A stretch of DNA of 64,000 bases, from contig CASEIN010000052.1 of assembly GCA_949287985.1 (NCBI GenBank), forward strand, positions 1 to 64,000, read 5' to 3'. Numbering within the stretch: the first letter of the stretch is position 1; every line of letters begins with the position of its first letter. The DNA is from Mucispirillum schaedleri. Lineage in GTDB: Bacteria; Chrysiogenota; Deferribacteres; Deferribacterales; Mucispirillaceae. A model generated the notes under the pieces. It worked only from the letters and a program-made list of their open reading frames with translations. It did not search any database and was not told where the DNA came from. A program made the translations under genes and the position numbers. Below, in pieces: positions 1-64,000 of the stretch.

Positions 1-118
1 ATACTCCTAATAACATATCTAATAAAAATCTCTTTTCTGGTTTGCTTAAACTTATAAAACCTTTTACAACATTATGCATTTTTGACTTTATTTTTAAAAA
101 ATTATCTTGTAATATCAT
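1..118 (-). CDS. N-terminal part of an unidentified protein (cut by window edge)
   Basis: An open frame starts with ATG at 118 and runs off the left edge, giving 39 residues. A good ribosome binding site (AAGGAG) lies 7 bases upstream. The visible residues include KPEKRFLLDMLLGV, which loosely resembles the N-terminus of some IS4/ISNCY-type transposases (a 'kfl-ell' helix), but this is too little to assign. It is divergent from rpsT. Confidence 0.45.
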   Translation of the reverse strand, partial: MILQDNFLKIKSKMHNVVKGFISLSKPEKRFLLDMLLGV

Positions 119-311
119 AGTAAGCTCCTTGATTGTTTTTTTTGTTTTTTGGATATAACATTATAACAATTTTTAGGAGCTTTTGCAATTTAAAAACACT
201 CTTTTTATTATATATTACAATAACTTATAATAATTTTTAAAATAAAAATGGGGTACCACCAGAATTAGGATTCATGAATTATAAAAAGTTTTATTTTTTT
301 AAATATTTTGC

Positions 312-340
312 TTGACAAAAATATTATTACTTGCTAGATT
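312..340 (+). promoter_or_regulatory. Sigma70-type promoter of rpsT
   Basis: TTGACA at 312-317 and TAGATT at 335-340 are separated by 17 bases, ahead of the rpsT GTG start at 382. The upstream stretch 119-311 is AT-rich and shows no other feature. Confidence 0.7.
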
Positions 341-381
341 ACTGCTCTACATTATGATTATACTATTTTTGAGGTGTTAGC

Positions 382-651
382 GTGGCACATACATTGTCTG
401 CTTTAAAACGTATTCGTCAGTCTGAAAAAAGAAGACTGGTTAACAAATCTAACAAATCTGCTATGAAAACATATATTAAAAAATATATGGCAGCATTAGA
501 ATCTGGCGCTGAAAATACTGAGGCTTTATTAAAACAAGCTGTTAAAGTTATATATAAAACAGCAAGTAAAGGTGCAATCCATAAAAACCAAGCTGCTAGA
601 AAAGTTTCTCGCCTTACAATGAGATACAATAAAGCTAAAGCAGCTAATTAA
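382..651 (+). CDS. rpsT: 30S ribosomal protein S20
   Basis: This 89-residue basic protein has the typical S20 layout: an N-terminal HTLSALKRIRQSEKRR segment followed by long helices rich in Lys and Ala. S20 binds 16S rRNA in the body of the small subunit. The start is GTG at 382, supported by GAGGTG 5 bases upstream and a sigma70 promoter at 312-340. The length is normal for the family. The Mn riboswitch and exchanger gene follow closely on the same strand; no terminator is visible between them except the one inside the riboswitch. Confidence 0.96.
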   Translation: MAHTLSALKRIRQSEKRRLVNKSNKSAMKTYIKKYMAALESGAENTEALLKQAVKVIYKTASKGAIHKNQAARKVSRLTMRYNKAKAAN

Positions 652-675
652 TATATTTAAATACTATCCTTTTTT

Positions 676-802
676 GAAGGGGAGTAGCCCAGTTATTTGG
701 ATAAAGTCAACAATCTCGTGTTTTATACACTGGCTTTATCATTGATTATGAAATTAATCTTTGGCAAGACCTTCGGCATATTAAATGTCGAAGGTCTTTT
801 TT
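676..802 (+). promoter_or_regulatory. yybP-ykoY (manganese) riboswitch
   Basis: The leader of the downstream exchanger carries the two conserved yybP-ykoY sequence blocks: GGGGAGTAGC at 679-688 and TTGGCAAGACC at 761-771. P1 can form between GAAGG (676-680) and CCTTC (770-774). The P1 3' strand is also the start of the terminator stem at 768-796, so P1 and terminator are mutually exclusive. By analogy with known members, Mn2+ binding stabilises P1 and allows read-through (an ON switch). The downstream gene type (CaCA exchanger) is a known associate of this class. Confidence 0.85.
768..802 (+). terminator. Intrinsic terminator, expression platform of the Mn riboswitch
   Basis: A 12-bp stem, GACCTTCGGCAT (768-779) with ATGTCGAAGGTC (785-796, one G-T pair), is followed by six T. 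It overlaps the P1 closing strand of the aptamer. Confidence 0.85.
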
Positions 803-829
803 GTAATAATTTACATTTAGGAGAAGGTT

Positions 830-2095
830 ATGAAAAAGTTTCTACCAATAATAGCTGCTATAATAGCCACTATTCCTGGAGTAGTATTAAGGTTTTTAGG
901 GTATGACCCACATCATGTCCAATACCCTGTTATAATGACCTTAATTACTGCTGTTGCTATTTTTTCTGCATCATTTATTCTTACTTGGGCTTGTGAAGTA
1001 ATGCAGATAGATATTCCACAGGGTGTAGCTGTTGCATTAGTTGCATTAATTGCAGTGCTGCCTGAATATGCTGTTGATATGTATTTTACATGGATGGCAG
1101 GGCAAGACCCACAAGGTGATTATGTGCATTATGCTGTTGCAAATATGACAGGTGCTAACAGGCTTTTAATTGGTGTTGGCTGGTCTGTTATTATTTTAAT
1201 TTATGCTTTTAAATTTAGAAAAAAAGTTGTTTTAGAATCCACTCATAAAACAGAACTTTTCTTTTTAATGATTGCCACATTATATGCTATTACAATACCA
1301 TTAAAAGGCACATTAAATCTTTTTGATACTGTTATATTATTTGGTATTTTTATTTGGTATATTGCAATAATTATTAGAAAACCAGTAGAAAGTGAAGAAA
1401 TAGAAGGTCCTGCTCAAGCCATTGCTGCCCTTCCAAAACAAAAAAGATTAATAGTTATATGGGGGCTTTTCTTAATTGCTGCATTAGTTATTTTTGCAGA
1501 TGCTGAACTTTTTAGTGAAAGCATAGTTGCAACAGGAACACAGTTTGGAATAAATGAATTCTTACTTGTTCAATGGCTTGCTCCAATTGCTTCAGAAGCA
1601 CCAGAATTTATTGTGGCTATTACTTTTGCATTACGTGGTAATGCTGGGCTTGCTCTTGGCAGTTTAGTATCATCAAAATTAAACCAGTGGACATTACTTG
1701 TAGGTATGATACCTTTAGTATACAGCATATCTTATTCCACAGCTGACCATGCTCATGATACTAATTTCATACAAACTGTTATGCCGCTTGCAACAATGCA
1801 GATGCATGAACTTTTATTAACTGCTGCTCAATCTGCTTTTGCTATTGCTTTAATAGCTGGGCTTGTTGCTGGAAAACGTGAGGCTTTTGCATTACTTATC
1901 TTGTTTACTGCACAATTTTTATCACCATTTTATGATAAAATGCTGCCATCATATATTCCAAATGCAACGCCACACGATACAGTGCTTATAACTTTTAGTG
2001 TAATATATATTATATTTACTATTATTTTAGTAGTAATGCACCCAAAAAGATATGTTGCTATTGTAAAAGGATATAAAGCAGGGTTAAAAAAATAA
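830..2095 (+). CDS. CaCA-family cation exchanger, probable Mn2+/Ca2+ exporter
   Basis: This 421-residue polytopic membrane protein has about ten hydrophobic segments. It shows the two alpha-repeat signatures of sodium/calcium exchangers: PEYAVDM near residue 78 with AVANMTGANRLLIG near 102, and PIASEAPEFIVA near 251 with GSLVSSKLNQW near 276. The acidic residues in the PEY and APEF motifs are the expected ion ligands. The two repeats are joined by a hydrophilic loop with a short acidic stretch near residue 187. ATG at 830 has AGGAGAAGG upstream. Its position behind a yybP-ykoY riboswitch suggests induction by manganese and a role in exporting it. Substrate choice (Mn, Ca or both) is inferred, not shown. 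Confidence 0.88.
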   Translation: MKKFLPIIAAIIATIPGVVLRFLGYDPHHVQYPVIMTLITAVAIFSASFILTWACEVMQIDIPQGVAVALVALIAVLPEYAVDMYFTWMAGQDPQGDYVHYAVANMTGANRLLIGVGWSVIILIYAFKFRKKVVLESTHKTELFFLMIATLYAITIPLKGTLNLFDTVILFGIFIWYIAIIIRKPVESEEIEGPAQAIAALPKQKRLIVIWGLFLIAALVIFADAELFSESIVATGTQFGINEFLLVQWLAPIASEAPEFIVAITFALRGNAGLALGSLVSSKLNQWTLLVGMIPLVYSISYSTADHAHDTNFIQTVMPLATMQMHELLLTAAQSAFAIALIAGLVAGKREAFALLILFTAQFLSPFYDKMLPSYIPNATPHDTVLITFSVIYIIFTIILVVMHPKRYVAIVKGYKAGLKK

Positions 2096-2118
2096 TTCTG
2101 ACATAATTTAAATATAAA

Positions 2119-2150
2119 AAACCCTGTTTATTTTAAAGTAAACAGGGTTT
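2119..2150. terminator. Bidirectional intrinsic terminator
   Basis: A 12-bp stem, AAACCCTGTTTA / TAAACAGGGTTT, has A- and T-runs on both sides. It sits between the converging exchanger gene and the small membrane protein gene. Confidence 0.85.
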
Positions 2151-2175
2151 TTTGTTACCAATATTTATGTATTAT

Positions 2176-2685
2176 CTACTTCATCTCTGCACTAATAAAA
2201 TCGCTGTTTGTTAAGCCCCAGTCTTTTTTAAGAAGATTATATACAAGCCTGTTATCTGTTGCTACTTTATAACCTTCAAACCTATACTGCTCTGCAATCC
2301 ATTTATTAGCATTAATTCCTACAAATATAGCCATTGCAGATAAAAATAAAAACAGCACTACAAAAGATGTAAGAAAAAATTCAAGAACATCTTCATAATC
2401 TATATCTAAAAGATAGTAGAATTGCACAAGTGATGATGGTGTGCCATTTACAGGTGTGCTGCTGTATGGATACATACTTGCATGTGATGAGCTAAATATA
2501 TAAAAAAGTAATACTGAAAGCACTAAAAGCACACTGCCTGCAAGCATTATAATACCTGAACGGTTTAGTTTATTTTTTAATAAAGTTATCCCAAACAATG
2601 GGGAAGTTAAAAGTAAAAAATAGTTTACACCGTGATTTACTTTTTTTACATCATTTGTTGCTTCGTTTTTTAATTCAATAACCAT
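2176..2685 (-). CDS. Hypothetical membrane protein
   Basis: This protein of about 169 residues has hydrophobic segments in the N-terminal third and the middle (LAGSVLLVLSVLLFYIF, FFLTSFVVLFLFLSAMAIFVGI). A polar C-terminal tail (WIAEQYRFEGYKV...) suggests a helper or envelope role. I chose ATG 2685 over the in-frame ATG at 2697 because GGAGAA lies 5 bases before 2685. I do not recognise the family. It is monocistronic, convergent with the exchanger, and followed by the shared terminator. Confidence 0.6.
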   Translation of the reverse strand: MVIELKNEATNDVKKVNHGVNYFLLLTSPLFGITLLKNKLNRSGIIMLAGSVLLVLSVLLFYIFSSSHASMYPYSSTPVNGTPSSLVQFYYLLDIDYEDVLEFFLTSFVVLFLFLSAMAIFVGINANKWIAEQYRFEGYKVATDNRLVYNLLKKDWGLTNSDFISAEMK

Positions 2686-2745
2686 AATATTCTCCATATT
2701 TAAATAGTATTCTTATAAGGAATGTCGCATAATAATAAATTAGGT

Positions 2746-2770
2746 TACAAAAAAAATTATATATATTATT
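2746..2770 (+). repeat. 25-bp direct repeat, left copy
   Basis: The 25 bases TACAA...TTATT are identical to 3866-3890. This copy also lies inside a hairpin with a 10-bp stem, AGGTTACAAA (2742-2751) / TTTGTAACCT (2769-2778). Confidence 0.75.
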
Positions 2771-2784
2771 TGTAACCTCATAAG

Positions 2785-3851
2785 ACATATGTTACACAAA
2801 TAAGAATAACAAAATACCTCTTAGTATATAGTATAAATACAAGTGAGAAAATAAACTAAACTAAGAGGTACAAAATGATTAGGGTAATTATAACAGAAGA
2901 AATGCGTTTTCGTCAACGGTTATGTGAGTATGCGAAAAAATATGGTAAGACAAAAGCTGCCCGCAAATATCAAGTGAACCGCACCTTTATATACCGTCAG
3001 TTAAATAAATACGATGGCACGGTTCAAAGTTTAGCGTTAAAAAGTCGTAAACCGCATACCAGCCCTAATAAGCATACAGAAGAAGAGTTATATTTAATAG
3101 AGAGAGTATATATAGAGCATGGTTTATATGGTATGGCAGAAGTGTATGTAAGACTTCACGAATTGGGTTATATACGCAGTTTTGGCAGTATGTGTATGCA
3201 GATAAGGAAGAAAGGTTTAAAGCCCGTAAAGAAGGCAAAAAAGAGCTATACTAAATATGATAATATAACAGGTGAGTATATAGGTGATAAAGTCCAAATA
3301 GATATAAAATATGTTCCACAGGAATGTATAATGTTTCCCAGCTATGGTAAAAGATATTATCAGATTACAGCCATAGATGAATATAGTAGAAAGAGAGTAT
3401 TAGAAATAGTAGAAGAAAAAAGCACATTTGAAACAGGTAAGTTTTTAGAGCAACTAGAAAGTAAATTTGGCTTTCCACTAAAAACAATTCAAGTGGATAA
3501 TGGGTATGAGTTTGTAAATGATAAGGAAATTACAAACAAGAAAAGCTATTTTGAAGAGACAGCTGAAAAGAAAGGGTATACTATCAAACGGATAAGACCA
3601 TACTCTCCTTGGCAGAATGGAAAGGTAGAAAGAAGTCACAGAGAAGATGGAAAGATTTTATATGCAAATAATAAATTTTATTCTAAAGATGAATTAATTA
3701 AAGCTGTTAAAAAACACGAAGATAGATATAATAATACTGCTAAAATATGCTTAAATTTTAAATCTCCAAATGAGATTGTTGAAGAAAATAAATTATTGCT
3801 TGATTTATATTAAATTAAGATTTATTTTTTTATCTAAAGTGTAACATATGT
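2785..3851 (+). mobile_element. IS481-like insertion sequence
   Basis: A perfect 13-bp terminal inverted repeat, ACATATGTTACAC (2785-2797) and GTGTAACATATGT (3839-3851), encloses one transposase gene. The minimal IS may run from TGTTACAC to GTGTAACA (about 1057 bp), because CATATG is itself a palindrome. No short target duplication is obvious at the tips. The 25-bp repeats lie outside the inverted repeats, 15 bases away on each side. Confidence 0.75.
2875..3813 (+). CDS. IS481-family-like DDE transposase
   Basis: This 312-residue single-frame transposase has an N-terminal helix-turn-helix (TKAARKYQVNRTFIYRQLNKY, about residues 26-46) followed by an rve/integrase-core domain. Candidate catalytic residues are D143 (VQIDIKYV), D208 (TIQVDNGYEF) and E252 (SPWQNGKVERSHRED). 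AGAGGT precedes the ATG. No frameshift or stop interrupts it, so the element may still be active. It is the only complete IS in the window. Confidence 0.88.
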   Translation: MIRVIITEEMRFRQRLCEYAKKYGKTKAARKYQVNRTFIYRQLNKYDGTVQSLALKSRKPHTSPNKHTEEELYLIERVYIEHGLYGMAEVYVRLHELGYIRSFGSMCMQIRKKGLKPVKKAKKSYTKYDNITGEYIGDKVQIDIKYVPQECIMFPSYGKRYYQITAIDEYSRKRVLEIVEEKSTFETGKFLEQLESKFGFPLKTIQVDNGYEFVNDKEITNKKSYFEETAEKKGYTIKRIRPYSPWQNGKVERSHREDGKILYANNKFYSKDELIKAVKKHEDRYNNTAKICLNFKSPNEIVEENKLLLDLY

Positions 3852-3865
3852 ACTGTTAGTTAAGA

Positions 3866-3890
3866 TACAAAAAAAATTATATATATTATT
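3866..3890 (+). repeat. 25-bp direct repeat, right copy
   Basis: Identical to 2746-2770. It lies 15 bases outside the right terminal inverted repeat of the IS and directly precedes the promoter of the next gene. Confidence 0.75.
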
Positions 3891-3894
3891 CATA

Positions 3895-3923
3895 TTGACA
3901 TATATAATATATTTTCATATCAT
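3895..3923 (+). promoter_or_regulatory. Sigma70-type promoter
   Basis: TTGACA (3895-3900), 17 bases, TATCAT (3918-3923), ahead of the UPF0047 gene. It begins 5 bases after the end of the 25-bp repeat, so the IS insertion may have altered regulation here. Confidence 0.6.
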
Positions 3924-3953
3924 AAAATTATATTATAAGCTAGAGTATATTAT

Positions 3954-4349
3954 ATGACAACCATACAAATTACTACAAAAAACCGTATTGATATAGTAGA
4001 TATAACTTCCCAAGTTCAAACTATTGTCAAAAATTCTGGCATTTCTGATGGTATAGTTACTATATTTATACCACATACAACAGCAGGTGTTTCTATTAAT
4101 GAAAATGCAGACCCTGATGTAGTTTTTGATTTAAAAAATATATTTAATAATATGATACCAGAGCATAATAACTATAAGCATATGGAGGGTAACTCTCAAG
4201 CACATGCATTATCTACATTAACATCACCAAGCATTACTTTAATTGTAGAAAATGGCCGTATAGTTTTAGGTACATGGCAAAATATTTATTTTATGGAATA
4301 TGATGGCCCAAGAAATAGAAAGGCTCATATAAAAATCATAAAAGGCTAG
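3954..4349 (+). CDS. UPF0047 (YjbQ-family) protein
   Basis: This 131-residue protein matches the UPF0047/YjbQ family. It has the conserved IPHTTAGVSINENADPDV block near residue 39, an HMEGNSQAHALSTL block near 76 and the GTWQNIYFMEYDGPRNR C-terminal block. Conserved His and Asp/Glu residues suggest a metal-binding pocket. Some relatives have a secondary thiamine-phosphate synthase activity, but the physiological role is unsettled. The start at 3954 has only a weak ribosome site. It heads a probable three-gene operon with the phasin-like and UbiB-like genes. Confidence 0.88.
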   Translation: MTTIQITTKNRIDIVDITSQVQTIVKNSGISDGIVTIFIPHTTAGVSINENADPDVVFDLKNIFNNMIPEHNNYKHMEGNSQAHALSTLTSPSITLIVENGRIVLGTWQNIYFMEYDGPRNRKAHIKIIKG

Positions 4350-4361
4350 CAGGAGGAAAAA

Positions 4362-4670
4362 ATGAGTAATTTAAGTGATGAATTAAGGAAAGTATTTCTT
4401 TTTGGAGTTGGAGCTATTGCAAAAACTAATGAAAAATCAAAAGAAATTATTGATGAATTAATTGAAAAAGGTGCTCTTACTCTTGAGCAGGGAAAAGCAA
4501 TTAATGAAGAATTAAAACATAATATTCAAGAAAAAATAGCAGAAAAAGAAAAAGAAATTAATTCTGAATTAATTAAGCAGATAAAAGATATGAAAGATTT
4601 ATCTGATGAAGATATTCAAATATTAAAAGATAAAATTAAAGAAGTTGAAAAAGAGCGTAATAAAAAATAA
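4362..4670 (+). CDS. Phasin-like coiled-coil protein
   Basis: This small charged protein of 102 residues is dominated by Lys/Glu heptad-like helices (about residues 45-100) after a short hydrophobic start (VFLFGVGAIAKT). It resembles the small phasin/polyhydroxyalkanoate-granule-associated-like proteins that often sit next to UbiB-type kinases. AGGAGG lies 7 bases before ATG. Its stop overlaps the next start by one base (TAATG), implying translational coupling and a joint function with the kinase. I see no PHA synthase in the window, so granule binding is not implied. Confidence 0.7.
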   Translation: MSNLSDELRKVFLFGVGAIAKTNEKSKEIIDELIEKGALTLEQGKAINEELKHNIQEKIAEKEKEINSELIKQIKDMKDLSDEDIQILKDKIKEVEKERNKK

Positions 4671-6244
4671 TGTTTAACAAAAACTATAATGAACGAGTAA
4701 GACTTCGTGAAATATTAGGAATACTAAAAAAACATAATATCCTTGCAGGTATTTCACCACAAAAAGTAAGGTTAATATTAGAAGAATTAGGACCAACTTA
4801 TATTAAAATGGGGCAGATTATGTCTATGCAGACTGATACACTGCCTAGTGAATACCTGCAGGAACTTGGTAAACTTAGGACAGATGTGCCGCCTATGAGT
4901 AATGAAGATTTGCTTTACATTATAGAAGAAACATATGGAAAAAATATTAATGAGCTTTTTGAAGATTTTGATTACCAAAGTCTTGGTTCTGCCTCTATTG
5001 CCCAAGTTCATTCTGCCAAGTTAAAAAGTGATGGCACTAAAGTTGTCCTTAAAATCCAAAGACGTGATATTTATAAACGTATGGAGCAGGATATTAAGCT
5101 TATGCGTCGCGCTGCAAAAATGGTGCAGAAAGTTAGGAAAGAATCCATTATTGATTTTAATAATGTTATAGATGAATTATGGAAAACTGCTCAAGAAGAA
5201 ATGAATTTTATGAAAGAAGCAGAAAATGCAGATATCTTTTATGAAAACCATAGCAAAGTTACATATGCCACATGCCCTAAAGTTTATAAGGAATTAAGTT
5301 CTGAAAGAATACTTGTAATGGAACATATTGATGGTTTTTTCATTAATAATGAAGCAGAAATGGATAATGGTGGCTATGACAGAGTAGAAATTGCTGAAAA
5401 ACTTGCCAATGATTACATTACTCAAATAATTGATGATGGTTTTTTCCATGCAGACCCACACCCTGGTAATATAAAAATACTTAATGGCAAAATTGTATGG
5501 CTTGATTTAGGTATGATGGGGCGTTTAACTCCACGTGATAAAAATTTAATAGCAGATTTAATATTTGCTGTTGCACGCCATGATACTAGTAAAATAAAAG
5601 ATATTGCCTTAACACTTGGCACTCCTTTAAAAAATATTGACCATGTTAAACTATACTCTGATATAGACTTATTTTTAAATAAATATGGTTCTATGGAATT
5701 TGGTAATTTAAGCCTTGCTTCTATTGTTACAGAATTATTAGATATTTTAAATACTCATCAAATAAAAGTGCCTGCAAATGTTTCTATGCTTGCAAGAGGC
5801 CTTGTAACACTAGAGGGTGTGCTGGCATTTTTAAATCCTAATATAAACATAATAGATATTGCAGCAAACCATATAAAAAACAGTAAAGATATAGCTGATG
5901 AATTTGTTAAAAAATTACAGAGAATGGCAGTTGAGCTAGAAGGCAGTTTTGAAAAAGTAGCCTTAATCCCTGGCTATACAGTAGATATTTTAAAAATGGT
6001 GGCAAAGGGACAGGCAAAAATTAATTCGGAGTTACAAATCTCTGAAACTGCCCAGTCGTTTATTGATAGAATGCTAAATAGAATTATCATAGGCATGATA
6101 ATTGTAGCAATTATCATTGGTTCAAGCCTTATTGCACTAGTAGATATTCAACCAGTAATCTTTGACCTTCCACTATTTACCACAATAGGATACGTTATTG
6201 CTGCTGCCCTGTCTTTTTCACTATTTCGTGGAAAATATAAGTAA
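4670..6244 (+). CDS. ABC1/UbiB (AarF)-family atypical kinase
   Basis: This 524-residue protein has the family hallmarks: YIKMGQ near residue 45 (the KxGQ motif), an Ala-rich nucleotide loop SLGSASIAQVH near 104, HADPHPGN near 260 (catalytic loop) and WLDLGMMG shortly after (metal-binding DLG). Two hydrophobic segments at the C-terminus (about 470-515) anchor it in the membrane. Such proteins support ubiquinone/isoprenoid-lipid metabolism by ATPase or kinase activity. Which lipid is served here cannot be read from the sequence. It is translationally coupled to the upstream coiled-coil gene. Confidence 0.92.
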   Translation: MFNKNYNERVRLREILGILKKHNILAGISPQKVRLILEELGPTYIKMGQIMSMQTDTLPSEYLQELGKLRTDVPPMSNEDLLYIIEETYGKNINELFEDFDYQSLGSASIAQVHSAKLKSDGTKVVLKIQRRDIYKRMEQDIKLMRRAAKMVQKVRKESIIDFNNVIDELWKTAQEEMNFMKEAENADIFYENHSKVTYATCPKVYKELSSERILVMEHIDGFFINNEAEMDNGGYDRVEIAEKLANDYITQIIDDGFFHADPHPGNIKILNGKIVWLDLGMMGRLTPRDKNLIADLIFAVARHDTSKIKDIALTLGTPLKNIDHVKLYSDIDLFLNKYGSMEFGNLSLASIVTELLDILNTHQIKVPANVSMLARGLVTLEGVLAFLNPNINIIDIAANHIKNSKDIADEFVKKLQRMAVELEGSFEKVALIPGYTVDILKMVAKGQAKINSELQISETAQSFIDRMLNRIIIGMIIVAIIIGSSLIALVDIQPVIFDLPLFTTIGYVIAAALSFSLFRGKYK

Positions 6245-6301
6245 TTTAAAATATCACTTACGCTCTATTCTTCTATGGTTATATGATTTATCTCTATAAT
6301 T

Positions 6302-6694
6302 CTACTCTACTGGTTCTACCCCATCTAAAATAGCTTTAGGCACACGCATTGGTCTGTTAGCTACTGCATCATAAACTGCATGGGTAGTTTTTGCTGTTGC
6401 ATAAGTTGTGCCGTTACCATCATGAATTAAATATTCAAATGTAAATAAAACACCTTTTGCACTGGAAAGCCATACTTTAACAAAGGCTTTATCTTCTAAC
6501 TTTAAAAATTTTTTATACTTGATTTCAGCACCAGTTAAAATAAACCATATTTTCTTTTCAATACTGTCATTAAAAATATCTGCATAGCAGTTTGTACGTG
6601 CTATTTCGCAGTAGCTTAAATAAACAGAATTATTAACATGTCCATAACCATCTAAATCATTAAACCTAATCTGAATTTCTATTTCTTTTGGCAT
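6302..6694 (-). CDS. Acyl-CoA thioesterase (4HBT/YbgC-like hotdog fold)
   Basis: This single hotdog domain of about 130 residues has the 4HBT active-site stretch RFNDLDGYGHVNNSVYLSYCE. Within it, Asp and the GHVNN loop bind and activate thioester and water. I chose ATG 6694 because GGGGAT lies 5 bases upstream; the longer in-frame start at 6733 has no ribosome site. It probably hydrolyses short or aromatic acyl-CoAs. It is convergent with the UbiB-like gene, with 57 bases and no clear terminator between them. Confidence 0.85.
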   Translation of the reverse strand: MPKEIEIQIRFNDLDGYGHVNNSVYLSYCEIARTNCYADIFNDSIEKKIWFILTGAEIKYKKFLKLEDKAFVKVWLSSAKGVLFTFEYLIHDGNGTTYATAKTTHAVYDAVANRPMRVPKAILDGVEPVE

Positions 6695-6828
6695 ATTATC
6701 CCCATTATTATATTTTATAAAATAGATTAGCAAATTATTATAAAAGTTACAAGTAATATAAAATTAATAGTTGCTATATTCATCATATTATAATAATATC
6801 TTATGATATTTTAAACTAGGAGTTTTTA

Positions 6829-8388
6829 GTGGAATCAATTAATGTTGGACTTTTATCTATACTACCACCAATTATAGCTATTGCATTAGCTCTTTTAACA
6901 AGACAGGTGGTATTCTCACTTATTATAGGCATATTTTCAGGAACATTAATATATGCATTTAATATGCCTGCTGGTACAGAAGCCGCATCATTTTCTTTTT
7001 TACATAAAATTGTGCTTTCTTTTGAATACATATTTGTGATTATGGAAAAACATTTTGATATAATGATGATTATATTTATGAGTGTATTAGGTGCTTTAGT
7101 GGCAGTTATCACTATTGCAGGTGGAGCAAGAGCATATGGGGAGTGGGCAGCAAAAAAAGTGAAATCACCAATAGGTGCAAAACTTGCCACATCTGTTTTA
7201 GGAGCAGTTATTTTTATAGATGATTATTTTAACTGCTTAACAGTTGGTACTGTTATGCGTCCTATTACTGATAAATATAAAATCTCTAGAGAAAAACTTG
7301 CTTATTTAATAGATGCTATGGCTGCCCCTGTGTGTATTATTGCTCCAGTTTCCAGCTGGGCTGCTTCTATTTTAACATATTTCCCAGAAGATATTGATAG
7401 AATGGGGCTTTTTATTGATACAATTCCTTTTAACTTTTATGCACTTCTTACAATATTAATGGTGTTTTTGCTTTCCATATTTAATCTAGATTTTGGACCA
7501 ATGGCTAAATTTGAAAGAAAAGCAAGGCATAATCAACTAACTACTGATGCTGTTGTGGATAATTCTCACACAGAAGATTTTTCTAATAAACCAGTTTCTG
7601 AAAAAGGAAAAGTTTATGACCTGCTTATACCTATTATAGCTTTAATCATCTTTTCTGTACTTGCTATGCTTTATACTGGTGGTTATTTCCAAGGCGGCAA
7701 ATCATTATTTCAAGCATTTGGTGATACTATAGCTACAAAATCACTTGTATTGGGTGGGTTTGGTGCAATATTAGTTGCATTTTTCTTATTTATTCCAAGG
7801 CGAGTACTTTCATTAAAATCATTTATGGATGGCACAATTTTAGGTGTAAAAGCTATGGCTTTAGCCTGTGTTATATTAACTTTTGCTTGGACTATTAAAG
7901 GCGTATGTGAAGTTTTATCAACAGGGCAGTATGTAAGCTCTCTTGTAAAAGATTCTAATATGCCTGTTATGCTTATTCCTGCAATTGTTTTTATAATTGC
8001 TGCTCTTTTATCATTTTCTATTGGTACATCTTGGGGTACTTTTGGTATATTAATACCTATTATGATAGAAGTTTCAAATCATGCAGCTCCTGAACTTTTA
8101 GTTATAAATATTGCAGCAACTCTTGCTGGTTCTGTTTTTGGTGACCACTGCTCACCTATTTCTGATACCACCATACTTTCATCAACAGGGGCAGGCTGTA
8201 TCCATATAGACCACGTATCAACACAAATTCCATACGCAGTTCTTGTGGCAGTTACTTCGTTTATTGGATTTATTGTTGCAGGTCTTACAGAAAGCTGGAT
8301 TTTATCATTTGGTATTTCAATAGTGTTGTTAGTGGTATTTCTTGTTATACTCCATAAACGTAATACTATGCTTTATGGTGATGATTAA
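6829..8388 (+). CDS. NhaC-family Na+/H+ antiporter
   Basis: This 519-residue protein has about eleven membrane spans. It carries the family motifs FIDDYFNCLTVGTVMRP near residue 126 and, in the second half, SIGTSWGTFGI and DHCSPISDTTILSSTGAGC. Members exchange Na+ for H+ or organic acids such as malate/lactate. GTG at 6829 has TAGGAG 6 bases upstream. It is followed after 17 bases by the YyaL-like gene, so the two may be cotranscribed. The substrate is not deducible. Confidence 0.9.
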   Translation: MESINVGLLSILPPIIAIALALLTRQVVFSLIIGIFSGTLIYAFNMPAGTEAASFSFLHKIVLSFEYIFVIMEKHFDIMMIIFMSVLGALVAVITIAGGARAYGEWAAKKVKSPIGAKLATSVLGAVIFIDDYFNCLTVGTVMRPITDKYKISREKLAYLIDAMAAPVCIIAPVSSWAASILTYFPEDIDRMGLFIDTIPFNFYALLTILMVFLLSIFNLDFGPMAKFERKARHNQLTTDAVVDNSHTEDFSNKPVSEKGKVYDLLIPIIALIIFSVLAMLYTGGYFQGGKSLFQAFGDTIATKSLVLGGFGAILVAFFLFIPRRVLSLKSFMDGTILGVKAMALACVILTFAWTIKGVCEVLSTGQYVSSLVKDSNMPVMLIPAIVFIIAALLSFSIGTSWGTFGILIPIMIEVSNHAAPELLVINIAATLAGSVFGDHCSPISDTTILSSTGAGCIHIDHVSTQIPYAVLVAVTSFIGFIVAGLTESWILSFGISIVLLVVFLVILHKRNTMLYGDD

Positions 8389-8405
8389 TTATTAGGTTAT
8401 AAAAT

Positions 8406-10175
8406 ATGGAAAATAAATTAAAATATGAAAAATCTCTATATCTGCTTAGACATGCAGAAAACCCTGTATGCTGGCAGGCATGGAATCAAGATACATTTGA
8501 TTTAGCAGTAAAAGAAAACAAGCCTATTTTTTTAAGTATAGGCTACTCTTCATGCCACTGGTGCAGGGTAATGGAAAAAGAATCCTTTGAAGATAAAGCT
8601 ACTGCTGATATATTAAATGAAAAATTTATACCTGTCAAAATGGATAAAGATGAGTTTCCAGATGTGGATAAAGAATACCAGTTTTATATTCAATCCACAG
8701 GGGAAGACGGTGGCTGGCCATTATCTGTCTTTTTAACACCTAATAAAGAGCCCTTTTATGCAGGCACATATTTTCCTAAAGAAAAAGGAAAAGGACGCCC
8801 TGCTTTTAAAGATGTGCTAAATAATATTAGTGAAATATATACAAATAAATATGATGAAATAGAAAAAGTTATACAAACAAGAAATGACTTTATATCTTCA
8901 TTTTATAAAACTTTTCCATTATTAATTCCAGAAGATAAAGTAGCTGCTTATAGAAAAAATGAGTATATGAAAATTTTTGACCCACTATTTTTTGGTTTTA
9001 GAGAAGGGCCGAAGTTTCCATATATTTCTTCTATGAATTATTTAGTGGAAAACTATCATGATGATGATTATGCTTTATTTCTTAATAATACAGCAGATAA
9101 AATTTGCACTATGGGGTTATGTGACCATATCTTTGGTGGCTTTTTTAGATATACTGTTGATAGAATGTGGCAAATACCCCATTTTGAAAAAATGTTATCA
9201 GATAACTCTTTAGTAGCAAGCTTTTTACTTACTATGTATGAAAATACTCGTAACAGGCTTTACTTATATACTGCTCAAAAAGCAGTAGATTTTATACTTT
9301 ATAATTCTATGCGTTCTGATTACGGGTTTTTAGACAGCCTTGATGCTGATTCATTAAACAGTAACGGTGATTATGAAGAAGGTTATTATTATAAAGTAAC
9401 TGACAGGGATTTTACAGTTCTTAATGAAAAAGAATTAAAAAACTTCCCTACAGAAGCAGGTGTAAATAATGGAGTGCTTTATTTAAAGCATAATGAATAT
9501 ATAAAAGCTGTAGCATTAGATGTATCATTAAAGAAAATAGCAGAACGAATAAACAGTGTAAAAACAGCACCACAGGCTGATAATAAAGTAATAAGTGGTC
9601 ATAATTTTATTTTCTGCGCTACCCTTTTAAACTTATATTCTGCTACAAATGAAGAATACTATTTTGAACAGGCTTTATCCCTTTACCATAAATTATCACA
9701 TCTGCTTACATATAAAGGCAGAGTTTACAGGGGACTTTATGCCATCGAAGATGAAATAAATAAAAGCATAAAAGCAAATGCTGGTAATGATGATAATAAC
9801 TTTATGGATAAGTTTATTATTAACCATAGAGTGCTTTCAGACCATGTTTATTTCCTTGAAACATCATTAAAATTTTATGAACTTACTCAAGAAGAAAACT
9901 TTTTACTGACAGCAAAAGCAGTTGTAGCAGAAATTGAAAATGAGTTTGTAAAAGACGGTATACCACACCTTGATATTTACCACAGGTTAAAAGATACTTT
10001 TGATGATGATAAACCAAACCCCATTGGTCTATATTTATACTTAACTATTAAGCATTCTTATGAGCTTGAGTTTATAGCAAATGAAAAACTAATAGAATTA
10101 GCACAAGATAGAACAGCACGTTTTCCAACAGGCCATGCAACTATGATACGTGCTTTAGAATTATTAGGCAGGTAA
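8406..10175 (+). CDS. YyaL-like thioredoxin-domain protein (DUF255)
   Basis: This 589-residue protein starts with a DUF255 thioredoxin-fold domain (about residues 5-165) containing YSSCHWCRVMEKESF with the CxxC pair C50/C53. It continues as an (alpha/alpha)6-barrel-like region of the glycosidase/cellobiose epimerase type. Full-length relatives are usually near 680 residues, so this version is short in the C-terminal part. The function of the family is unknown; a role in redox or carbohydrate handling is often assumed. It ends 2 bases before the next start. Confidence 0.87.
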   Translation: MENKLKYEKSLYLLRHAENPVCWQAWNQDTFDLAVKENKPIFLSIGYSSCHWCRVMEKESFEDKATADILNEKFIPVKMDKDEFPDVDKEYQFYIQSTGEDGGWPLSVFLTPNKEPFYAGTYFPKEKGKGRPAFKDVLNNISEIYTNKYDEIEKVIQTRNDFISSFYKTFPLLIPEDKVAAYRKNEYMKIFDPLFFGFREGPKFPYISSMNYLVENYHDDDYALFLNNTADKICTMGLCDHIFGGFFRYTVDRMWQIPHFEKMLSDNSLVASFLLTMYENTRNRLYLYTAQKAVDFILYNSMRSDYGFLDSLDADSLNSNGDYEEGYYYKVTDRDFTVLNEKELKNFPTEAGVNNGVLYLKHNEYIKAVALDVSLKKIAERINSVKTAPQADNKVISGHNFIFCATLLNLYSATNEEYYFEQALSLYHKLSHLLTYKGRVYRGLYAIEDEINKSIKANAGNDDNNFMDKFIINHRVLSDHVYFLETSLKFYELTQEENFLLTAKAVVAEIENEFVKDGIPHLDIYHRLKDTFDDDKPNPIGLYLYLTIKHSYELEFIANEKLIELAQDRTARFPTGHATMIRALELLGR

Positions 10176-10177
10176 AA

Positions 10178-10681
10178 ATGGATATAGTATTTGAAAAAGG
10201 TGATTTTAGAATAAAAAAAGCAGAACGTGAAGATGCTTATACAATTTATGAGCTTATACGTGGTATTGCAGAGTATGAAAAAATGCTTGATGAAGTAGAA
10301 AATACTCCAGAAATGATAAAAGAATGGCTTTTTGATAAAAAAACAGCAGAAACATATATTGGCGAAGAAAATGGAAAACCTGTTGGTTTTATACTATTTT
10401 TTCACAACTATTCTACTTTTGTTGGCAGAGCTGGTATATATGTGGAAGATTTATTTGTTATACCTGAAAAACGTGGTAAAGGTTATGGCAAACTCTTGCT
10501 TGCTTTTGCTGCACACACTGCAAAAGAAAGAAACTGTGGCAGAATGGAATGGACATGCCTAAACTGGAATAAACCATCACTTGATTTTTATGAAAGCATT
10601 GGTGCTGTTAAAATGACAGAATGGACAACCCACAGGCTAACAGGTGATACACTTACAAACTTTGCAAAATGCTTAAAATAA
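10178..10681 (+). CDS. GNAT N-acetyltransferase (spermidine/diamine-type)
   Basis: This 167-residue GNAT protein contains the acetyl-CoA-binding motif A (EDLFVIPEKRGKGYGKLLL) and a downstream WTCLNWNKPSLDFYESIGA block like that of SSAT-type diamine acetyltransferases. It is only 2 bases behind the YyaL-like gene, with the ribosome site (GGCAGG) inside that gene's end. The substrate is inferred from motif similarity only. Confidence 0.87.
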   Translation: MDIVFEKGDFRIKKAEREDAYTIYELIRGIAEYEKMLDEVENTPEMIKEWLFDKKTAETYIGEENGKPVGFILFFHNYSTFVGRAGIYVEDLFVIPEKRGKGYGKLLLAFAAHTAKERNCGRMEWTCLNWNKPSLDFYESIGAVKMTEWTTHRLTGDTLTNFAKCLK

Positions 10682-10768
10682 ATATATTATTTTAATTATT
10701 TTAAAACTTAATAATCTTTTATGTAAAAAATGTCTTATAATAGTAGTCAAATAATTTCATAAATATAA

Positions 10769-10791
10769 AAAGCAGGGGTGTCCCCTGCTTT
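10769..10791. terminator. Bidirectional intrinsic terminator
   Basis: The stem AAAGCAGGGG / CCCCTGCTTT has a three-base loop and lies between convergent genes. Confidence 0.8.
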
Positions 10792-10815
10792 ATGTTTTAC
10801 TTAAATAATTATATT

Positions 10816-11718
10816 TTAGTGCTTACTTTTTTCTTCAGATTTTGCAAGCAGCCAATAGGTTACACCAAGCACTAATATGCCACCAAGCATTAATATCATG
10901 GTTTTAGTGTTGCCTGCATCATGTTTTAATGTCATTATTAATACTTCACGAATAAAAGCAATTAATACAACACCTACAAATATACTGATTTTAAATTTAT
11001 CACCACGAAGCATTTGTATTTCTGAATTTATAAGTTCAATTAATACCCATAACACAAGTAATGAACCTAATGCTGTTACAAACAGTTTACCTGGTGCTAC
11101 ATCTTTTAAATCCCATAAGCTCCAAATAAAAAAGCCTACACCTGCTAAAGTCATAATAATTAAAAAGACTAAAAGCATAGAATGAGTTACAAGAGAAGCC
11201 TTTTCTGCCCATGTTAAAATTTTATTTTTCATTTTTGATGTATGGCTTGTAGATTTATCACGTGGCACATATGTATTCATTGTAACATAAATTGCAGCAT
11301 TAATTACTTTTGTATATGCCTGTAATATGCCTTTATAATCCCACTCACAAGCAGAAATTTCTATTAATTTACTTTGGAACCATAAGCGTATATAATTAAA
11401 TAATTCTGAAATACGCTCCCCAGAAAAACCACCATGAGGAACTTGGTGAAGATTAAAATCGCTAACAAATTCACTAAAATACCCGTTTAATTTACCTGCA
11501 ATAATGCCTCTATACCAAAGAGATAATTTATCTGTATTTAATTTTTCTATAATATGCCCATATTCTGACATAAAGAGTTTATCTTTTTGAAGATACATTA
11601 AAACATCTTTAACAAATGCATCTTCTAATTCTGCCATATTTTCATTAATAGAATTGATATACTCCATATCTGATTCTGCAAAATCAAATCTGGATAAAAT
11701 TTCTGCATAATATATCAT
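10816..11718 (-). CDS. Protoglobin-like sensor domain fused to a PsiE-like membrane domain
   Basis: The N-terminal part (about 1-165) is helical and has the spacing of a protoglobin/globin-sensor domain, with LWYRGIIAGKLNGYFSEF followed by LHQVPHGGF; one of those His residues could be the haem ligand. The C-terminal part (about 175-295) has four membrane spans separated by charged loops (LINSEIQMLRGDKFKISIF, FIREVLIMTL), typical of the PsiE phosphate-starvation family. Fusion of a gas or redox sensor to PsiE suggests a membrane signalling role, which is inference. It is followed by the bidirectional terminator. Confidence 0.65.
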   Translation of the reverse strand: MIYYAEILSRFDFAESDMEYINSINENMAELEDAFVKDVLMYLQKDKLFMSEYGHIIEKLNTDKLSLWYRGIIAGKLNGYFSEFVSDFNLHQVPHGGFSGERISELFNYIRLWFQSKLIEISACEWDYKGILQAYTKVINAAIYVTMNTYVPRDKSTSHTSKMKNKILTWAEKASLVTHSMLLVFLIIMTLAGVGFFIWSLWDLKDVAPGKLFVTALGSLLVLWVLIELINSEIQMLRGDKFKISIFVGVVLIAFIREVLIMTLKHDAGNTKTMILMLGGILVLGVTYWLLAKSEEKSKH

Positions 11719-11738
11719 ACAATTTTCCCCAAAAATAT

Positions 11739-11759
11739 AACCCGTTATTAAAACGGGTT
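11739..11759 (-). terminator. Intrinsic terminator after the PaaI-like gene
   Basis: The stem AACCCGTT / AACGGGTT has a short AT loop and is followed on the minus strand by a T-rich run. It also precedes the PsiE-like gene. Confidence 0.65.
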
Positions 11760-11764
11760 ACTTT

Positions 11765-12268
11765 TTATAATTTACAATATTTTACAGCTTTTGGGTGGTA
11801 GGTAAGCTCATCTAAAAAAGAAAGATGTGCCACTGTTTCCATCATCTTTTCCTTTGATGTTGGAAAAAATAAGCCTTTAGATGCAGTAATAATCTTACCG
11901 TCCATATCTACAATCTTTCCTTTTGTAGAAAACATGCCACCACGTTCTGCACCAACATATTCTGCCACCAATAAAAGAGGCTCCCCAATTGGTGCATTTC
12001 TTTTATAAGTTACCGTTAATTCCCTTGTAAAAAGGAATGTTTCAACATCTGAAAAAATAAAAGCAGACCAACCCATCGCCTCATCAAGTATGGAAGAAAG
12101 TATTCCACCATGGGTAATGTTTGGAAAGCTGTTAAAGTGTCGGGCAAAATTTAAATCTACCCGAACACTGTTATCCTGCACATAAAACTGCACTTGAAGC
12201 CCGTGAACATTACTGTGGCCACATACAAAGCAGCCATCAGAATAAGGTAAATACAGTTTCTCGCTCAT
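11765..12268 (-). CDS. PaaI-family thioesterase
   Basis: This 167-residue hotdog protein has the N-terminal CFVCG pair common in PaaI/YigI-like enzymes and the active-site stretch NITHGGILSSILDEAMGW (HGG...DE). It probably hydrolyses an acyl- or aryl-CoA. It starts one base after the glgP stop codon, so it is almost certainly cotranscribed with glycogen phosphorylase, although no functional link is known. Confidence 0.87.
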   Translation of the reverse strand: MSEKLYLPYSDGCFVCGHSNVHGLQVQFYVQDNSVRVDLNFARHFNSFPNITHGGILSSILDEAMGWSAFIFSDVETFLFTRELTVTYKRNAPIGEPLLLVAEYVGAERGGMFSTKGKIVDMDGKIITASKGLFFPTSKEKMMETVAHLSFLDELTYHPKAVKYCKL

Positions 12269-12269
12269 A

Positions 12270-14807
12270 TTATGCCCACTTAGCTTTATTTAATTCAAAT
12301 GGGTTTTTCAAAAATCTATGGAATGGAGTTACTAAAAACCCAACTTTTAATTTACCTGAACGAGTAAGGTTATATGATGCTGAGAAAGTATCACTGCCTT
12401 TATCGTTATTTAAGCGAATAAATTCAGGGTCTTTTAAGCTGCCGCTTGCTCCATCATATTCCACAACTGCAAATACACCTAAATGCTCTGCTGCTGTGCC
12501 ATTTGTATTAACTTTAGCAGTAAATTTTACTTTTTCACCTGGGATAAAACCTTTTGGTGCATCAATATCAGAGCTGATAAATGATACTCCGTCCCATCTA
12601 TCTAATATTTGGTTATACCAGTCTAAATAATGTTTTGCTTCTTCATGATTATTAGCATTAAATTCTTTTTGAAGCTCATGAAGTGGCACATAGTATTGGT
12701 TAGCATAATCCATAAGCATTCTTGATGTATTAAAGAAACTTGGAACTGTTCTTAAGTTTTCTTTAACCATTTTTAACCATTCTCTTGGCATACCAGATTT
12801 ATCTATTGAATAGAATACTGGAATAATATCATTTTCTAATGTATTATAAATTTCCATACTTTCCACATAGTCTTGGTAGCCACTGTCTGGATATTCTTCA
12901 CCAGCGCCTATTGCCCAGCCGTTTTTAGCGTTAAAGCCTTCGTCCCACCAGCCGTCTAAAATAGATAAGTTTAATGCACCATTGGCACTTGCTTTCATAC
13001 CTGATGTTCCTGAAGCTTCCATTGGTCTTCTAGGGTTATTTAACCAAATATCCACACCTCTTGTCATATAACGTGCTACTTCAATATCATAGTCTTCTAT
13101 AAACACAATATGTTTACGGAATTCTGGTTTTTTAGCAATGTGTATGATTTTTTTAATAATTTCTTTACCTTCATTATCTTTTGGGTGAGCTTTACCTGCA
13201 ATAATAAACTGGATAGGTCTTTCAGGGTTGCTGAAAAGTCTTTTTAACCTTTCTTCGTCCATAAATAAGAGATAGCCACGTTTATATGTAGCAAAACGTC
13301 TTGCAAAACCTATTGTTAATGCATTTGGATTTAATATATCATCAGCTGCCAAAAGCTCACTGGCACTGCCGCCATTTTTTCTAATAGTTTCTTTCATTGT
13401 CCTGCGTATAAAAGATACAAGACGTTCTCTTTGGTTACGTTTCATATCAAAAAGAACATTATCAGGAATATTTGGTACTTTTTCCCAAATATCAAAATCA
13501 TATGGTTTTGATGCCCAGTCTTCTGATACATATCTTGATAACATATTTTTCATATCGCTAGACATAAATGTTGGTAAATGAACACCGTTTGTTACATGAC
13601 CTATTGGCACTTGTGATAATATAGCTTGAGACCACATAGAGTGGAACATTTCCCTGCTTACTTCGCCGTGAAGCTTACTAACACCATTTCTATATGTAGA
13701 AAGGTTAATACCACAAACTGCCATGTTAAATGGTTCATTCATATTTGTTCTATCTTTTCTACCAAAGCTCATAAGCATATTTAAGTTAATGCCAACAGGT
13801 TCATATATACCACTTAAATATTGTTTGATTTGCTCGATGCTAAATACATCAAACCCTGCAGGAACAGGTGTGTGAGTAGTAAAAAGTGTGCTTTTACGAA
13901 CTATTTCAGTAGCAAGGCGAAAATCTATTCCCTGCTCTATTAATTGTTTTAAGCGTTCAATAGAAACAAATGCTGGGTGGCCTTCGTTTAAGTGGTATAC
14001 TGTAGGCTGTAAGCCTATTGCAGCTAACGCTCTAACACCTGCAACACCTAAAACGATTTCCTGACGGATACGCATATTGCTGTCCCCATCATATAGTTTG
14101 CCAGTAATAATTCTATCATCTGGGTGGTTTTCAGGCACATCAGTATCTAAAAGTATGATTTCCATTAAACCTACTTTTAATTTCCAAACTCTGATTTTAA
14201 CATTACGTTCGCCAATTTTCATTTCTAATAAAATTTCTTTACCATTTTTATCATTAGCTCTAGTTAATGGCATAAGATAAAATTCATTATATGGGTATCT
14301 TTCCTGCTGCCAGCCATCAGAACTCATATACTGGTGGAAATAACCGTTTCTATATAATAAACCAACAGCTACAAGTGGTATACCCATATCTGAAGTTGAT
14401 TTACAGTGGTCACCAGATAAAATACCTAAACCACCAGAATATAATTGAACTGATTCATGGATACCATATTCTGCAGAAAAATATGCAACAAGCATATCTG
14501 AAGCATCTTTATGGGCTTTTTTAAACCATTTAGGCAGTGTCATATATTGTTCAAAAGCTTGGTAAACATCATTTAAGTTTGCCATAAATACATCATCATC
14601 AATTAATTTTTTACAATCTTCTTGAGTTAATGCAGAAATGATAGCAAGTGGATTATGTTCTGATTCTTCCCATAGCTTTTCATTAATATTTTTATATAAA
14701 GCTGTGGCTGGAGAGTTCCATGCAAACCACAAATTATACGCCATTGTTTCTAATGGCTTAAGCTCTTTAGGCAGCTTAACTTTTACCTCATACTCACGAA
14801 TGTTCAT
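12270..14807 (-). CDS. glgP: Alpha-glucan (glycogen) phosphorylase
   Basis: This protein of about 845 residues belongs to the short phosphorylase class with an N-terminal DUF3417 domain (LETMAYNLWFAWNSPATALY). It phosphorolyses alpha-1,4-glucans to glucose-1-phosphate. The PLP site EASGTSGMKASANG with the Schiff-base Lys is intact, as are HLNEGHPAF and the GHVTNGVHLPT region. An extra C-terminal beta-rich domain of about 100 residues follows. I chose ATG 14807, with GGAGGA 3 bases away, over an in-frame upstream codon. dut lies 43 bases upstream on the same strand. Confidence 0.94.
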   Translation of the reverse strand: MNIREYEVKVKLPKELKPLETMAYNLWFAWNSPATALYKNINEKLWEESEHNPLAIISALTQEDCKKLIDDDVFMANLNDVYQAFEQYMTLPKWFKKAHKDASDMLVAYFSAEYGIHESVQLYSGGLGILSGDHCKSTSDMGIPLVAVGLLYRNGYFHQYMSSDGWQQERYPYNEFYLMPLTRANDKNGKEILLEMKIGERNVKIRVWKLKVGLMEIILLDTDVPENHPDDRIITGKLYDGDSNMRIRQEIVLGVAGVRALAAIGLQPTVYHLNEGHPAFVSIERLKQLIEQGIDFRLATEIVRKSTLFTTHTPVPAGFDVFSIEQIKQYLSGIYEPVGINLNMLMSFGRKDRTNMNEPFNMAVCGINLSTYRNGVSKLHGEVSREMFHSMWSQAILSQVPIGHVTNGVHLPTFMSSDMKNMLSRYVSEDWASKPYDFDIWEKVPNIPDNVLFDMKRNQRERLVSFIRRTMKETIRKNGGSASELLAADDILNPNALTIGFARRFATYKRGYLLFMDEERLKRLFSNPERPIQFIIAGKAHPKDNEGKEIIKKIIHIAKKPEFRKHIVFIEDYDIEVARYMTRGVDIWLNNPRRPMEASGTSGMKASANGALNLSILDGWWDEGFNAKNGWAIGAGEEYPDSGYQDYVESMEIYNTLENDIIPVFYSIDKSGMPREWLKMVKENLRTVPSFFNTSRMLMDYANQYYVPLHELQKEFNANNHEEAKHYLDWYNQILDRWDGVSFISSDIDAPKGFIPGEKVKFTAKVNTNGTAAEHLGVFAVVEYDGASGSLKDPEFIRLNNDKGSDTFSASYNLTRSGKLKVGFLVTPFHRFLKNPFELNKAKWA

Positions 14808-14850
14808 TCTTCCTCCAAACAACAAAACTTGTTATGTTAATGTTTAATAA

Positions 14851-15285
14851 TTATTTACCAGTATGACCAAACCCACCACTTCCTCTTTCTGTTTTAGAAA
14901 GTTCATCGCAGATTTGAAATTCAGCTCTAGAATATTTTGCAATCACAAGCTGTGCTATCCTGTCCCCTTTTTTATATGCAAAAGGTTCTTGACCGTGATT
15001 AATTAAAATAACACCTATTTCACCTCTATAATCACAATCAATAGTGCCAGGACTATTTACCATTGTAATACCATGCTTTAAAGCAAGACCACTTCTTGGC
15101 CTAACTTGAGCTTCATAGCCTAAAGGCAGCTCTATACTAATACCAGTTTTCACTAATCTTCGCTGCCCCGGTTGAAGAATGCCATCTTCATTTGCTTTTA
15201 AATCAGCCCCAGCAGAACCAGTAGTTTCATAGCCCGGTATTAGTAAATCATCTTCAACTTTAATATTTATATTAACTTTATCCAT
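14851..15285 (-). CDS. dut: dUTP diphosphatase
   Basis: This 144-residue trimeric dUTPase has all five motifs in order: [43 protein letters not shown] and [11 protein letters not shown]. It converts dUTP to dUMP and pyrophosphate. The length is standard. It lies just upstream of glgP on the same strand, and the 156 bases before it show no strong promoter. Confidence 0.97.
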
Positions 15286-15441
15286 AAGCTTCCATTTTTT
15301 TTAAAGGGATACAAAAGGTATTATCTAGTATAATTTTAAAAAAATCAAGTTTTTTAATTACATAATAATAAATTTATTAAATTATATATTTAAAAAAATA
15401 GATTATTAATATACATTAATAGAAAACAAATAGGTGAAAGT

Positions 15442-15816
15442 ATGAAAAAATTTACTTTAATTATAATATCTTTACTATTTTTTGCATGCCAAAGTAATTA
15501 TTATATGGAAACAGTTATAAAAAATGCCAGTGGTAAAACATATTATATGGCAGCTCCATATAAAGACAGCCAAATCACAATTACAATTAATGGCGATAGA
15601 ATTAGTGGTTATGCTGGAGTTAATAATTATTTTGGAACAATTGAAATTATAGGCAATTCCATAAAAATATCAAATATCGGAAGAACAAAAATGGCAGGTC
15701 CTGAAAAAATAATGAAAATAGAGGAAGATTATATAAAAAGCCTTCAAGCATCAAACAAAATAAATTTAAAAGATAAAGAATTAAGAATTGGTAATATGAA
15801 ATTTATTGAAAAATAG
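15442..15816 (+). CDS. META/HslJ-domain lipoprotein
   Basis: This 124-residue protein starts with a lipoprotein signal (hydrophobic stretch, then LLFFAC, Cys at residue 16). It continues as a small META-like domain: ISGYAGVNNYFGTIEI, then GRTKMAGPEKIMKIEEDYIKSL, the counterpart of the HslJ 'GCN.f.G' and 'T.maC...me..f...L' blocks with the Cys residues replaced. HslJ-like proteins are linked to heat and novobiocin tolerance and envelope stress. The role here is unknown. Confidence 0.75.
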   Translation: MKKFTLIIISLLFFACQSNYYMETVIKNASGKTYYMAAPYKDSQITITINGDRISGYAGVNNYFGTIEIIGNSIKISNIGRTKMAGPEKIMKIEEDYIKSLQASNKINLKDKELRIGNMKFIEK

Positions 15817-15883
15817 TTTTAGTGTAATCTAAATAAATTATCTAGTAATAACAATAATTTATATTTTATATTACATATCAATA

Positions 15884-15912
15884 TTGACATTAATTATCAT
15901 TTAATCTATATT
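15884..15912 (+). promoter_or_regulatory. Sigma70-type promoter
   Basis: TTGACA (15884-15889), 17 bases, TATATT (15907-15912), 30 bases before the next ATG. Confidence 0.7.
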
Positions 15913-15941
15913 ATCCCTATAAAACACCATAGGGGGATAAT

Positions 15942-16442
15942 ATGAATATAAGTAGAAGAAATTTTATGAAAGCTGTTACTATATCAGCATTTTCATTGGC
16001 TGCATTATTATCTGTAAGTATTAATGACAGCTATGCAAATGAAAGCAAAAAAGTAGCATTGCATGGTAATAGTGCCACATTAAACCTTGCTATTCAAAGC
16101 CATGATAAAACTAAAAAGATAATATCACAAGATATATCTATTATTAAATACAATAATAAAGATATATCTGTAAATGCTGATGAAAACTTTATTTTAAATA
16201 ATGGTAAAGATGTACTTGCTGCAAAATCTTATGATTATATACAAATCAGTCCATCACAAAGTAAAATGGACAGCCTTAATATTAAAATTGGAGACATTAA
16301 TATTAGCTATGAAAAAGATTATGCATTAATCAGTAAGAATGGTAATAAAATAAAAGTAGAAAATATGGCTCAATATAATTATAAAACTGGTATCGTTTTT
16401 ATTACTAATAAAGACGGTTCAAGAAAAGAAGTAGTGCTGTAA
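15942..16442 (+). CDS. Hypothetical Tat-exported protein
   Basis: This 166-residue protein has a twin-arginine signal (SRRNFMK, then a hydrophobic core to about residue 32, NDSYANES). The mature part is beta-rich and polar, with no Cys and no cofactor motif that I recognise. Tat export without an obvious cofactor is unusual and may mean binding of a partner or a metal. The gene has its own promoter and a strong terminator, so it stands alone. Confidence 0.7.
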   Translation: MNISRRNFMKAVTISAFSLAALLSVSINDSYANESKKVALHGNSATLNLAIQSHDKTKKIISQDISIIKYNNKDISVNADENFILNNGKDVLAAKSYDYIQISPSQSKMDSLNIKIGDINISYEKDYALISKNGNKIKVENMAQYNYKTGIVFITNKDGSRKEVVL

Positions 16443-16465
16443 AAAAATATAAAAAAGATATAGCA

Positions 16466-16494
16466 AAACCCCATTTATTAAATAAATGGGGTTT
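16466..16494. terminator. Bidirectional intrinsic terminator
   Basis: A 13-bp stem, AAACCCCATTTAT / ATAAATGGGGTTT, with a 3-base loop, shared by the Tat-protein gene and pnp. Confidence 0.88.
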
Positions 16495-16499
16495 ATTTA

Positions 16500-18641
16500 T
16501 TAATTTTCTTCAGTTTTTTCTGCTTTTTCTGGTTTTGGTAAAAGTGCTTTTCTTGAAAGCTCCATTCTACCGTTTCTATCTTTACCCATATACATAACAT
16601 CTACTTTATCACCTACTTTTAAGTAGTCTGCAATAGATGGTATTCTTTCATGAGCATATTGAGAAACGTGTAATAAACCTTCAAGACCAGGGAGTATTTC
16701 CACAAATGCACCATACTCCATTACTTTTTTAACAGTTGCTGTATACGTTTTGCCAACTACTGCTTCTGCAATTGTTGCTTCTATCATATTAACAGCATTT
16801 TCTATTACCTGCTGGTTTTTACCAAAAATATTAACAACTCCGCCATCAAGTATATCAATACTTGTCCCTGTTGCTTCCACAATTGCTTTAATATTTTTAC
16901 CCTGTGGTCCAATTAATGCACCAGTTTTATCAGGGTTTATATTCATAACAAAAACTCTTGGAGCATTTGGGTTTAACTCTTTTCTAGGCTCAGCAAGAAC
17001 TTCTTTATATTTATTTAAAATAAAGAGCCTGCCATCTTTTGCCTGAGCTAATGCTTTTGTTAATATCTCTTTAGATAAGCCTTTGATTTTAATATCCATT
17101 TGAAGTGCAGTAATACCAGTTTCTGTTCCTGCCACTTTAAAGTCCATATCACCTAAATGGTCTTCAAGCCCCATAATATCTGTTAAAACAACGTAATCAC
17201 CATCATCTTCCATAACAAGCCCCATAGCAACACCTGCCACAGGAGCAGTAATTTGCAAGCCAGCATCCATCATAGATAATGCACCACCACAAACTGTAGC
17301 CATAGATGATGAGCCGTTTGATTCTAATATTTCAGATACTACCCTTACAGTATAAGGAAAGCTGCTGTCATTTGGAACAACTGCAGATAATGCACGCTCT
17401 GCTAATGCACCATGACCGATTTCACGTCTGCCTGGAGCACCAATTCTGCCAACTTCACCAACAGAAAATGGTGGGAAGTTATATTGAAGCATAAATGATT
17501 TAGATGATACACCCTCGATGCTTTCTAAAGTTTGGCTGTCGCTTTTAGAGCCAAGTGTAGCAACTACTAAAGCTTGAGTTTCCCCTCTTGTAAAAAGAGC
17601 AGAACCGTGAGCCATAGGCAGCACACCTACTTCAATATCAATAGGGCGTATTTCATCAAGCTCCCTGCCGTCAACCCTTTTATGAGTTTTAACAAGCGAG
17701 TTTCTGAAAACGATTTTTTCTACTTCCCTTGCTATATCTTTATAAATTCCTTTGTTTGCTTCATACTCATCTTCACCATAAGTTTCCACAACATAGGCCA
17801 AATAATCTTCTTTAACTTTATCAATAGCTTCATAAAGTTCAAGTTTACCACGAATAGCAAAGGCCTGCTTAAATGCTTCACCAAACTTATCATATGCCTG
17901 TTGAACTAAATCTTTTGGTAATGAGAAATCAGTATATTCCATTTGTGGCTTGCCTATTTCTGATGCCATTCTTTCCTGAACTTCAACAAGTTTTTTTATC
18001 TGCTCATGACCATACTCAAGAGCTTCAATAACTTCTTCTTCAGTAACGCCGTTCATACCGGCTTCTACCATTGCAATAGCGTCTTTCGTTCCTGCAACAA
18101 CTATATTCATATCAAGTTTTTCATGCAGCTCAACAGGTGGGTTTACAAGCAACTCCCCGTTAAGTTTACCAATACGAACTCCGCCAACTGCCATACTAAA
18201 AGGTATGTCGGAAATCATCAACGCAGCACTAGCTGCATTTAAAGCCAGAATATCAGGCAGACCATTGCCATCAGCCGACAAAACTGTAGCCACCACCTGA
18301 GTCTCATTACGGTAACCGTCATCAAATAAAGGACGTAAAGGACGGTCAATTAAGCGAGAGATTAAAGTTTCCCTGTCGCTTGGTTTAGTTTCTCTTTTAA
18401 CATATCCACCCGGGATTTTACCCACAGAATACATTTTCTCAGCATAGTTAACAGTAAGTGGGAAAAAATCTTGATAAGCTTCAGGTGCTTTACCTGCAAC
18501 AGCAGTAACTAAAACTACTGTGCCACCTTGTTTTATCCATATACTTCCGTTAGCTTGTTTTGCTTTCCAGCCTGTTTCAAAAATAATAGGCTCAGCACAA
18601 CCCGGTAAGCTTATTTCATAGGAATGAATATTTTTTTCCAT
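16500..18641 (-). CDS. pnp: Polyribonucleotide nucleotidyltransferase
   Basis: This 713-residue protein has two RNase PH domains joined by a helical domain, then a KH domain (PDKTGALIGPQGKNIKAIVE) and an S1 domain (ATVKKVMEYGAFVEILPGLEG). It degrades RNA 3' to 5' by phosphorolysis and forms a trimer in the degradosome. The active-site region MDFKVAGTETGITALQMDIK is intact. It follows rpsO by 4 bases in the classic rpsO-pnp arrangement. Confidence 0.98.
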   Translation of the reverse strand: MEKNIHSYEISLPGCAEPIIFETGWKAKQANGSIWIKQGGTVVLVTAVAGKAPEAYQDFFPLTVNYAEKMYSVGKIPGGYVKRETKPSDRETLISRLIDRPLRPLFDDGYRNETQVVATVLSADGNGLPDILALNAASAALMISDIPFSMAVGGVRIGKLNGELLVNPPVELHEKLDMNIVVAGTKDAIAMVEAGMNGVTEEEVIEALEYGHEQIKKLVEVQERMASEIGKPQMEYTDFSLPKDLVQQAYDKFGEAFKQAFAIRGKLELYEAIDKVKEDYLAYVVETYGEDEYEANKGIYKDIAREVEKIVFRNSLVKTHKRVDGRELDEIRPIDIEVGVLPMAHGSALFTRGETQALVVATLGSKSDSQTLESIEGVSSKSFMLQYNFPPFSVGEVGRIGAPGRREIGHGALAERALSAVVPNDSSFPYTVRVVSEILESNGSSSMATVCGGALSMMDAGLQITAPVAGVAMGLVMEDDGDYVVLTDIMGLEDHLGDMDFKVAGTETGITALQMDIKIKGLSKEILTKALAQAKDGRLFILNKYKEVLAEPRKELNPNAPRVFVMNINPDKTGALIGPQGKNIKAIVEATGTSIDILDGGVVNIFGKNQQVIENAVNMIEATIAEAVVGKTYTATVKKVMEYGAFVEILPGLEGLLHVSQYAHERIPSIADYLKVGDKVDVMYMGKDRNGRMELSRKALLPKPEKAEKTEEN

Positions 18642-18645
18642 TTAA

Positions 18646-18915
18646 CTACTTCCTTATGCCTAAAGACTCAATTAATGAGCGATAACGTGGGAAACTTTTC
18701 TTTTTAAGATAATCTAAAAGTTTACGTCTTTTACCAACAAGCATTAATAAACCACGGCGAGAGTGGTGGTCTTTTGGGTGAGATTTAAAGTGTTCATTTA
18801 AATACTCAATACGTGCAGTAAGTAATGCAACCTGCACTTCTGGAGAACCAGTATCTCCATCATGTTGTTTGTAACTGTCAATAACTGACTGTTTCTTATC
18901 TTTATCTATTGCCAT
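18646..18915 (-). CDS. rpsO: 30S ribosomal protein S15
   Basis: This 89-residue protein has the S15 signature ([24 protein letters not shown] and [20 protein letters not shown]). It binds 16S rRNA early in platform assembly. GGAGGTG lies upstream of ATG. It is the first gene of the rpsO-pnp operon. Confidence 0.98.
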
Positions 18916-19018
18916 CAGGCACCTCCAAAAGTTAAGTATATATCACATATATATTTATATTACAAGCATTATTATAAAAAATATATATTTTTTTAGAATA
19001 TATAAAAAACTATTTTAC

Positions 19019-19468
19019 CTACTCTTTTACTAATTTATATTTATTTGGCATAATGGTATATATATTAGTATCATCTGCTTTATCTCTGTAATATCCATAA
19101 ACGTATGCTTTATCATCATCAATATACTTTATCTTTAATATGTAGTTAGATAATGTCCCTTCTTCTTCACCAGATATATTTATTATGTATTCTTTACTTT
19201 TTTTATCATAAGTATGCTTATCTAATGTATATTCCCTTTCAAACATTCCACCGGTAAAAAATACTTTTTTATTTTTGCAGTCTATATGCCATATTTTTTC
19301 ATAAGGCTGTTCATCTGGATAATCAGGAATTTTTGCTACATACCTAATATAGTTATTACCCTGCTTTGTAATACTATAAAACTTATTACATTCTGCCCCT
19401 GCATTATTTGAAGAAGCAAACGCATATACTGGCAGTAATAATATAAATAATACTAAAAATTTTTTCAT
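19019..19468 (-). CDS. Hypothetical secreted protein
   Basis: This 149-residue protein has an N-terminal signal peptide (MKKFLVLFILLLPVYAFAS, likely cleavage after AFA). The rest is a beta-rich domain with two Cys (about residues 27 and 65) that could form a disulfide. The family is not recognised. Its start overlaps the stop of the upstream gene by 4 bases, so the two are coupled and probably work in the same periplasmic or surface process. Confidence 0.65.
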   Translation of the reverse strand: MKKFLVLFILLLPVYAFASSNNAGAECNKFYSITKQGNNYIRYVAKIPDYPDEQPYEKIWHIDCKNKKVFFTGGMFEREYTLDKHTYDKKSKEYIINISGEEEGTLSNYILKIKYIDDDKAYVYGYYRDKADDTNIYTIMPNKYKLVKE

Positions 19469-20583
19469 AAATCACCCTTCATATTATCAATATATTCTCT
19501 ATATATTTTATAATAATCAAAACTTACTTTTTTATTTTTATAATCACTTATTAGTGTATTTTTATTAGCTTCTAATAGTTTTGATAGTTTATTGTATTCA
19601 TCTATTATATTATTTTTTCCTGCATTGCTGGCTACCAAACTGCTTAAATAAAGAGCATTTATTCTTAATTTTAAATATAAATCTTTTGTAGCACTTATGG
19701 CATTATTAATATTCTGCTTATCTCCTAATGCTGTTTTTGTTATTAATATTAAGTTATTATAATATATTCTTTCATCTGATTTTAAGCTTTTTAAATCATT
19801 TAAATTAATCTTATTTACCCTTTCTTTTATTTTATTTCTATTTTCTTCAAAAAATAATGCATCATATAGATTACGTTTGATTTTTTCTGTTGTAGCTAAA
19901 CTTTTATAATTTTTATTGTTTGATTTTATGTAATTACTTACAAAAAATGTGTTTACTATATTATGTTTGTTTTTATATTTATTATAAAGTGATAAGTAAT
20001 CATTATAATCTTTCTTACTTAAATATTTTTCATAATTTTTTAGTGCAACAGGAAAGGTTTTAGATGTTAACTTAAAATAATCAGATATATTATATTTATA
20101 TGCTGCATAAGCTTTGAATACATAGGCCGATAAATGAGTATTTAACATATCTATATCTTCTTCAAAATAATTAGCATTGTCATCATCAGTATAAAATCTA
20201 TTTATACTTGTTTTTTCGATACTTCTCATATAGTTTGTATCATTTAACAGCATATATGCAGTATTTAAATACATATAATAATAGACAGCTTCACCCATAG
20301 GAAGCCTATCTCCCAGTGTTTCTTCCTCATTATTGATTTCTAATATTTCATTTATTGCTTTCTGTCTTAAATTATCATCGTTATTTTGGCTAAATTCATA
20401 GGCATTTTTAAAGTTTGATATAATTAAATTTTTATCATCACATGTAGTAGTCCCTTTACAGTCGGGCTCATATTTCTTATATAGTTCTTTTATTGCTTTA
20501 TTTGCAAGTTTATCTAGCTGCTCATCTTTTGCAAAAGAAAGAAAAGGTATTAATAAAATAAATATCACTAAGTATTTTTTCAT
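19465..20583 (-). CDS. Hypothetical periplasmic helical protein
   Basis: This 372-residue protein has a signal peptide (MKKYLVIFILLIPFLSFA) and a long alpha-helical, Asn/Lys/Tyr-rich mature part that looks like a degenerate helical-repeat scaffold. Two Cys (CKGTTTCDD, about residues 43-49) lie close together near the N-terminus. I do not recognise it. It is the first gene of a two-gene unit with the 149-residue secreted protein. Confidence 0.65.
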   Translation of the reverse strand: MKKYLVIFILLIPFLSFAKDEQLDKLANKAIKELYKKYEPDCKGTTTCDDKNLIISNFKNAYEFSQNNDDNLRQKAINEILEINNEEETLGDRLPMGEAVYYYMYLNTAYMLLNDTNYMRSIEKTSINRFYTDDDNANYFEEDIDMLNTHLSAYVFKAYAAYKYNISDYFKLTSKTFPVALKNYEKYLSKKDYNDYLSLYNKYKNKHNIVNTFFVSNYIKSNNKNYKSLATTEKIKRNLYDALFFEENRNKIKERVNKINLNDLKSLKSDERIYYNNLILITKTALGDKQNINNAISATKDLYLKLRINALYLSSLVASNAGKNNIIDEYNKLSKLLEANKNTLISDYKNKKVSFDYYKIYREYIDNMKGDL

Positions 20584-20658
20584 ATACTTTCTCCCTCTCC
20601 ATAATTATATGAAATATTTTTAATAGTATAACAATATTACCTGATTTTATCAACAAAA

Positions 20659-20685
20659 AAAGGCTCATACATAATATGAGCCTTT
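20659..20685 (-). terminator. Intrinsic terminator after the DUF302 gene
   Basis: The stem AAAGGCTCATA / TATGAGCCTTT is followed on the minus strand by a run of T. Confidence 0.85.
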
Positions 20686-20708
20686 AAGATATTAAGCAAA
20701 TTATTAGC

Positions 20709-21164
20709 TTATTTATTTACGTTTTCAACCATTTTAGCAAGCATGCCAGTAACACCTTTAATAAATGGATGGTCTTTAGCACCTTTATAGTTGCTTGCAA
20801 TATCAGCAGGGTTTACATAAGAAATGTAAACTTTACCTTTATCTTCAAAAACTAAAACTTTTAAAGGAAGGTCAATAGCTGCTTGTGGATAAGCTGCCAT
20901 AAATTTAGAACCAGCAGCAGGGTTACCAAAAATAAATAATGTTGCTTTACCCATTTGGCCGCCTGCTTTTTTTGCATTTGCCTGGTGGTCAATTTCATTA
21001 AATAATGTAGCCTGCTTATTGTTTTTAATGCAGGTTTTTACTTTTGCTACTGTTGTTTTAAAGTCATGTTTACTTTCAGTAACAATTACATGGTCTGCTG
21101 CAAATGAAAGAACAGCAAAACCTAATAAAAATACAGCAACTGATAAAAATTTAAATAATTTCAT
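20709..21164 (-). CDS. Secreted DUF302 protein
   Basis: This 151-residue protein has a signal peptide (to about AAD, residue 23) and a single DUF302 domain. The family pattern is visible: HDFKTTVAKVKTCI, a beta strand with FNEIDHQANAKKAG, then ATLFIFGNPAAGSKFM and DLPLKVLVFEDKGKVYISYVNP. The biochemical role is unknown. Relatives are common in sulfur- and anaerobic-metabolism settings. It has its own terminator. Confidence 0.88.
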   Translation of the reverse strand: MKLFKFLSVAVFLLGFAVLSFAADHVIVTESKHDFKTTVAKVKTCIKNNKQATLFNEIDHQANAKKAGGQMGKATLFIFGNPAAGSKFMAAYPQAAIDLPLKVLVFEDKGKVYISYVNPADIASNYKGAKDHPFIKGVTGMLAKMVENVNK

Positions 21165-21291
21165 TTTATCGCACTCCTTTTTATATAATTTAAATATTTA
21201 CTATCACATCGTAATAGGATTGTCAAATCCGATTATTAAAATATCATATTTTCTACACAATTATAGTAATTATTACTATTTTCAATAAAAA

Positions 21292-22185
21292 TTATATTAA
21301 TACCATTTTTAATTTTAAAGGAAATGAAGAATTTTCTATACGTTCTGCCACAGCAATTAAGTTACTTTTATTATCCATAATAAAAAAATTATCACCATCA
21401 TGTTCTATTGGTAAATGAATATATAGAGAATGGTTTGGTGATATACCATTTTTTATGTGTTTTATGGCGCTGTCCTTAATAACTGCCCTGCCCCAGTCTA
21501 AAAGTTCATATACTGGTGTAACAGCCTGTTGAATACTGCCATTTTCAACCATACTTTCAAGCTGACTTATTTTATGAGATTTTTGAGATAAAAAAATGCC
21601 GTTAGCGGAACGAATAAGACCACTCATTACAGCCCCACAGCCTAAACGCTCACCCATTGTATTAATAATACTTCTTATATAAGTGCCTTTTCCACAGGAT
21701 ACTCTAATTATTCCTAATGGGTATTCATAGTTAAGCAGTGTATTTGAATAAATATCCATTTCTCTGCTTCCTGCATCTTCTATTTCGCCTTTTCTAGCAA
21801 GCTTATATGCACGAACACCATTTATTTTTTTAGCAGAATATGCAGGAACAGTTAATGATATTTTACCTGTTAACTCTGAAAGCACACTTTCTATCTGGCT
21901 TTTTTCCACTACCATATCAGATACTTTTTCCAGCTCTGATGTATTATCATAACTTACACTTTTTACACCAAGCATAAATTCTGCCACATACTCTTTATCA
22001 ACACTGGAAATATAGTCTGAAAATCTTGTAGCATAACCTATACAGATTGGAAGCACACCTTCAGCCATAGGGTCTAATGTGCCAAGATGGCCGCATTTTG
22101 ATACATTTAATAATCTGCGAATTTTTGCAACTACATCAAATGAAGTAACACCTGATTCCTTATAGACGTTTATTACACCATTCAT
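21292..22185 (-). CDS. truB: tRNA pseudouridine(55) synthase
   Basis: This 297-residue enzyme isomerises U55 in the T-loop of tRNAs. The catalytic Asp lies in KCGHLGTLDPMAEGVLPICIGYATR (near residue 43). A KINGVRAYKLARKGE block and a C-terminal PUA-like part complete it. Its start overlaps the rbfA stop by 4 bases, the usual end of the rimP-nusA-infB operon. Confidence 0.96.
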   Translation of the reverse strand: MNGVINVYKESGVTSFDVVAKIRRLLNVSKCGHLGTLDPMAEGVLPICIGYATRFSDYISSVDKEYVAEFMLGVKSVSYDNTSELEKVSDMVVEKSQIESVLSELTGKISLTVPAYSAKKINGVRAYKLARKGEIEDAGSREMDIYSNTLLNYEYPLGIIRVSCGKGTYIRSIINTMGERLGCGAVMSGLIRSANGIFLSQKSHKISQLESMVENGSIQQAVTPVYELLDWGRAVIKDSAIKHIKNGISPNHSLYIHLPIEHDGDNFFIMDNKSNLIAVAERIENSSFPLKLKMVLI

Positions 22186-22535
22186 TCATGGTTTTCCTTT
22201 TCTATTAATGATAAAAGACTATCTATCTTATCTGCTTCCTGCCTTGAATCATCTATACAGAATTCCAACTTTGGAACTTTTTTCATGCGAACAGATTTTA
22301 ATATTTCCTTACGGATAAATACTGCTGAACGCTCTAAACCTGCTTGTATTCCTTTTACTGCATCTGTATTATATGTAGTCCAGTATATTCTTGCAATATC
22401 TAAATCTACACTAACTTTTACTAAAGTTATAACCACATCTTTTACTTTTGGGTCATGAACATCATCTCGTATAACACGAGCAACTTCCTGCCTTATTAAT
22501 TCTGCAACACGTTTCGTGCGTAAAGTTTCCTGCAT
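22182..22535 (-). CDS. rbfA: 30S ribosome-binding factor
   Basis: This 117-residue KH-like protein matures the 16S rRNA 5' end and helps in cold adaptation. The RxxrvaeLIrqEVArvI start, the DPKVKDVVITLVKVSVDLDIARIYW core and the RMKKVPKLEFCIDDS block are present. It sits between infB (1 base gap) and truB (4-base overlap). Confidence 0.95.
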   Translation of the reverse strand: MQETLRTKRVAELIRQEVARVIRDDVHDPKVKDVVITLVKVSVDLDIARIYWTTYNTDAVKGIQAGLERSAVFIRKEILKSVRMKKVPKLEFCIDDSRQEADKIDSLLSLIEKENHE

Positions 22536-22536
22536 A

Positions 22537-25434
22537 CTACTTCTCTTTTTCTGCCCTTTCTACATCTTCTAATGTTCTTTTTTCTTCAACTACTTCATAT
22601 ACTTCCAAAACATCATTTTCTTTAATATCTTGGTATTTTTCAATAGTTAAGCCGCATTCATAACCTGCTACAACTTCTTTTGCATCATCTGTAAAACGTT
22701 TTAAAGAACTTAGTTTTCCATCAAATATTACAATAGAATCCCTAATTACCCTAACATTTGAGTTTCTAGTAACTTTACCGTCTACCACAAAACAGCCTGC
22801 AATTTTACCAATTTTAGGTGCAGAGAAAATTTGACGAATTTCCACATGACCTATAATATTTTCTTTCATTTCTGGAGATAATAAACCTTCTAATGCAAGT
22901 TTTACATCATCTATTGCTTTATAAATTACAGAGTAAAGCTCAATATCTACTTTTTCTCTTTCTGCTGCCTGTTTTGCTTTTGCATCAGGTCGCACATTAA
23001 AGCCTATAATAATAGCGTTAGATGCCACAGCTAATGATACGTCAGATTCATTAATAGCACCGATACCATCATGAATAATATTAACTTTTACTTCTTTATT
23101 AGAAAGTTTTAAAAGTGATGAAGATAATGCTTCTAATGAGCCTTGTGCATCAGCTTTTAATACAATATTTAATTCTTTTAATTCCCCTTCCTGCATTTTG
23201 CTAAAGAAATCAGCTAAAGATAATTTGCCCCTATCTGCCATTTGCTGTTCTTTTGCAATTTTTGCCCTTAATTCTGTAACTTGTTTTGCTGTTTTTTCAT
23301 CTGTTACAATAAATTTTTCGCCAGCTTCAGGAAGTTCACTAAAACCCATAACTTCAGCAGGTATAGAAAGCCCTGCATCTTTTATAGATAAGCCTTTATA
23401 GTTAAACATAGCCCTAACTTTACCAAATTGAGAACCAGAAATAAATGTATCACCTTTTCTAAGTGTTCCATTTTTCACTAAAACTGTAGCAACAGGTCCT
23501 TTTTGTTTATCAAGACGGCTTTCAATTACAACACCTTCTGCAGGTCTGTGTGGGTTTCCTTTTAAATCAAGCATTTCTGCTTCTAATAAAACTCTATCAA
23601 GTAAATCATCAATATGTAATCGTTTTTTAGCAGATATTTCTTGGAATTGGTATTCACCACCCCATTCTTCTGGTATAATACCATACTCTGCTAACTGCTG
23701 CTTAACCCTGTCAGGATTTGCACCATCTTTATCTATTTTATTAATTGCAACTACTATTCTAACACCTGCTGCTTTTGCATGGTCGATAGCTTCTTTTGTT
23801 TGTGGTTTAACACCATCATCTGCTGCAACAACTAATATTACAATATCAGTAAGTAATGCACCACGAGCACGAAGTGTTGTAAAAGCTTCATGACCTGGCG
23901 TATCTAAAAATGTAACTGTTCCATTACTGCATTCAACTTCATAAGCACCAATATGCTGAGTAATACCACCTGCTTCACCTGATACAACACTTGTAGAACG
24001 GATTGCATCTAATAAAGAAGTTTTACCATGGTCAACGTGCCCCATAACTGTAACAATTGGTGGACGTTTTTCTAAATCTTCCTCTTTATCTTCATATACT
24101 GGTAAAAGGTCGTCTTCTGTAATAGTTTTAACTGTTACATCAACTCCATACTCTATCCCTAAAAGCTGGGCACTTTCTGCATCAATAGACTGGTTTACAT
24201 TTGCCATAATGCCCATAGAAAAAAGTTTCTTAATAAGCTCTGTAGTTTTAACACCTATTAAAGCACCAAATTCAGATATTACTATATATTCCCCAATTTC
24301 TACTTTTTCAGGGCGAACAAACGCTTTAACTTGAGTTTTATCCTGCTTTTTGTGAGCTTTTTTATTTGCTTTATTTTTATTAAACCCACCTGATTTTACC
24401 TGCCTGTCTGTATCTACATCAAGTAAGTCAGATATATCAATATTAGGTGAAATTGTTGGAGTATTTTCAACTTCACTTTCAATACTTAATTCGTCCATAC
24501 CTTCATTAATAGTTTTAATCCAGCTTTTTGAACGTTTACCATCTTTTTTATTTTTTGGTTTTTTGTTTTCTTTTTCTTTATCTTTATTATCGTCTTCTTT
24601 CTTTTTAACTATTCTTTTTCTATCTTCATCACCAGTCATAAATACATTATCACTAGATAATCTTGACTGGCTCATTGATGATGATTTACTGCCCTTTCCA
24701 TCACGGAATTTATCGCCTGATGCATCTTTATCCTGAGAAAAACGTTTGTCTTTATCTTTAAAGCCTTGTTTATCCCCTTTATCATTTCTATCTTTATTAA
24801 ATTTGCCTTTATCACCCTGTTTATTTTTGTCTTTATTAAAAGGTTTATCCTTTCTGTCATCATTCCTTTGTTCTTTTGGACGGTCATTATTTTTAGGTGC
24901 AGGCTTATTGTCTTGTTTTGGCTGCGCATTTTCTTTTGGTTTAGCAGTATTTTGAACCTGTGGCTGTTCTTTTACGGCATTATTTTTTTGTTCTGCATGT
25001 TGGTTTTGTGGCTTTGCTGCTTGTTTTTCGGCTGGTTTTTCATTGTTAGAAGCATGTTCTGCACGTTCTTTATTATATTCTTCTCTTTCTTTATCAACTT
25101 TATGCACTTGCTGGTCAAGACGTTTTTTACGCTGTTCAAGTTCTTCTTTACTAATTTTAATACTTGGACCACCTTGCCCTGAACCACCTTTATTATTAAC
25201 AATTACTTCTTTACTCTTTACGCCCTTTTTAAAACGCTCCCTTGCTTTTTGAAGCATTTCCTGACGTTTATCAAGCTGACCTCTTTTATCAAAACCTGCT
25301 GCAACAATATCATCTTCTGTAACATTATCATTACCATTTGTTACTTTAACTCCTGAAGCTTGAAAAGTTTTGATAACTTCTTCCACACTTAAACCAGCAT
25401 TTTTTGCCACATCGCTAACTTTTTTTACAGCCAT
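22537..25434 (-). CDS. infB: Translation initiation factor IF-2
   Basis: This 965-residue GTPase places initiator tRNA on the 30S subunit. In order it has an N-terminal IF2_N domain (residues 1-50), a long Lys/Asp/Asn/Gln-rich linker (about 85-320), a second IF2_N-like part and the G domain with GHVDHGKT near residue 463, DTPGHEAF and NKID. Domains II-IV follow. The low-complexity linker explains several overlapping spurious frames in this stretch. The start overlaps the end of ylxR by 20 bases. Confidence 0.97.
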   Translation of the reverse strand: MAVKKVSDVAKNAGLSVEEVIKTFQASGVKVTNGNDNVTEDDIVAAGFDKRGQLDKRQEMLQKARERFKKGVKSKEVIVNNKGGSGQGGPSIKISKEELEQRKKRLDQQVHKVDKEREEYNKERAEHASNNEKPAEKQAAKPQNQHAEQKNNAVKEQPQVQNTAKPKENAQPKQDNKPAPKNNDRPKEQRNDDRKDKPFNKDKNKQGDKGKFNKDRNDKGDKQGFKDKDKRFSQDKDASGDKFRDGKGSKSSSMSQSRLSSDNVFMTGDEDRKRIVKKKEDDNKDKEKENKKPKNKKDGKRSKSWIKTINEGMDELSIESEVENTPTISPNIDISDLLDVDTDRQVKSGGFNKNKANKKAHKKQDKTQVKAFVRPEKVEIGEYIVISEFGALIGVKTTELIKKLFSMGIMANVNQSIDAESAQLLGIEYGVDVTVKTITEDDLLPVYEDKEEDLEKRPPIVTVMGHVDHGKTSLLDAIRSTSVVSGEAGGITQHIGAYEVECSNGTVTFLDTPGHEAFTTLRARGALLTDIVILVVAADDGVKPQTKEAIDHAKAAGVRIVVAINKIDKDGANPDRVKQQLAEYGIIPEEWGGEYQFQEISAKKRLHIDDLLDRVLLEAEMLDLKGNPHRPAEGVVIESRLDKQKGPVATVLVKNGTLRKGDTFISGSQFGKVRAMFNYKGLSIKDAGLSIPAEVMGFSELPEAGEKFIVTDEKTAKQVTELRAKIAKEQQMADRGKLSLADFFSKMQEGELKELNIVLKADAQGSLEALSSSLLKLSNKEVKVNIIHDGIGAINESDVSLAVASNAIIIGFNVRPDAKAKQAAEREKVDIELYSVIYKAIDDVKLALEGLLSPEMKENIIGHVEIRQIFSAPKIGKIAGCFVVDGKVTRNSNVRVIRDSIVIFDGKLSSLKRFTDDAKEVVAGYECGLTIEKYQDIKENDVLEVYEVVEEKRTLEDVERAEKEK

Positions 25435-25930
25435 TTAATTCTCCATTAAAACCGTCAATATCTATTATTATATTTTTATAATTTAATAACCTTTGAGCAG
25501 TATTTTTATTTAATACAACACTCATTCTACTGCTGCCATTATACAGCACACTACTTACAGGGATAACCTGCCCACTGTAATTTTCTATACTGCCTTTATG
25601 TAAAAGCAAACCATTATAATTATCTATACAACTTTCATCTATACTGTTATTTTCAAATAAATTACTAATTATAAAAGATAATTCTTTTAAAACTGCATTG
25701 AAAATAATAGTTTTATTATCTTTTATTTCTGCATTAATATATTTATAAACAGATTGTTTTTTTAATACCCTGCTAATACATTTTATATTTTGGCATACAT
25801 AAAAACTGCGAAAATTTTTATTCTGGTAAAAATCAAAGCATAATAACGGAAGATTAATCCTTAAAAGCTTTGATTTTTCAGTTTTTATACCACAGTATGC
25901 ACAAGTGCGTATATTATTAGGTTTAGACAA
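25415..25930 (-). CDS. YlxR-like (DUF448) RNA-binding protein
   Basis: The N-terminal part (about residues 8-75) follows the YlxR pattern: RTCAYCGIKTEKSKLLRI, then SFYVCQNIKCISRVLKK, with four Cys. A C-terminal extension of about 90 residues (divergent, Asn/Ile-rich) makes it longer than usual YlxR proteins (about 90-100). Its position between nusA and infB supports the call. YlxR is thought to influence RNase P or transcription. The role of the extension is unknown. Confidence 0.75.
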   Translation of the reverse strand: MSKPNNIRTCAYCGIKTEKSKLLRINLPLLCFDFYQNKNFRSFYVCQNIKCISRVLKKQSVYKYINAEIKDNKTIIFNAVLKELSFIISNLFENNSIDESCIDNYNGLLLHKGSIENYSGQVIPVSSVLYNGSSRMSVVLNKNTAQRLLNYKNIIIDIDGFNGELNGCKKS

Positions 25931-25953
25931 AAAACATTACCTTTTATAAATAA

Positions 25954-27261
25954 TTATTCTTCATCATCTAGTTCTTCAAGTTTAGCTGTTAAGTAATCAA
26001 TGGCTGCATTAATTACACCAACTGCTGCATCTTCATCAATTTCAAGTGCTGAAACTATTTCATCAACACTAGCACTAGATAATTTTTCTAAATCATCAAT
26101 ACCACGTTCAATAAGTTTTGCAATCATAGTATGGTCTAAAGCCTCTAAATTTTCTAAATTATAAAGCTCATAGAACGCTTTTAATTCCTGCTCCTGCTCT
26201 TCTAAACGGCTTGTTCTAATTTCAGCATATTCGCTTTCTTTTAAAACATCTAAACGCCATTCTGTTAAAATAGCAGCAAGACGAACATTTTGTCCTTTCT
26301 TACCTATTGCAAGTGATAACTGGTCATCAGGAACTACAATTTCTATTGTTTTATCATCTTCTATAATATTTGTTAAAAGCACATTTGCAGGGCTGATAGC
26401 ATTGCAAACATATTTAACAGGGTCTGCAGACCATTCTATAACATCAATTTTTTCTTTTTTAAGTTCATCTGAAATAGTTGATATTCTTGCACCCTTAACA
26501 CCAATACATGCACCCACTGGGTCAATATTAGAGTTAGTAGAATATACTGCCACTTTTGCTCTATCTCCCGGCTCCCTTGCTGCACCTTTAACTTCAATAA
26601 TACCTTCAAATACTTCAGGAATTTCTGCTTCAAATAATTTTTTCAAGAAATTAGGGTGAGTTCTTGAAAGCACAAGCTGTGGCCAGCCTTTTACTAGCTT
26701 AATATCTAAAAGTAACGCACGAACATAATCATTACGGTTGAAAAATTCGCCTGGAATCATTTCTTTTTTAGGTAATATTGCTTCAGTTTTACCAATATTT
26801 ATAATAATATTATCTCTATCAGTTTTTAAGATTGTGCCGTTAACTATTTCACCAATTTTACTTTGGAAATCATCTAAAATAACTTGTTTTTCAGCATCTT
26901 TTAATTTTTCAATTAATTTTTGTTTTGCCACAAGTGCAGACTGCCTGCCTAATGCCTCCAAAGTTGTTGGCACCATTAAAATATCACCATATTGTGGGTT
27001 GTCTTTATATTCTTTAGCTTCATCAACAGTGATTTCATACCAGTTGCTGATATTTGTTTCTGATACTTCTTTAGGGATAAGTATGTTTATTAAACCCCTG
27101 TCTAAATCAACAGATACTTCAGGCTCTAAATATTTGCCTATTTTTTTATATGTAGCAGCAACAATTGCCTCATGTAATGCTTGAGTTAATATATCCCTTG
27201 ATATACCTTTTTCTCTGCCTAAATCTTCAGCTGCTTTAATAAATTCTTTACTACTTATCAT
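25954..27261 (-). CDS. nusA: Transcription termination/antitermination factor NusA
   Basis: This protein of about 435 residues has an N-terminal RNA-polymerase-binding domain, S1 (IGEIVNGTILKTDRDNIIINIG), KH1 (DPVGACIGVKGARISTISDEL), KH2 (SLAIGKKGQNVRLAAIL) and a short helix-hairpin-helix C-terminus ending in acidic residues. I prefer the second of two adjacent ATG codons (27261), because GGAGGA abuts the first one. It lies 5 bases behind rimP. Confidence 0.96.
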   Translation of the reverse strand: MISSKEFIKAAEDLGREKGISRDILTQALHEAIVAATYKKIGKYLEPEVSVDLDRGLINILIPKEVSETNISNWYEITVDEAKEYKDNPQYGDILMVPTTLEALGRQSALVAKQKLIEKLKDAEKQVILDDFQSKIGEIVNGTILKTDRDNIIINIGKTEAILPKKEMIPGEFFNRNDYVRALLLDIKLVKGWPQLVLSRTHPNFLKKLFEAEIPEVFEGIIEVKGAAREPGDRAKVAVYSTNSNIDPVGACIGVKGARISTISDELKKEKIDVIEWSADPVKYVCNAISPANVLLTNIIEDDKTIEIVVPDDQLSLAIGKKGQNVRLAAILTEWRLDVLKESEYAEIRTSRLEEQEQELKAFYELYNLENLEALDHTMIAKLIERGIDDLEKLSSASVDEIVSALEIDEDAAVGVINAAIDYLTAKLEELDDEE

Positions 27262-27269
27262 CATTCCTC

Positions 27270-27740
27270 CTAAAATTCATATTCAATTCTAGCTTTTGCA
27301 ACATCTGAAACATTAATATCAAACTCTGCACTTTCTTCTTTTATATATATGTGAATGATACCATCATCACATGAAATTACTTTACCTTTATAACGTTTAC
27401 GGCCATCTGATGCCTTAGTTTTTGTTTCAAAATAAACAAGCTTGTTTATACACTTTTTAAAATCCTGCTCTGTTACAAGTTTTTTTTCAGGACCGGGGCT
27501 TGATACTTCAAAATTATATGATTTACATTTTATTTCATATTCATGAGTATCTAACCATTTAGATAAATCCCTGCTTATTTTTGAGCATGTATCTAATGAT
27601 GTATCTTCCCCATCAATAGTAACCCTTAAAATATTGGACTTACGCTCTGTTTTAAAAGATATATCCTGCACTTGACAGTTATATTTACCTGCCACCTTTT
27701 CTGCAAATTCCTTAAATTCTTTTGGTATATATAAACCCAA
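27270..27740 (-). CDS. rimP: Ribosome maturation factor RimP
   Basis: This 156-residue protein is needed for 30S maturation. It shows the conserved LRVTIDGEDTSLDTCSKISRDLSKWLD and YNFEVSSPGPEKKL blocks. The start is TTG at 27740, with AGGAG 6 bases upstream. It is the first gene of the rimP-nusA-ylxR-infB-rbfA-truB operon and lies behind a hairpin-rich leader. Confidence 0.94.
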   Translation of the reverse strand: MGLYIPKEFKEFAEKVAGKYNCQVQDISFKTERKSNILRVTIDGEDTSLDTCSKISRDLSKWLDTHEYEIKCKSYNFEVSSPGPEKKLVTEQDFKKCINKLVYFETKTKASDGRKRYKGKVISCDDGIIHIYIKEESAEFDINVSDVAKARIEYEF

Positions 27741-27935
27741 TATTTACTCCTAAACATAAAAATAGGCGGGAATAACCCGCCTAACTACATCTTTTAATGG
27801 TAAAAAACATTAAAAGAATAATTACAACAAGAAATATCTTATAAAAGATATTGCAAGCACATAAGCAAATAAATACTTATGAACGGAAAAATAGGAAAAA
27901 CCTATTATAAAGCTATAATAATATAACTTCCGTTG
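27741..27935 (-). promoter_or_regulatory. Hairpin-rich leader of the rimP-nusA-infB operon
   Basis: About 190 bases hold a chain of perfect inverted repeats: AACGGAA/TTCCGTT (27882-27888/27928-27934) enclosing AATAGG/CCTATT and TTATA/TATAA; CATAAG/CTTATG (27860/27876); AATATCTT/AAGATATT (27833/27845); CTTTTAATG/CATTAAAAG (27791/27808); and TAGGCGGG/CCCGCCTA (27763/27776). The last is followed by a short T-rich run and the rimP ribosome site, so it could act as an attenuator. I do not recognise a known class. Confidence 0.6.
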
Positions 27936-27964
27936 CTTATATCACATATTTTTTGATATAGCAA
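27936..27964 (-). promoter_or_regulatory. Possible promoter of the rimP operon
   Basis: On the minus strand, TTGCTA (27964-27959), 17 bases, TATAAG (27941-27936). It would start transcription at the outer stem of the leader. Confidence 0.45.
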
Positions 27965-28142
27965 GCTTTTTTTATATTTTTTATAAAACTTATATGATTA
28001 TTAAAAAAATCTTTATACAAACAGTATGTTATATAAATTATTTTACATATATTAATAATTTAATGGATAACTTATTATATTATATTGAAAATAAATTCAT
28101 AAGTGTATATAATAACAGACTAAAAAATATTGGTGAAATAAT

Positions 28143-29540
28143 ATGGAAAATATAGATACTTTAGTTAATAATTACTTTAATAAAGCTGTGGAAGATTTAC
28201 AAAGGTTAATAAAAATCAACTCAATATATGATGCGTCTTCAGCAGATAGCAGCAATCCATTTGGAATAGGTGCTGCAGAATGCTTAAACTCATTTTTAAA
28301 CCTTGCAAATGATGATGGCTTTAAAAGTAAAAATGTTGATAATTATGCAGGTTATGTAGAATGTGGCAGTGGTGAGTTATTAGGCATTCTTGCCCATTTA
28401 GATACTGTAACTACAGGTAATGAAAGCTTATGGACTTACCCACCGTTTTCTGCAGAAATACATGATAATAAACTATATGGCAGAGGTGCTGTTGATGATA
28501 AAGGTCCATTAATTGCAGCTTACACTGCCTTAAAGATTTTAAAAGATAACTTTAAATTAAATAAAAGATTTAGAATTATTACAGGCTGCGATGAAGAAAC
28601 ATCTATGCGCTGCTTAACAAGGTATAATGAAACAGAAGAAATACCTGTTTTTTCCTTTTCGCCTGATGCGTCCTTTCCTGCTGTTAATGGGGAAAAAGGA
28701 CAAATGCAGATAGTTATGAAAAGAGATTTTATTCATCAAGGCTATGAACCAATAAAATTACTTGGGCTTACATGCGGAGAAGCTGTAAATATTGTCCCAA
28801 ATGAAGCGTATGCGTATTTTTCCGGTAATATTGCTATGATGAAAAGACAGCTTGAAGAAATAGCAGGTGATGATTTAGAAATTGACTTTTTTGAAAATGA
28901 CTATGTGAGAGTTAAAGCAAATGGTAAAGCAGTTCATTCTATGCATGCTCCAGAGGGTGTTAATGCAATGTATAAGCTTTTTAAATATTTAGCCCACCCA
29001 AATTTAGATTACGGCCCATGGGAGCTTATGCACTGGATTAGAAGTATGTCTGTTATACTAGATGATAAAAACTGTAGTAAAAATCTTGGTATAAATTTTA
29101 GTGATGAATTTGGAGAGTTAACAATTAATATGGGGCTTTTAAGATATAAATCAGCCGATTTACAGCTTCATTTTGATATTCGTTACCCTGTAACAATGAA
29201 ACCTTCAAAATTTGAATCAAAACTGCCATTAATTACTGAAAAAATAATGATGCTTACTCAAATAAACAGGCATGTTCCACCACTTTATGTAGATGAAAAT
29301 AATATTTATTTAAAAGAACTTTTAAAAGCATACAATAGTGTTACAAATGAAGAGGCAAAGCCAATTACAATAGGTGGCAGAACATACTGCACTATGATAC
29401 CAAATTCTGTATCATTTGGTGCAAAATTTCCACAAGATGAAGAACTTGCCCACCAAGCTAATGAATGTATGGATTTAGATAATTTTAAAAAAATCATCAA
29501 AATCTACTTACAGGCATTAATAAACTTAAATAATTTATAA
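28143..29540 (+). CDS. M20-family dipeptidase (Sapep/PepV-like)
   Basis: This 465-residue cytosolic metallopeptidase has the metal-binding motifs LAHLDTV (near residue 86), YGRGAVDDKGP (near 119) and GCDEET (near 152), followed by a lid domain and a C-terminal catalytic part with the final metal ligand in DEELAHQANE. Relatives cleave dipeptides or beta-alanyl peptides. It is divergent from the rimP operon and has its own terminator. Confidence 0.9.
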   Translation: MENIDTLVNNYFNKAVEDLQRLIKINSIYDASSADSSNPFGIGAAECLNSFLNLANDDGFKSKNVDNYAGYVECGSGELLGILAHLDTVTTGNESLWTYPPFSAEIHDNKLYGRGAVDDKGPLIAAYTALKILKDNFKLNKRFRIITGCDEETSMRCLTRYNETEEIPVFSFSPDASFPAVNGEKGQMQIVMKRDFIHQGYEPIKLLGLTCGEAVNIVPNEAYAYFSGNIAMMKRQLEEIAGDDLEIDFFENDYVRVKANGKAVHSMHAPEGVNAMYKLFKYLAHPNLDYGPWELMHWIRSMSVILDDKNCSKNLGINFSDEFGELTINMGLLRYKSADLQLHFDIRYPVTMKPSKFESKLPLITEKIMMLTQINRHVPPLYVDENNIYLKELLKAYNSVTNEEAKPITIGGRTYCTMIPNSVSFGAKFPQDEELAHQANECMDLDNFKKIIKIYLQALINLNNL

Positions 29541-29568
29541 TAATATTAATATAAAAGAAATAGTATTT

Positions 29569-29594
29569 AAGCCTATACTCTTTAGTATAGGCTT
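29569..29594 (+). terminator. Intrinsic terminator after the dipeptidase gene
   Basis: The stem AAGCCTATACT / AGTATAGGCTT has a 4-base loop and is followed by a T-run. From 29595 to 29950 the sequence is AT-rich and I see no gene or structure in it. Confidence 0.88.
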
Positions 29595-29960
29595 AATATT
29601 TTTTTCACTAGTATGTTAGTAAGCCTAATAATACTTGCTGCATTTTATTATGATGCATTAGTGAACAAAACTTAGATACATGCTCTAAATATACTTAAAA
29701 AGAATAATTCTAGTGTAATCAATATGTATTATTTTAAAGATAATTGATAACCTTTTTGAAAGTCTAAAATATATTTTTATACAAGTTCTTTATAGAAAAT
29801 AATTATTTTATTTACACTTATAATGCAAATATAAAATAATTGAAATTACTTGTAATATAATAACATAGTAAATTATTTTTATAAATCAATAATATACTAT
29901 TACATATTTAAATATATAATTATTCATAAAAATATAATTCTATGATTATACATAAAAAAA

Positions 29961-29980
29961 CCCATACTAAAAAGTATGGG
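29961..29980 (-). terminator. Intrinsic terminator after the chemoreceptor gene
   Basis: The stem CCCATACT / AGTATGGG is followed on the minus strand by seven T. Confidence 0.85.
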
Positions 29981-30004
29981 CTTATATATTATAAATAATT
30001 ATAA

Positions 30005-31492
30005 TTAACTGTAACGTTCAATTAATTTATCTAAAATACCAACTAATTGATTAACGTTTTCTTCAAGTTCAACAACAAGTTTATTATTCTCTGAATAACG
30101 CTGCTGACCAACGTTTTCCATAATCATGTTTCCTAAATCATGAACTCTTTTATGGATTGGTTCAATTGCTCTAAAATCTTTATCGTCACTATATAAATCC
30201 ATACCATCGCCATAGTAAAACTTACCAAATGCACAATTAATATGGTTAGGAAGCTGAATAACATTTTTAATATAGTTATTAACAAGCATTCTTCTCATAA
30301 ATGCAATATGAGCTGTTTTTGCTGCAATAAATGATGCAGCTTTTGAATTATACCTAATACCTGTATATTTTATTTCTAATTTATTAAGTGATATTGCCAT
30401 ATCATTAAACATTTTAAAAAGTTCAGAGATTTTTTCAGTCATTAAATCTGATTCTGCACTCATTTCTTTAAGGTTAGAACCAATTTGATGAATTACAGCA
30501 TTTTGTTCTTCTGATGCTGCCATAATCTCGCTAATAGACTGGTTTAAATCAAGGCTGGAATTATAAATATCTTGGAAGTTGTTAAATGATGAGTCAATCC
30601 CTGCTCTTTGCTCAAAAAGCATTTTTGTAATAGTATCCATTCTAGCTGTAACTGTTGTAATACTTTTTTGCATATCACTAACTGTTTCGCCAATTTGTTT
30701 TGTAGAGTTAGATGTTTTTTCAGCTAAGTTTCTAACCTCATCTGCAACCACCGCAAAACCACGACCTGCTTCCCCTGCACGAGCTGCCTCAATAGCTGCA
30801 TTTAAGGCAAGTAAGTTTGTTTGGTCTGAAATCTCATTAATAACGGCAATAACAATAGCAATTTGCCCAGCATTATCATTTAATACATTTACTTCATTAT
30901 TAAGCTCTTTTAATGCACCATCTATGTGGTCACTTAAATCTCTAGCCTTTTCCATAATAGAACGGCCTTCATTTGTTAAATCAACCGTAATATTTGATTT
31001 TTCATTAATAGTATGTGTATTATTTGCAATATTTTCTGTAGCAATAAGCATTTCACCTTGAACTGTATTAATAGACTGAGCTATTTCATTACTTTTAATA
31101 ACTAAATCATTTGTAGTCATTAATGACTGAGTAACAAATAAACCCTGCTTACCTGTTGTAGCAACAGTATCAAGAGTGCTTAAATAATCATGCTCTGTAG
31201 TATCCATATATTTATTTAAATTACCATAAAAAATTTTCATATCAGGATGGTGATTTATCATTTCATTAGTAATACGAACGGATATATCATCTTGTTTACT
31301 TGCAATACATTCTATTAACTCCACAGCAGATTTAAACCCCTTATCATGAAAATGATAAACTAAAAAGTAAGATAAGATTATAACTGCCCCCATAATACAG
31401 TCAAAAACTACTGGTAAATTAAGGAATATAATAAGTGGAAATAACATGAGCGATACAACTGTTGCTATTATATACAAGTGTTTTGCTTTCAT
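30005..31492 (-). CDS. Methyl-accepting chemotaxis protein with C-terminal CZB domain
   Basis: This 495-residue protein has two membrane spans close together at the N-terminus (about residues 5-45), so there is almost no periplasmic sensor. A signalling domain with the hairpin tip [35 protein letters not shown] follows. The end (about 385-490) is a CZB zinc-binding domain with the His/Cys/His/His set in [21 protein letters not shown] and [12 protein letters not shown] domains sense zinc or hypochlorite. No che genes are nearby. Confidence 0.9.
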
Positions 31493-31658
31493 AACAGTAT
31501 CTAGCCTCCAAAGAACGTGAATTAAACTTCGAGATTATAATAGCACCAATAATTTACTTTTGCAAATATTTTTTCTAAAATAACAATAATATTTTACTGT
31601 TTTTATGATTATATTGACAATCGCATTAAAAAATCAGTTTTTTAGTAAAGTTTTTAAG

Positions 31659-32177
31659 TTAATCCAGTAAATAAATAATTAATGCTGATGTAGATGATGT
31701 AAAAAAGATTACAAAATTAGCAAATATTACACCTGTAATAAGGTATACAATTTTTTCTATTATGGAAAAATCATACCTATCCCTAATATATTTTATAAAA
31801 ATATATGTAATGTAAATAAATACTGCCATAGATTCTGCAAGCATAAAAAGTGTAATATAACCTTCTATATAATCAAAATAGTTACCTTTTAAAAGCCTGA
31901 CACCGTGTATCATTATTACTAAGAATGTAAGAAAAAATGTAACATAAAAATAAAATGATGAAAGCATTTCTTTTAAATAATAATACTTGTGATACAATAA
32001 ATTAATAATAATACATGGGATAGTGTTTACAACAAATATTGTAATAGTAACACGCTGCGGCACATTACTATAACCACCCCACATATATGATAATATAAGA
32101 AATGGTATTAATGCAGATAATATAGATAATAAAAATATTTTAATGATTCGTATGGTTAATAAATCAGAATTTATCAT
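31659..32177 (-). CDS. Hypothetical membrane protein downstream of dapB
   Basis: This 172-residue protein has five likely membrane segments with short loops. It starts 7 bases behind dapB on the same strand, so it is probably cotranscribed with the dap genes. I recognise no family. Confidence 0.65.
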   Translation of the reverse strand: MINSDLLTIRIIKIFLLSILSALIPFLILSYMWGGYSNVPQRVTITIFVVNTIPCIIINLLYHKYYYLKEMLSSFYFYVTFFLTFLVIMIHGVRLLKGNYFDYIEGYITLFMLAESMAVFIYITYIFIKYIRDRYDFSIIEKIVYLITGVIFANFVIFFTSSTSALIIYLLD

Positions 32178-32184
32178 TGCTTAA

Positions 32185-32988
32185 CTATATTAATCCTAAA
32201 ACATTTTTCATACTGTATAATCCATTTTCTTTGCCATGAAGCCATAAAGCAGCAATAAGAGCACCTTGAGCAAAAGTTTGCCTTGAATGTGCTCTGTGAG
32301 TAATTTCTATTCTCTCCCCCTGCCCAAAGAAAAATACAGTATGGTCTCCTGCCACATCTCCCCCTCTTAAAGTCTGTATGCCGATTTCATCTTTTTTACG
32401 TTCACCGATTAAACCATGACGGCTGTATACTGCATGTTCTGATAAGTTAAGACCAGCCCCACTTGCAGCAGCCTCAGCCATAGCCATAGCTGTTCCACTT
32501 GGAGCATCTTTTTTCATATTATGATGAGTTTCCACAAGCTCTATATCATAACCTTTTAAAAGGCGTGCAGCCTCCTCTATTAAATTAAGTGCCACATTAA
32601 CACCAAGGCTCATATTAGGCGCTAATATAACAGGTATTTTTTTTGATAAATCTTCTATGGATTTCTTTTGAGCATCACTAAAACCAGTGCTGCCAATAAC
32701 TAATGGTTTACCTGCTTTTTCATATAATGCTAAATTATTGTATGTTGGCTCAGCTCCTGTAAAATCTATAATAACATCTGCATTTTTAGCACTTTCTACA
32801 ATATCACTTGAAATTAAAGCACCACCTTTACCACAGCCTGCCACTTCATATACTGGCTGGTTTAAAACAGGGCTGTCCTTTCTATCAACTGCACCTGTAA
32901 CTTCAGCCTCACTATTATTATATGCAGCAGTGGCAATATTTTTACCCATTCTGCCGCCTGCTCCAATAATACATATTCTTGTTGCCAT
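32185..32988 (-). CDS. dapB: 4-hydroxy-tetrahydrodipicolinate reductase
   Basis: This 267-residue enzyme has an N-terminal NAD(P)-binding motif (GAGGRMGKNIA), a substrate loop VETHHNMKKDAPSGTA with the catalytic His and Lys, and a RHGLIGERKKDEIGIQTLRGGDVAGDHTV block. It reduces the DapA product in lysine/diaminopimelate synthesis. It follows dapA by 13 bases. Confidence 0.96.
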   Translation of the reverse strand: MATRICIIGAGGRMGKNIATAAYNNSEAEVTGAVDRKDSPVLNQPVYEVAGCGKGGALISSDIVESAKNADVIIDFTGAEPTYNNLALYEKAGKPLVIGSTGFSDAQKKSIEDLSKKIPVILAPNMSLGVNVALNLIEEAARLLKGYDIELVETHHNMKKDAPSGTAMAMAEAAASGAGLNLSEHAVYSRHGLIGERKKDEIGIQTLRGGDVAGDHTVFFFGQGERIEITHRAHSRQTFAQGALIAALWLHGKENGLYSMKNVLGLI

Positions 32989-33001
32989 ATAATACCTCTA
33001 A

Positions 33002-33886
33002 CTAATTATTAACGATTTTAATACCTAATTTTTCCATAACTTTTTTAAGTTTTTCAGTATTTTCTTTTGTCATCTCCACAAGTGGAAGACGTATTTCGTT
33101 TTCCATTAACCCCATTAAATATACTGCCTTTTTAGCAGGAATTGGGTTTGTTTCATAAAATACTGCTTTACTTAAATCAAGTAATTCATAATGAAGTTTT
33201 CTTGCCTCAAGCATATTATTATTAAGAACAGCTTTACACATTTGAGCCATTTTTTTAGGCGCTACATTAGCTACAACAGAAATAACACCCTTTGCACCCA
33301 TTGCCATCATAGGAAATGTAAGAGAGTCTTCACCAGAGATTACATCAAAATTTTCGCTAGCATTGTGAATGATAGCTCCAGCCTGGTCTAAAGAACCACT
33401 TGCTTCTTTCACTCCTACTATATTTTTTACTTTTGAAAGACGAACTACAGTTTCAGGCAGCATGTTTACACCAGTTCTACCAGGAACATTATATAAAACC
33501 ATCGGAATATCCACATGTTCTGCAATGGTTTTAAAGTGTTGAAATAAACCTTCCTGTGTTGGTTTATTATAATATGGTGTAATAGAAAGCACAGCATCAG
33601 CACCTGATTTTTTTGCATGTTCTGTTAAAAAAATCGCCTCTTTAGTGCTGTTTGAGCCAGCCCCTGCTATTACAGGTATGCGTTTATTAACTTGTTCAAT
33701 AACTATTTCAATAACTCTACAATGTTCTTCATGGGATAATGTTGCAGATTCCCCTGTTGTGCCACATGGAACTATTGCATCAGTGCCTTCTGATATATGA
33801 AATTCCACAAGATTTCTTATAGCCTTTTCATCTAATTCGCCTTGTTTAAATGGTGTAACTAATGCAACTATACTTCCTTGAAACAT
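33002..33886 (-). CDS. dapA: 4-hydroxy-tetrahydrodipicolinate synthase
   Basis: This 294-residue TIM-barrel enzyme condenses pyruvate with aspartate semialdehyde. CGTTGES near residue 42, the YYNKPTQEGLFQHF loop with catalytic Tyr, and the Schiff-base Lys in VGVKEASGS (near 161) are intact. It lies between dapF and dapB in one operon. Confidence 0.97.
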   Translation of the reverse strand: MFQGSIVALVTPFKQGELDEKAIRNLVEFHISEGTDAIVPCGTTGESATLSHEEHCRVIEIVIEQVNKRIPVIAGAGSNSTKEAIFLTEHAKKSGADAVLSITPYYNKPTQEGLFQHFKTIAEHVDIPMVLYNVPGRTGVNMLPETVVRLSKVKNIVGVKEASGSLDQAGAIIHNASENFDVISGEDSLTFPMMAMGAKGVISVVANVAPKKMAQMCKAVLNNNMLEARKLHYELLDLSKAVFYETNPIPAKKAVYLMGLMENEIRLPLVEMTKENTEKLKKVMEKLGIKIVNN

Positions 33887-33902
33887 AATCTATATCCTCC
33901 CA

Positions 33903-34721
33903 TTAATAATTATAAGATTCTTCACATAAATTTGCTGTATATACCCTGCGGCCTTCTCCCTGTAGATATACAGTTTCATTATCATAATATACCGTAAGGG
34001 TTTTTCCGCCTTTTGTCAATAATTTAACAGGACCTTTAACAAGCCCTTTATTTAGAGCAATAAGAGCAGAAGCTGCACAGCCTGTGCCACAGGCTAATGT
34101 TTCACCCTCCACACCGCGTTCATAAGTTCTAATTTTTAAAGAGTCTTTACCTGTTACTTCAATAAAATTAACATTTGTGCCGTTTATGGCAAAATCTTTA
34201 TTATAACGAATATCTCTGCCTATATTATGAACATCTATATTATCAACATTATCACATACTATAACAGCATGGGGAACACCAGTATTTACTGAATGAATAT
34301 CATATTCTTTACCACAAGCTGTTATTTTTTTATCAAGTTCTAATGAATGGGGAGCAGTAAGCATGGTTTTTACTTCATTATTATCCATAATCTCTGCTTT
34401 TATTATACCTGCTAAAGTTTCAAATGCCATTTCTTTACCAGCTATCTTTTCAAGATATGCAAATCTTGCAGCACATCTTGCACCATTGCCACACATTTCA
34501 GCCACAGAGCCATCAGAATTAAAAAACTGCCATTTAAAATCTACAGTATCAGATTTTTCAATAAATATCATACCATCTGCACCCACTGATAAACCACGAG
34601 CACATACTTTTTCAATAAAATTTGGTGATTCTTTATATAAATGAGTATATTTACCATCTCTATTATCTATAACTATAAAATCGTTACCGTTGCCACTCAT
34701 TTTTGAAAACTTAATATCCAT
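33903..34721 (-). CDS. dapF: Diaminopimelate epimerase
   Basis: This enzyme of about 272 residues converts LL- to meso-diaminopimelate. Both catalytic Cys are present, in MCGNGARCAARF and TLACGTGCAASAL, with the N-terminal KMSGNGNDFIVID block. I chose ATG 34721 (GGAG 7 bases before) over GTG 34727, which abuts the ribosome site. Order is dapF-dapA-dapB; the transaminase step (dapL or dapD/C/E) is not in this window. Confidence 0.96.
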   Translation of the reverse strand: MDIKFSKMSGNGNDFIVIDNRDGKYTHLYKESPNFIEKVCARGLSVGADGMIFIEKSDTVDFKWQFFNSDGSVAEMCGNGARCAARFAYLEKIAGKEMAFETLAGIIKAEIMDNNEVKTMLTAPHSLELDKKITACGKEYDIHSVNTGVPHAVIVCDNVDNIDVHNIGRDIRYNKDFAINGTNVNFIEVTGKDSLKIRTYERGVEGETLACGTGCAASALIALNKGLVKGPVKLLTKGGKTLTVYYDNETVYLQGEGRRVYTANLCEESYNY

Positions 34722-34773
34722 CTTCACTCCAATTTTAAATATTAGAAATGAATAACATATTTATTATATTTTT

Positions 34774-35400
34774 TCAATTAATTTTATAATCATATAAATA
34801 AAGCTCTTGAGTAAAGCGTTCACCTGCTAAAAAATAAAACTCTCTTACTTTTTCATTTTTTCTTATGCAGCCTGCCTTATCATACATAGAATAATCGCAG
34901 TAATTATCGGTAAATAAATATATATTACATTTATTTTGCTCTTTCATAAAATTATGAAATTCATTAAGCATTGATTTTCCATACCCTTTGCCTTGGTATT
35001 TTGGGTGAGTTATGAAAAGCACAAGCTCTGCATCATATTTTTGACTGGTTTCTTTTACCATTAAATCAAGGGTTCTATTATAACCAAGCTGATATTTTAA
35101 TATACTTCTGCCGTCCTTATAAAATATCATTACAAAGATAGATAAAAAACATAATAGCAGATAAATTATATTAAGTGGATTTTTAATACTTTCATCTCTT
35201 GAAGCTAGAAATGATATTAGTTTATTATGCTCATATATTACCAAGCGATAATTTGTTTTATAAAGTATATGAAAAGAATAAGCAAGGCATGATGCATAGT
35301 ATAATACCCTGCTTTTTATTTCCTTATCTAAATTCCATGTAATACCTACAAGGTCTGCAAGTTTTATTATATATAGAAATATAAATTGTTGAATATGCAT
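34774..35400 (-). CDS. GNAT N-acetyltransferase with an N-terminal helical/membrane segment
   Basis: This protein of about 208 residues has a C-terminal GNAT domain with the acetyl-CoA motif LVLFITHPKYQGKGYGKSMLNEF and a YSMYDKAGCIR block. A hydrophobic segment (NIIYLLLCFLSIFVMIFY) lies where motifs C/D would be expected, so it may be membrane-attached. I prefer ATG 35400 because AGGTG lies 5 bases ahead. It lies 52 bases upstream of dapF and 15 bases behind the next gene. Confidence 0.72.
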   Translation of the reverse strand: MHIQQFIFLYIIKLADLVGITWNLDKEIKSRVLYYASCLAYSFHILYKTNYRLVIYEHNKLISFLASRDESIKNPLNIIYLLLCFLSIFVMIFYKDGRSILKYQLGYNRTLDLMVKETSQKYDAELVLFITHPKYQGKGYGKSMLNEFHNFMKEQNKCNIYLFTDNYCDYSMYDKAGCIRKNEKVREFYFLAGERFTQELYLYDYKIN

Positions 35401-35415
35401 AAACACCTGTAAAAA

Positions 35416-36867
35416 TTATAATCTTCCATAATAAACGGAATTAGTATCCAATATTGGCTGCAGTTCTTTTGTTGTTATACTAAAATATGAGTCTTCTCCC
35501 TTGACAAGTATTCTATTATTAGTAATACAAAATTCCTTATGCATTAATTCTTCCCCAAGCTTATTATAAAATTCATCTACTAATCCTTTTTTTGAATAAC
35601 TTTCCATTTGATATATTATTGAATAAACTTCATAATAATAATTCATTTTTTCATAATCATATTTTTTCATTGTTTCATAATCATACTTTTCCATTTTTTC
35701 ATAATATAGTCGCCCTAAATAGTTGATTGAATCAGAATCATCTTTTACTATATTGAAAATTTGATTTGGTAAAATTTTATTTGTTGTTTTATCTATTATA
35801 AAACAAGCATTCGTAAAATATTTACTATTGCTTATTAATGAAATAAAATCATTATAACTGCTCATATACTTAAATAAATCACTACTACTGTTTGCAATAC
35901 ACCTTTTACCATTGAAATAATTATTTACTTGCTCTGGTAAAACCTCTTTTTCATAATATTTAATACCTTTAAAGTGTTCTGGGTATGTATCAAATGATAT
36001 TACATCATCATTATAAGCAACATATGCAAGATTACAGTTTAAACCAAGCCTGCCACAGCTTGCATCACCTGCGCCTATATAGTAGCCTGTTTGTATATTA
36101 CCAAGACTATCACTGCCATTTGACACCATATTATATTTATGTGATGAGATTATTTCTACAGGGCTAGTAATGGTATGCTGACGAGCATAATACATTATTG
36201 TACCTAAAACAGGCAAACCACCTCTAAAGCCTGTTTTTAAAAGAGATTCTAAACACTCTGGGCAATACTTTGGGAATAATTCTTTATTAGTTTCATTGAA
36301 ATATTCACAAGATACCTGCGAAATACTTCCATCTTTTAATAAATTTATATCTTTATCTACTGGTATCATAAAACATCTGTCAGCATTTGTATGTATATAA
36401 ATAACATTACTATTATTTACCGTTTCTAATTTAGCATGTACGTAATGAACTATTTCTTCAACTTTATCGTCAAATAAAAATGATGCCTCAAGATATGTTA
36501 TCCCATTCATTCCATATATGGTATAAGAATCCATATATGATATATCAAACACAGCAGATTTATTATCAAGCATTAAATCTAATTTATAATATTTGCTAGA
36601 TGATTTTTCATAAGGCATACGAAATACTGGAAGTCCAAAAGCTAAAGCTGGCTTTGCAATAACACAGTTATGTGTATGATCCAATGCAGTCGTTACATAT
36701 GCAAATAATGGTCTTTTATTTAACATCTTATATTCAACTTCTTTACTTGTAAATCGTTCTCCATTAGCAATATAGAAATAATATCCATCATTTGATGGAT
36801 AATAAAATACCTGAATACATAAAAATAATATTAATAATACTCCAAATATAAATAAAACTTTTTTCAT
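35416..36867 (-). CDS. Hypothetical membrane-anchored protein
   Basis: This 483-residue protein has an N-terminal signal anchor (MKKVLFIFGVLLILFLCIQVF) and a large extracytoplasmic part with about a dozen Cys (for example DHTHNC, CPECLES, DASCGRLGLNC). A short tandem repeat of YDYE(T/K)M units lies near residues 395-420. The Cys count suggests a disulfide-rich domain. I do not recognise the family. It is the first gene of a run that leads into the GNAT and dap genes. Confidence 0.62.
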   Translation of the reverse strand: MKKVLFIFGVLLILFLCIQVFYYPSNDGYYFYIANGERFTSKEVEYKMLNKRPLFAYVTTALDHTHNCVIAKPALAFGLPVFRMPYEKSSSKYYKLDLMLDNKSAVFDISYMDSYTIYGMNGITYLEASFLFDDKVEEIVHYVHAKLETVNNSNVIYIHTNADRCFMIPVDKDINLLKDGSISQVSCEYFNETNKELFPKYCPECLESLLKTGFRGGLPVLGTIMYYARQHTITSPVEIISSHKYNMVSNGSDSLGNIQTGYYIGAGDASCGRLGLNCNLAYVAYNDDVISFDTYPEHFKGIKYYEKEVLPEQVNNYFNGKRCIANSSSDLFKYMSSYNDFISLISNSKYFTNACFIIDKTTNKILPNQIFNIVKDDSDSINYLGRLYYEKMEKYDYETMKKYDYEKMNYYYEVYSIIYQMESYSKKGLVDEFYNKLGEELMHKEFCITNNRILVKGEDSYFSITTKELQPILDTNSVYYGRL

Positions 36868-36927
36868 TATTTAACTCCTGTAATTATTATATACAAACAT
36901 ACACCATAAAAGTAGCATAAGAATATA

Positions 36928-36957
36928 TTGACATATAAAACATTTCGTATATATTAT
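36928..36957 (+). promoter_or_regulatory. Promoter of smpB, placing transcription start at the ATG
   Basis: TTGACA (36928-36933), 18 bases, TATTAT (36952-36957). The A of the smpB ATG is at 36964, seven bases after the -10 box. Confidence 0.65.
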
Positions 36958-36963
36958 ACCCCT

Positions 36964-37431
36964 ATGAGTAAAAATGCAAGTAATTCAAGCCTTGCTACAA
37001 ATAAAAAGGCTTATCATGAATACGAAATTTTGACTGAATATGAAGCAGGCATTGAGCTGCATGGAACAGAAGTAAAATCTATCCGTGCTGGCAAGATGAA
37101 CTTAAAAGAATCTGTTGTAAAAATCATGAATAATGAAGTTTATCTTATAAACTGCCATGTTTCCCCTTATGAGCAGGGTAATATTTTTAATAGAGACCCT
37201 TTAAGAAGTAGAAAACTATTGCTGCATAGAAAAGAAATAAATCAGTTAACTGGTAAAGTGCAGGAAAAAGGGCTTACATTAGTTGCCACAAAAGCATACC
37301 TTAAAGGGAGAAAGATAAAAATACAGGTGGCTCTTGCCCGCGGTAAAAAACTTTATGATAAACGAGCAAGCATTAAAGAAAAAGATGTAAATAGAGAACT
37401 TGAAAGAGATTTTAAAATCAAGTTTAAATAA
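36964..37431 (+). CDS. smpB: SsrA-binding protein SmpB
   Basis: This protein of about 155 residues partners tmRNA in rescuing stalled ribosomes. It shows [37 protein letters not shown]-type core blocks and the basic C-terminal tail ([24 protein letters not shown]). I place the start at ATG 36964, where family proteins begin. An in-frame TTG at 36928 is the -35 box. No ribosome site precedes the ATG, which fits a leaderless mRNA. ssrA lies 271 bases downstream. Confidence 0.93.
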
Positions 37432-37445
37432 AGATAAAATAATTA

Positions 37446-37691
37446 TTACATAAATTAAATAGTGATTTTTTGTAATACAAGGCGGCTTTGAGCAAGCAAG
37501 CGGAGTTTACTTGATATGGTGTAAATGAGCATTGCCAGCAAAAAACAACGCTGTATTACGGAAAATTGTTACATAAATTAAATAGTGATTTTTCGTAAGA
37601 CAAGGCGGCTTTGAGCAAGCAAGCGGAGTTTACTTGATGTGGTGTAAATGAGCATTGCGAGTGAAAAACAACGATGTATTACGGAAAATTG
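37446..37691 (+). repeat. Two tandem 123-bp repeats between smpB and ssrA
   Basis: The copies at 37446-37568 and 37569-37691 differ at only a few positions, and a third copy begins (GTTACA) before tmRNA. Each unit can fold on itself: GTAATACA (37472-37479) pairs with TGTATTAC near 37552-37559. The inner part contains GAGCAAGCAAGCGGAG. It is more GC-rich than its surroundings, resembles a REP/hairpin-type repeat and codes for nothing evident. Confidence 0.8.
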
Positions 37692-37702
37692 TTACAAATA
37701 AA

Positions 37703-38049
37703 GGGGGTGCTCGGTTTCGACAGGGAGCCGATATCCTCAAATGCACGTCAAGGCTGTCTGAGCCCTTGTAAAAACTCAGGCGAAAAAGTAAACGCTAACG
37801 ACGAATTAGCTCTCGCTGCTTAGTTTCAGCGATGTCTTTGTGGACTGTCCGCCCATGACGGGCTGCAAGGGCACAAACTAATATGGGCTGGTGTCTGTCT
37901 GGCTTCTAGGCAGGCATGAGATTTAAGAGGCTTTCCCCAAACTTACTTTGTCTGTGGAGGTGGGAGGGGGAGATTTCAAACACAGACTAAGCGTGTAGTA
38001 TTTGTGGACGTAAGCTTTTTGGACAGGGGTTCGATTCCCCTCACCTCCA
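37703..38049 (+). ncRNA. ssrA: Transfer-messenger RNA (tmRNA)
   Basis: The 5' end GGGGGTG (37703-37709) pairs with CACCTCC (38042-38048) as a 7-bp acceptor stem. The T-arm AGGGGTTCGATTCCCCT and the discriminator A (38049) complete the tRNA-like part; CCA is not encoded. The tag frame runs from GGC at 37779 to TAG at 37823 and encodes GEKVNANDELALAA. The end LALAA is the usual protease signal. It rescues stalled ribosomes with SmpB. Its 3' end appears to be the insertion site of the following island. Confidence 0.97.
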
Positions 38050-38069
38050 TAACTTTTATCCCTTATTTA

Positions 38070-38210
38070 TCAATGATTTATATAATTGATTTTTTGGTTT
38101 CCCCAAGATTTCCTAAAAAAATGAGAAATTTTGAAGCCATTATTTGGATTGTTTTGTGGAATATAATTTCCATACACTTTGAATATCATTTCAAAATTAT
38201 ACATAAAGAG
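38070..38210 (-). pseudogene. C-terminal remnant of a tyrosine-type integrase
   Basis: A minus-strand frame ends with residues containing EMIFKVYGNYIP, the typical last helix of XerC/phage-type tyrosine recombinases ('emi.kvYgkyip'), followed by a short polar tail and a stop at 38070-38072. No catalytic Arg/His/Tyr core is upstream; the frame runs into the DUF2442 gene. Its position 21 bases beyond ssrA is where an integrase that targets tmRNA would sit. Confidence 0.5.
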
Positions 38211-38236
38211 CTTATCATAAAAGTGGCCAAAAACGC

Positions 38237-38521
38237 TTATACTAAATATCCGTTCTGATATAAAAACTCTGGTGCAATATCAGTATTATCGTCCCAACAT
38301 ACTACACCAAAATCTTTATCAATGTAGCACTTGTTGAATAGTTCAACATTTTTTAGGTGTTTAAATGCTGGATATTTTAGCATAGGTTTAAAATTACAAA
38401 CTTTAGTTTCACCTGTTGAAAAAGTTACTTTTAATTTATAATCATGTAGTGCAGTTACAGAAATAATTTTCAAAACTTTTTCAAAATTATCAGCATAACA
38501 CATACCATTTATAATTATCAT
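38237..38521 (-). CDS. DUF2442 protein
   Basis: This 94-residue protein has the DUF2442 layout: ISVTALHDYKLKVTFSTGETKVCNF, then an FKHLKNVELFNKCYIDKDFGVVCWDDNTDIAPEFLY ending. GGAGGA lies 6 bases before the ATG. DUF2442 genes are usually paired with DUF4160 genes in toxin-antitoxin-like units; here the upstream DUF4160 partner is broken. The function is unknown. Confidence 0.82.
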   Translation of the reverse strand: MIIINGMCYADNFEKVLKIISVTALHDYKLKVTFSTGETKVCNFKPMLKYPAFKHLKNVELFNKCYIDKDFGVVCWDDNTDIAPEFLYQNGYLV

Positions 38522-38530
38522 AAAATCCTC

Positions 38531-38748
38531 CTACTGCAATGGAGCAATTTTATTAAAATGTTTATTATTAACTGCATTACTCCATGCATGTTGTAATTCT
38601 TCTCATGAATAACTACCAATGCAGAAACAAGTTTTATCTGTTTCGCAGGAATATATTCATTAATAATTTCACCATCAAAATATACAATAGCTTCATATTG
38701 ATATGTGGCATTTTATAATGATAACATATCCAGATAATTCAGGTATAT
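38531..38748 (-). pseudogene. Decayed DUF4160 gene
   Basis: Three frames together give a recognisable DUF4160 protein: IPELSGYVIII, a gap where the PHFH block should be, then ATYQYEAIVYFDGEIINEYIPAKQIKLVSALVVIH, a frameshift near 38606, and EELQHAWSNAVNNKHFNKIAPLQ. The stop at 38531 is directly followed by the ribosome site of the DUF2442 gene, so the pair was once an operon. Confidence 0.7.
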
Positions 38749-38791
38749 TATTACCTCTTATTTTATTATTTTTTCTATTTTTTTTCAATAT

Positions 38792-38818
38792 AAAAAAACC
38801 CAACCAGTAAGCTGATTG
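38792..38818 (-). terminator. Intrinsic terminator of the candidate RNA
   Basis: On the minus strand, CAATCAG pairs with CTGGTTG (one U-G pair) across a 4-base loop and is followed by GG and seven T. Confidence 0.65.
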
Positions 38819-39035
38819 ACTTTTCTTTATTTTTATTATATCTTAAAGCTAAGAGCAGGGAGGGCTAGTCCCTGCTTTATAAACTAGCTAACTTAAGCCT
38901 AACAACTGAAAAATGTAATAAGGTGCAGGCAAGCTAATCTAACATTAAGGATTTTCACGAATAAAAGCAGGTGTTCTTAAACGAGTTTACCTACTTTTTT
39001 CATAAGCCTGTTTCTTGGTCATTTACATGCAGGAG
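38792..39035 (-). ncRNA. Candidate structured non-coding RNA of about 240 nt
   Basis: This non-coding stretch is visibly less AT-rich than its surroundings. On the minus strand it has a promoter (39042-39070), internal stems and a terminator (38792-38818). The clearest fold is a two-part hairpin: outer CTTAA/TTAAG and AGCTA/TAGCT (38842-38851 with 38885-38897, bulge of three), inner AGCAGGGA/TCCCTGCT (38854-38861/38869-38876). GTAGGT and ACCTGC near the 5' end can also pair. It does not match tmRNA, RNase P, SRP or 6S RNA by eye. Confidence 0.45.
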
Positions 39036-39041
39036 AATTAT

Positions 39042-39070
39042 ATTATATTTCAATAATAATTAAACAACAA
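39042..39070 (-). promoter_or_regulatory. Promoter of the candidate RNA
   Basis: On the minus strand, TTGTTG (39070-39065), 17 bases, TATAAT (39047-39042). Confidence 0.5.
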
Positions 39071-39182
39071 TCTATCATTTATAAAAAACCAAAAAACACA
39101 AAAAACGAAGTAATCAAAAAAAACGAAACAAACGATATGGATTAATATGATGATTTGACTTGGATAATAGAAATATATTAAT

Positions 39183-39425
39183 TTATAATAATGAAACAGA
39201 TTTACCATTAAAGTATAACTCCTTACAGGATAAATCAAGATCATCATTCCAGCTGATACCATAACATCCTGCATCTATCTTTACCTATTCAAATAAACTA
39301 GTAATATTAGATAATACTTTAAAATCATTTTTTTTATCAAATAAATGACCTATATTATATTCCTTTACTTCTTCATTAAAATATATCATTTGATAAATAT
39401 TCTTGTATTTTTTATAATTTATATA
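39183..39425 (-). pseudogene. Decayed second DUF2442 gene
   Basis: A minus-strand frame reads IYFNEEVKEYNIGHLFDKKNDF, continues to TSLFE, meets an in-frame TAG, and then reads VKIDAGCYGISWNDDLDL and CKELYFNGKS before its stop. The 'GISWNDDLDLSC.EL' block is diagnostic of DUF2442. It has no start codon with a ribosome site. It overlaps the region just before the AAA ATPase gene. Confidence 0.72.
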
Positions 39426-39482
39426 TATAATAAAAGTGTGATTTATATACACTCAATATATTATAATAATGTGATAAAGTAT

Positions 39483-40826
39483 ATGGAACGATTAATTTTA
39501 AAGAAATTACAAGACTGGAAGAATTCTCCCTATCGTAAGCCTCTTATTTTGAAAGGCGTGCGTCAAGTGGGAAAAACATGGATTTTAAAAGAATTTGGCA
39601 AACAATACTATGAAAATACTGCTTATTTCAACTTTGATGAAAATGAAGAGTATAAGCAGTTTTTTGAAACCACGAAAGATGTTGATAGAATTTTACAGAA
39701 TCTGATGCTGGCAAGTGGTCAGAAAATTATGCCAGAAAAAACTTTGATTATTTTTGATGAAGTCCAGGACTGTCCTAAGGTTATCAATTCCATGAAATAT
39801 TTCTGTGAGAATGCACCTCAGTACCATATTGCATGTGCTGGTTCTTTACTGGGGATTGCTTTGGCAAAACCATCTTCTTTTCCTGTTGGCAAAGTTAATT
39901 TCATGCAGATTGACCCTATGAACTTTACAGAGTTTTTGCTGGCTAATGGAAATGAGAATCTTGTAGAATATCTAGAAACAATAAACACTATTGAGCCTAT
40001 TCCTGATGCCTTTTTTAATCCTCTATATGAAAAACTTAAAATGTATTATGTTACTGGTGGTATGCCCGAATCTGTTAAAATGTGGACAGAGGCACGAGAT
40101 GTGGAAGCTATGCAGGAAGCACTATCGGGAATTATTAATGCTTATGAGCGTGACTTTGCCAAACACCCCAATATCAGTGAATTTCCTAAGATTTCAATGA
40201 TTTGGAAGTCTATCCCTTCCCAACTGGCAAGAGAAAATAAAAAATTCATATATAAGGTGGTCAAAGAAGGGGCTAGGGCTCGTGAATATGAAGACGCTTT
40301 ACAGTGGCTGGTAGATGCCAGACTTGTGCATAAAATCTACCGTAGTTCTGCTCCTGGTCTGCCTGTATCTGCTTATGATGACATATCATCTTTTAAGATT
40401 TATCTAGTAGATGTGGGACTGCTTCGTCGACTGGCACAACTTGCACCGACAGCCTTTGGCGAGGGTAATCGGTTATTCACTGAGTTTAAAGGTGCATTAA
40501 CTGAAAATTTTGTGTTACAGACTTTGATTACACAATTTGAAGTAACTCCTAGATACTGGACACAGACAAATCCACCTTATGAGGTTGATTTTCTAATTCA
40601 GCATGAAAACAATATTTTCCCTGTAGAAGTTAAATCAGAAACTAACACCACAAGCAAAAGCCTTAAGAAATTTAAAGAGTTGTTTCCAGATAAAGTAAAA
40701 CTTCGTATCAGGTTTTCATTAGATAATCTGAAACTTGATGATGATATGCTTAATATCCCACTATTTATGGCAGATTATACTGATAGACTTATTGGGCTGG
40801 CATTGCAGCAGCAAAATAAAAAGTAG
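39483..40826 (+). CDS. AAA ATPase with DUF4143 domain
   Basis: This protein of about 447 residues has an AAA_14 domain: KGVRQVGKTWILKEFGK (Walker A near residue 20), LIIFDEVQDCPK (Walker B near 85) and CAGSLLGIAL (sensor). A DUF4143 domain with a nuclease-like end follows (ALTENFVLQTL, then YEVDFLIQHENNIFPVEVKSE, a PD-(D/E)xK-like ExK pattern). I start at ATG 39483, where family members begin (MERLI); the longer frame is low-complexity and overlaps the DUF2442 remnant. It is at the left edge of the island, on the strand opposite the defence genes. Confidence 0.87.
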   Translation: MERLILKKLQDWKNSPYRKPLILKGVRQVGKTWILKEFGKQYYENTAYFNFDENEEYKQFFETTKDVDRILQNLMLASGQKIMPEKTLIIFDEVQDCPKVINSMKYFCENAPQYHIACAGSLLGIALAKPSSFPVGKVNFMQIDPMNFTEFLLANGNENLVEYLETINTIEPIPDAFFNPLYEKLKMYYVTGGMPESVKMWTEARDVEAMQEALSGIINAYERDFAKHPNISEFPKISMIWKSIPSQLARENKKFIYKVVKEGARAREYEDALQWLVDARLVHKIYRSSAPGLPVSAYDDISSFKIYLVDVGLLRRLAQLAPTAFGEGNRLFTEFKGALTENFVLQTLITQFEVTPRYWTQTNPPYEVDFLIQHENNIFPVEVKSETNTTSKSLKKFKELFPDKVKLRIRFSLDNLKLDDDMLNIPLFMADYTDRLIGLALQQQNKK

Positions 40827-41014
40827 TAATACGCTATCATTGTAACATTCGGTAGGAAAAATATAAGACTAAGCAGGATTATAGAAATGTATTTAAAAGC
40901 AAGTTCTAAGTTCTTCTATGACCGATTTAAATATATTTTAAAAAGGGTGAAAAAGATTATACAAACTGTTACCCGTGCCAGACTTTATACTACAATCACC
41001 CTAATAAATTATTA
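40827..41014. other. Gap between convergent genes
   Basis: This holds only a 43-codon frame (40887-41017, +) with no ribosome site. GGGTG (near 40945) and CACCC (near 40997) could form a weak long-range stem. I see nothing else. Confidence 0.4.
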
Positions 41015-41722
41015 TTAGATACCATTATTATCTATACATTCAATATACTGTTTAAATGAATTCATAAAAACAATATCAATATAGTGAAATATTGTAAAAA
41101 ATAAAAAATAATTATTATATTTGTAACTATCACGTGCAATATCTTTAATTGTTGGAATATTATTAAGTTGTACTTTAGTGTTATGTGCTAAACTATTTCT
41201 CGTTGGAAGTATATATTTCTCGTAAATTGTAACAATAATATTTTTTTTATTTTCTTTTATTTTAACATCCATATTAGACACTATTTCTTGAAATTCTTGA
41301 TAATTTCTTAAATTACAATCTTTAAATAATGAATGATTAAATTTCTCATTTATTTTTTTTATACTATATTGCCAATATGTTATATCTATATTATTTAGTT
41401 TATTCTCTATATTACTATTTCTATATAAATTTATTTGCTGTATTAGTTCATTTAAAATTTTATTTTTATCTTTTAAAGTTGATCCACCCTTATACTCTCC
41501 AGTTAAGACTTTATGTCGTATATCAATATTATTATTGCTTATTTCAAAAATAATAGAATGCATTTTTTGTTCTAACATACCTGAAATCTTTAAAAATAAA
41601 GAATGCATAATATACTCTACTACTGGATAAGCACATAATTTATTATGTAAACCTGCTGTTGAAATTATTGCATCATCCATTAATTTATCTATAGGTATCA
41701 AAATAAAATTTACATTATTCAT
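41015..41722 (-). CDS. HEPN-domain protein (MAE_28990/MAE_18760-like), probable RNase
   Basis: This 235-residue all-helical protein has the HEPN active-site motif RNSLAH (R175-H180, RX4H) preceded by an aromatic and charged helix. HEPN proteins of this kind are RNA-cutting effectors in defence and toxin systems. It overlaps the DUF262 gene by 4 bases (ATGA), so the two are translated together; this pairing resembles DUF262/MAE_28990 two-gene units. The RNase role is inferred from the motif. Confidence 0.72.
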   Translation of the reverse strand: MNNVNFILIPIDKLMDDAIISTAGLHNKLCAYPVVEYIMHSLFLKISGMLEQKMHSIIFEISNNNIDIRHKVLTGEYKGGSTLKDKNKILNELIQQINLYRNSNIENKLNNIDITYWQYSIKKINEKFNHSLFKDCNLRNYQEFQEIVSNMDVKIKENKKNIIVTIYEKYILPTRNSLAHNTKVQLNNIPTIKDIARDSYKYNNYFLFFTIFHYIDIVFMNSFKQYIECIDNNGI

Positions 41723-42936
41723 ATAAATTGCCTATATATATTAATTGATGATTCAATTCTAGAACGCAAATATTTTAAAGCACTAGGTGTTTTTGCATGA
41801 TTTTTGTTTTTCTTTGATTCAAATATAGTCTTTTCAAGCATATCAGTAATATTGTTTCTATTATTAACAATAGAAGTATGATCAATATTTTTAAATATAA
41901 GAAAATACAATAAGCCAAACAGATAATAATCTGCATCAATAATACTGATATACTTACTTGGAAAATTAAGTTTTTCATATACGATATTTAATTTTTTAAT
42001 TTCCTCTGAATAATTGAAAGCTGCCCCAAATATATAAAATTTGTTCTGTTCTTTTTTATCTACTAAATAATATATATACTCTTCAATATATTGCTCTATA
42101 GTCTTTCCCTTTCTACCTACAAAACCTTTTGCTATATTCTTAGTTTCGCCTTGTTTTTTATATTCAGAAAGTAATGCAATATATCTAGCAAAGTCCATAT
42201 CATAAGTATCTATTTTAATTTTGCCCAAAACACTTTTTTCATCTGGCTGTAAAAATGGTTGGATACCTTCATCGAGCCAATAAAGAGAAGATCTACTTTC
42301 TACTGGTGTTAAATCTACTGCAGAGATATTAATATTTCTAAACATTGTAGAAAAATATCTTTTTTGTGCTTTGCTGTCAGATATATCTTTTGGTCTAACA
42401 TATGAAAATCCCAATCTTTTTGATTCAAAAAAATCTTGATTTATATCTCTAAGAATTTTATTCGATATAGTTTGATATTGATTAGAATTAATAAGTTTTT
42501 CTTTAATATCATCTTTTTTTATTTTACCATTATGTATTAAATCTTGTATTACAGTAAACTTCCATGCTTGTATATTTTCTTGTTCATCACCATCATCATT
42601 ATATTCTTTATCATCATTATAAGTTCCAAATACTTTAATATTTTCAGCAAATCCCTTCCCTTTTGGAAAACATCCAAGCCATGCCAAAAGTATTGCACTT
42701 AAACGTTGTTGTCCATCTAATACATAATTATGCTCTACTTCATTATCTTTATAGCTGCCAATAACCACAGGTGGAATGTACTGATTTTCTTGTAAACTTG
42801 CAATTAATTTTTCCACTTTTTCCTGACTCCATACAAAATATCTTTGATACGGGGGAAGAATAATTTCTTTATTCAATATCATGTTTATCCAATATTTAAG
42901 TGTATATTCACCATAATAAATATTATAACTAGACAT
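41719..42936 (-). CDS. DUF262 protein (ParB/GmrS-like nuclease fold)
   Basis: This protein of about 405 residues has an N-terminal DUF262 domain: ILPPYQRYFVWSQEKVEKLIASL near residue 24, then NYVLDGQQRLSAILLAWLG with the DGQQR nucleotide-binding/catalytic signature. The C-terminal half is helical. DUF262 proteins act in GmrSD-type and BrxU-type restriction. I start at ATG 42936 (GGTGG upstream); the longer start at 42990 has poor support. It follows res by 68 bases. Confidence 0.85.
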   Translation of the reverse strand: MSSYNIYYGEYTLKYWINMILNKEIILPPYQRYFVWSQEKVEKLIASLQENQYIPPVVIGSYKDNEVEHNYVLDGQQRLSAILLAWLGCFPKGKGFAENIKVFGTYNDDKEYNDDGDEQENIQAWKFTVIQDLIHNGKIKKDDIKEKLINSNQYQTISNKILRDINQDFFESKRLGFSYVRPKDISDSKAQKRYFSTMFRNINISAVDLTPVESRSSLYWLDEGIQPFLQPDEKSVLGKIKIDTYDMDFARYIALLSEYKKQGETKNIAKGFVGRKGKTIEQYIEEYIYYLVDKKEQNKFYIFGAAFNYSEEIKKLNIVYEKLNFPSKYISIIDADYYLFGLLYFLIFKNIDHTSIVNNRNNITDMLEKTIFESKKNKNHAKTPSALKYLRSRIESSINIYRQFI

Positions 42937-43004
42937 ATGCCACCATATTTTATTTTTTGTTATTTTACTACAAATAATAATATGAATCAACTGTCTTTAT
43001 TAAA

Positions 43005-46000
43005 TCACTTCATCTCATCAAATATTTTTTTGATATATTCTTCATCGTCCATAAAGAAAACATGTTTATCTTCCCAGTCTTTTTGTGGCTCTGGTTTTTG
43101 TAAAACATTTATAGATTTTGGGGAAAGTATAAAAGAGTTTAACACTACATTATATTTGCCATTATCATTTAATCTTTTTTCTACTTCTTTTATACCATTA
43201 TAAAATTCTACTTTTGAATCCATTATAGATGTTCTTGATATTCCGTGTGGGTCTATAAAGTTAATATACTGCACATTATCTTTGATTACCCACATAATAA
43301 AATCAGGGTAAAATCCACTGCCAGTAAAAAATCCTACACCTTTTTTACTTTGGTTGCGGATAACATATATATCCTGTATATCAGCTTTATTATCATCAAT
43401 ATGCTTTTTCAAATCTTCTAAAAACTTATATTCACCTTCATTTAATGATACTGGGCTTATTTTTATTTCCAGATTTCTATAATTATATAATAATGGGTGG
43501 TAAAGCATAGCATCATAGGAAGCATATTTAATAATGGCAGTTGCATTTGCAACAAGTGGAGTATTTTTTTCTTGAGCTTCTTTCACTGCCTCAATTAACT
43601 CTTTTATATTGCTTTCATATTCTGCCTGTTTATCTTTATTTATAGAAATATCTACAATATCATTTTCTATAAAATTATTATCATCATCTGATAACTCTAC
43701 ATATTCTTGATACTGGCTTTCCCATTCAAGACGCTTTTTATAATAAAATTTATCAAAATATTTTTTTAAAAGCATAATAGCAATATTTTCAAGCCTTGCA
43801 ATAACTTCAAAACTACTTATGATTGTAATATCATTATAAGCATGTATTACTGACCAGCTGTCATTACATGCTAATAAATCAATAATACATTCTTTTGTAA
43901 TATTTATATTATAATTACCAGTCATATTTTTGTATTCCTGCATTTTAAAATAAATATTATCATAATTAAAAAAATGGCAGTATATTTTAGGTATATGATA
44001 TTCTTTATATGGACAATCTTTGCTTTCTATTTTTTGTGATGAAACAGACTGCACAGTATTAAATAAATCTAAAATTACATTTATATTTTCTTCATAATGC
44101 AGTATTGGAATATCTGCGTGTTTTTTATAATCAAGCCCGTCTTTTAATTTTATGGTATAAAGTTTTTTAGCTTTAAATGATTTATTCCTAATAACATTCA
44201 TTTTATATATTTCATACTCTTTTATTTCCACCCCTTCTCTTCTAATAAATTCATCAAAAGTTTTCATATAGTCTGCATTGATACCAAAAATATTGAGGGT
44301 TTCCATAGTATTAAAAAATTCTGGAGTTTTAAGAGTTAAATCAATTTTTTTATAAGCACTGCTTCTTTTAAGTGAGTTATTATACCCTTTTAAGCGGACA
44401 CCTCTGCCAAAAAGCTGTATTATGCTGCTGCCTTCACTTTGCCCCACATTTAAAAGCCCCATACATGATACACGGTATGAGTTCCAGCCTTCTGTAAACT
44501 TTTTAGCACCTATTAATATATTAATATTACTTTTATCATTATTAATACCAGCAAAAAGCGAGTCTTTAAAACTGCTTTCTGATGTATTAAAATTTTGTTC
44601 CTGCAATTTTTTAAATAACGCAGCAGCATCGCCTACATTAATCACACCAAAATATTCATTTTCCCCAGCTTTTAGTGCAATTTCTCCATCTGAACCTTTT
44701 ATATTTTCAATATGTAATATACTTTGGCTTGATGAGCAGTTAAAGATTTTTTCAAGCATATCTTTATATATAACTTCTGCATCTAATATGTTTTTAGTTA
44801 AATATTTTAATGAGCCTGCAAAAATATCCTGATTATCTTTATTTAAATAACCGCTTTCAGATTTTAAAATATTTCTAATGGCAATAACAGATTTATTATT
44901 GCTGTTTTCAAGAAACTCTTTAATAAATATTAATACTTTATCAATATCAGATTCATTTTTAGAGCCTTTATTTGTAACAGTATTACCTACAAATATTAAA
45001 AGCGGCTTTGAAATATCAAACTTTTTACAATCTGTTAGATTATTGCTGTAAAATCTTAACTGCTGATAAAATGTTAACAGCACCCCTACCATATATGTAA
45101 AATCTGCAGATATATTATTTTCTGTATTATTATAGTTTAATATATTAAAATCTTTACCATAGCCGTCATTATAAAAATACTTATAAGAATAATTAAAAAT
45201 AATAGATTTTGCATATCTTTTAAATATACTATTATTATCTTTTGATTGTGCTGCCTGACCAAATGTGGCAGAATATTCAAAAGAAAAGCCTTTTTCACAA
45301 AGTTTTTTTCTATTTTCAAGCCATGTATCTCCTTTTGTGCCTCTATGCCCTTCATCTACAAATACCACATTATCATTGCCAAGGCTTTCTACTGCTATCT
45401 GCTCCACACCTTCTTTTTCTGCAAGTTTTGTATTTTCTATAACAGAAATATAATCGCTTCCAAGTCCATGCATTTTATTAAATCTATCTGATTCAATATT
45501 AGATAATGTAAATTCTTCAATATGCTGATATGAAAGCCTTTCGTTAGGTGTAATTAAAATATAGCTGTATTCTTTATTATATTTATTTTTAGAATAATGC
45601 TTATACTGCAGAAAATTTATATGCATTAATATGGTTTTTCCACTGCCTGTGGCGCTCCAAAGGGCAATAGAATTAAGGTCATCTTCACTGTATTTATATT
45701 CTGATAATTTATATGAAAAATCATCATTATAAAATCTATCTACAAAATCATTTAATTCTGCAAGCAGCTCATCTTTATTATTAAAATACATATCAAGGTA
45801 ATATTCTACAAATAAAAGATATAAATACTGATAATATTTAAGTTTTATTTTTATGAGCCTTTCTTTATTAATATATTCTAAATGGCTGACAATATTATAA
45901 TCATATTCTGATATTTTATCTTTTAATTGTTTATCTGCTATAACAATACAAAGTTCGCTGTAATATTTTGTATGATTATCTGCATCTAATGTATCATATT

Positions 46001-46130
46001 TATGATCATCTTTAAGTAATGCAAATAAATCATCAATATTTTTATACCCAAATTTTGTGCTTATATAGTTACTTAAAACAAGCTGTTTATCAAATGAAAG
46101 TTTTTGTGTATCTTTTGTATTATTTGCCAT
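43005..46130 (-). CDS. Type III restriction enzyme Res-like helicase/nuclease
   Basis: This 1041-residue superfamily 2 helicase has Walker A SATGSGKT near residue 155, NVVFVDEGHRGTKGDTW (DEGH box), SATFGQ (motif III) and IIQLFGRGVRLKG (motif VI). A C-terminal nuclease-like region contains GFYPDFIMWVIKDNVQYINFIDPHG, matching the PD-(D/E)xK pattern less one acidic residue. It starts 10 bases behind mod with GGAAGTGG upstream. In classical type III systems Res cuts only in complex with Mod. Confidence 0.88.
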   Translation of the reverse strand: MANNTKDTQKLSFDKQLVLSNYISTKFGYKNIDDLFALLKDDHKYDTLDADNHTKYYSELCIVIADKQLKDKISEYDYNIVSHLEYINKERLIKIKLKYYQYLYLLFVEYYLDMYFNNKDELLAELNDFVDRFYNDDFSYKLSEYKYSEDDLNSIALWSATGSGKTILMHINFLQYKHYSKNKYNKEYSYILITPNERLSYQHIEEFTLSNIESDRFNKMHGLGSDYISVIENTKLAEKEGVEQIAVESLGNDNVVFVDEGHRGTKGDTWLENRKKLCEKGFSFEYSATFGQAAQSKDNNSIFKRYAKSIIFNYSYKYFYNDGYGKDFNILNYNNTENNISADFTYMVGVLLTFYQQLRFYSNNLTDCKKFDISKPLLIFVGNTVTNKGSKNESDIDKVLIFIKEFLENSNNKSVIAIRNILKSESGYLNKDNQDIFAGSLKYLTKNILDAEVIYKDMLEKIFNCSSSQSILHIENIKGSDGEIALKAGENEYFGVINVGDAAALFKKLQEQNFNTSESSFKDSLFAGINNDKSNINILIGAKKFTEGWNSYRVSCMGLLNVGQSEGSSIIQLFGRGVRLKGYNNSLKRSSAYKKIDLTLKTPEFFNTMETLNIFGINADYMKTFDEFIRREGVEIKEYEIYKMNVIRNKSFKAKKLYTIKLKDGLDYKKHADIPILHYEENINVILDLFNTVQSVSSQKIESKDCPYKEYHIPKIYCHFFNYDNIYFKMQEYKNMTGNYNINITKECIIDLLACNDSWSVIHAYNDITIISSFEVIARLENIAIMLLKKYFDKFYYKKRLEWESQYQEYVELSDDDNNFIENDIVDISINKDKQAEYESNIKELIEAVKEAQEKNTPLVANATAIIKYASYDAMLYHPLLYNYRNLEIKISPVSLNEGEYKFLEDLKKHIDDNKADIQDIYVIRNQSKKGVGFFTGSGFYPDFIMWVIKDNVQYINFIDPHGISRTSIMDSKVEFYNGIKEVEKRLNDNGKYNVVLNSFILSPKSINVLQKPEPQKDWEDKHVFFMDDEEYIKKIFDEMK

Positions 46131-46140
46131 ACACCACTTC

Positions 46141-49083
46141 CTATATACCGTTAAACATTTTATCTTTCATAACTTCTTCTATTAAAGCGACTTTATAACT
46201 GCCTTCTTTTGCAAAATTTTGCAGGCTGTTTGTGCCGTTAATATATATGATATCATATTCACTTTCTGCTGGCTTTATTTGGTTTTTTAAAGTAACAGAT
46301 TCAAGCACTGCATTATTTTTATTTAAGTCATCATTATTATTTATATCGCCTACAATATTTCGCCAAATAACAAGCACTTTTTCCCCTTTTAAAGTAGAGC
46401 CTTCCACTATTTTAAAAATATATTGCCCATTATTATCAGGCTTAATATCTGCCTGCAGTCTGCCAGTATCAATTGTTTTAAACAATGCATTATATTTTTT
46501 AGTATATATATTATTAACCTGCAGCCCTATAAGAAAATTAAAAGTTTCTATTAAATCTATCTTTTGCACCCTGCTTTCATTTTTCCTGGTGATTTTAAGC
46601 TGAAATTCAAAAGGATTATAAAAAACTTCAGCAGGCAGATATATTTTGCTGTTTTCTGCCTCTTTTTGTATTTTATATTTAGTAAGATATTCGTTTTGAA
46701 GAAAATCATCTACAACTAAAGGTTTGCTAAATTCCACATTATTAAGAGTATCTTCATAACTTTCAAGACGAATATATTTAAAAATATGGCTGCTTCCCTC
46801 TCGGCTGACAGGCTTGCCGTCTTTCCAGTCTTTAGAATATATTACTTTTTCTATGCGTGGCTTTGTAACAGTATCAAAATATTCTCCCATTTCCACTAAA
46901 ATATATTTTCTTTTACCATTTTCTTTATCTTCTCTATTAAGGTTAATAACAGCATGGCCTGTTGTGCCAGAGCCTGCAAAGAAATCAAGGATAAGAGAAG
47001 ACGAAAATATATATGTATTCATATTAATCAAATATTTTATTAATGAAATAGGTTTAGGATAACTAAAATCTTGATGTAATTTTAAATCATATAATTCTTT
47101 TAAAGCACTTTCATTTGTTCCAATTCCAACTGAACGTTCTAATTCAATATTTAGTGAATTATTAGGTGTTTTAAAAGAGCATTCATTAATAGGTCTTTGA
47201 AATCGAATAGACATTTTATTTGTTTTAATTATAAAATAAGTTCCAAGCTTTACTTCATTATCTAAGTATGGTTGAGACCACTTAAATTCACCACTCATTC
47301 TAAATGAATTATAATTATACCCATCAACTAAAACAACATCATCTAATAATTGAACTTTTTCATAATTACCCTTGTTTATTATTCCGTCATTTAGAAATAT
47401 AAATTTTACACTATTTTTAGGAAAATTTAATTCTTTAATTGGATTACCAGTATTTAATAATGGAGCATCTCCACCATCTAATAGAGAACCAAAAAAACGA
47501 TTATTTGTTAATTTTGATTCATAACATTCTATAAATTCTACTGTTTTTCTACATTTATTTGACAATCCCGGTGGAGTTGCAGTTTTAGTCCATAAAAATG
47601 AAGTAACAAAACTTTGTTCCCCAAATATTGTATCACCTACTTTTCGTAAATTACTTAATTCATTATCATCAATACTTGAAAAAAATACAGCTTTATCATT
47701 CATTAATTGCTTCATTTTCTCTAATCTGTCATACATCATAGCAAGCCAGGAAGAATGTTTATAATTATCTTTATAATTAAAATCTCTATTTTCTGTATTA
47801 TACGGTGGGTCAATATAGACGCACTGCACCTGCTCTTTATATTTTTCCTGCATTAAATTAAGGGCTTGAAAGTTATCTCCATGGATAAGTAGGCCGTCTA
47901 TATTTTCATCTAGATTTTCAATATCTGCTATTATTTTTTCTTTAAATTCTTCACTAAAAAAGGAAGTATCTAGCACTAAATATTCATTAGCTTTTAAAAA
48001 CTCTTTTGTTAATGGTTCACTGTATTCTTTAGTATGTAAATCGCCTTTTATTTCATCTATAGCAAAAAGTTTTTTCCATTCTTCAATCTGTGCTTGATTT
48101 GCTATTATTTCATCATAATATTTTTCATTTATTTTATCTAATGTTATACAATAGTTTGTTTCTGTTACAAATTTCTTTTTTAAATAAAGTTCTTTTTGAA
48201 AATCTTCCAATTGAGCTAAAAAAGTGATTATTTCACTGCCTATATTTTGTATAACACTTGCTTTTTTTACATACATATCCAGATTTTTTATATTATCCTT
48301 ACTGCCATATAAATCCTGCAAATAGATGACTTCGTTTTTTATATAAAAATCTAACTCCTGCATTAAAAATTTTTTTAAATCTTTATGGATAAAAAAATCA
48401 AAACTGTTTTTTGCTATATATTTATTTAAGTGATATCCTATATGACTTTTTGTATATATATCTTTATCTTTATCCTGCTCATTTCTTATTTTAAAAAGGT
48501 TGCCTATTTTTGATTTTATATGTGATGAAATTTCATTATTATTTTCAAGCTGTTTTACTGCATTGATTATTGCTTCACTGCTTTCTTTCTGCTTTACATC
48601 TTTACCATATCTATAAGAAAGCCTTATAAAAAGCTCTGCTCTTGTTTTTTCTTCATTTTCTAATACATATATTGGCTTTTCATATTCTTCTGATGCTTCT
48701 GCTAATACATATACTTTCTTATCGTCTGATTTGTTGTTATCTCTTTCTATCTCTGCATCTGTTAATATAAAAGTTACATTAAAATCATCTTCTATATTAA
48801 ATGTATAATCTTTAAAATTTTCACCAGTTTTTATGTAATACTGGTCATGGTTTGCCCAGTGGAGTTTTACTTCCTCCCCGCTGTATGGCACTGCATATAC
48901 ACCGTCTTTATATCTTCTTTGGGATATAAAATCGCCCTCATCATAATATCTGCTAAAAAATGTAAGCAGTTTATCATATATTTCTTCTTCTGTATTGCCA
49001 CTTAATGATGCCTGTTGTAACTGGGATATTTCACTTTTTATATCTTCTATCTTTTTAACAGCATCTAAATTCCCCCCCCCCAA
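46141..49083 (-). CDS. Type III-like DNA adenine methyltransferase (Mod), main reading frame
   Basis: This is the large part (about 976 residues) of a beta-class N6-adenine (or N4-cytosine) methyltransferase: VQCVYIDPPYNTENRDF (motif IV, DPPY) comes before LILDFFAGSGTTGHAV (motif I), with a long variable target-recognition region between. Its true N-terminus is the short frame at 49055-49321, cut off by a run of ten G at 49072-49081. With nine G the two frames join into a 1059-residue protein. The only upstream start in this frame is a TTG inside the G tract with no ribosome site, so full-length Mod is probably not made in this state. Confidence 0.9.
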   Translation of the reverse strand: MGGGNLDAVKKIEDIKSEISQLQQASLSGNTEEEIYDKLLTFFSRYYDEGDFISQRRYKDGVYAVPYSGEEVKLHWANHDQYYIKTGENFKDYTFNIEDDFNVTFILTDAEIERDNNKSDDKKVYVLAEASEEYEKPIYVLENEEKTRAELFIRLSYRYGKDVKQKESSEAIINAVKQLENNNEISSHIKSKIGNLFKIRNEQDKDKDIYTKSHIGYHLNKYIAKNSFDFFIHKDLKKFLMQELDFYIKNEVIYLQDLYGSKDNIKNLDMYVKKASVIQNIGSEIITFLAQLEDFQKELYLKKKFVTETNYCITLDKINEKYYDEIIANQAQIEEWKKLFAIDEIKGDLHTKEYSEPLTKEFLKANEYLVLDTSFFSEEFKEKIIADIENLDENIDGLLIHGDNFQALNLMQEKYKEQVQCVYIDPPYNTENRDFNYKDNYKHSSWLAMMYDRLEKMKQLMNDKAVFFSSIDDNELSNLRKVGDTIFGEQSFVTSFLWTKTATPPGLSNKCRKTVEFIECYESKLTNNRFFGSLLDGGDAPLLNTGNPIKELNFPKNSVKFIFLNDGIINKGNYEKVQLLDDVVLVDGYNYNSFRMSGEFKWSQPYLDNEVKLGTYFIIKTNKMSIRFQRPINECSFKTPNNSLNIELERSVGIGTNESALKELYDLKLHQDFSYPKPISLIKYLINMNTYIFSSSLILDFFAGSGTTGHAVINLNREDKENGKRKYILVEMGEYFDTVTKPRIEKVIYSKDWKDGKPVSREGSSHIFKYIRLESYEDTLNNVEFSKPLVVDDFLQNEYLTKYKIQKEAENSKIYLPAEVFYNPFEFQLKITRKNESRVQKIDLIETFNFLIGLQVNNIYTKKYNALFKTIDTGRLQADIKPDNNGQYIFKIVEGSTLKGEKVLVIWRNIVGDINNNDDLNKNNAVLESVTLKNQIKPAESEYDIIYINGTNSLQNFAKEGSYKVALIEEVMKDKMFNGI

Positions 49084-49321
49084 GTTCTTCTAAAGTTTTA
49101 ATTTTTGTTTCAAGCTCTTTAATTTTAGCTGTATTATCAACACTTACTGTTTGCATACTTTTTAAAAATTCATTTATTTTATTGGGAAGTGTATTATTTA
49201 TATAATTTTCAATATCACTTTTTTTCTCATTTATTATTCTATATATACCAAAATCTAACCCATTATTTATTTGAAATAATTCATGTAATTTTTCAATAAA
49301 TGCCTGCTGTTTTGCTGCCAT
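49055..49321 (-). CDS. N-terminal fragment of Mod, out of frame in this assembly
   Basis: This 88-residue frame starts at ATG 49321, overlaps the SNF2 gene stop by one base (TAATG) and has GGGAGG 7 bases upstream, a strong coupled start. It contains LHELFQINNGLDFGIYRIINEKKSDIENYI, a block seen at the start of large adenine methyltransferases, then a coiled coil ending EELGGG. After the G tract it leaves the Mod frame and stops within six codons. It is the real start of the mod gene, not a separate small gene. Confidence 0.85.
   Translation of the reverse strand: MAAKQQAFIEKLHELFQINNGLDFGIYRIINEKKSDIENYINNTLPNKINEFLKSMQTVSVDNTAKIKELETKIKTLEELGGGEFRCC
49072..49081 (-). repeat. G10 homopolymer inside mod (phase-variation tract)
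   Basis: Ten consecutive G on the coding strand, in an AT-rich genome where I saw no other G or C run of this length. The number of G sets the frame: 9 or 12 gives full-length Mod, 10 gives a stop six codons later. Confidence 0.9.
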
Positions 49322-52185
49322 TAGATAACCTCCCAAGCTATTGTATATATTTCTTCTAATTTTGCATCTTTTACCATACGGCTTTTTATTTCTTCTATTA
49401 ATGCTTTTCGTTTTTCATATACTGCATCTTCATTATCTTCTAAATTACGGCGCATTTTGCTTTTTTTAGCATTTAATTCCAGTAATTCTTGGTTTAAATT
49501 ATATTTTTCTTCCATACTTGATGCAAGCCTTATTTGCTTTTCTTTTTCTCTTACAAGCTCTTTTATATTTTTCAGCTCTATCTCAAGCCGCTGCACCATA
49601 TCTTTTGACCAGCCCTCAAGCCGTTCTTCTTCCTGCTGAAAATACTGCATATTATTTTTTTCTGATACTATATCTTTTTCACGAGCATATTTTTCTATTT
49701 TGCTTTTTAATATATTTCTCTTATCTTCTGCTATTTCTGACACTTCATATTTACCCATACATTCAAACAACTTTTCGCACACATTTTCTGCTACAAACTC
49801 CCCGTTTTCCTGCATACCTGCAAAAAGTAAATATTCTTCCTTATCAAATGAATTAATTGTATATTTATATAAACTTAAATACCCTTTACGACCCTTTAAA
49901 TTTTCCACTTGGGTTATTTTAAGGGGGTTATCTGTTATATTAAAAATAACTTTGCCACTTTTTTCTGGTATGTGTAACCCTCTTTTTATTACATATTCAC
50001 CTAAAGGGTGGTTGGTTCTATATATTATACCGTTATTATTTTCATATTTTTTAGAGATTAATGCATATTTGCCAGAAATAATATTATCTATATTATCCTT
50101 TAAATAAAAACTATGGTCATCATCATTAAATTCTGCTTTTTCATGTAATATATATTTACTTAAAAGCCAAAATTGGCTGGAAAATTTATCTAAATATTCA
50201 TCTATATTTAATTTTAATCTTTCAAAAACTTCACTGTCAAAATTTTTAAATAAATCTTCATGGGCTTTTTGTATATTTTGATTAATTATTTCTTCCATAC
50301 TTTTTTGAAGCTCATTGAAACTTTGCTCTATTTCTTCATGTGTTCTACACTGCTGATATATTTCTAATATTTTTCTTTCAAAATCTATACATGATTCTAA
50401 TGCACCCAGTACTTCATCACTAGAACCAAATACACCATTAAATAAATTAAATTTATGGGCTAAAAGCTCATATACTCGCCTATCCACATCGTTAGATTCA
50501 TTAATAAAGTTTATTACAACCACATCATTTTTTTGCCCATACCTGTGGCATCTGCCTATACGCTGCTCTATCCTTTGGGGGTTCCATGGCAGGTCGTAAT
50601 TTATCACTAACGAACAAAACTGTAAGTTTACACCTTCGGCAGCTGATTCTGTTGCTATCATTATTTCTGCACTATCCCTAAAATATTCTATTAAAGCATT
50701 TCTTTTATCTGCCGTTTTAGAGCCGCTGCACCTGCCAGTATATTTATTTTTTTCAAGCCAGTCATTATATATAGCTGTAGTTTCTGCTCCACTATTACTA
50801 CCGTTAAATAATACAAGTTTTCCTTTATAACCATTTTCTTCTAAAAAATCTTTTAAAAACTTTTGTGTTCTTGTGCTTTCTGTAAAAATAAGGGCTTTTT
50901 TATTGCCACCAAGTTTATTTGTCTGCTTAAAACCCTCATCTAATGCAAGTAATAGCTTTTCTGCCTTTGCATCTTTTTTTATATGCGTTGCTATATCTAA
51001 AAAACCTTTTATTTCTTCTATCTCTTTATTTAATAACCCTAAATCTATTGTATCGAAACTATCCTGCTCATCATCATCTTCACATACATCATCTTCTAAA
51101 CTTTCTGATATTAAATATTTTAAATCATCATCACCATCTAGTATAAATACACCTTCATTATCCTTATCAACATACACTTTTCCTCCTGCCTGCTCCCTTA
51201 AAGTTTCTAATCTTTTAAGTATGGTTTGAAGTGTATTTATTACAGCGTTTGTGGAAGATGCCAGAACTTTACGAACAACAAGTGTTACTATATGCCTTTG
51301 GTTTACAGGCACAGCATAAGTATATTCCCTTTGCAAAAACTGGGATATTTTTTCATATAAAGTGTTTTCCAGCTTTGAAGGCTTAAATTTAAATACTATA
51401 GGGTGACGGGCAGTATATTTTATATACTCCATAACATCTTTTCTTAGGGTTCTATAACAAAATTGATTTAAACGCGTTTTTAAATCGCCTAAATCACCAC
51501 TACCCGCATAATTTGCACGGAAAGATTTTATATCACCAAAAATATATTCATCTATTACTGAAGCAAGGCCAAAAAGCTCTGCCAAATTATTTTGTAAAGG
51601 GGTAGCCGTTAGTAATAATTTACGAGTGCTTTTTAAAGCAGGCACTAAACTTTTGCCAAGCCTGTTGCTTGAACGGTAAGAATTACGCAGCTTATGTGCC
51701 TCATCTAAAACAGCTAAATGAAAATTATTTATAAGTATTTCTTCGCTTATTTTTGAAGCATAGTTGTATGACATAATAAAAATATTATCATAAAGTAATG
51801 GCGATTTACCGTGTTCTTTTTTATATAGTTTATAGGACTGGCTGTCTACTATCATGGAAGGAAGATTGAACTTTTCCTGTAATTCTATTGACCATTGCTT
51901 CCGTAAAGCAGCAGGGCATATTACTAAAAGCCTGCGTTTGCCCTCTGCCCATAACTGGCATAATATTAAACCTGCCTCTATAGTTTTACCAAGCCCCACT
52001 TCATCTGCCAATATTACACCCTTAGAAAGGGGGGAATTAAAAGCAAATAAAGCAGCATTTACTTGATGAGGGTTTACAACCAAAGCAGCATCAAATAATG
52101 ATGAAGATAAACGGCTTTCATCACTATAAGATTTCTTTAATAATAACTGATTAGCATAATATTTCCCATGAAATGGCGTTATCAA
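49321..52185 (-). CDS. SNF2-family helicase
   Basis: This 954-residue SWI2/SNF2 ATPase has GVILADEVGLGKTIEAGLI near residue 56 (Walker A), LAVLDEAHKLRN (DEAH box), LLLTATPLQNN (motif III), then ESAAEGVNLQFC and QRIEQRIGRCHRYGQ (motifs V, VI). A long coiled-coil C-terminal region (about 830-950) follows. The start is TTG at 52185 with GAGGG ahead. It is coupled to mod by a one-base overlap, so helicase, Mod and Res form one unit. Similar helicases are used to translocate DNA in defence systems. Confidence 0.92.
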   Translation of the reverse strand: MITPFHGKYYANQLLLKKSYSDESRLSSSLFDAALVVNPHQVNAALFAFNSPLSKGVILADEVGLGKTIEAGLILCQLWAEGKRRLLVICPAALRKQWSIELQEKFNLPSMIVDSQSYKLYKKEHGKSPLLYDNIFIMSYNYASKISEEILINNFHLAVLDEAHKLRNSYRSSNRLGKSLVPALKSTRKLLLTATPLQNNLAELFGLASVIDEYIFGDIKSFRANYAGSGDLGDLKTRLNQFCYRTLRKDVMEYIKYTARHPIVFKFKPSKLENTLYEKISQFLQREYTYAVPVNQRHIVTLVVRKVLASSTNAVINTLQTILKRLETLREQAGGKVYVDKDNEGVFILDGDDDLKYLISESLEDDVCEDDDEQDSFDTIDLGLLNKEIEEIKGFLDIATHIKKDAKAEKLLLALDEGFKQTNKLGGNKKALIFTESTRTQKFLKDFLEENGYKGKLVLFNGSNSGAETTAIYNDWLEKNKYTGRCSGSKTADKRNALIEYFRDSAEIMIATESAAEGVNLQFCSLVINYDLPWNPQRIEQRIGRCHRYGQKNDVVVINFINESNDVDRRVYELLAHKFNLFNGVFGSSDEVLGALESCIDFERKILEIYQQCRTHEEIEQSFNELQKSMEEIINQNIQKAHEDLFKNFDSEVFERLKLNIDEYLDKFSSQFWLLSKYILHEKAEFNDDDHSFYLKDNIDNIISGKYALISKKYENNNGIIYRTNHPLGEYVIKRGLHIPEKSGKVIFNITDNPLKITQVENLKGRKGYLSLYKYTINSFDKEEYLLFAGMQENGEFVAENVCEKLFECMGKYEVSEIAEDKRNILKSKIEKYAREKDIVSEKNNMQYFQQEEERLEGWSKDMVQRLEIELKNIKELVREKEKQIRLASSMEEKYNLNQELLELNAKKSKMRRNLEDNEDAVYEKRKALIEEIKSRMVKDAKLEEIYTIAWEVI

Positions 52186-52265
52186 AATACCCTCACAAAT
52201 TAAATGTTAATAAAAATGTATGCTAACATATTTATATAATTTTGGCTAGTAGGGAAATTTATAGG

Positions 52266-53516
52266 TTAACTTTTCTCACAATAAATAAAATCTAAAATAG
52301 CCTGAGCTATTTTGTGCGAAAGAATTGGAGGAACTGCATTACCAATCTGTTTAAATGCTGCTGATCTAGAATGTTCAAATACAAAATTATCTGGAAACCC
52401 TTGAATTCTTGCAGCCTCCCTTACTGTGATTGAACGATTTTGGTCTATATCTGGGTGTATATAATAGTGACCATCTTTTGCAATATGAGCAACTACAGTA
52501 TGACATATGGAATTATAATCTAATGCTTTATACCTATCCAAAAAACTACTTTTATTAGAATGAGTCTGTAAATTTTTAGGAATATTATTATACTTTAAGT
52601 TTTTTCCTTGTTTTTTTGCTTCTACAACTAATTTATATATTTTTAAATCATTTTTATTATGTGGACGAGCAATATGTTGCAATAAAATATCTTTTTCATT
52701 GCGTATATATTTAGAAATATAGTTACTAAAAATTTTTCGACAATACTTATTTGATGTTTCTCCTGCTTGTAACTTTGGTAAATCCTCAAATAACTCTTTC
52801 AATGTCGGTGCTTCTTCCATATAGCTTGTTAGATAATCAAAAAAAGAGTGCTTCAATTTTAAATCTTTTCTGTGCCCCACAAGAAATAATCGCTCTCTAC
52901 TTTGAGCAACTCCATAGTCATTAGCATTAATTATTTTACAGCTTACTTCATATCCAACTTGATCAAATTCATTAATTATTTTAGGCAATAAGAAATCACC
53001 TGAAATATCTTTAAAGGATAATAATCCTTTAACATTTTCAAAGATAAAAAATTTAGGTTTATACTCTTCCAAAAAGTTAAGATAATATTTATATAAATAA
53101 ATTCTTTCATCTGTCATTTTTTTAGCTTTATTATTAACTCTACCTATCATTGAGTATGCTTGACATGGTGGACCACCTATAATCCCATCTAATTTTTTAC
53201 CATCAAGACTACTATTAATATATTTAAATATTAGAGGTAAAGTATCATGATTGATTTCTTCATTAATAACACTATGTATAATATTTTTTGGTACATAACT
53301 ATACAATATTTCTTTTGAAATTATTCCAGAAATATAATCATAATACACTGATAAATCATTATTTTGTCTCAAATAATAATATATATTTCTCAAAACCAAA
53401 GAAGAACAAGCTTCTTTATCCTTTTCTATATGACATATTATATTAAAACTATTATTTAGCCTAAAACCCTCTGTTAATCCACCAGCCCCAGAAAATAAAT
53501 CTATGATATTTAACAC
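52266..53516 (-). CDS. DNA (cytosine-5)-methyltransferase
   Basis: This 416-residue enzyme has motif I IIDLFSGAGGLTEGF (residues 4-18), motif IV GGPPCQAYS with catalytic C118, motif VI FIFENVKGL, motif VIII NDYGVAQSRERLFLVGHR, and motifs IX-X (TVREAARIQGFP, QIGNAVPPILS). An unusual insertion of about 50 residues lies between motifs II and IV. All motifs look active. It follows the receiver-domain gene by 31 bases. No dedicated restriction gene for it is adjacent. Confidence 0.94.
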   Translation of the reverse strand: MLNIIDLFSGAGGLTEGFRLNNSFNIICHIEKDKEACSSLVLRNIYYYLRQNNDLSVYYDYISGIISKEILYSYVPKNIIHSVINEEINHDTLPLIFKYINSSLDGKKLDGIIGGPPCQAYSMIGRVNNKAKKMTDERIYLYKYYLNFLEEYKPKFFIFENVKGLLSFKDISGDFLLPKIINEFDQVGYEVSCKIINANDYGVAQSRERLFLVGHRKDLKLKHSFFDYLTSYMEEAPTLKELFEDLPKLQAGETSNKYCRKIFSNYISKYIRNEKDILLQHIARPHNKNDLKIYKLVVEAKKQGKNLKYNNIPKNLQTHSNKSSFLDRYKALDYNSICHTVVAHIAKDGHYYIHPDIDQNRSITVREAARIQGFPDNFVFEHSRSAAFKQIGNAVPPILSHKIAQAILDFIYCEKS

Positions 53517-53547
53517 TATTTTCTTCTCCTATTACTAATACAAATCG

Positions 53548-54687
53548 TTAGTTAGTTAATTTATCCAATATAATATCAGAATTAAATTTTGGTTGACCTT
53601 GCCTATGATAATAGCTACTAAATCTTGAAACTATATCTTTTTTAAAATGATCCGTAATTACTCCTATTTTTTCATATGTATTATCTTCTAGTGTTCCAGT
53701 ATTCTTATTATATTTCAAAAATATCATGGAGCGAAAATCAACAAAACCTCCTTTAAAGTTATTTACAGGAGGTAAAAAATGATATCTTAATGATGCTGAT
53801 GAAGAATTAGTAAACCATAAAAATAACTTTTCTAATTTCTCTTTTTTTTCTTTATCTTTATTTTCTCTATTATAACTTTTTAATAACTCAGAAAAGTTCT
53901 GTACATTATCATAGCTTTTAATTTCGCACATTATAATATCCTCCACCTTTTTATTAACAAGGTCACATGTAGGATTCATAACCAAATAATATGAATTAGA
54001 AGAATCCATAAATATATCACAAGTACATATTTGATCAATTGGATTAGGAAAAAGATACATCTCAATAGGTTCAAAATCTTCATATCCGTCATCATACATA
54101 TATTTATTAGTAAGCCAATTAGAAATATATCTGATTATCACTTTTCTTTTTTTACTATTATCTAAATGAGTTATATCACTTTTATTTTTTAAAAAAAAAT
54201 TAGGAATAATATTCCATATTAAATTTTTAAAATTTGTGTTTATATCTCCTTTTGTACCATAAATTTCAAAAAGAAAATGATCATACTTATCAAGAAAAGT
54301 TTTTATAACTTTATAAAATGATTCATCTTTACTGCAGATAGTTATAAAATCATTATGATTATTTATTATTGATAATTTATGTGGAGTAGCCGATCTAACA
54401 ATTATAGGCATAACTTCTCTATCCATTATTTGATTTAATATAATATTACCAGAAATATCATCATCATCTTTTGTCATATCATCATTACTTAAATTTAAAT
54501 CAATAATTACTATACTATAGTTATTTCTATATAGCTTGATGATTGCTTCCTCAGGATTTAAAGCTACATCAAGTATGAAACTAATATCATCATCTTTATA
54601 TGTATTGTTTAATTCACTAATTTCTGATTGTAGTAATTCTTCTTGTTCTTTATCATCATCAATCAACAATAAACTAATATTCCTCAT
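53548..54687 (-). CDS. Receiver-domain protein with unassigned C-terminal domain
   Basis: This protein of about 379 residues begins with a receiver-like domain: LLLIDDDKEQ (acidic pocket near residue 10), IVIIDLNLS with candidate phospho-acceptor D63, IIVRSATPH, and a conserved Lys in SKDESF. The remaining 240 residues are not a DNA-binding output. They include YYLVMNPTCDLVNK and a C-terminal VSRFSSYYHRQGQPKF block that I know only as a domain seen near defence genes. I start at ATG 54687 (GAGGAG upstream). It starts one base after the kinase-like gene, so the two are coupled. Confidence 0.78.
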   Translation of the reverse strand: MRNISLLLIDDDKEQEELLQSEISELNNTYKDDDISFILDVALNPEEAIIKLYRNNYSIVIIDLNLSNDDMTKDDDDISGNIILNQIMDREVMPIIVRSATPHKLSIINNHNDFITICSKDESFYKVIKTFLDKYDHFLFEIYGTKGDINTNFKNLIWNIIPNFFLKNKSDITHLDNSKKRKVIIRYISNWLTNKYMYDDGYEDFEPIEMYLFPNPIDQICTCDIFMDSSNSYYLVMNPTCDLVNKKVEDIIMCEIKSYDNVQNFSELLKSYNRENKDKEKKEKLEKLFLWFTNSSSASLRYHFLPPVNNFKGGFVDFRSMIFLKYNKNTGTLEDNTYEKIGVITDHFKKDIVSRFSSYYHRQGQPKFNSDIILDKLTN

Positions 54688-54688
54688 T

Positions 54689-56851
54689 TCACTCCTCACT
54701 TTTATATAAAATAATTCTAAAATATCCACCATAACTATAATCTACAGCTTCTAATTTACCATGATTTCTCTGTACAGCCTCACCAGCGATCGCTAAACCC
54801 AAGCCTGTTCCATTTTCACTCGTAACAGTATATTTTTTTGAATACCCTGGATAAAAGAGTAGATTCTCTATTATATCTTCTGATGGTACACCTGGTCCAT
54901 TATCAATTATTTCAATTACTATATTTTTTTCATCACTATACATTTTTATTTTTATTATTTTTTTATCTTGTTTTGAATAATCAACCCAAAAGATTGCATT
55001 TTCTATAATATTTGTTAATGCCATATATAAATCTTCTTCAATGATAGCATAATAAATATTATCTGATAAATAATATTCTATTATAATATTTTTTTCCTGT
55101 ATTATATTTTCAAATATTTCAACAACTTCTAGTATTTTTTCTTTAAGATTAATAACCTGTTTTTTCTTTCTTTTATTGGCAGATAATGGGTCTAATCTTT
55201 TAAATAAATTGCTCATTCTGCCAGCTTCACAACTTAATTTTTGAATAGTATTTATTAAATCATTGTAGCCACTAGAACTAATTTCATTATTTAAATTTAA
55301 TGCACTAAGTTTACGTTCCATATATGGTAATTTATTACCATACCATGAAAGAGGCTTTCTTGCTTCATGTAACACAACATTAAGTACATTTCCTAATGTT
55401 GCATGTTTTTGATATATGGCTATAGCTTCTTTAACCTCTATAAACTCTGCTTCTTTTTCCTTTTCTAGCTTTTTAAGTTCGTTACCTATCCCTTTATTAA
55501 GTTTAGAAATTTGCTCCTTAACATTTTCAGGATTATTTTGTAAATTTTGATATGTTTCTTCAATTAATTTCTCAACATTTTGATGGACATCACTAAAATC
55601 AAATAATCTCTCTATAGCAGCAGTCTTTCTTTTATTTCTTGTTTGTCTATATTTAAATCTTTCTTCTTGCAATAATTGAAGTGCTCTCCATGACAATTCC
55701 ACTAAAGTATTAAAATTTTGATTTTCATACAATCCATCTCTTGCACTTTTTTCTTTTAGTCCAGATATATCTTCATCTTCTATACTAATTCTTCCATGTA
55801 TTTGTTCTGAACCGATTGACATACTAGGATTTTGTACACGTTTAGAATCAAGATATAACCAATCAAACCCTGGATCTCCATATGGCCTAATTCTAAATCC
55901 ATTGCGAAAAATACTCACTCCTGACTGATCTTTTAATATTTTTTTTATCTTTGCAGTAGAGTACCGAGTATCATGAGTGCCATTTATAAAATTAGTAATT
56001 AATTCTATACCTGCTGGATCTTTATCATATACATTGTAATCAATTGTAATATTACCACACGATGGATTGTTTTCATTTAATATATTTTTAAAACTATTTA
56101 CAAATTTCTTTTCTTCTTTAGTATAATAATTTTTGTATGTCAATTCATAACTGAAATCAGAATAAATATTACCAAATAATCTATAGTGGCATACATCACT
56201 ATACACTAATGGTTTTATAGGTTTGCATATATTTTTTTCATGAATTTGGAAAAATCTATCATAACATACTTCTATATGAAAATCATCTTTTTTCGCTAAA
56301 AGTTTAGATAATTCATTTTCTATATTCTCTATATCTTTTTCATCTATTTTCTCTTGTGCTGAATTATCATTTATAATAGTTAGAATTGTACCATTTTGCT
56401 GATTTGTTTCACTTATTTCTATATCTATAGGTATTTCACTTAGTTTTTTTTCAGAATTAAAATCATCCCAATCAAAAGAAGCTGTTGTTTTCTCACCATT
56501 ACATATGGTCATTAACTCTAACTTATTACCTAAGATTGAAACAGCATAGCGTCCTAATCCCTTTCTTCCCTGATATTTTCTTCCTTTGGGACTAACTTGT
56601 TTTTTTAATTTATAATCAGTTGATGGAACCATCCATGCACCAGTAACAATATCACTACTCATACCATGCCCATCATCTTCAATAGTAATAATCAAGTCTT
56701 CTAATATTTTTTTAAATGTTATTTTTACATAGCTGGCATCTGCATCATAAGAGTTTTTAACTAACTCTACTATTGCTGCCTGAGGATCTTTAATTAAATC
56801 TTTTCCTATAGACATAATGAGCCTACCAGTAGGTTCAAAAAAACTTTTCAT
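54689..56851 (-). CDS. Dual GHKL ATPase, histidine-kinase-like protein
   Basis: This 720-residue protein has two GHKL ATPase domains. The N-terminal one is HSP90/MORC-like: AIVELVKNSYDADA (N33), IEDDGHGM, GRKGLGRYAVSILG. After a coiled coil (about 385-470) comes an H-box-like VVLHEARKPLSW and a second, histidine-kinase-type ATPase: NIIENAIFWVD, IEIIDNGPGVP, GTGLGLAIAG. No membrane segments are present, so it senses something inside the cell. It pairs with the receiver-domain gene. Phosphotransfer is inferred from the motifs. Confidence 0.85.
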   Translation of the reverse strand: MKSFFEPTGRLIMSIGKDLIKDPQAAIVELVKNSYDADASYVKITFKKILEDLIITIEDDGHGMSSDIVTGAWMVPSTDYKLKKQVSPKGRKYQGRKGLGRYAVSILGNKLELMTICNGEKTTASFDWDDFNSEKKLSEIPIDIEISETNQQNGTILTIINDNSAQEKIDEKDIENIENELSKLLAKKDDFHIEVCYDRFFQIHEKNICKPIKPLVYSDVCHYRLFGNIYSDFSYELTYKNYYTKEEKKFVNSFKNILNENNPSCGNITIDYNVYDKDPAGIELITNFINGTHDTRYSTAKIKKILKDQSGVSIFRNGFRIRPYGDPGFDWLYLDSKRVQNPSMSIGSEQIHGRISIEDEDISGLKEKSARDGLYENQNFNTLVELSWRALQLLQEERFKYRQTRNKRKTAAIERLFDFSDVHQNVEKLIEETYQNLQNNPENVKEQISKLNKGIGNELKKLEKEKEAEFIEVKEAIAIYQKHATLGNVLNVVLHEARKPLSWYGNKLPYMERKLSALNLNNEISSSGYNDLINTIQKLSCEAGRMSNLFKRLDPLSANKRKKKQVINLKEKILEVVEIFENIIQEKNIIIEYYLSDNIYYAIIEEDLYMALTNIIENAIFWVDYSKQDKKIIKIKMYSDEKNIVIEIIDNGPGVPSEDIIENLLFYPGYSKKYTVTSENGTGLGLAIAGEAVQRNHGKLEAVDYSYGGYFRIILYKSEE

Positions 56852-57192
56852 AGCAATGTCTCCGTCTATAAATTGAATAGTTTTATCCTATACCTTTTTT
56901 TAAAAAAAATAAAGCACAATAAATTAAATATCACAACAATATACCTTATAATTAACAATAAATTTAATAATATATAATCAAAATAAATATCTGATAAAGC
57001 TTTAAATATGTATAGCATAATTACTTAGTCAATAATAATGCAACAAATAAAAATTAAATATTATTATAAAAAAAAGAAATCAACAAAACACAAGATAATT
57101 ATACTTCATATCTCTTTCTTCTATCCAACTCATTATTCATAGTTAATGCGGATATCTATATCATTATACCCATAACAACCTATATCACATAC
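56852..57192. other. Intergenic region upstream of the kinase-like gene
   Basis: These 340 bases are AT-rich. They should contain the promoter of the eight-gene defence run and the 3' end of the DUF234 ATPase operon. I see no strong promoter, hairpin or repeat. Confidence 0.4.
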
Positions 57193-58593
57193 TTATCCAT
57201 CTAATGCTGCAACCATATCTTTATATGTTACCAGTCGCACATTTCCCATTTTCTCTGCTCTGCTTTTGAGTGCATTAGTAAAGCCAGATTTAGAAAATAT
57301 ATAGTAATACTTTTCATATTTAAAATTCATGCTTTTATCTATCAGATTATCAAGCACATCTACATCTGCTTTTTTATTAGTCCATTTACATTCACCAAAT
57401 ATAGCTCTGTTTTCAGTATCTGTTCCAAAAATATCTATCTCTATCTGTGTTTTACTAATATTACTTGTGCCCCACCATCTGCCTATATTATTAAAAGATA
57501 CCTCACTTTTACCCATAAGCAGCATTTGCCACATATAATCTATACATATATTTTCAAAAACCGAGCCCATATATTTTGAAATATTCTGCTCTATATATTT
57601 ATACACATTCTCTACTGCCCCTTTAGAGATAGCCGACATATTGGGCTGAATAAACCTATACCAAAACCTAAACATATTATCTGTAATAGAATATGTTGTT
57701 TTCTTACTTTTATCTTCTCCTGCAGGTATTTCTTTTTTGACTATACCTAATGATATTAGGTTTTTAATATACATAGAGCATATACTTGTCTGCTCCCCTG
57801 TTTTAGAAGATATTTCTGAAAGTTTTGTATATCCGTTGGCTATAGCTGATATTATAGAATTATAAACAGCAGGCTCTCTCATTTCCTGTTTTAAAAAGTT
57901 TACTGGCTCTTCATACATAAAAGATGACGGCTCTAAAAAAATATTTTTTATGTTTTCTTCTAATGAAAGCTTATCATTTATCTGCAATAAATACTGTGGT
58001 GTGCCCCCTGCAATGCCATAAGCTAATGCTTTATCTTCATTTGAGAAGTTTTTTGTATATGCAGTTGATTCAAAAAAATTTAACGGATTAATTTGCAACT
58101 GAGCTGTCCGCCTGCCATATAAAGGTGCTTTATATGATAGCACATTCTCTTCCATATAGGACATAGAAGAACCGCATAAGATGATATATAATTTTGATGT
58201 ATCTTTATATTTATCAATTAGAAATTGCAGTGTAGATGCAAGACTTTTAGATGCTTTTGCAATATAGGGGTATTCATCGATACATAATATTAATCTTTTA
58301 TCCTGTGCTTTTTCAAATATAAACTCTAATGCAGACTGGTATGAGTCATATACTGGTGCTGTGCCGTAAATATTTTCAGTCTGTTCCCATATAGCTTTAC
58401 TGAAATTTTCTAAATTCTGCTTTTCATTACCTTCTATACCTGTAAAATATACTGCATCTTTATCTTTTATGAATTCTTTTATTACACTTGTTTTGCCTAT
58501 ACGCCTTCTGCCATACATAACTATACACTGAAAAATATCCGTCTGATAGTGCTTGTTTAGTATAGATAATTCTTTCTGCCTGCCTATAAACAT
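57193..58593 (-). CDS. AAA ATPase with DUF234 domain
   Basis: This 466-residue archaeal-type ATPase starts with MFIGRQKELSILNKHY, has Walker A YGRRRIGKTSVIKEF near residue 28 and Walker B LILCIDEYPYIA near 100. It continues with a winged-helix part and ends in a DUF234 nuclease-like domain (IEIDIFGTDTENRAIFGECKWTNKKADVDVLDNL), with a D...ExK arrangement. Such ATPases are abundant in host-associated anaerobes and often lie in mobile regions. The function is unknown. Confidence 0.87.
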   Translation of the reverse strand: MFIGRQKELSILNKHYQTDIFQCIVMYGRRRIGKTSVIKEFIKDKDAVYFTGIEGNEKQNLENFSKAIWEQTENIYGTAPVYDSYQSALEFIFEKAQDKRLILCIDEYPYIAKASKSLASTLQFLIDKYKDTSKLYIILCGSSMSYMEENVLSYKAPLYGRRTAQLQINPLNFFESTAYTKNFSNEDKALAYGIAGGTPQYLLQINDKLSLEENIKNIFLEPSSFMYEEPVNFLKQEMREPAVYNSIISAIANGYTKLSEISSKTGEQTSICSMYIKNLISLGIVKKEIPAGEDKSKKTTYSITDNMFRFWYRFIQPNMSAISKGAVENVYKYIEQNISKYMGSVFENICIDYMWQMLLMGKSEVSFNNIGRWWGTSNISKTQIEIDIFGTDTENRAIFGECKWTNKKADVDVLDNLIDKSMNFKYEKYYYIFSKSGFTNALKSRAEKMGNVRLVTYKDMVAALDG

Positions 58594-58779
58594 ATTAACC
58601 CTGCCTATTTTACTATATTATGATTTAGTATATTATAATATAGTAAAACTAGTTTGACAAGAGTTTTATACCGAATCAAATAGACTTATTACAAGTTTTA
58701 AAATATTTAGCCTGATAACTTTTCCAGCTTACCTAAAACAATATTTATTAAAGAAATGGCTGACATATTATATAGCTAT

Positions 58780-58807
58780 TTCTATTGTGGGTTCAACCGC
58801 AATAGAA
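58780..58807. repeat. 11-bp-stem hairpin in the intergenic region right of the island
   Basis: TTCTATTGTGG pairs with CCGCAATAGAA (one G-T pair) around GTTCAA. ATTGCAA and TTGCAAT follow within 45 bases and can form a second stem. No gene is visible here. Confidence 0.55.
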
Positions 58808-58936
58808 TATTGCAATAACAACTGATATCGGAAAGAATGTTCTTGCAATGCTCCCACACACATTAATATTATATTTTTAAATATTTTTTTATTTACTTAA
58901 TATTATAAATAAACACTACATAAAACTACATAAAAC

Positions 58937-59000
58937 TATATAACATTATTTTTACTTCACTTATAACATTATGTTTTATAGTGTTTTATAATGTTATATA
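58937..59000. repeat. 13-bp inverted repeat with TATAA/GTTTTATA-rich core
   Basis: TATATAACATTAT (58937-58949) is matched by ATAATGTTATATA (58988-59000). Variants of ACATAAAACTA and GTTTTATAGT are repeated around and between the arms. Confidence 0.6.
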
Positions 59001-59031
59001 ATGTTGCATAAAATTTTGCCTATTATAAATC

Positions 59032-59146
59032 TGCGACATTTACACGGCATAAATGCGACATTTACACAGTTGTCGCAGATTTTATTTTGTCCTTTTTGTC
59101 GCACCCTAGTATATTCGTTTATTTAATTATTTACACGGATGTCGCA
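59032..59146. repeat. Five-copy cluster of the heptamer TGCGACA
   Basis: TGCGACA occurs at 59032 and 59054 and its complement TGTCGCA at 59071, 59097 and 59140. The first two copies are followed by TTTACAC, and TTTACACGG recurs before the last copy. This is five copies of one GC-containing 7-mer in 115 bases of AT-rich DNA. It may be a protein-binding or recombination site at the island's right edge. Confidence 0.6.
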
Positions 59147-59184
59147 CTTTTTTTGGGGAGATAAAAATCCCTTACTTGAGGCGA

Positions 59185-59213
59185 ACCCCATTTATTGGAC
59201 AAATAAATGGGGT
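59185..59213. terminator. Hairpin over the end of the cytochrome gene
   Basis: ACCCCATTTATT pairs with AATAAATGGGGT. The cytochrome stop codon lies inside the stem. T-runs are weak on both sides, so termination is uncertain. Confidence 0.45.
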
Positions 59214-59668
59214 GTTTTGTGGCACACTATACAGTTTTGATGCACTGTATTTTTCCAATTTCCTACAGGAAGCTGACAGCTTGTTTCACAGTGGAAAGCT
59301 GGGCCATTCATTTTACCAAACCCTGGTTTTGCATGGCTTAATGAATATGCTGTTTCATGGCATGCATCACAGTAATCTTGTCTGTGGCATGTTTGACAGC
59401 TATTTTTATCCCATCTTGCCTGCAGTCCATGTGTTTTATTTACAAATGTATTTGTATGATTTCTTGGTGGTGTATCTTCATGGCATGCAATACATTCGCT
59501 ACGTTCTTCGTGGCATGTAAAACAAGTTTGTTCATCTGCTTTAGCTGCCTGCCCATGGTCATATATCCAAGTTGCATTATGGTCTGTTGGTTTAGTTGTA
59601 TCAACAGCAAAAGCTATTGAGAAAACCAACAGTAAAAAAAGTGTTGATAAAAATAATTTCTTTTTCAT
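59192..59668 (-). CDS. Periplasmic five-haem cytochrome c-family protein
   Basis: This 158-residue protein has a signal peptide (to about AFA-V, residue 22) and five CxxCH haem-binding motifs: CFTCH, CIACH, CQTCH, CDACH and CIVCH. There are further His residues for sixth ligands, and a CETSC where a sixth motif might once have been. It resembles small electron-transfer cytochromes of anaerobic respiration chains. No oxidoreductase partner is adjacent. A haem lyase must be encoded elsewhere. Confidence 0.9.
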   Translation of the reverse strand: MKKKLFLSTLFLLLVFSIAFAVDTTKPTDHNATWIYDHGQAAKADEQTCFTCHEERSECIACHEDTPPRNHTNTFVNKTHGLQARWDKNSCQTCHRQDYCDACHETAYSLSHAKPGFGKMNGPAFHCETSCQLPVGNWKNTVHQNCIVCHKTPHLFVQ

Positions 59669-60000
59669 ATAAACTTCTCCCTTTTTCTTACCAAATAAAG
59701 TTTGCCCACAAGCTTATAGTATGAACATCTGGTTGAAAATCGTATTAATTTTTAAAAGTAAACCATTTTTTTATTTTTTATTCTACACATATTAAAAACA
59801 TACTAATATCAAGAAATCTTGCAAAATCAATATAAATTTAGACAATAAATGTCTTTTTATTTTAATTTCACTAAATTAATAATTAATACTTTTTTTGTCT
59901 TAATTATAATGATTAGAAATTATGAAACTATGTTTTAATAAGCTGTTACATAAATAAAATAATGTAATATAAATAGTTTACAAATGTCTATATGTGGAAA
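59669..60000. other. AT-rich intergenic region
   Basis: No gene or clear structure is visible. A short stretch near 59943 (GTTACATAAATAAAATA) resembles the start of the 123-bp repeat unit near ssrA. Confidence 0.4.
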
Positions 60001-60552
60001 TTATTGATAATTTGCACAGTTATCACTAAAGATTACAGTGCCAAAATATGAACCAAACTGGCTATCTGCTGTATGAACTCCATTACCATTTCTTTCCCTG
60101 CCATTTATAATAATGGATACCAAATATTCTTCACCTTCCACAATGCCTATTCCAGGAATATTTATTACATGGCTGCTAGTTACTGATTTATTATATTGTA
60201 AGTTTGGTAAAGGTGTAACCTCTACTGGTATACTTGCACAGTTTGTGCTGCTTGTGCAGTCATAATAAAAATATATTTTTGTAGATAATGATTCAATATA
60301 ACTGTTTCGTATAATAGATTCTGTATCTGTTCCATAAGTGCCGCTTGATTTTGCATGATAATTAAAAGTAGTTGTGCTGGAATATGGGACACAAATTTTT
60401 TTGCTTTCATTCATTGCTACATTACTAATATTATCTATACCTGCTTCTGCTATTGTAAAAGCAAATTTTCCATAAAGGGTATCAGTATCTTCACTTTCTA
60501 AAGCACATGAAATAATAAATAAAGGCATAAATAATACTAATATTTTTTTCAT
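60001..60552 (-). CDS. Hypothetical lipoprotein
   Basis: This 183-residue protein has a lipoprotein signal (MKKILVLFMPLFIISCALES, lipidated Cys at residue 16). The mature part is Ser/Thr/Asn-rich and likely beta-sheet, with several Cys (about residues 54, 99 and 104, and near the end) that could form disulfides. The family is not recognised. It stands alone and is divergent from the Asn-rich lipoprotein gene. Confidence 0.68.
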   Translation of the reverse strand: MKKILVLFMPLFIISCALESEDTDTLYGKFAFTIAEAGIDNISNVAMNESKKICVPYSSTTTFNYHAKSSGTYGTDTESIIRNSYIESLSTKIYFYYDCTSSTNCASIPVEVTPLPNLQYNKSVTSSHVINIPGIGIVEGEEYLVSIIINGRERNGNGVHTADSQFGSYFGTVIFSDNCANYQ

Positions 60553-60668
60553 AATCTTTCTCCAACAAAACTTATTATATATAATAGTGTATAACCCTGC
60601 AAGTAAAATATAAAATTTTTTGTAACCAGTGTATAAATATTTACGACAAAGTAAATGTGGAGGTATTT

Positions 60669-61265
60669 ATGGGGTTAATTATTAAAATGTTATTACTTAC
60701 TGTTTTTATTTTTATAGTTTCTGGTTGTGCTGATATGACTGCAGAAGAAATTAGAGCAAACCTGTATGGAACAAAAAGCAATTTCCACACCCATAATCTA
60801 CCAAACTACAATGATAATAACACCAACACTAATACTACATCTTATAATAATGCTTTAAATTCAAACAATAGTAATAATACAAACTATACGTCTAATGATT
60901 ATACTCAAGAGCAACAATATAACAGCCCATATATTACAAATGATTATAATATGAACCAAATGTATAACACACCTTATACAGATTATAATAATCAAATGTA
61001 TAATAACCCATATACAGCAAATAATTATGATACATACCAAATGCAAAATAACCCTTATAATGCATATAATAACGAAGCCTACCAAAACTATATAAATCAA
61101 ATGAATACATATAATCAGGAAGCTTATGAAGCATACCAAAATTATTTAAACCAAATGCCTGCTTACAATTACGATACAAGCCAAATGTATAATAATAACT
61201 TGCCTGCTTATAACTCTGAAAACTATAATATGATGATGCCAAATAACAATGAAGCTAATCAATAA
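60669..61265 (+). CDS. Asn/Tyr/Gln-rich low-complexity lipoprotein
   Basis: This protein of about 198 residues has a lipoprotein signal (MGLIIKMLLLTVFIFIVSGCAD). About 150 residues made almost only of Asn, Tyr, Gln, Thr, Pro and Met follow, with recurring units such as QMYNNPYT, QMQNNPYN and AYQNYLNQM. The composition is like prion-type or adhesive surface proteins. I start at ATG 60669 with GGAGG 5 bases upstream, not at the in-frame GTG at 60657, which overlaps that site. No homologous family is recognised. Confidence 0.75.
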   Translation: MGLIIKMLLLTVFIFIVSGCADMTAEEIRANLYGTKSNFHTHNLPNYNDNNTNTNTTSYNNALNSNNSNNTNYTSNDYTQEQQYNSPYITNDYNMNQMYNTPYTDYNNQMYNNPYTANNYDTYQMQNNPYNAYNNEAYQNYINQMNTYNQEAYEAYQNYLNQMPAYNYDTSQMYNNNLPAYNSENYNMMMPNNNEANQ

Positions 61266-61584
61266 TATTATTATGTTCTTATTAAGCAAAAAAATCCGAA
61301 GAAAATGATATACAACATTACTTATGTAATATACACTTGCTTTATCTAATAAAATCTTTGAATTAATGGCAAAATTATCACTTTTAAATATCTTATATAA
61401 AAAATAAATATATAGCTGGTAATATTTTTTATACTTTTATTTTCATTTACCATATATTTTCTTATCTTTATAAAAAAATTATATATAAAAAAGCATACTA
61501 AAATAAACTAATAATATAAAATTGTTTGCTTATCCTAAAAAAATAATATATAATAGGTATGAATAATATATATAAAAGGTAGTT
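61266..61584. other. AT-rich intergenic region upstream of mnmA
   Basis: No gene or strong hairpin is visible. The mnmA promoter is presumably in the last 80 bases. Confidence 0.4.
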
Positions 61585-62643
61585 ATGATAGATTTAGATA
61601 AATTAGATATTGAAAAAGGCTCTCGAGTTATTGTTGCCATGTCTGGCGGGGTAGATAGCTCTGTTACTGCTTTAATGGCGAAACTTTCAGGGCTTACTCC
61701 CGTTGGGATTACTTTGCAAATGTTTGATAGTGAAAATGATTTCTATATTGATGCTAAAAATATGGCAGAAAGCATAGGTATAGAATGGCATTTGGCAGAT
61801 TATACAGAATCTTTCGTGCCAGATGTAATAGGTTATTTTATAAGAGAATATAAAATGGGTAGAACTCCAAACCCATGTGCAAAGTGTAATAAAGTTGCAA
61901 AAACAAGATATTTGTTTGACCAAATGCAAAGGCATAACTGTAAATATATACTTACAGGCCATTATGCTAATACAAAGCTTATTGGTGAGCAATACCACAT
62001 ACAAAAGGCAGAATTTGCTGAAAAGGACCAGTCATATTATCTTTCTATGGTAGAGCCTTTTCATGTTAATTTATTAAAATTCCCTTTAGGTAATATGCAA
62101 AAATCTCAAATCAGGGAAATAGCAGCAAAACATAACTTAAAAGTGGCTGATAAAAAAGATTCTCAAGAAGCATGTTTTTTGCAGGATAAAGATTATAGAG
62201 AGTTTTTAAAACCGTATATAAAAAACCCTCGCAAAGGTAATTTTATATTAAATGGTAAAGTAATTGGTGAAAATAAGGGGATATATAACTATACTCCCGG
62301 TCAAAGACGCGGGCTTGAAGTTAGTTATAAAGAACCGTTATATGTAAAATCTATTGACAGCAAAACAGGAGATGTTTATCTTGGTGTTAAAAAGGAAGTA
62401 TTTTTTAAAGGGGTTGCTTTAAAAGACTGCCAGTTTTACCCAGATACACCACAGATGGCTCATGTTACAGCTAAACTTAGGTATAGAATGAAAGATGAAC
62501 CATGCCTTTTAGAAAGGCTTGTGGATAATAGAGCAAAACTTTTATTTGATGAATATCAGTTTGCACCAGCTGCTGGGCAGACTGCTGCTATTTATAATGG
62601 AGATATTATAATTGGCAGTGGGATTATAGATTATACTTTTTAA
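61585..62643 (+). CDS. mnmA: tRNA-specific 2-thiouridylase
   Basis: This 352-residue enzyme thiolates U34 of Lys, Glu and Gln tRNAs. The ATP-binding PP-loop VAMSGGVDSSVTALM is near residue 18. The two catalytic Cys are in TPNPCAKCNK (near 95) and SQEACFL (near 195). FSPG-like YTPGQRRGLEVSY and the C-terminal beta-barrel follow. AAAGG precedes the ATG. It is followed after 14 bases by the YajQ-family gene. Confidence 0.95.
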   Translation: MIDLDKLDIEKGSRVIVAMSGGVDSSVTALMAKLSGLTPVGITLQMFDSENDFYIDAKNMAESIGIEWHLADYTESFVPDVIGYFIREYKMGRTPNPCAKCNKVAKTRYLFDQMQRHNCKYILTGHYANTKLIGEQYHIQKAEFAEKDQSYYLSMVEPFHVNLLKFPLGNMQKSQIREIAAKHNLKVADKKDSQEACFLQDKDYREFLKPYIKNPRKGNFILNGKVIGENKGIYNYTPGQRRGLEVSYKEPLYVKSIDSKTGDVYLGVKKEVFFKGVALKDCQFYPDTPQMAHVTAKLRYRMKDEPCLLERLVDNRAKLLFDEYQFAPAAGQTAAIYNGDIIIGSGIIDYTF

Positions 62644-62657
62644 ATTTTGGAGGATAA

Positions 62658-63149
62658 ATGCCATCTTTTGATACTGTAAGCGAAGTAAATATGCAGGAAA
62701 TGGATAACGCCTGTAATAACCTGAAAAAAGAATTAAATACTCGTTTTGATTTTAAAGGCTCTAATACTGAAGTGGAATTAAATAAAAAAGATAAAGTTAT
62801 TAAAATTCTCACTTCTGATGAAATGAAAATAGAAATGCTTAGAGAGATGCTTATATCTGCTGTTACAAAAAGAAATGTGGATTCTAGATGTTTAGAATTT
62901 TCTGATGTGGAAAAAGCAGGTGGAGCAATGCTTAAAAGAGAAGTGAAAATTAAAGAAGGTATTGACAAAGATACTGCAAAAAAAATCACTTCTGCCATTA
63001 AGGACAGCAAACTTAAAGTGCAGGCTTCCATAATGGACGATAAAGTGAGAGTTCAAGGTAAAAAAATAGATGATTTACAGGCTGTTATACAGCTTTTAAA
63101 AGGGCTTGATTTACCACTGCCACTACAATTTATAAATATGAAAAGCTAA
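62658..63149 (+). CDS. YajQ-family (DUF520) nucleotide-binding protein
   Basis: This 163-residue protein has the family start PSFDTVSEVNMQEMDNACNNLKKELNTRFDFKGS and the C-terminal KVRVQGKKIDDLQAVIQLLKG block. Members bind cyclic di-GMP or nucleotides and act as co-regulators. GGAGG lies 6 bases upstream. It is probably cotranscribed with mnmA and the ferredoxin gene. Confidence 0.94.
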   Translation: MPSFDTVSEVNMQEMDNACNNLKKELNTRFDFKGSNTEVELNKKDKVIKILTSDEMKIEMLREMLISAVTKRNVDSRCLEFSDVEKAGGAMLKREVKIKEGIDKDTAKKITSAIKDSKLKVQASIMDDKVRVQGKKIDDLQAVIQLLKGLDLPLPLQFINMKS

Positions 63150-63158
63150 AGGGATTTT

Positions 63159-63947
63159 ATGGTATTTTATTTTTCAGGCTCAGGCAACAGTTATTACGCA
63201 GCAAAGTTATTATCAGAAGGAATAGATACTCCCCTTATCTCCATAGCTGATGCTCTTAAGAAAATGGAGATGAACTTTGATGCCAGGCAGGATAAAGTAT
63301 GTGGCTTTGTTATGCCTATACATTTTTGGGGTGTGCCATATATTGTTACTGAGTTTATGAAAAATATTCAGCTTAAAACAAATGATGATACATATGTTTT
63401 TGTAGTTTTTACATGCGGGGGCGATACAGGGCAGGCTCCAAAACAGTTTGAAAAAATGCTTAAACAAATACATGTAAAACTAAATGCAGTTTTTTCAATT
63501 AAACAAATTGATATATTTGTTCCTATTTTTAAAGTCCCACCAAAAGATAAACGAGATGAAGAAGTTTTAAAAGCAAAAATAGAATGTGAAAATATACTTA
63601 TGCATATTAATGCCAGAGATAATGGGGATTTTAACTTAAATAAAAATAAACTTGCCTTTTTAGAAACTAAACTTTTATATCCAACCTACTCTTATTATAG
63701 AAATACATCAAAATTTAGAGTTTCTGATATGTGCACAGCATGTAAAAAGTGCGAAAAAATTTGCCCGTTACATGTTATTGAAATTATTGATAATAAACCT
63801 GTATGGAAAAAGAAAAAATGCACCCTGTGTTTAGCTTGCCTGCATATATGTCCATCTCAGGCTATTAATTATGGGAAAGTTCTTTTCTTTTTTGACAGTA
63901 AAAATAAGGGCAGATATAGAAACCCATATGCACCTAAAGGTTACTAG
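63159..63947 (+). CDS. EFR1-type flavodoxin-like/4Fe-4S ferredoxin protein
   Basis: This 262-residue protein has an N-terminal flavodoxin-like domain (YFSGSGNSYYAAKLL; FTCGGDTGQAP loop). The C-terminal domain has two 4Fe-4S motifs: CTACKKCEKICP and CTLCLACLHICP. EFR1 proteins are thought to move electrons in anaerobes. It starts 9 bases after the YajQ-family gene. Confidence 0.9.
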   Translation: MVFYFSGSGNSYYAAKLLSEGIDTPLISIADALKKMEMNFDARQDKVCGFVMPIHFWGVPYIVTEFMKNIQLKTNDDTYVFVVFTCGGDTGQAPKQFEKMLKQIHVKLNAVFSIKQIDIFVPIFKVPPKDKRDEEVLKAKIECENILMHINARDNGDFNLNKNKLAFLETKLLYPTYSYYRNTSKFRVSDMCTACKKCEKICPLHVIEIIDNKPVWKKKKCTLCLACLHICPSQAINYGKVLFFFDSKNKGRYRNPYAPKGY

Positions 63948-64000
63948 TGAAATATATAATATTTTTACTACTGGTTTTCTTTATTGGCTGTGCTGATACT
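63947..64000 (+). CDS. Start of a lipoprotein (cut by window edge)
   Basis: GTG at 63947 shares its G with the preceding TAG stop and opens a frame of 18 codons to the window end: a short hydrophobic signal ending in the lipobox FIGCA. AAAGG lies 5-9 bases upstream. Its identity is unknown. Confidence 0.6.
   Translation, partial: MKYIIFLLLVFFIGCADT

Follow-up and report, generated by a model that had tools for sequence, protein, structure and literature searches.

An operon for an SNF2-family helicase, a Mod methyltransferase and a Res-like helicase-nuclease, present in Mucispirillum schaedleri (assembly GCA_949287985.1, contig CASEIN010000052.1), very probably encodes a type III-like system in which the mod gene is translationally phase-variable and was captured in the OFF state. 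The window analyzed, i.e., the whole stretch of 64,000 nucleotides from positions 1 to 64,000 of this contig, with a G+C content of 30%, carries ten consecutive G on the minus strand at positions 49072-49081, read directly from the sequence and located inside mod.

The mod gene and its interruption

The operon and its neighbours comprise the following features.

54689-56851, minus strand: gene for a protein with two HATPase domains (HATPase_c_3 and a histidine-kinase-like HATPase_c), a neighbour of the operon
53548-54732, minus strand: gene for a 394-aa protein with no family match, overlapping the HATPase gene
52266-53516, minus strand: DrmMII-like C5-cytosine DNA methyltransferase, the upstream neighbour
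49321-52185, minus strand: DrmD-like SNF2-family helicase, with a stop codon overlapping the mod ATG
49055-49321, minus strand: 5' part of mod in the G10 reading, 88 codons up to a premature stop, with residues 1-80 corresponding to the Mod-family N-terminus
49072-49081, minus strand: G10 homopolymer, the proposed slipped-strand switch, directly after mod codon 80
46141-49071, minus strand: 3' part of mod, 976 codons in the other frame, with an N6_N4_Mtase domain at 46876-47829 and the motifs DPPYN and FAGSGTT
43005-46130, minus strand: Res-like helicase-nuclease in which Walker A, DEGH and a PD-(D/E)xK-like motif (PDF..FIDPH) are intact
41719-42990, minus strand: gene for a GmrSD_N (DUF262)-domain protein, downstream of res

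The ATG of mod at 49321 overlaps the stop codon of the SNF2 gene (ATCTAATGG). On the minus strand the tract region reads GAAGAACTT, then ten G, then AATTTAGATGC; it is the only place in the window with a G or C run of at least eight (three overlapping matches, 0.07 expected by shuffling). With G10 the mod frame comprises 88 codons and reaches a stop at 49055, a few codons past the tract (..LGGGEFRCC, stop). The probability of finding 977 open codons by chance at the window composition is approximately 4e-36. The first-pass annotation had described the G10 tract, the early stop and some 976 codons open in another frame, and this description proved exact. Tract lengths divisible by three place both parts of mod in one frame; nine G give a protein of 1059 residues, as had also been claimed, and this joined reading aligns end to end with homologues. 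The first in-frame starts downstream of the tract are GTG at 48891, with a weak Shine-Dalgarno-like sequence, and ATG at 48363, because of which leaky or truncated Mod products are possible; the OFF state may be leaky by polymerase slippage or internal initiation.

Both parts belong to the same protein family. The 88-aa part matches positions 3-57 of the PADLOC profile MTase_III PDLC03646 (E=9.3e-10), and the long part matches the same profile, 1057 positions in length, with E=1e-165. The latter carries the N6_N4_Mtase domain (PF01555, E=3.3e-29), its best solved relatives are the type III Mod proteins 6k0w and EcoP15I (4zcf), and it is by sequence a beta-class N6-adenine methyltransferase in which DPPY precedes FxGxG, the order characteristic of type III Mod. 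The N-terminus, earlier called normal for a methyltransferase, is so for the SNF2-linked family of about 1050 residues represented by PDLC03646, but not for the classical EcoP15I-type Mod of about 600 residues.

The alignment of the joined reading covered approximately 70 homologues of many different phyla, most of which share 32-50% identity with it. Nearly all of those not cut by a contig end are single chains that continue uninterrupted across the junction; therefore, the length state of the G tract alone separates the mod gene described here from a normal member of the family. The tract is located where the homologues have a loop of variable length, usually LG(V/A/M). Outside the genus a G8 run is present in just one of 82 homologous mod loci, which marks the switch as a lineage-specific addition and not a trait of the protein family.

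A type III-like system with an SNF2 helicase

The adjacent Res protein matches REase_III PDLC03654 (E=2.4e-166) and combines, by its motifs, a superfamily 2 helicase with a PD-(D/E)xK-type nuclease, as expected of a type III system. Walker A, DEGH and PDF..(D/E)P(K/H) are conserved in 45 relatives, and PDF..FIDPH is the H/K variant of PD-(D/E)xK. Type III systems consist of two genes with no further core helicase, whereas here an SNF2 gene is coupled upstream of mod. The same order, SNF2 upstream and Res downstream of mod, is found in many homologous loci, several other contigs being too short to hold all three genes. Given the upstream coupling of SNF2 at this locus and its proximity to mod in many of the homologous loci, the system was filed as type III-like.

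An assignment to DISARM, suggested by the PADLOC results in which the SNF2 protein is closest to DrmD and the C5 methyltransferase closest to DrmMII, was considered and rejected. The SNF2 protein scores 658.7 bits against the NCBIfam model DrmD_b, below the curated cut-off of 950, and the PADLOC scan of the nine operon and neighbour proteins found no DrmA, DrmB or DrmC protein, the sole DrmA match being due to a shared helicase domain in the SNF2 protein. The low DrmD_b score and the lack of the drmA/drmB/drmC core among these proteins therefore define an SNF2-associated type III-like system, not DISARM. The C5 methyltransferase gene probably belongs to the same defence island as the mod operon.

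No intact orthologue of the SNF2-linked mod was found in the congeners searched. In one of them, G009, all that is left is the first ~110 codons of the SNF2 gene and the DNA upstream of it (L143, positions 2415-2809, contig C109), 85% identical at the DNA level to window positions 51869-52260; loss of the SNF2-Mod-Res operon thus occurs in the genus. The defence island surrounding this remnant contains a HATPase gene and a C5 methyltransferase that differ from those in the window. It is also worth mentioning that near its own C5 methyltransferase G009 has a comparable HATPase gene with an open reading frame of 351 codons after it, an arrangement reminiscent of the gene pair at 53548-56851 of the window. 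Searches of viral contigs with exact patterns and with the SNF2 protein revealed no other tract-length versions of the locus.

Poly-G tracts in the genome, the genus and the order

The whole genome (2.44 Mb; 79 contigs, 97% complete) contains 29 tracts of at least nine G, whereas Markov models of the window, trained with the tract excluded, predict ~0.03-1.3. An order-5 model trained with the tract included, which predicted ~12 C runs, was discarded since it had learned the tract itself. Fifteen of the 29 tracts lie inside genes open on both sides, ten of them in frame and five shifted. These are mostly glycosyltransferase, acyltransferase or membrane protein genes and include those for family 2 and family 8 glycosyltransferases, GtrII, an MBOAT acyltransferase and a sulfatase-fold membrane enzyme, as well as a formyltransferase, an FAD oxidoreductase and a second mod; their functions are those usually listed for contingency loci. 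Five further tracts of this genome (L100, L101, L110, L111 and L124) have no long open frame on both sides and are probably intergenic. Intergenic G tracts might change promoter spacing.

Tracts of at least nine G are present in all nine congeners searched, with many in a congener assembled as a single contig (2.35 Mb). For genomes from the remaining families of the order, the count of match positions for such tracts is mostly 0-9. Three genomes of the order, G037, G024 and G011 (families f4 and f1), have 417, 53 and 69, respectively, and the order may therefore include further lineages with poly-G systems. Another feature separating the genus from its relatives is the type VI secretion system, which M. 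schaedleri possesses and other Deferribacteres lack (PMC5285517); a type VI secretion gene was found in eight of ten genomes of the genus and in one of 40 other relatives searched.

The second mod of the genome is a canonical type III gene accompanied by res (L114, positions 1-4733 of contig C57). Its G9 tract closely follows the catalytic motif FSGSATT and is in frame (ON). In the congener G005 the orthologous gene is shifted by a G11 tract; over 1781 bases it shares 93% identity with the C57 gene, the sole indel being the 2-base difference in the tract. The orthologue in G008 has G9. In G002 and G009 the corresponding site reads GACGGTGGAAAT, with no tract, while the G002 gene has G9 at another position; a different mod of G002 has G10 and is shifted. 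G tracts may have arisen at two different positions within one related mod gene. Altogether, tracts are present in six of the nine long mod genes of the genus, in frame in three and shifted in three, for which p is ~1e-10 to 5e-9 if 1-2% of genes carry one, this background rate being an estimate. The type I specificity genes hsdS of four congeners also have tracts, in frame or shifted and placed between the two target-recognition domains: G9 in G003 (L192) and G002 (L194/L213), G10 in G007 (L217), and G8 in G006 (L218); their length apparently varies among relatives. Tract-length variation between species was thus seen for the C57-type mod, which is a different gene from the SNF2-linked one.

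The tract in the SNF2-linked mod is a repeat of hypermutable type in a coding region, in which a change of length shifts the frame, as in genes phase-variable by simple sequence repeats (SSRs). Since tracts occur genome- and genus-wide, are found in mixed frame states and have changed in length between orthologues, translational phase variation of Mod is supported, and the initial reading, in which a G tract holds a phase-variable type III-like mod in the OFF state, gains weight from this genus-wide system, with its recurrent tracts in mod and hsdS.

Several other explanations of the interrupted gene were weighed. It is unlikely that the tenth G arose by an error of sequencing or assembly and that the sampled strain had G9 with the gene ON. 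Homopolymers are error-prone, a single base sets the state and the assembly is a draft in 79 contigs, but G10, G11 and shifted tracts recur in independent genomes, including the many tracts of at least nine G in the single-contig congener. Even at G9 the tract would remain a mutable switch of this type, and an error would therefore alter the captured state and not the system. Still less probable is an ordinary pseudogene, a fixed frameshift having killed mod in a decaying operon. The remnant in G009 is a precedent for loss of the operon; here, however, the 977 downstream codons and the entire SNF2 and Res genes are open with their motifs intact, and the lesion falls exactly in a hypermutable type of tract that is enriched 20-fold or more across the genome.

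Long G runs are generally known to provoke slippage, and programmed transcriptional slippage or ribosomal frameshifting at the tract would yield a constant fraction of full-length Mod from a G10 gene. We regard this as improbable, slightly less so than a pseudogene: tracts of orthologous mod genes vary in length between species, in and out of frame, a pattern more in keeping with heritable switching than with a conserved recoding signal, and homologues elsewhere have no tract. A two-subunit arrangement, with the 88-aa piece and the 976-aa protein as separate products that cooperate, is the least credible of all. A TTG at 49083 is a conceivable start of the long frame, but it has no Shine-Dalgarno sequence, its G belongs to the tract, and the homologues are single chains.

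The proposed switch and known systems

In the proposed phase-variable system, slipped-strand mispairing during replication would add or remove G in the tract. A length divisible by three would yield the full adenine methyltransferase of ~1059 residues (ON), while in the G10 state of the assembly translation would end after 88 codons, giving a product with no catalytic domain (OFF). Type III Res requires Mod, as established for EcoP1I and EcoP15I. By analogy, the OFF state is expected to be safe because Res would act only in complex with Mod, and methylation and restriction would be silenced jointly with no self-damage. Reversible switching in the population, the enzyme activities, the coupled loss of restriction and an effect as a phasevarion or on phage resistance are all inferred.

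The switch would be part of a genus-wide poly-G contingency system also covering the second, canonical type III mod, the type I hsdS genes of congeners and surface-polysaccharide genes. A broader proposal, to which we give an even chance, is that this genus of gut-mucus commensals switches much of its immune and methylation repertoire randomly and combinatorially by poly-G tracts, alongside surface-sugar genes, the repertoire including the SNF2-Mod-Res defence, the canonical type III mod and the type I specificity subunits; each clone would then contain several immune-epigenetic types mixed together.

Most known cases of phase variation in restriction systems come from host-adapted proteobacteria, mycoplasmas and streptococci; its occurrence across Mucispirillum would extend the phenomenon to the Deferribacterota. 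No report of phase variation in Mucispirillum or Deferribacteres was found in the open-access literature, an earlier listing in a REBASE survey of type III SSRs being possible. Mucispirillum dwells in mouse-gut mucus and has cultured strains, which makes it a tractable commensal for studies of phage pressure, clonal heterogeneity and methylation-controlled expression in gnotobiotic mice. Draft genomes of the genus will mis-annotate switched genes as pseudogenes.

The closest known counterparts are the phase-variable type III mod genes and their phasevarions, i.e., modA, modB and modD of Haemophilus and Neisseria, modH of Helicobacter pylori, and modM, modK and modS, which share with the present gene a repeat tract in the coding region of an N6-adenine methyltransferase, a frameshifted OFF state and an adjoining res. 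SSRs have been found in 17.4% of type III mod genes (PMC7394358). The Mod described here differs in its size of ~1059 residues with a long N-terminal extension, in the SNF2 helicase encoded upstream and in its host from another phylum. DISARM class 1, with its drmD SNF2 gene and drmMI, resembles the locus in the SNF2 protein closest to DrmD and the C5 methyltransferase closest to DrmMII, but no DrmA, DrmB or DrmC protein was found among the nine proteins scanned, and the locus has a Res-like nuclease instead. The G8-G10 tracts between the target-recognition halves of congener hsdS genes resemble the G-tract switching of NgoAV in Neisseria gonorrhoeae, a likeness that concerns type I systems elsewhere in the genus and not the SNF2-mod locus. 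The pglX gene of the Pgl defence system of Streptomyces coelicolor also has a phase-variable G tract (PMC4365076), and in both Pgl/BREX and the present locus a G tract shifts the frame of the adenine methyltransferase gene within a phage-defence operon of several genes; PglX, however, belongs to another methyltransferase family and has kinase, phosphatase and ATPase partners that have no equivalent here. While phase-variable Mods with G tracts are thus already well known, the novelty of this one lies in an unusual, SNF2-associated Mod and in a phylum for which the open-access literature yielded no earlier report.

What the first reader, a model, noticed from the sequence alone, without database searches (positions are those of the whole stretch)
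52266..56851. Two-component-style module coupled to a C5 DNA methyltransferase
A soluble protein with two GHKL ATPases (HSP90/MORC-like N-terminus and histidine-kinase-like C-terminus with an H-box), a receiver-domain protein with a non-DNA-binding C-terminal domain, and an intact cytosine-5 methyltransferase lie in this order with gaps of 1 and 31 bases. GHKL/C5-methylase gene clusters have been predicted as restriction systems together with Z1 helicases and Vsr nucleases, but those partners are missing here. A phospho-relay that gates a methylase or an unknown effector would be a new defence logic.
Basis: partly seen in the sequence, partly recalled or inferred. Interest (0 to 1): 0.78.

Follow-up and report, generated by a model that had tools for sequence, protein, structure and literature searches.

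The report
Methylation-linked two-component toxin-fold defence module
Three neighbouring genes that travel together across many bacterial phyla look like an immune system in which a DNA-reading kinase passes a phosphate to a partner with a toxin-like fold, while a DNA-methylating enzyme marks the cell's own DNA as safe; the gene association was partly known, but the toxin-like fold and the matched reader/marker swap were not found in the papers I could read.

Summary
An intact HK (two GHKL ATPases, H-box His495), RR (receiver Asp63) and C5 methyltransferase lie at 52266-56851 (-) with gaps of 1 and 31 bases. The trio recurs across phyla. Relatives were fetched with the RR alone, and by a strict rule a C5 gene lies within 300 bp of HK or RR in 43 of 49 loci. 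His495 is invariant in 38/38 and Asp63 in 39/39.

The HK-RR-C5 association is already published as a prediction (Response_reg_2/HEF_HK, Genome Biol Evol 2021). Our proteins fall outside both Pfam models but are homologous to them by profile comparison.

New here: (1) the RR C-terminal domain, alone, matches only MazF/Kid/CcdB toxin folds (Z 11.1, 2.7 A over 101 residues), with no sequence-level signal. (2) In two HK lineages the kinase carries an N-terminal EcoRII-N site-reading domain and its methylase is Dcm/M.EcoRII-like; a sister locus (HK 80%, RR 76% identical) has neither. (3) The trio sits alone between unrelated genes in several genomes.

Best reading: a restriction-like, probably abortive system. 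The HK senses unmethylated sites, phosphorylates the RR, and a toxin-fold effector fires; the methylase marks self. Phosphotransfer, methylation sensing and toxicity are untested.

The parts
54689..56851 (-). HK: soluble paraMORC-type GHKL + H-box/CA histidine kinase, 720 aa
   Evidence: 59-64% identical relatives in L008-L013
56411..56782 (-). N-terminal GHKL ATPase (HATPase_c_3, residues 24-147); E29, N33, D59, G61, G63, K97, G98, G100 invariant in 38/38
55367..55369 (-). codon of H-box His495 (motif LHEARKPL), invariant 38/38
54746..55039 (-). C-terminal kinase ATPase (HATPase_c, residues 605-702), N and G boxes intact
53548..54687 (-). RR: receiver + helical linker + MazF/CcdB-fold C-terminal domain, 379 aa
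54262..54687 (-). receiver domain (residues 1-142); D63 codon 54499-54501, invariant 39/39
   Evidence: Z 14.9, rmsd 2.5, 121 residues
53602..54033 (-). effector domain with MazF/Kid/CcdB fold (RR residues 219-362); invariant P239, C241, D242, P306, R362 (and G364, P366 just after)
   Evidence: Z 11.1, rmsd 2.7, 101 residues
52266..53516 (-). C5 cytosine methyltransferase, 416 aa, motifs DLFSGAGGL, GGPPCQ, ENVKG, QSRERL, GNAVPP intact; closest PADLOC model DrmMII PDLC02649

Best explanation
The trio is a self-contained, horizontally moving restriction-like system that works by phosphorelay. The C5 methylase marks the host's sites. The soluble kinase, whose N-terminal MORC/HSP90-type ATPase is probably a DNA-loading clamp, detects the same sites when they lack the mark, in some members through a dedicated EcoRII-N reader domain. 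It then autophosphorylates on His495 and passes the phosphate to Asp63 of the response regulator. Phosphorylation (probably dimerisation) switches on the regulator's C-terminal domain, which has the fold of MazF/Kid/CcdB toxins, so that translation, gyrase or the invading nucleic acid is attacked and infection aborts. Shown here: gene set, recurrence, conserved His/Asp/ATPase residues, receiver fold, toxin-type fold, co-swap of reader and methylase. Inferred: phosphotransfer, sensing of unmethylated DNA, toxicity, target, anti-phage outcome.
For: Trio recurs in Deferribacterota-like, Firmicutes, Proteobacteria, Fusobacteria, Campylobacter, Bacteroidota and others. HK and RR distances correlate 0.80, HK and C5 0.56 (0.72 without loci with a replaced methylase); 0 of 2000 permutations reach the first two. 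Stand-alone trios between housekeeping or unrelated genes: L010, L011, L007, Campylobacter plasmid L060. RR C-domain: the 50 best PDB entries are all MazF/Kid/CcdB, 143 chains at Z>=8 and only 2 between 5 and 8. Co-swap: the HKs of L022 and L028 carry EcoRII-N (64.7 and 52.5 bits, cut-off 25). Their methylases score 275-297 bits to Dcm/M.EcoRII-like enzymes and share the Dcm/M.EcoRII target-recognition motif (39-46% identity there, versus 17-23% to the methylases of L025 and the window). L025, with HK 80% and RR 76% identical to L022, has no EcoRII-N and a methylase 28% identical; the L028 HK body is only 40% identical to L022's. The N-domain of EcoRII binds CCWGG as an allosteric activator (PMC4081073).
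Against: The fold call rests on AlphaFold2 models from one alignment. L004 has HK-RR with no C5 found nearby and L049 only one 7.9 kb away. The receiver beta5 Lys is Arg in 19/39. Only two EcoRII-N fusions were found, both in Flavobacteriales, and a block transfer of reader plus methylase between lineages would be one event, not two. No phage data.
Confidence: 0.5

Rival explanations
1. Phospho-activated DNA restriction: same sensing and relay, but the RR C-terminal domain is a DNA nuclease (or recruits one) and cuts the invader rather than poisoning the cell.
For: C5 methylase partner as in type II R-M; Vsr and PD-(D/E)XK genes in some relatives; invariant C241, D242, R362 could be a catalytic site; the HK N-terminal GHKL resembles that of BbrUII/HgiDII-type restriction enzymes (NF050001 64 bits).
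Against: Fold matches RNase/gyrase toxins, not a nuclease of the PD-(D/E)XK or HNH type; minimal loci have no separate nuclease.
Confidence: 0.2
2. Regulatory two-component system that senses conditions and controls the expression or activity of restriction-modification genes, as proposed in 2021 (PMC8011034).
For: Published neighbourhood statistics; conserved HK/RR chemistry.
Against: No DNA-binding output domain; toxin-type fold instead; trios stand alone with no restriction enzyme to regulate; concerted swap of reader domain and methylase is not expected of a general regulator.
Confidence: 0.12
3. Relay that gates the methylase itself: phosphorylated RR activates or inhibits the C5 enzyme.
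For: Close linkage and co-evolution with C5.
Against: The methylase has been replaced by a very different C5 subfamily (L022, L028) while the RR stayed 76% identical to its sister's; a dedicated RR-methylase interface would not survive that easily.
Confidence: 0.08
4. Mainly an addiction module: loss of the methylase lets the HK-RR kill the cell, stabilising plasmids and islands; anti-phage action is secondary.
For: Found on conjugative Campylobacter plasmids and other mobile DNA, variable region here.
Against: Same mechanism as the best explanation; selection for defence not excluded; neighbours here are other defence genes.
Confidence: 0.1

Closest known systems
Response_reg_2 (PF19192) / HEF_HK (PF19191) TCS-like pair with C5 methylases (Bellieny-Rabelo 2021, PMC8011034)
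   Same: Soluble HK with HATPase_c_3 + H-box + HATPase_c, adjacent RR, C5 methylase; RR C-terminal domains homologous by profile (93%, E 3e-7) and HK cores homologous (99%, E 3e-18)
   Different: 0/39 RRs and 0/38 HKs match the two Pfam models; RR here 340-430 aa with a near-canonical receiver versus 587-629 aa in the two PF19192 proteins examined; no effector fold, reader domain or EcoRII-N fusion is reported in that paper
MORC/paraMORC restriction clusters (Iyer 2008, PMC2292703), Mza/Z1 systems
   Same: N-terminal GHKL ATPase, C5 methylase, optional Vsr, Z1, AIPR
   Different: Histidine kinase fused to the GHKL module and a receiver-effector partner; helicase and nuclease partners absent at this locus
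MazF/Kid/CcdB toxins
   Same: Predicted fold of the RR C-terminal domain
   Different: No sequence similarity; fused to a receiver; no antitoxin gene; invariant P-x-C-D and R-x-G-x-P motifs of its own
Type II restriction-modification (EcoRII type)
   Same: C5 methylase plus a reader of the same site; EcoRII-N as allosteric site-binding domain in L022 and L028
   Different: Reader is joined to a kinase, not to an endonuclease
DISARM class 2
   Same: Methylase fits the DrmMII model PDLC02649
   Different: No DrmA, DrmB or DrmC assigned among the scanned genes of the cluster

Membership tests
Response_reg_2 / HEF_HK pair (PMC8011034) | RR matches PF19192 | tested here: not met
   0 of 39; positive control L053 112.7 bits with the same model
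Response_reg_2 / HEF_HK pair (PMC8011034) | HK matches PF19191 | tested here: not met
   0 of 38 at E<=0.01
Response_reg_2 / HEF_HK pair (PMC8011034) | HATPase_c_3 + H-box + HATPase_c in a soluble HK adjacent to RR, C5 methylase nearby | tested here: met
Response_reg_2 / HEF_HK pair (PMC8011034) | homology of HK core and RR C-terminal domain | tested here: met
   (only two PF19192/PF19191-type pairs compared)
Canonical two-component system | conserved phospho-acceptor His and receiver Asp | tested here: met
   His495 38/38, Asp63 39/39
Canonical two-component system | phosphotransfer HK to RR | not testable with these tools
   needs biochemistry
MazF/CcdB-fold toxins | fold | tested here: met
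   Z 11.1, 2.7 A, 101 residues; top 50 entries all of this fold; Foldseek E 5e-3, prob 1.00
MazF/CcdB-fold toxins | sequence family PF02452 or related | tested here: not met
   no hit at E<=10; hhalign probability 0.1
MazF/CcdB-fold toxins | RNase or gyrase-poison activity | not testable with these tools
   needs assay
DISARM class 2 | DrmMII methylase | tested here: met
   PDLC02649 495 bits
DISARM class 2 | drmA, drmB, drmC | tested here: not met
   none assigned to the eight genes at 43005-58593; only a generic-helicase DrmA hit to the SNF2 protein
MzaABCDE / Z1 paraMORC cluster | Z1 helicase, AIPR, PD-(D/E)XK partners | tested here: not met
   absent at the locus; present in relatives L005, L016, L023, L034
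Type II restriction-modification | methylase with an adjacent sequence-specific endonuclease | tested here: inconclusive
   methylase intact; no known type II endonuclease family adjacent; activity of the RR C-domain unknown
Detocs | DtcABC gene set | not tested
   considered from memory only; no DtcABC comparison made

The most novel reading that the evidence does not exclude
A new class of restriction: reading of unmethylated sites is coupled by a His-Asp phosphorelay to a MazF/CcdB-fold toxin, with interchangeable reader/methylase pairs, and the published Response_reg_2/HEF_HK pairs are a second branch of the same class.
Probability: 0.4. Interest if true: 0.9.

Novelty: new variant of a known kind. 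Interest (0 to 1): 0.74.

Why it matters
Restriction systems normally join recognition to cutting in one enzyme or complex. A soluble two-component relay between a methylation-sensitive reader and a toxin-fold effector would be a different architecture, would explain why these GHKL/C5 clusters often lack a nuclease, and would give the published but unexplained Response_reg_2/HEF_HK family a function. The EcoRII-N/Dcm-type members make it directly testable in E. coli K-12, which already methylates CCWGG.

Tried and rejected
Membership in PF19191/PF19192 by direct HMM match (none). DISARM (no DrmA/B/C). Coupling to the downstream DrmD-like helicase and type III mod/res: these do not travel with the trio in 49 loci. 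Viral contigs and phage records: no relatives of the C-domain or RR; weak PHROG hits were short and not consistent. PADLOC PDC-M60B hits cover only the receiver. E. coli genomes: no match to the Enterobacter HK-RR DNA. Whole-model fold search was filled by receivers, so the C-domain was predicted alone. BFVD gave nothing convincing. Search for more EcoRII-N fusions in 395 Flavobacteriales genomes found only two EcoRII-N ORFs of about 390 aa, the length of an ordinary EcoRII endonuclease. A constant 98-101-residue spacer between methylase motifs I and IV in canonical trios was considered as an HK contact site; distant members with short spacers make this inconclusive. Promoter/terminator scans were at the level of shuffles. 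Literature: only open-licence PMC was searchable; no bioRxiv. DefensePredictor (PMC13092281) lists an untested HATPase/REC prediction in a figure legend that I could not match to this system.

Full report
OBSERVATION. The three genes are present and intact, all on the minus strand: HK 54689-56851 (720 aa), RR 53548-54687 (379 aa), C5 methylase 52266-53516 (416 aa), separated by 1 and 31 bases. Pfam finds HATPase_c_3 and HATPase_c in the HK and DNA_methylase in the third protein; the RR has no significant match. The methylase motifs are intact by eye, and it is the only C5 methylase of this 2.4-Mb genome. The host belongs to a phylum of which 50 genomes were searched (I take it to be Deferribacterota, Mucispirillum-like; inference). 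None of the 49 others, nine of the same genus included, has the RR. In four same-genus genomes homology to the window stops at 61509, just upstream of mnmA, so the trio lies in a strain-variable region. Its G+C is 26.2% against 29.8% for the window.

RECURRENCE. Relatives were fetched with the RR alone: four from plasmid records and 45 from one genome per species. In these 49 loci the HK is beside the RR wherever the contig allows, and a C5 methylase lies within 300 bp of HK or RR in 43. The commonest order is C5-HK-RR (30), then HK-RR-C5 as in the window (8), and HK-RR with a convergent C5 (5). The remaining six are L004 (no C5 found), L014 (broken HK and RR), L029 (contig end), L047 and L051 (RR between HK and C5) and L049 (C5 7.9 kb away). 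The closest relatives (RR 42-50%, HK 59-64%, C5 about 68-70% identical) are in Enterococcus, Streptococcus mitis, Mesocricetibacter, Veillonella and Haemophilus. In Mesocricetibacter (L010), Veillonella (L011), Fusobacterium (L007) and Campylobacter plasmids (L060) no other recognised restriction or helicase gene adjoins the trio. Tree distances correlate at 0.80 (HK-RR), 0.56 (HK-C5) and 0.49 (RR-C5); none of 2000 permutations reached these values.

CONSERVED CHEMISTRY. His495 is invariant in 38 HKs and followed by Glu/Asp; the N-terminal ATPase residues E29, N33, D59, G61, G63, K97, G98, G100 and the kinase N and G boxes are invariant too (except G654, 35/38). Asp63 is invariant in 39 RRs, the beta1 acidic pair is largely kept, residue 99 is Thr/Ser in all, and residue 120 is Lys in 20 and Arg in 19.

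THE RR EFFECTOR. AlphaFold2 with 39 sequences gives pLDDT 88 for the RR. The first 142 residues are a receiver (Z 14.9, 2.5 A over 121 residues). The C-terminal part predicted alone (pLDDT 87) finds only MazF, Kid and CcdB among the 50 best PDB entries: Z 11.1, 2.7 A over 101 residues of MazF-mt3; 143 chains reach Z 8 and only two fall between 5 and 8. Foldseek agrees in fold with a modest E-value of 5e-3. By sequence there is no link to MazF. Invariant residues are Y211, P239, C241, D242, P306, R362, G364 and P366. The statement supported is 'toxin-type fold'; toxicity is inference.

Two HKs (L022, L028) carry an extra N-terminal EcoRII-N domain, 64.7 and 52.5 bits against a cut-off of 25. 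EcoRII-N is the part of the EcoRII endonuclease that binds CCWGG and allosterically activates the enzyme (PMC4081073). The methylases of exactly these two loci resemble E. coli Dcm and the methylases beside EcoRII-type endonucleases (275-297 bits; the next best trio methylase scores 81 bits to Dcm), and their target-recognition regions share the motif of Dcm, M.EcoRII-like enzymes and dcm genes beside free-standing EcoRII-N proteins (39-46% identity versus 17-23% to ordinary trio methylases). L025 is a near-sister of L022 (HK body 80%, RR 76% identical) but has no EcoRII-N and an ordinary methylase (28% identical). L028's HK body is only 40% identical to L022's. Reader and methylase specificity thus changed together while HK body and RR stayed. 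The simplest reason is that the kinase must read the site that the methylase marks. Whether this happened twice, or once with block transfer, cannot be decided. In plasmid MORC-type operons a free-standing EcoRII-N protein likewise sits with an ATP-binding protein, a helicase, an HNH nuclease, Vsr and dcm, a parallel arrangement with a nuclease as output.

MECHANISM. Shown: composition, conservation, recurrence, receiver fold, toxin-type fold, co-swap. Inferred: the N-terminal ATPase loads on DNA; unmethylated target sites stimulate His495 phosphorylation; phosphate passes to Asp63; receiver dimerisation activates the MazF/CcdB-fold domain; the methylase silences the system on self DNA. Abortive killing, direct nucleic-acid attack and plasmid addiction remain open.

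WHAT IS KNOWN. Bellieny-Rabelo et al. 2021 (PMC8011034; [quoted passage not shown] they proposed a signalling role in R-M control. None of our 39 RRs or 38 HKs match the two Pfam models, yet the HK core (99%, E 3e-18) and the RR C-terminal domain (93%, E 3e-7, including the TPxCD motif and the terminal R-x-G) are homologous. I therefore treat this as a sister branch. A term search of that paper found no discussion of MazF or an RR output fold, and EcoRII appears only as a neighbouring nuclease domain. No PADLOC model fits the RR as a whole, and the HK hits only GHKL parts of other systems. No paper in the searched library describes the effector fold or the swap; subscription papers and bioRxiv were not searchable.

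VERDICT. Real, recurrent, already half-known as a gene association, with two new and testable insights. Novelty: new variant of a known kind, with a credible path to a new class if the biochemistry holds.

Noticed in passing
window 43005-52185 (-): DrmD-like SNF2 helicase, 93-aa ORF, type III-like methylase and type III-like restriction subunit follow the trio; the 93-aa ORF and the 980-aa ORF match consecutive parts (3-57, then 84 on) of one MTase_III model, so the gene may be split by a frameshift.
   Followed up: partly
window 57193-58593 (-): DUF234 ATPase matching PADLOC candidate PDC-S27 (197 bits) directly upstream of the trio.
   Followed up: no
L060, L006 and 41 Campylobacter plasmid records: Conjugative C. 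jejuni/C. coli plasmids carry HK relatives; in L060 and L006 the HK, RR and a convergent C5 methylase are together; in a set of C. jejuni plasmids the HK match is in two or three pieces.
   Followed up: partly
L014 (Streptococcus cristatus) 2776-11278: Broken copy: HK in pieces with other genes between them and the RR reading frame interrupted, while the C5 methylase is intact, as expected if effector loss is tolerated and methylase loss is not.
   Followed up: no
L008, L009, L012, just upstream of HK: A second C5 methylase and, in L008, a HaeIII-type endonuclease (RE_HaeIII 449 bits; the same gene cluster in L009 and L012) sit directly before the trio.
   Followed up: partly
L074-L078: Free-standing EcoRII-N proteins in plasmid operons with DEAD/DEAH helicase, ATP-binding protein, HNH nuclease, Vsr and dcm; looks like a site-reader subunit of MORC-type restriction systems.
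   Followed up: partly
C5 methylases of the canonical trios: Spacing of 98-101 residues between motifs I and IV in nearly all canonical trio methylases, against 76 in Dcm and 57 in the two swapped ones.
   Followed up: partly
L004 (Enterobacter mori plasmid): HK-RR pair with no C5 methylase found in the flanks or in the first 40 kb of the plasmid; possible inactive copy or use of a host methylase.
   Followed up: partly
window 60657-61265 (+): Asn/Tyr-rich, internally repetitive ORF after a lipoprotein-like start.
   Followed up: no
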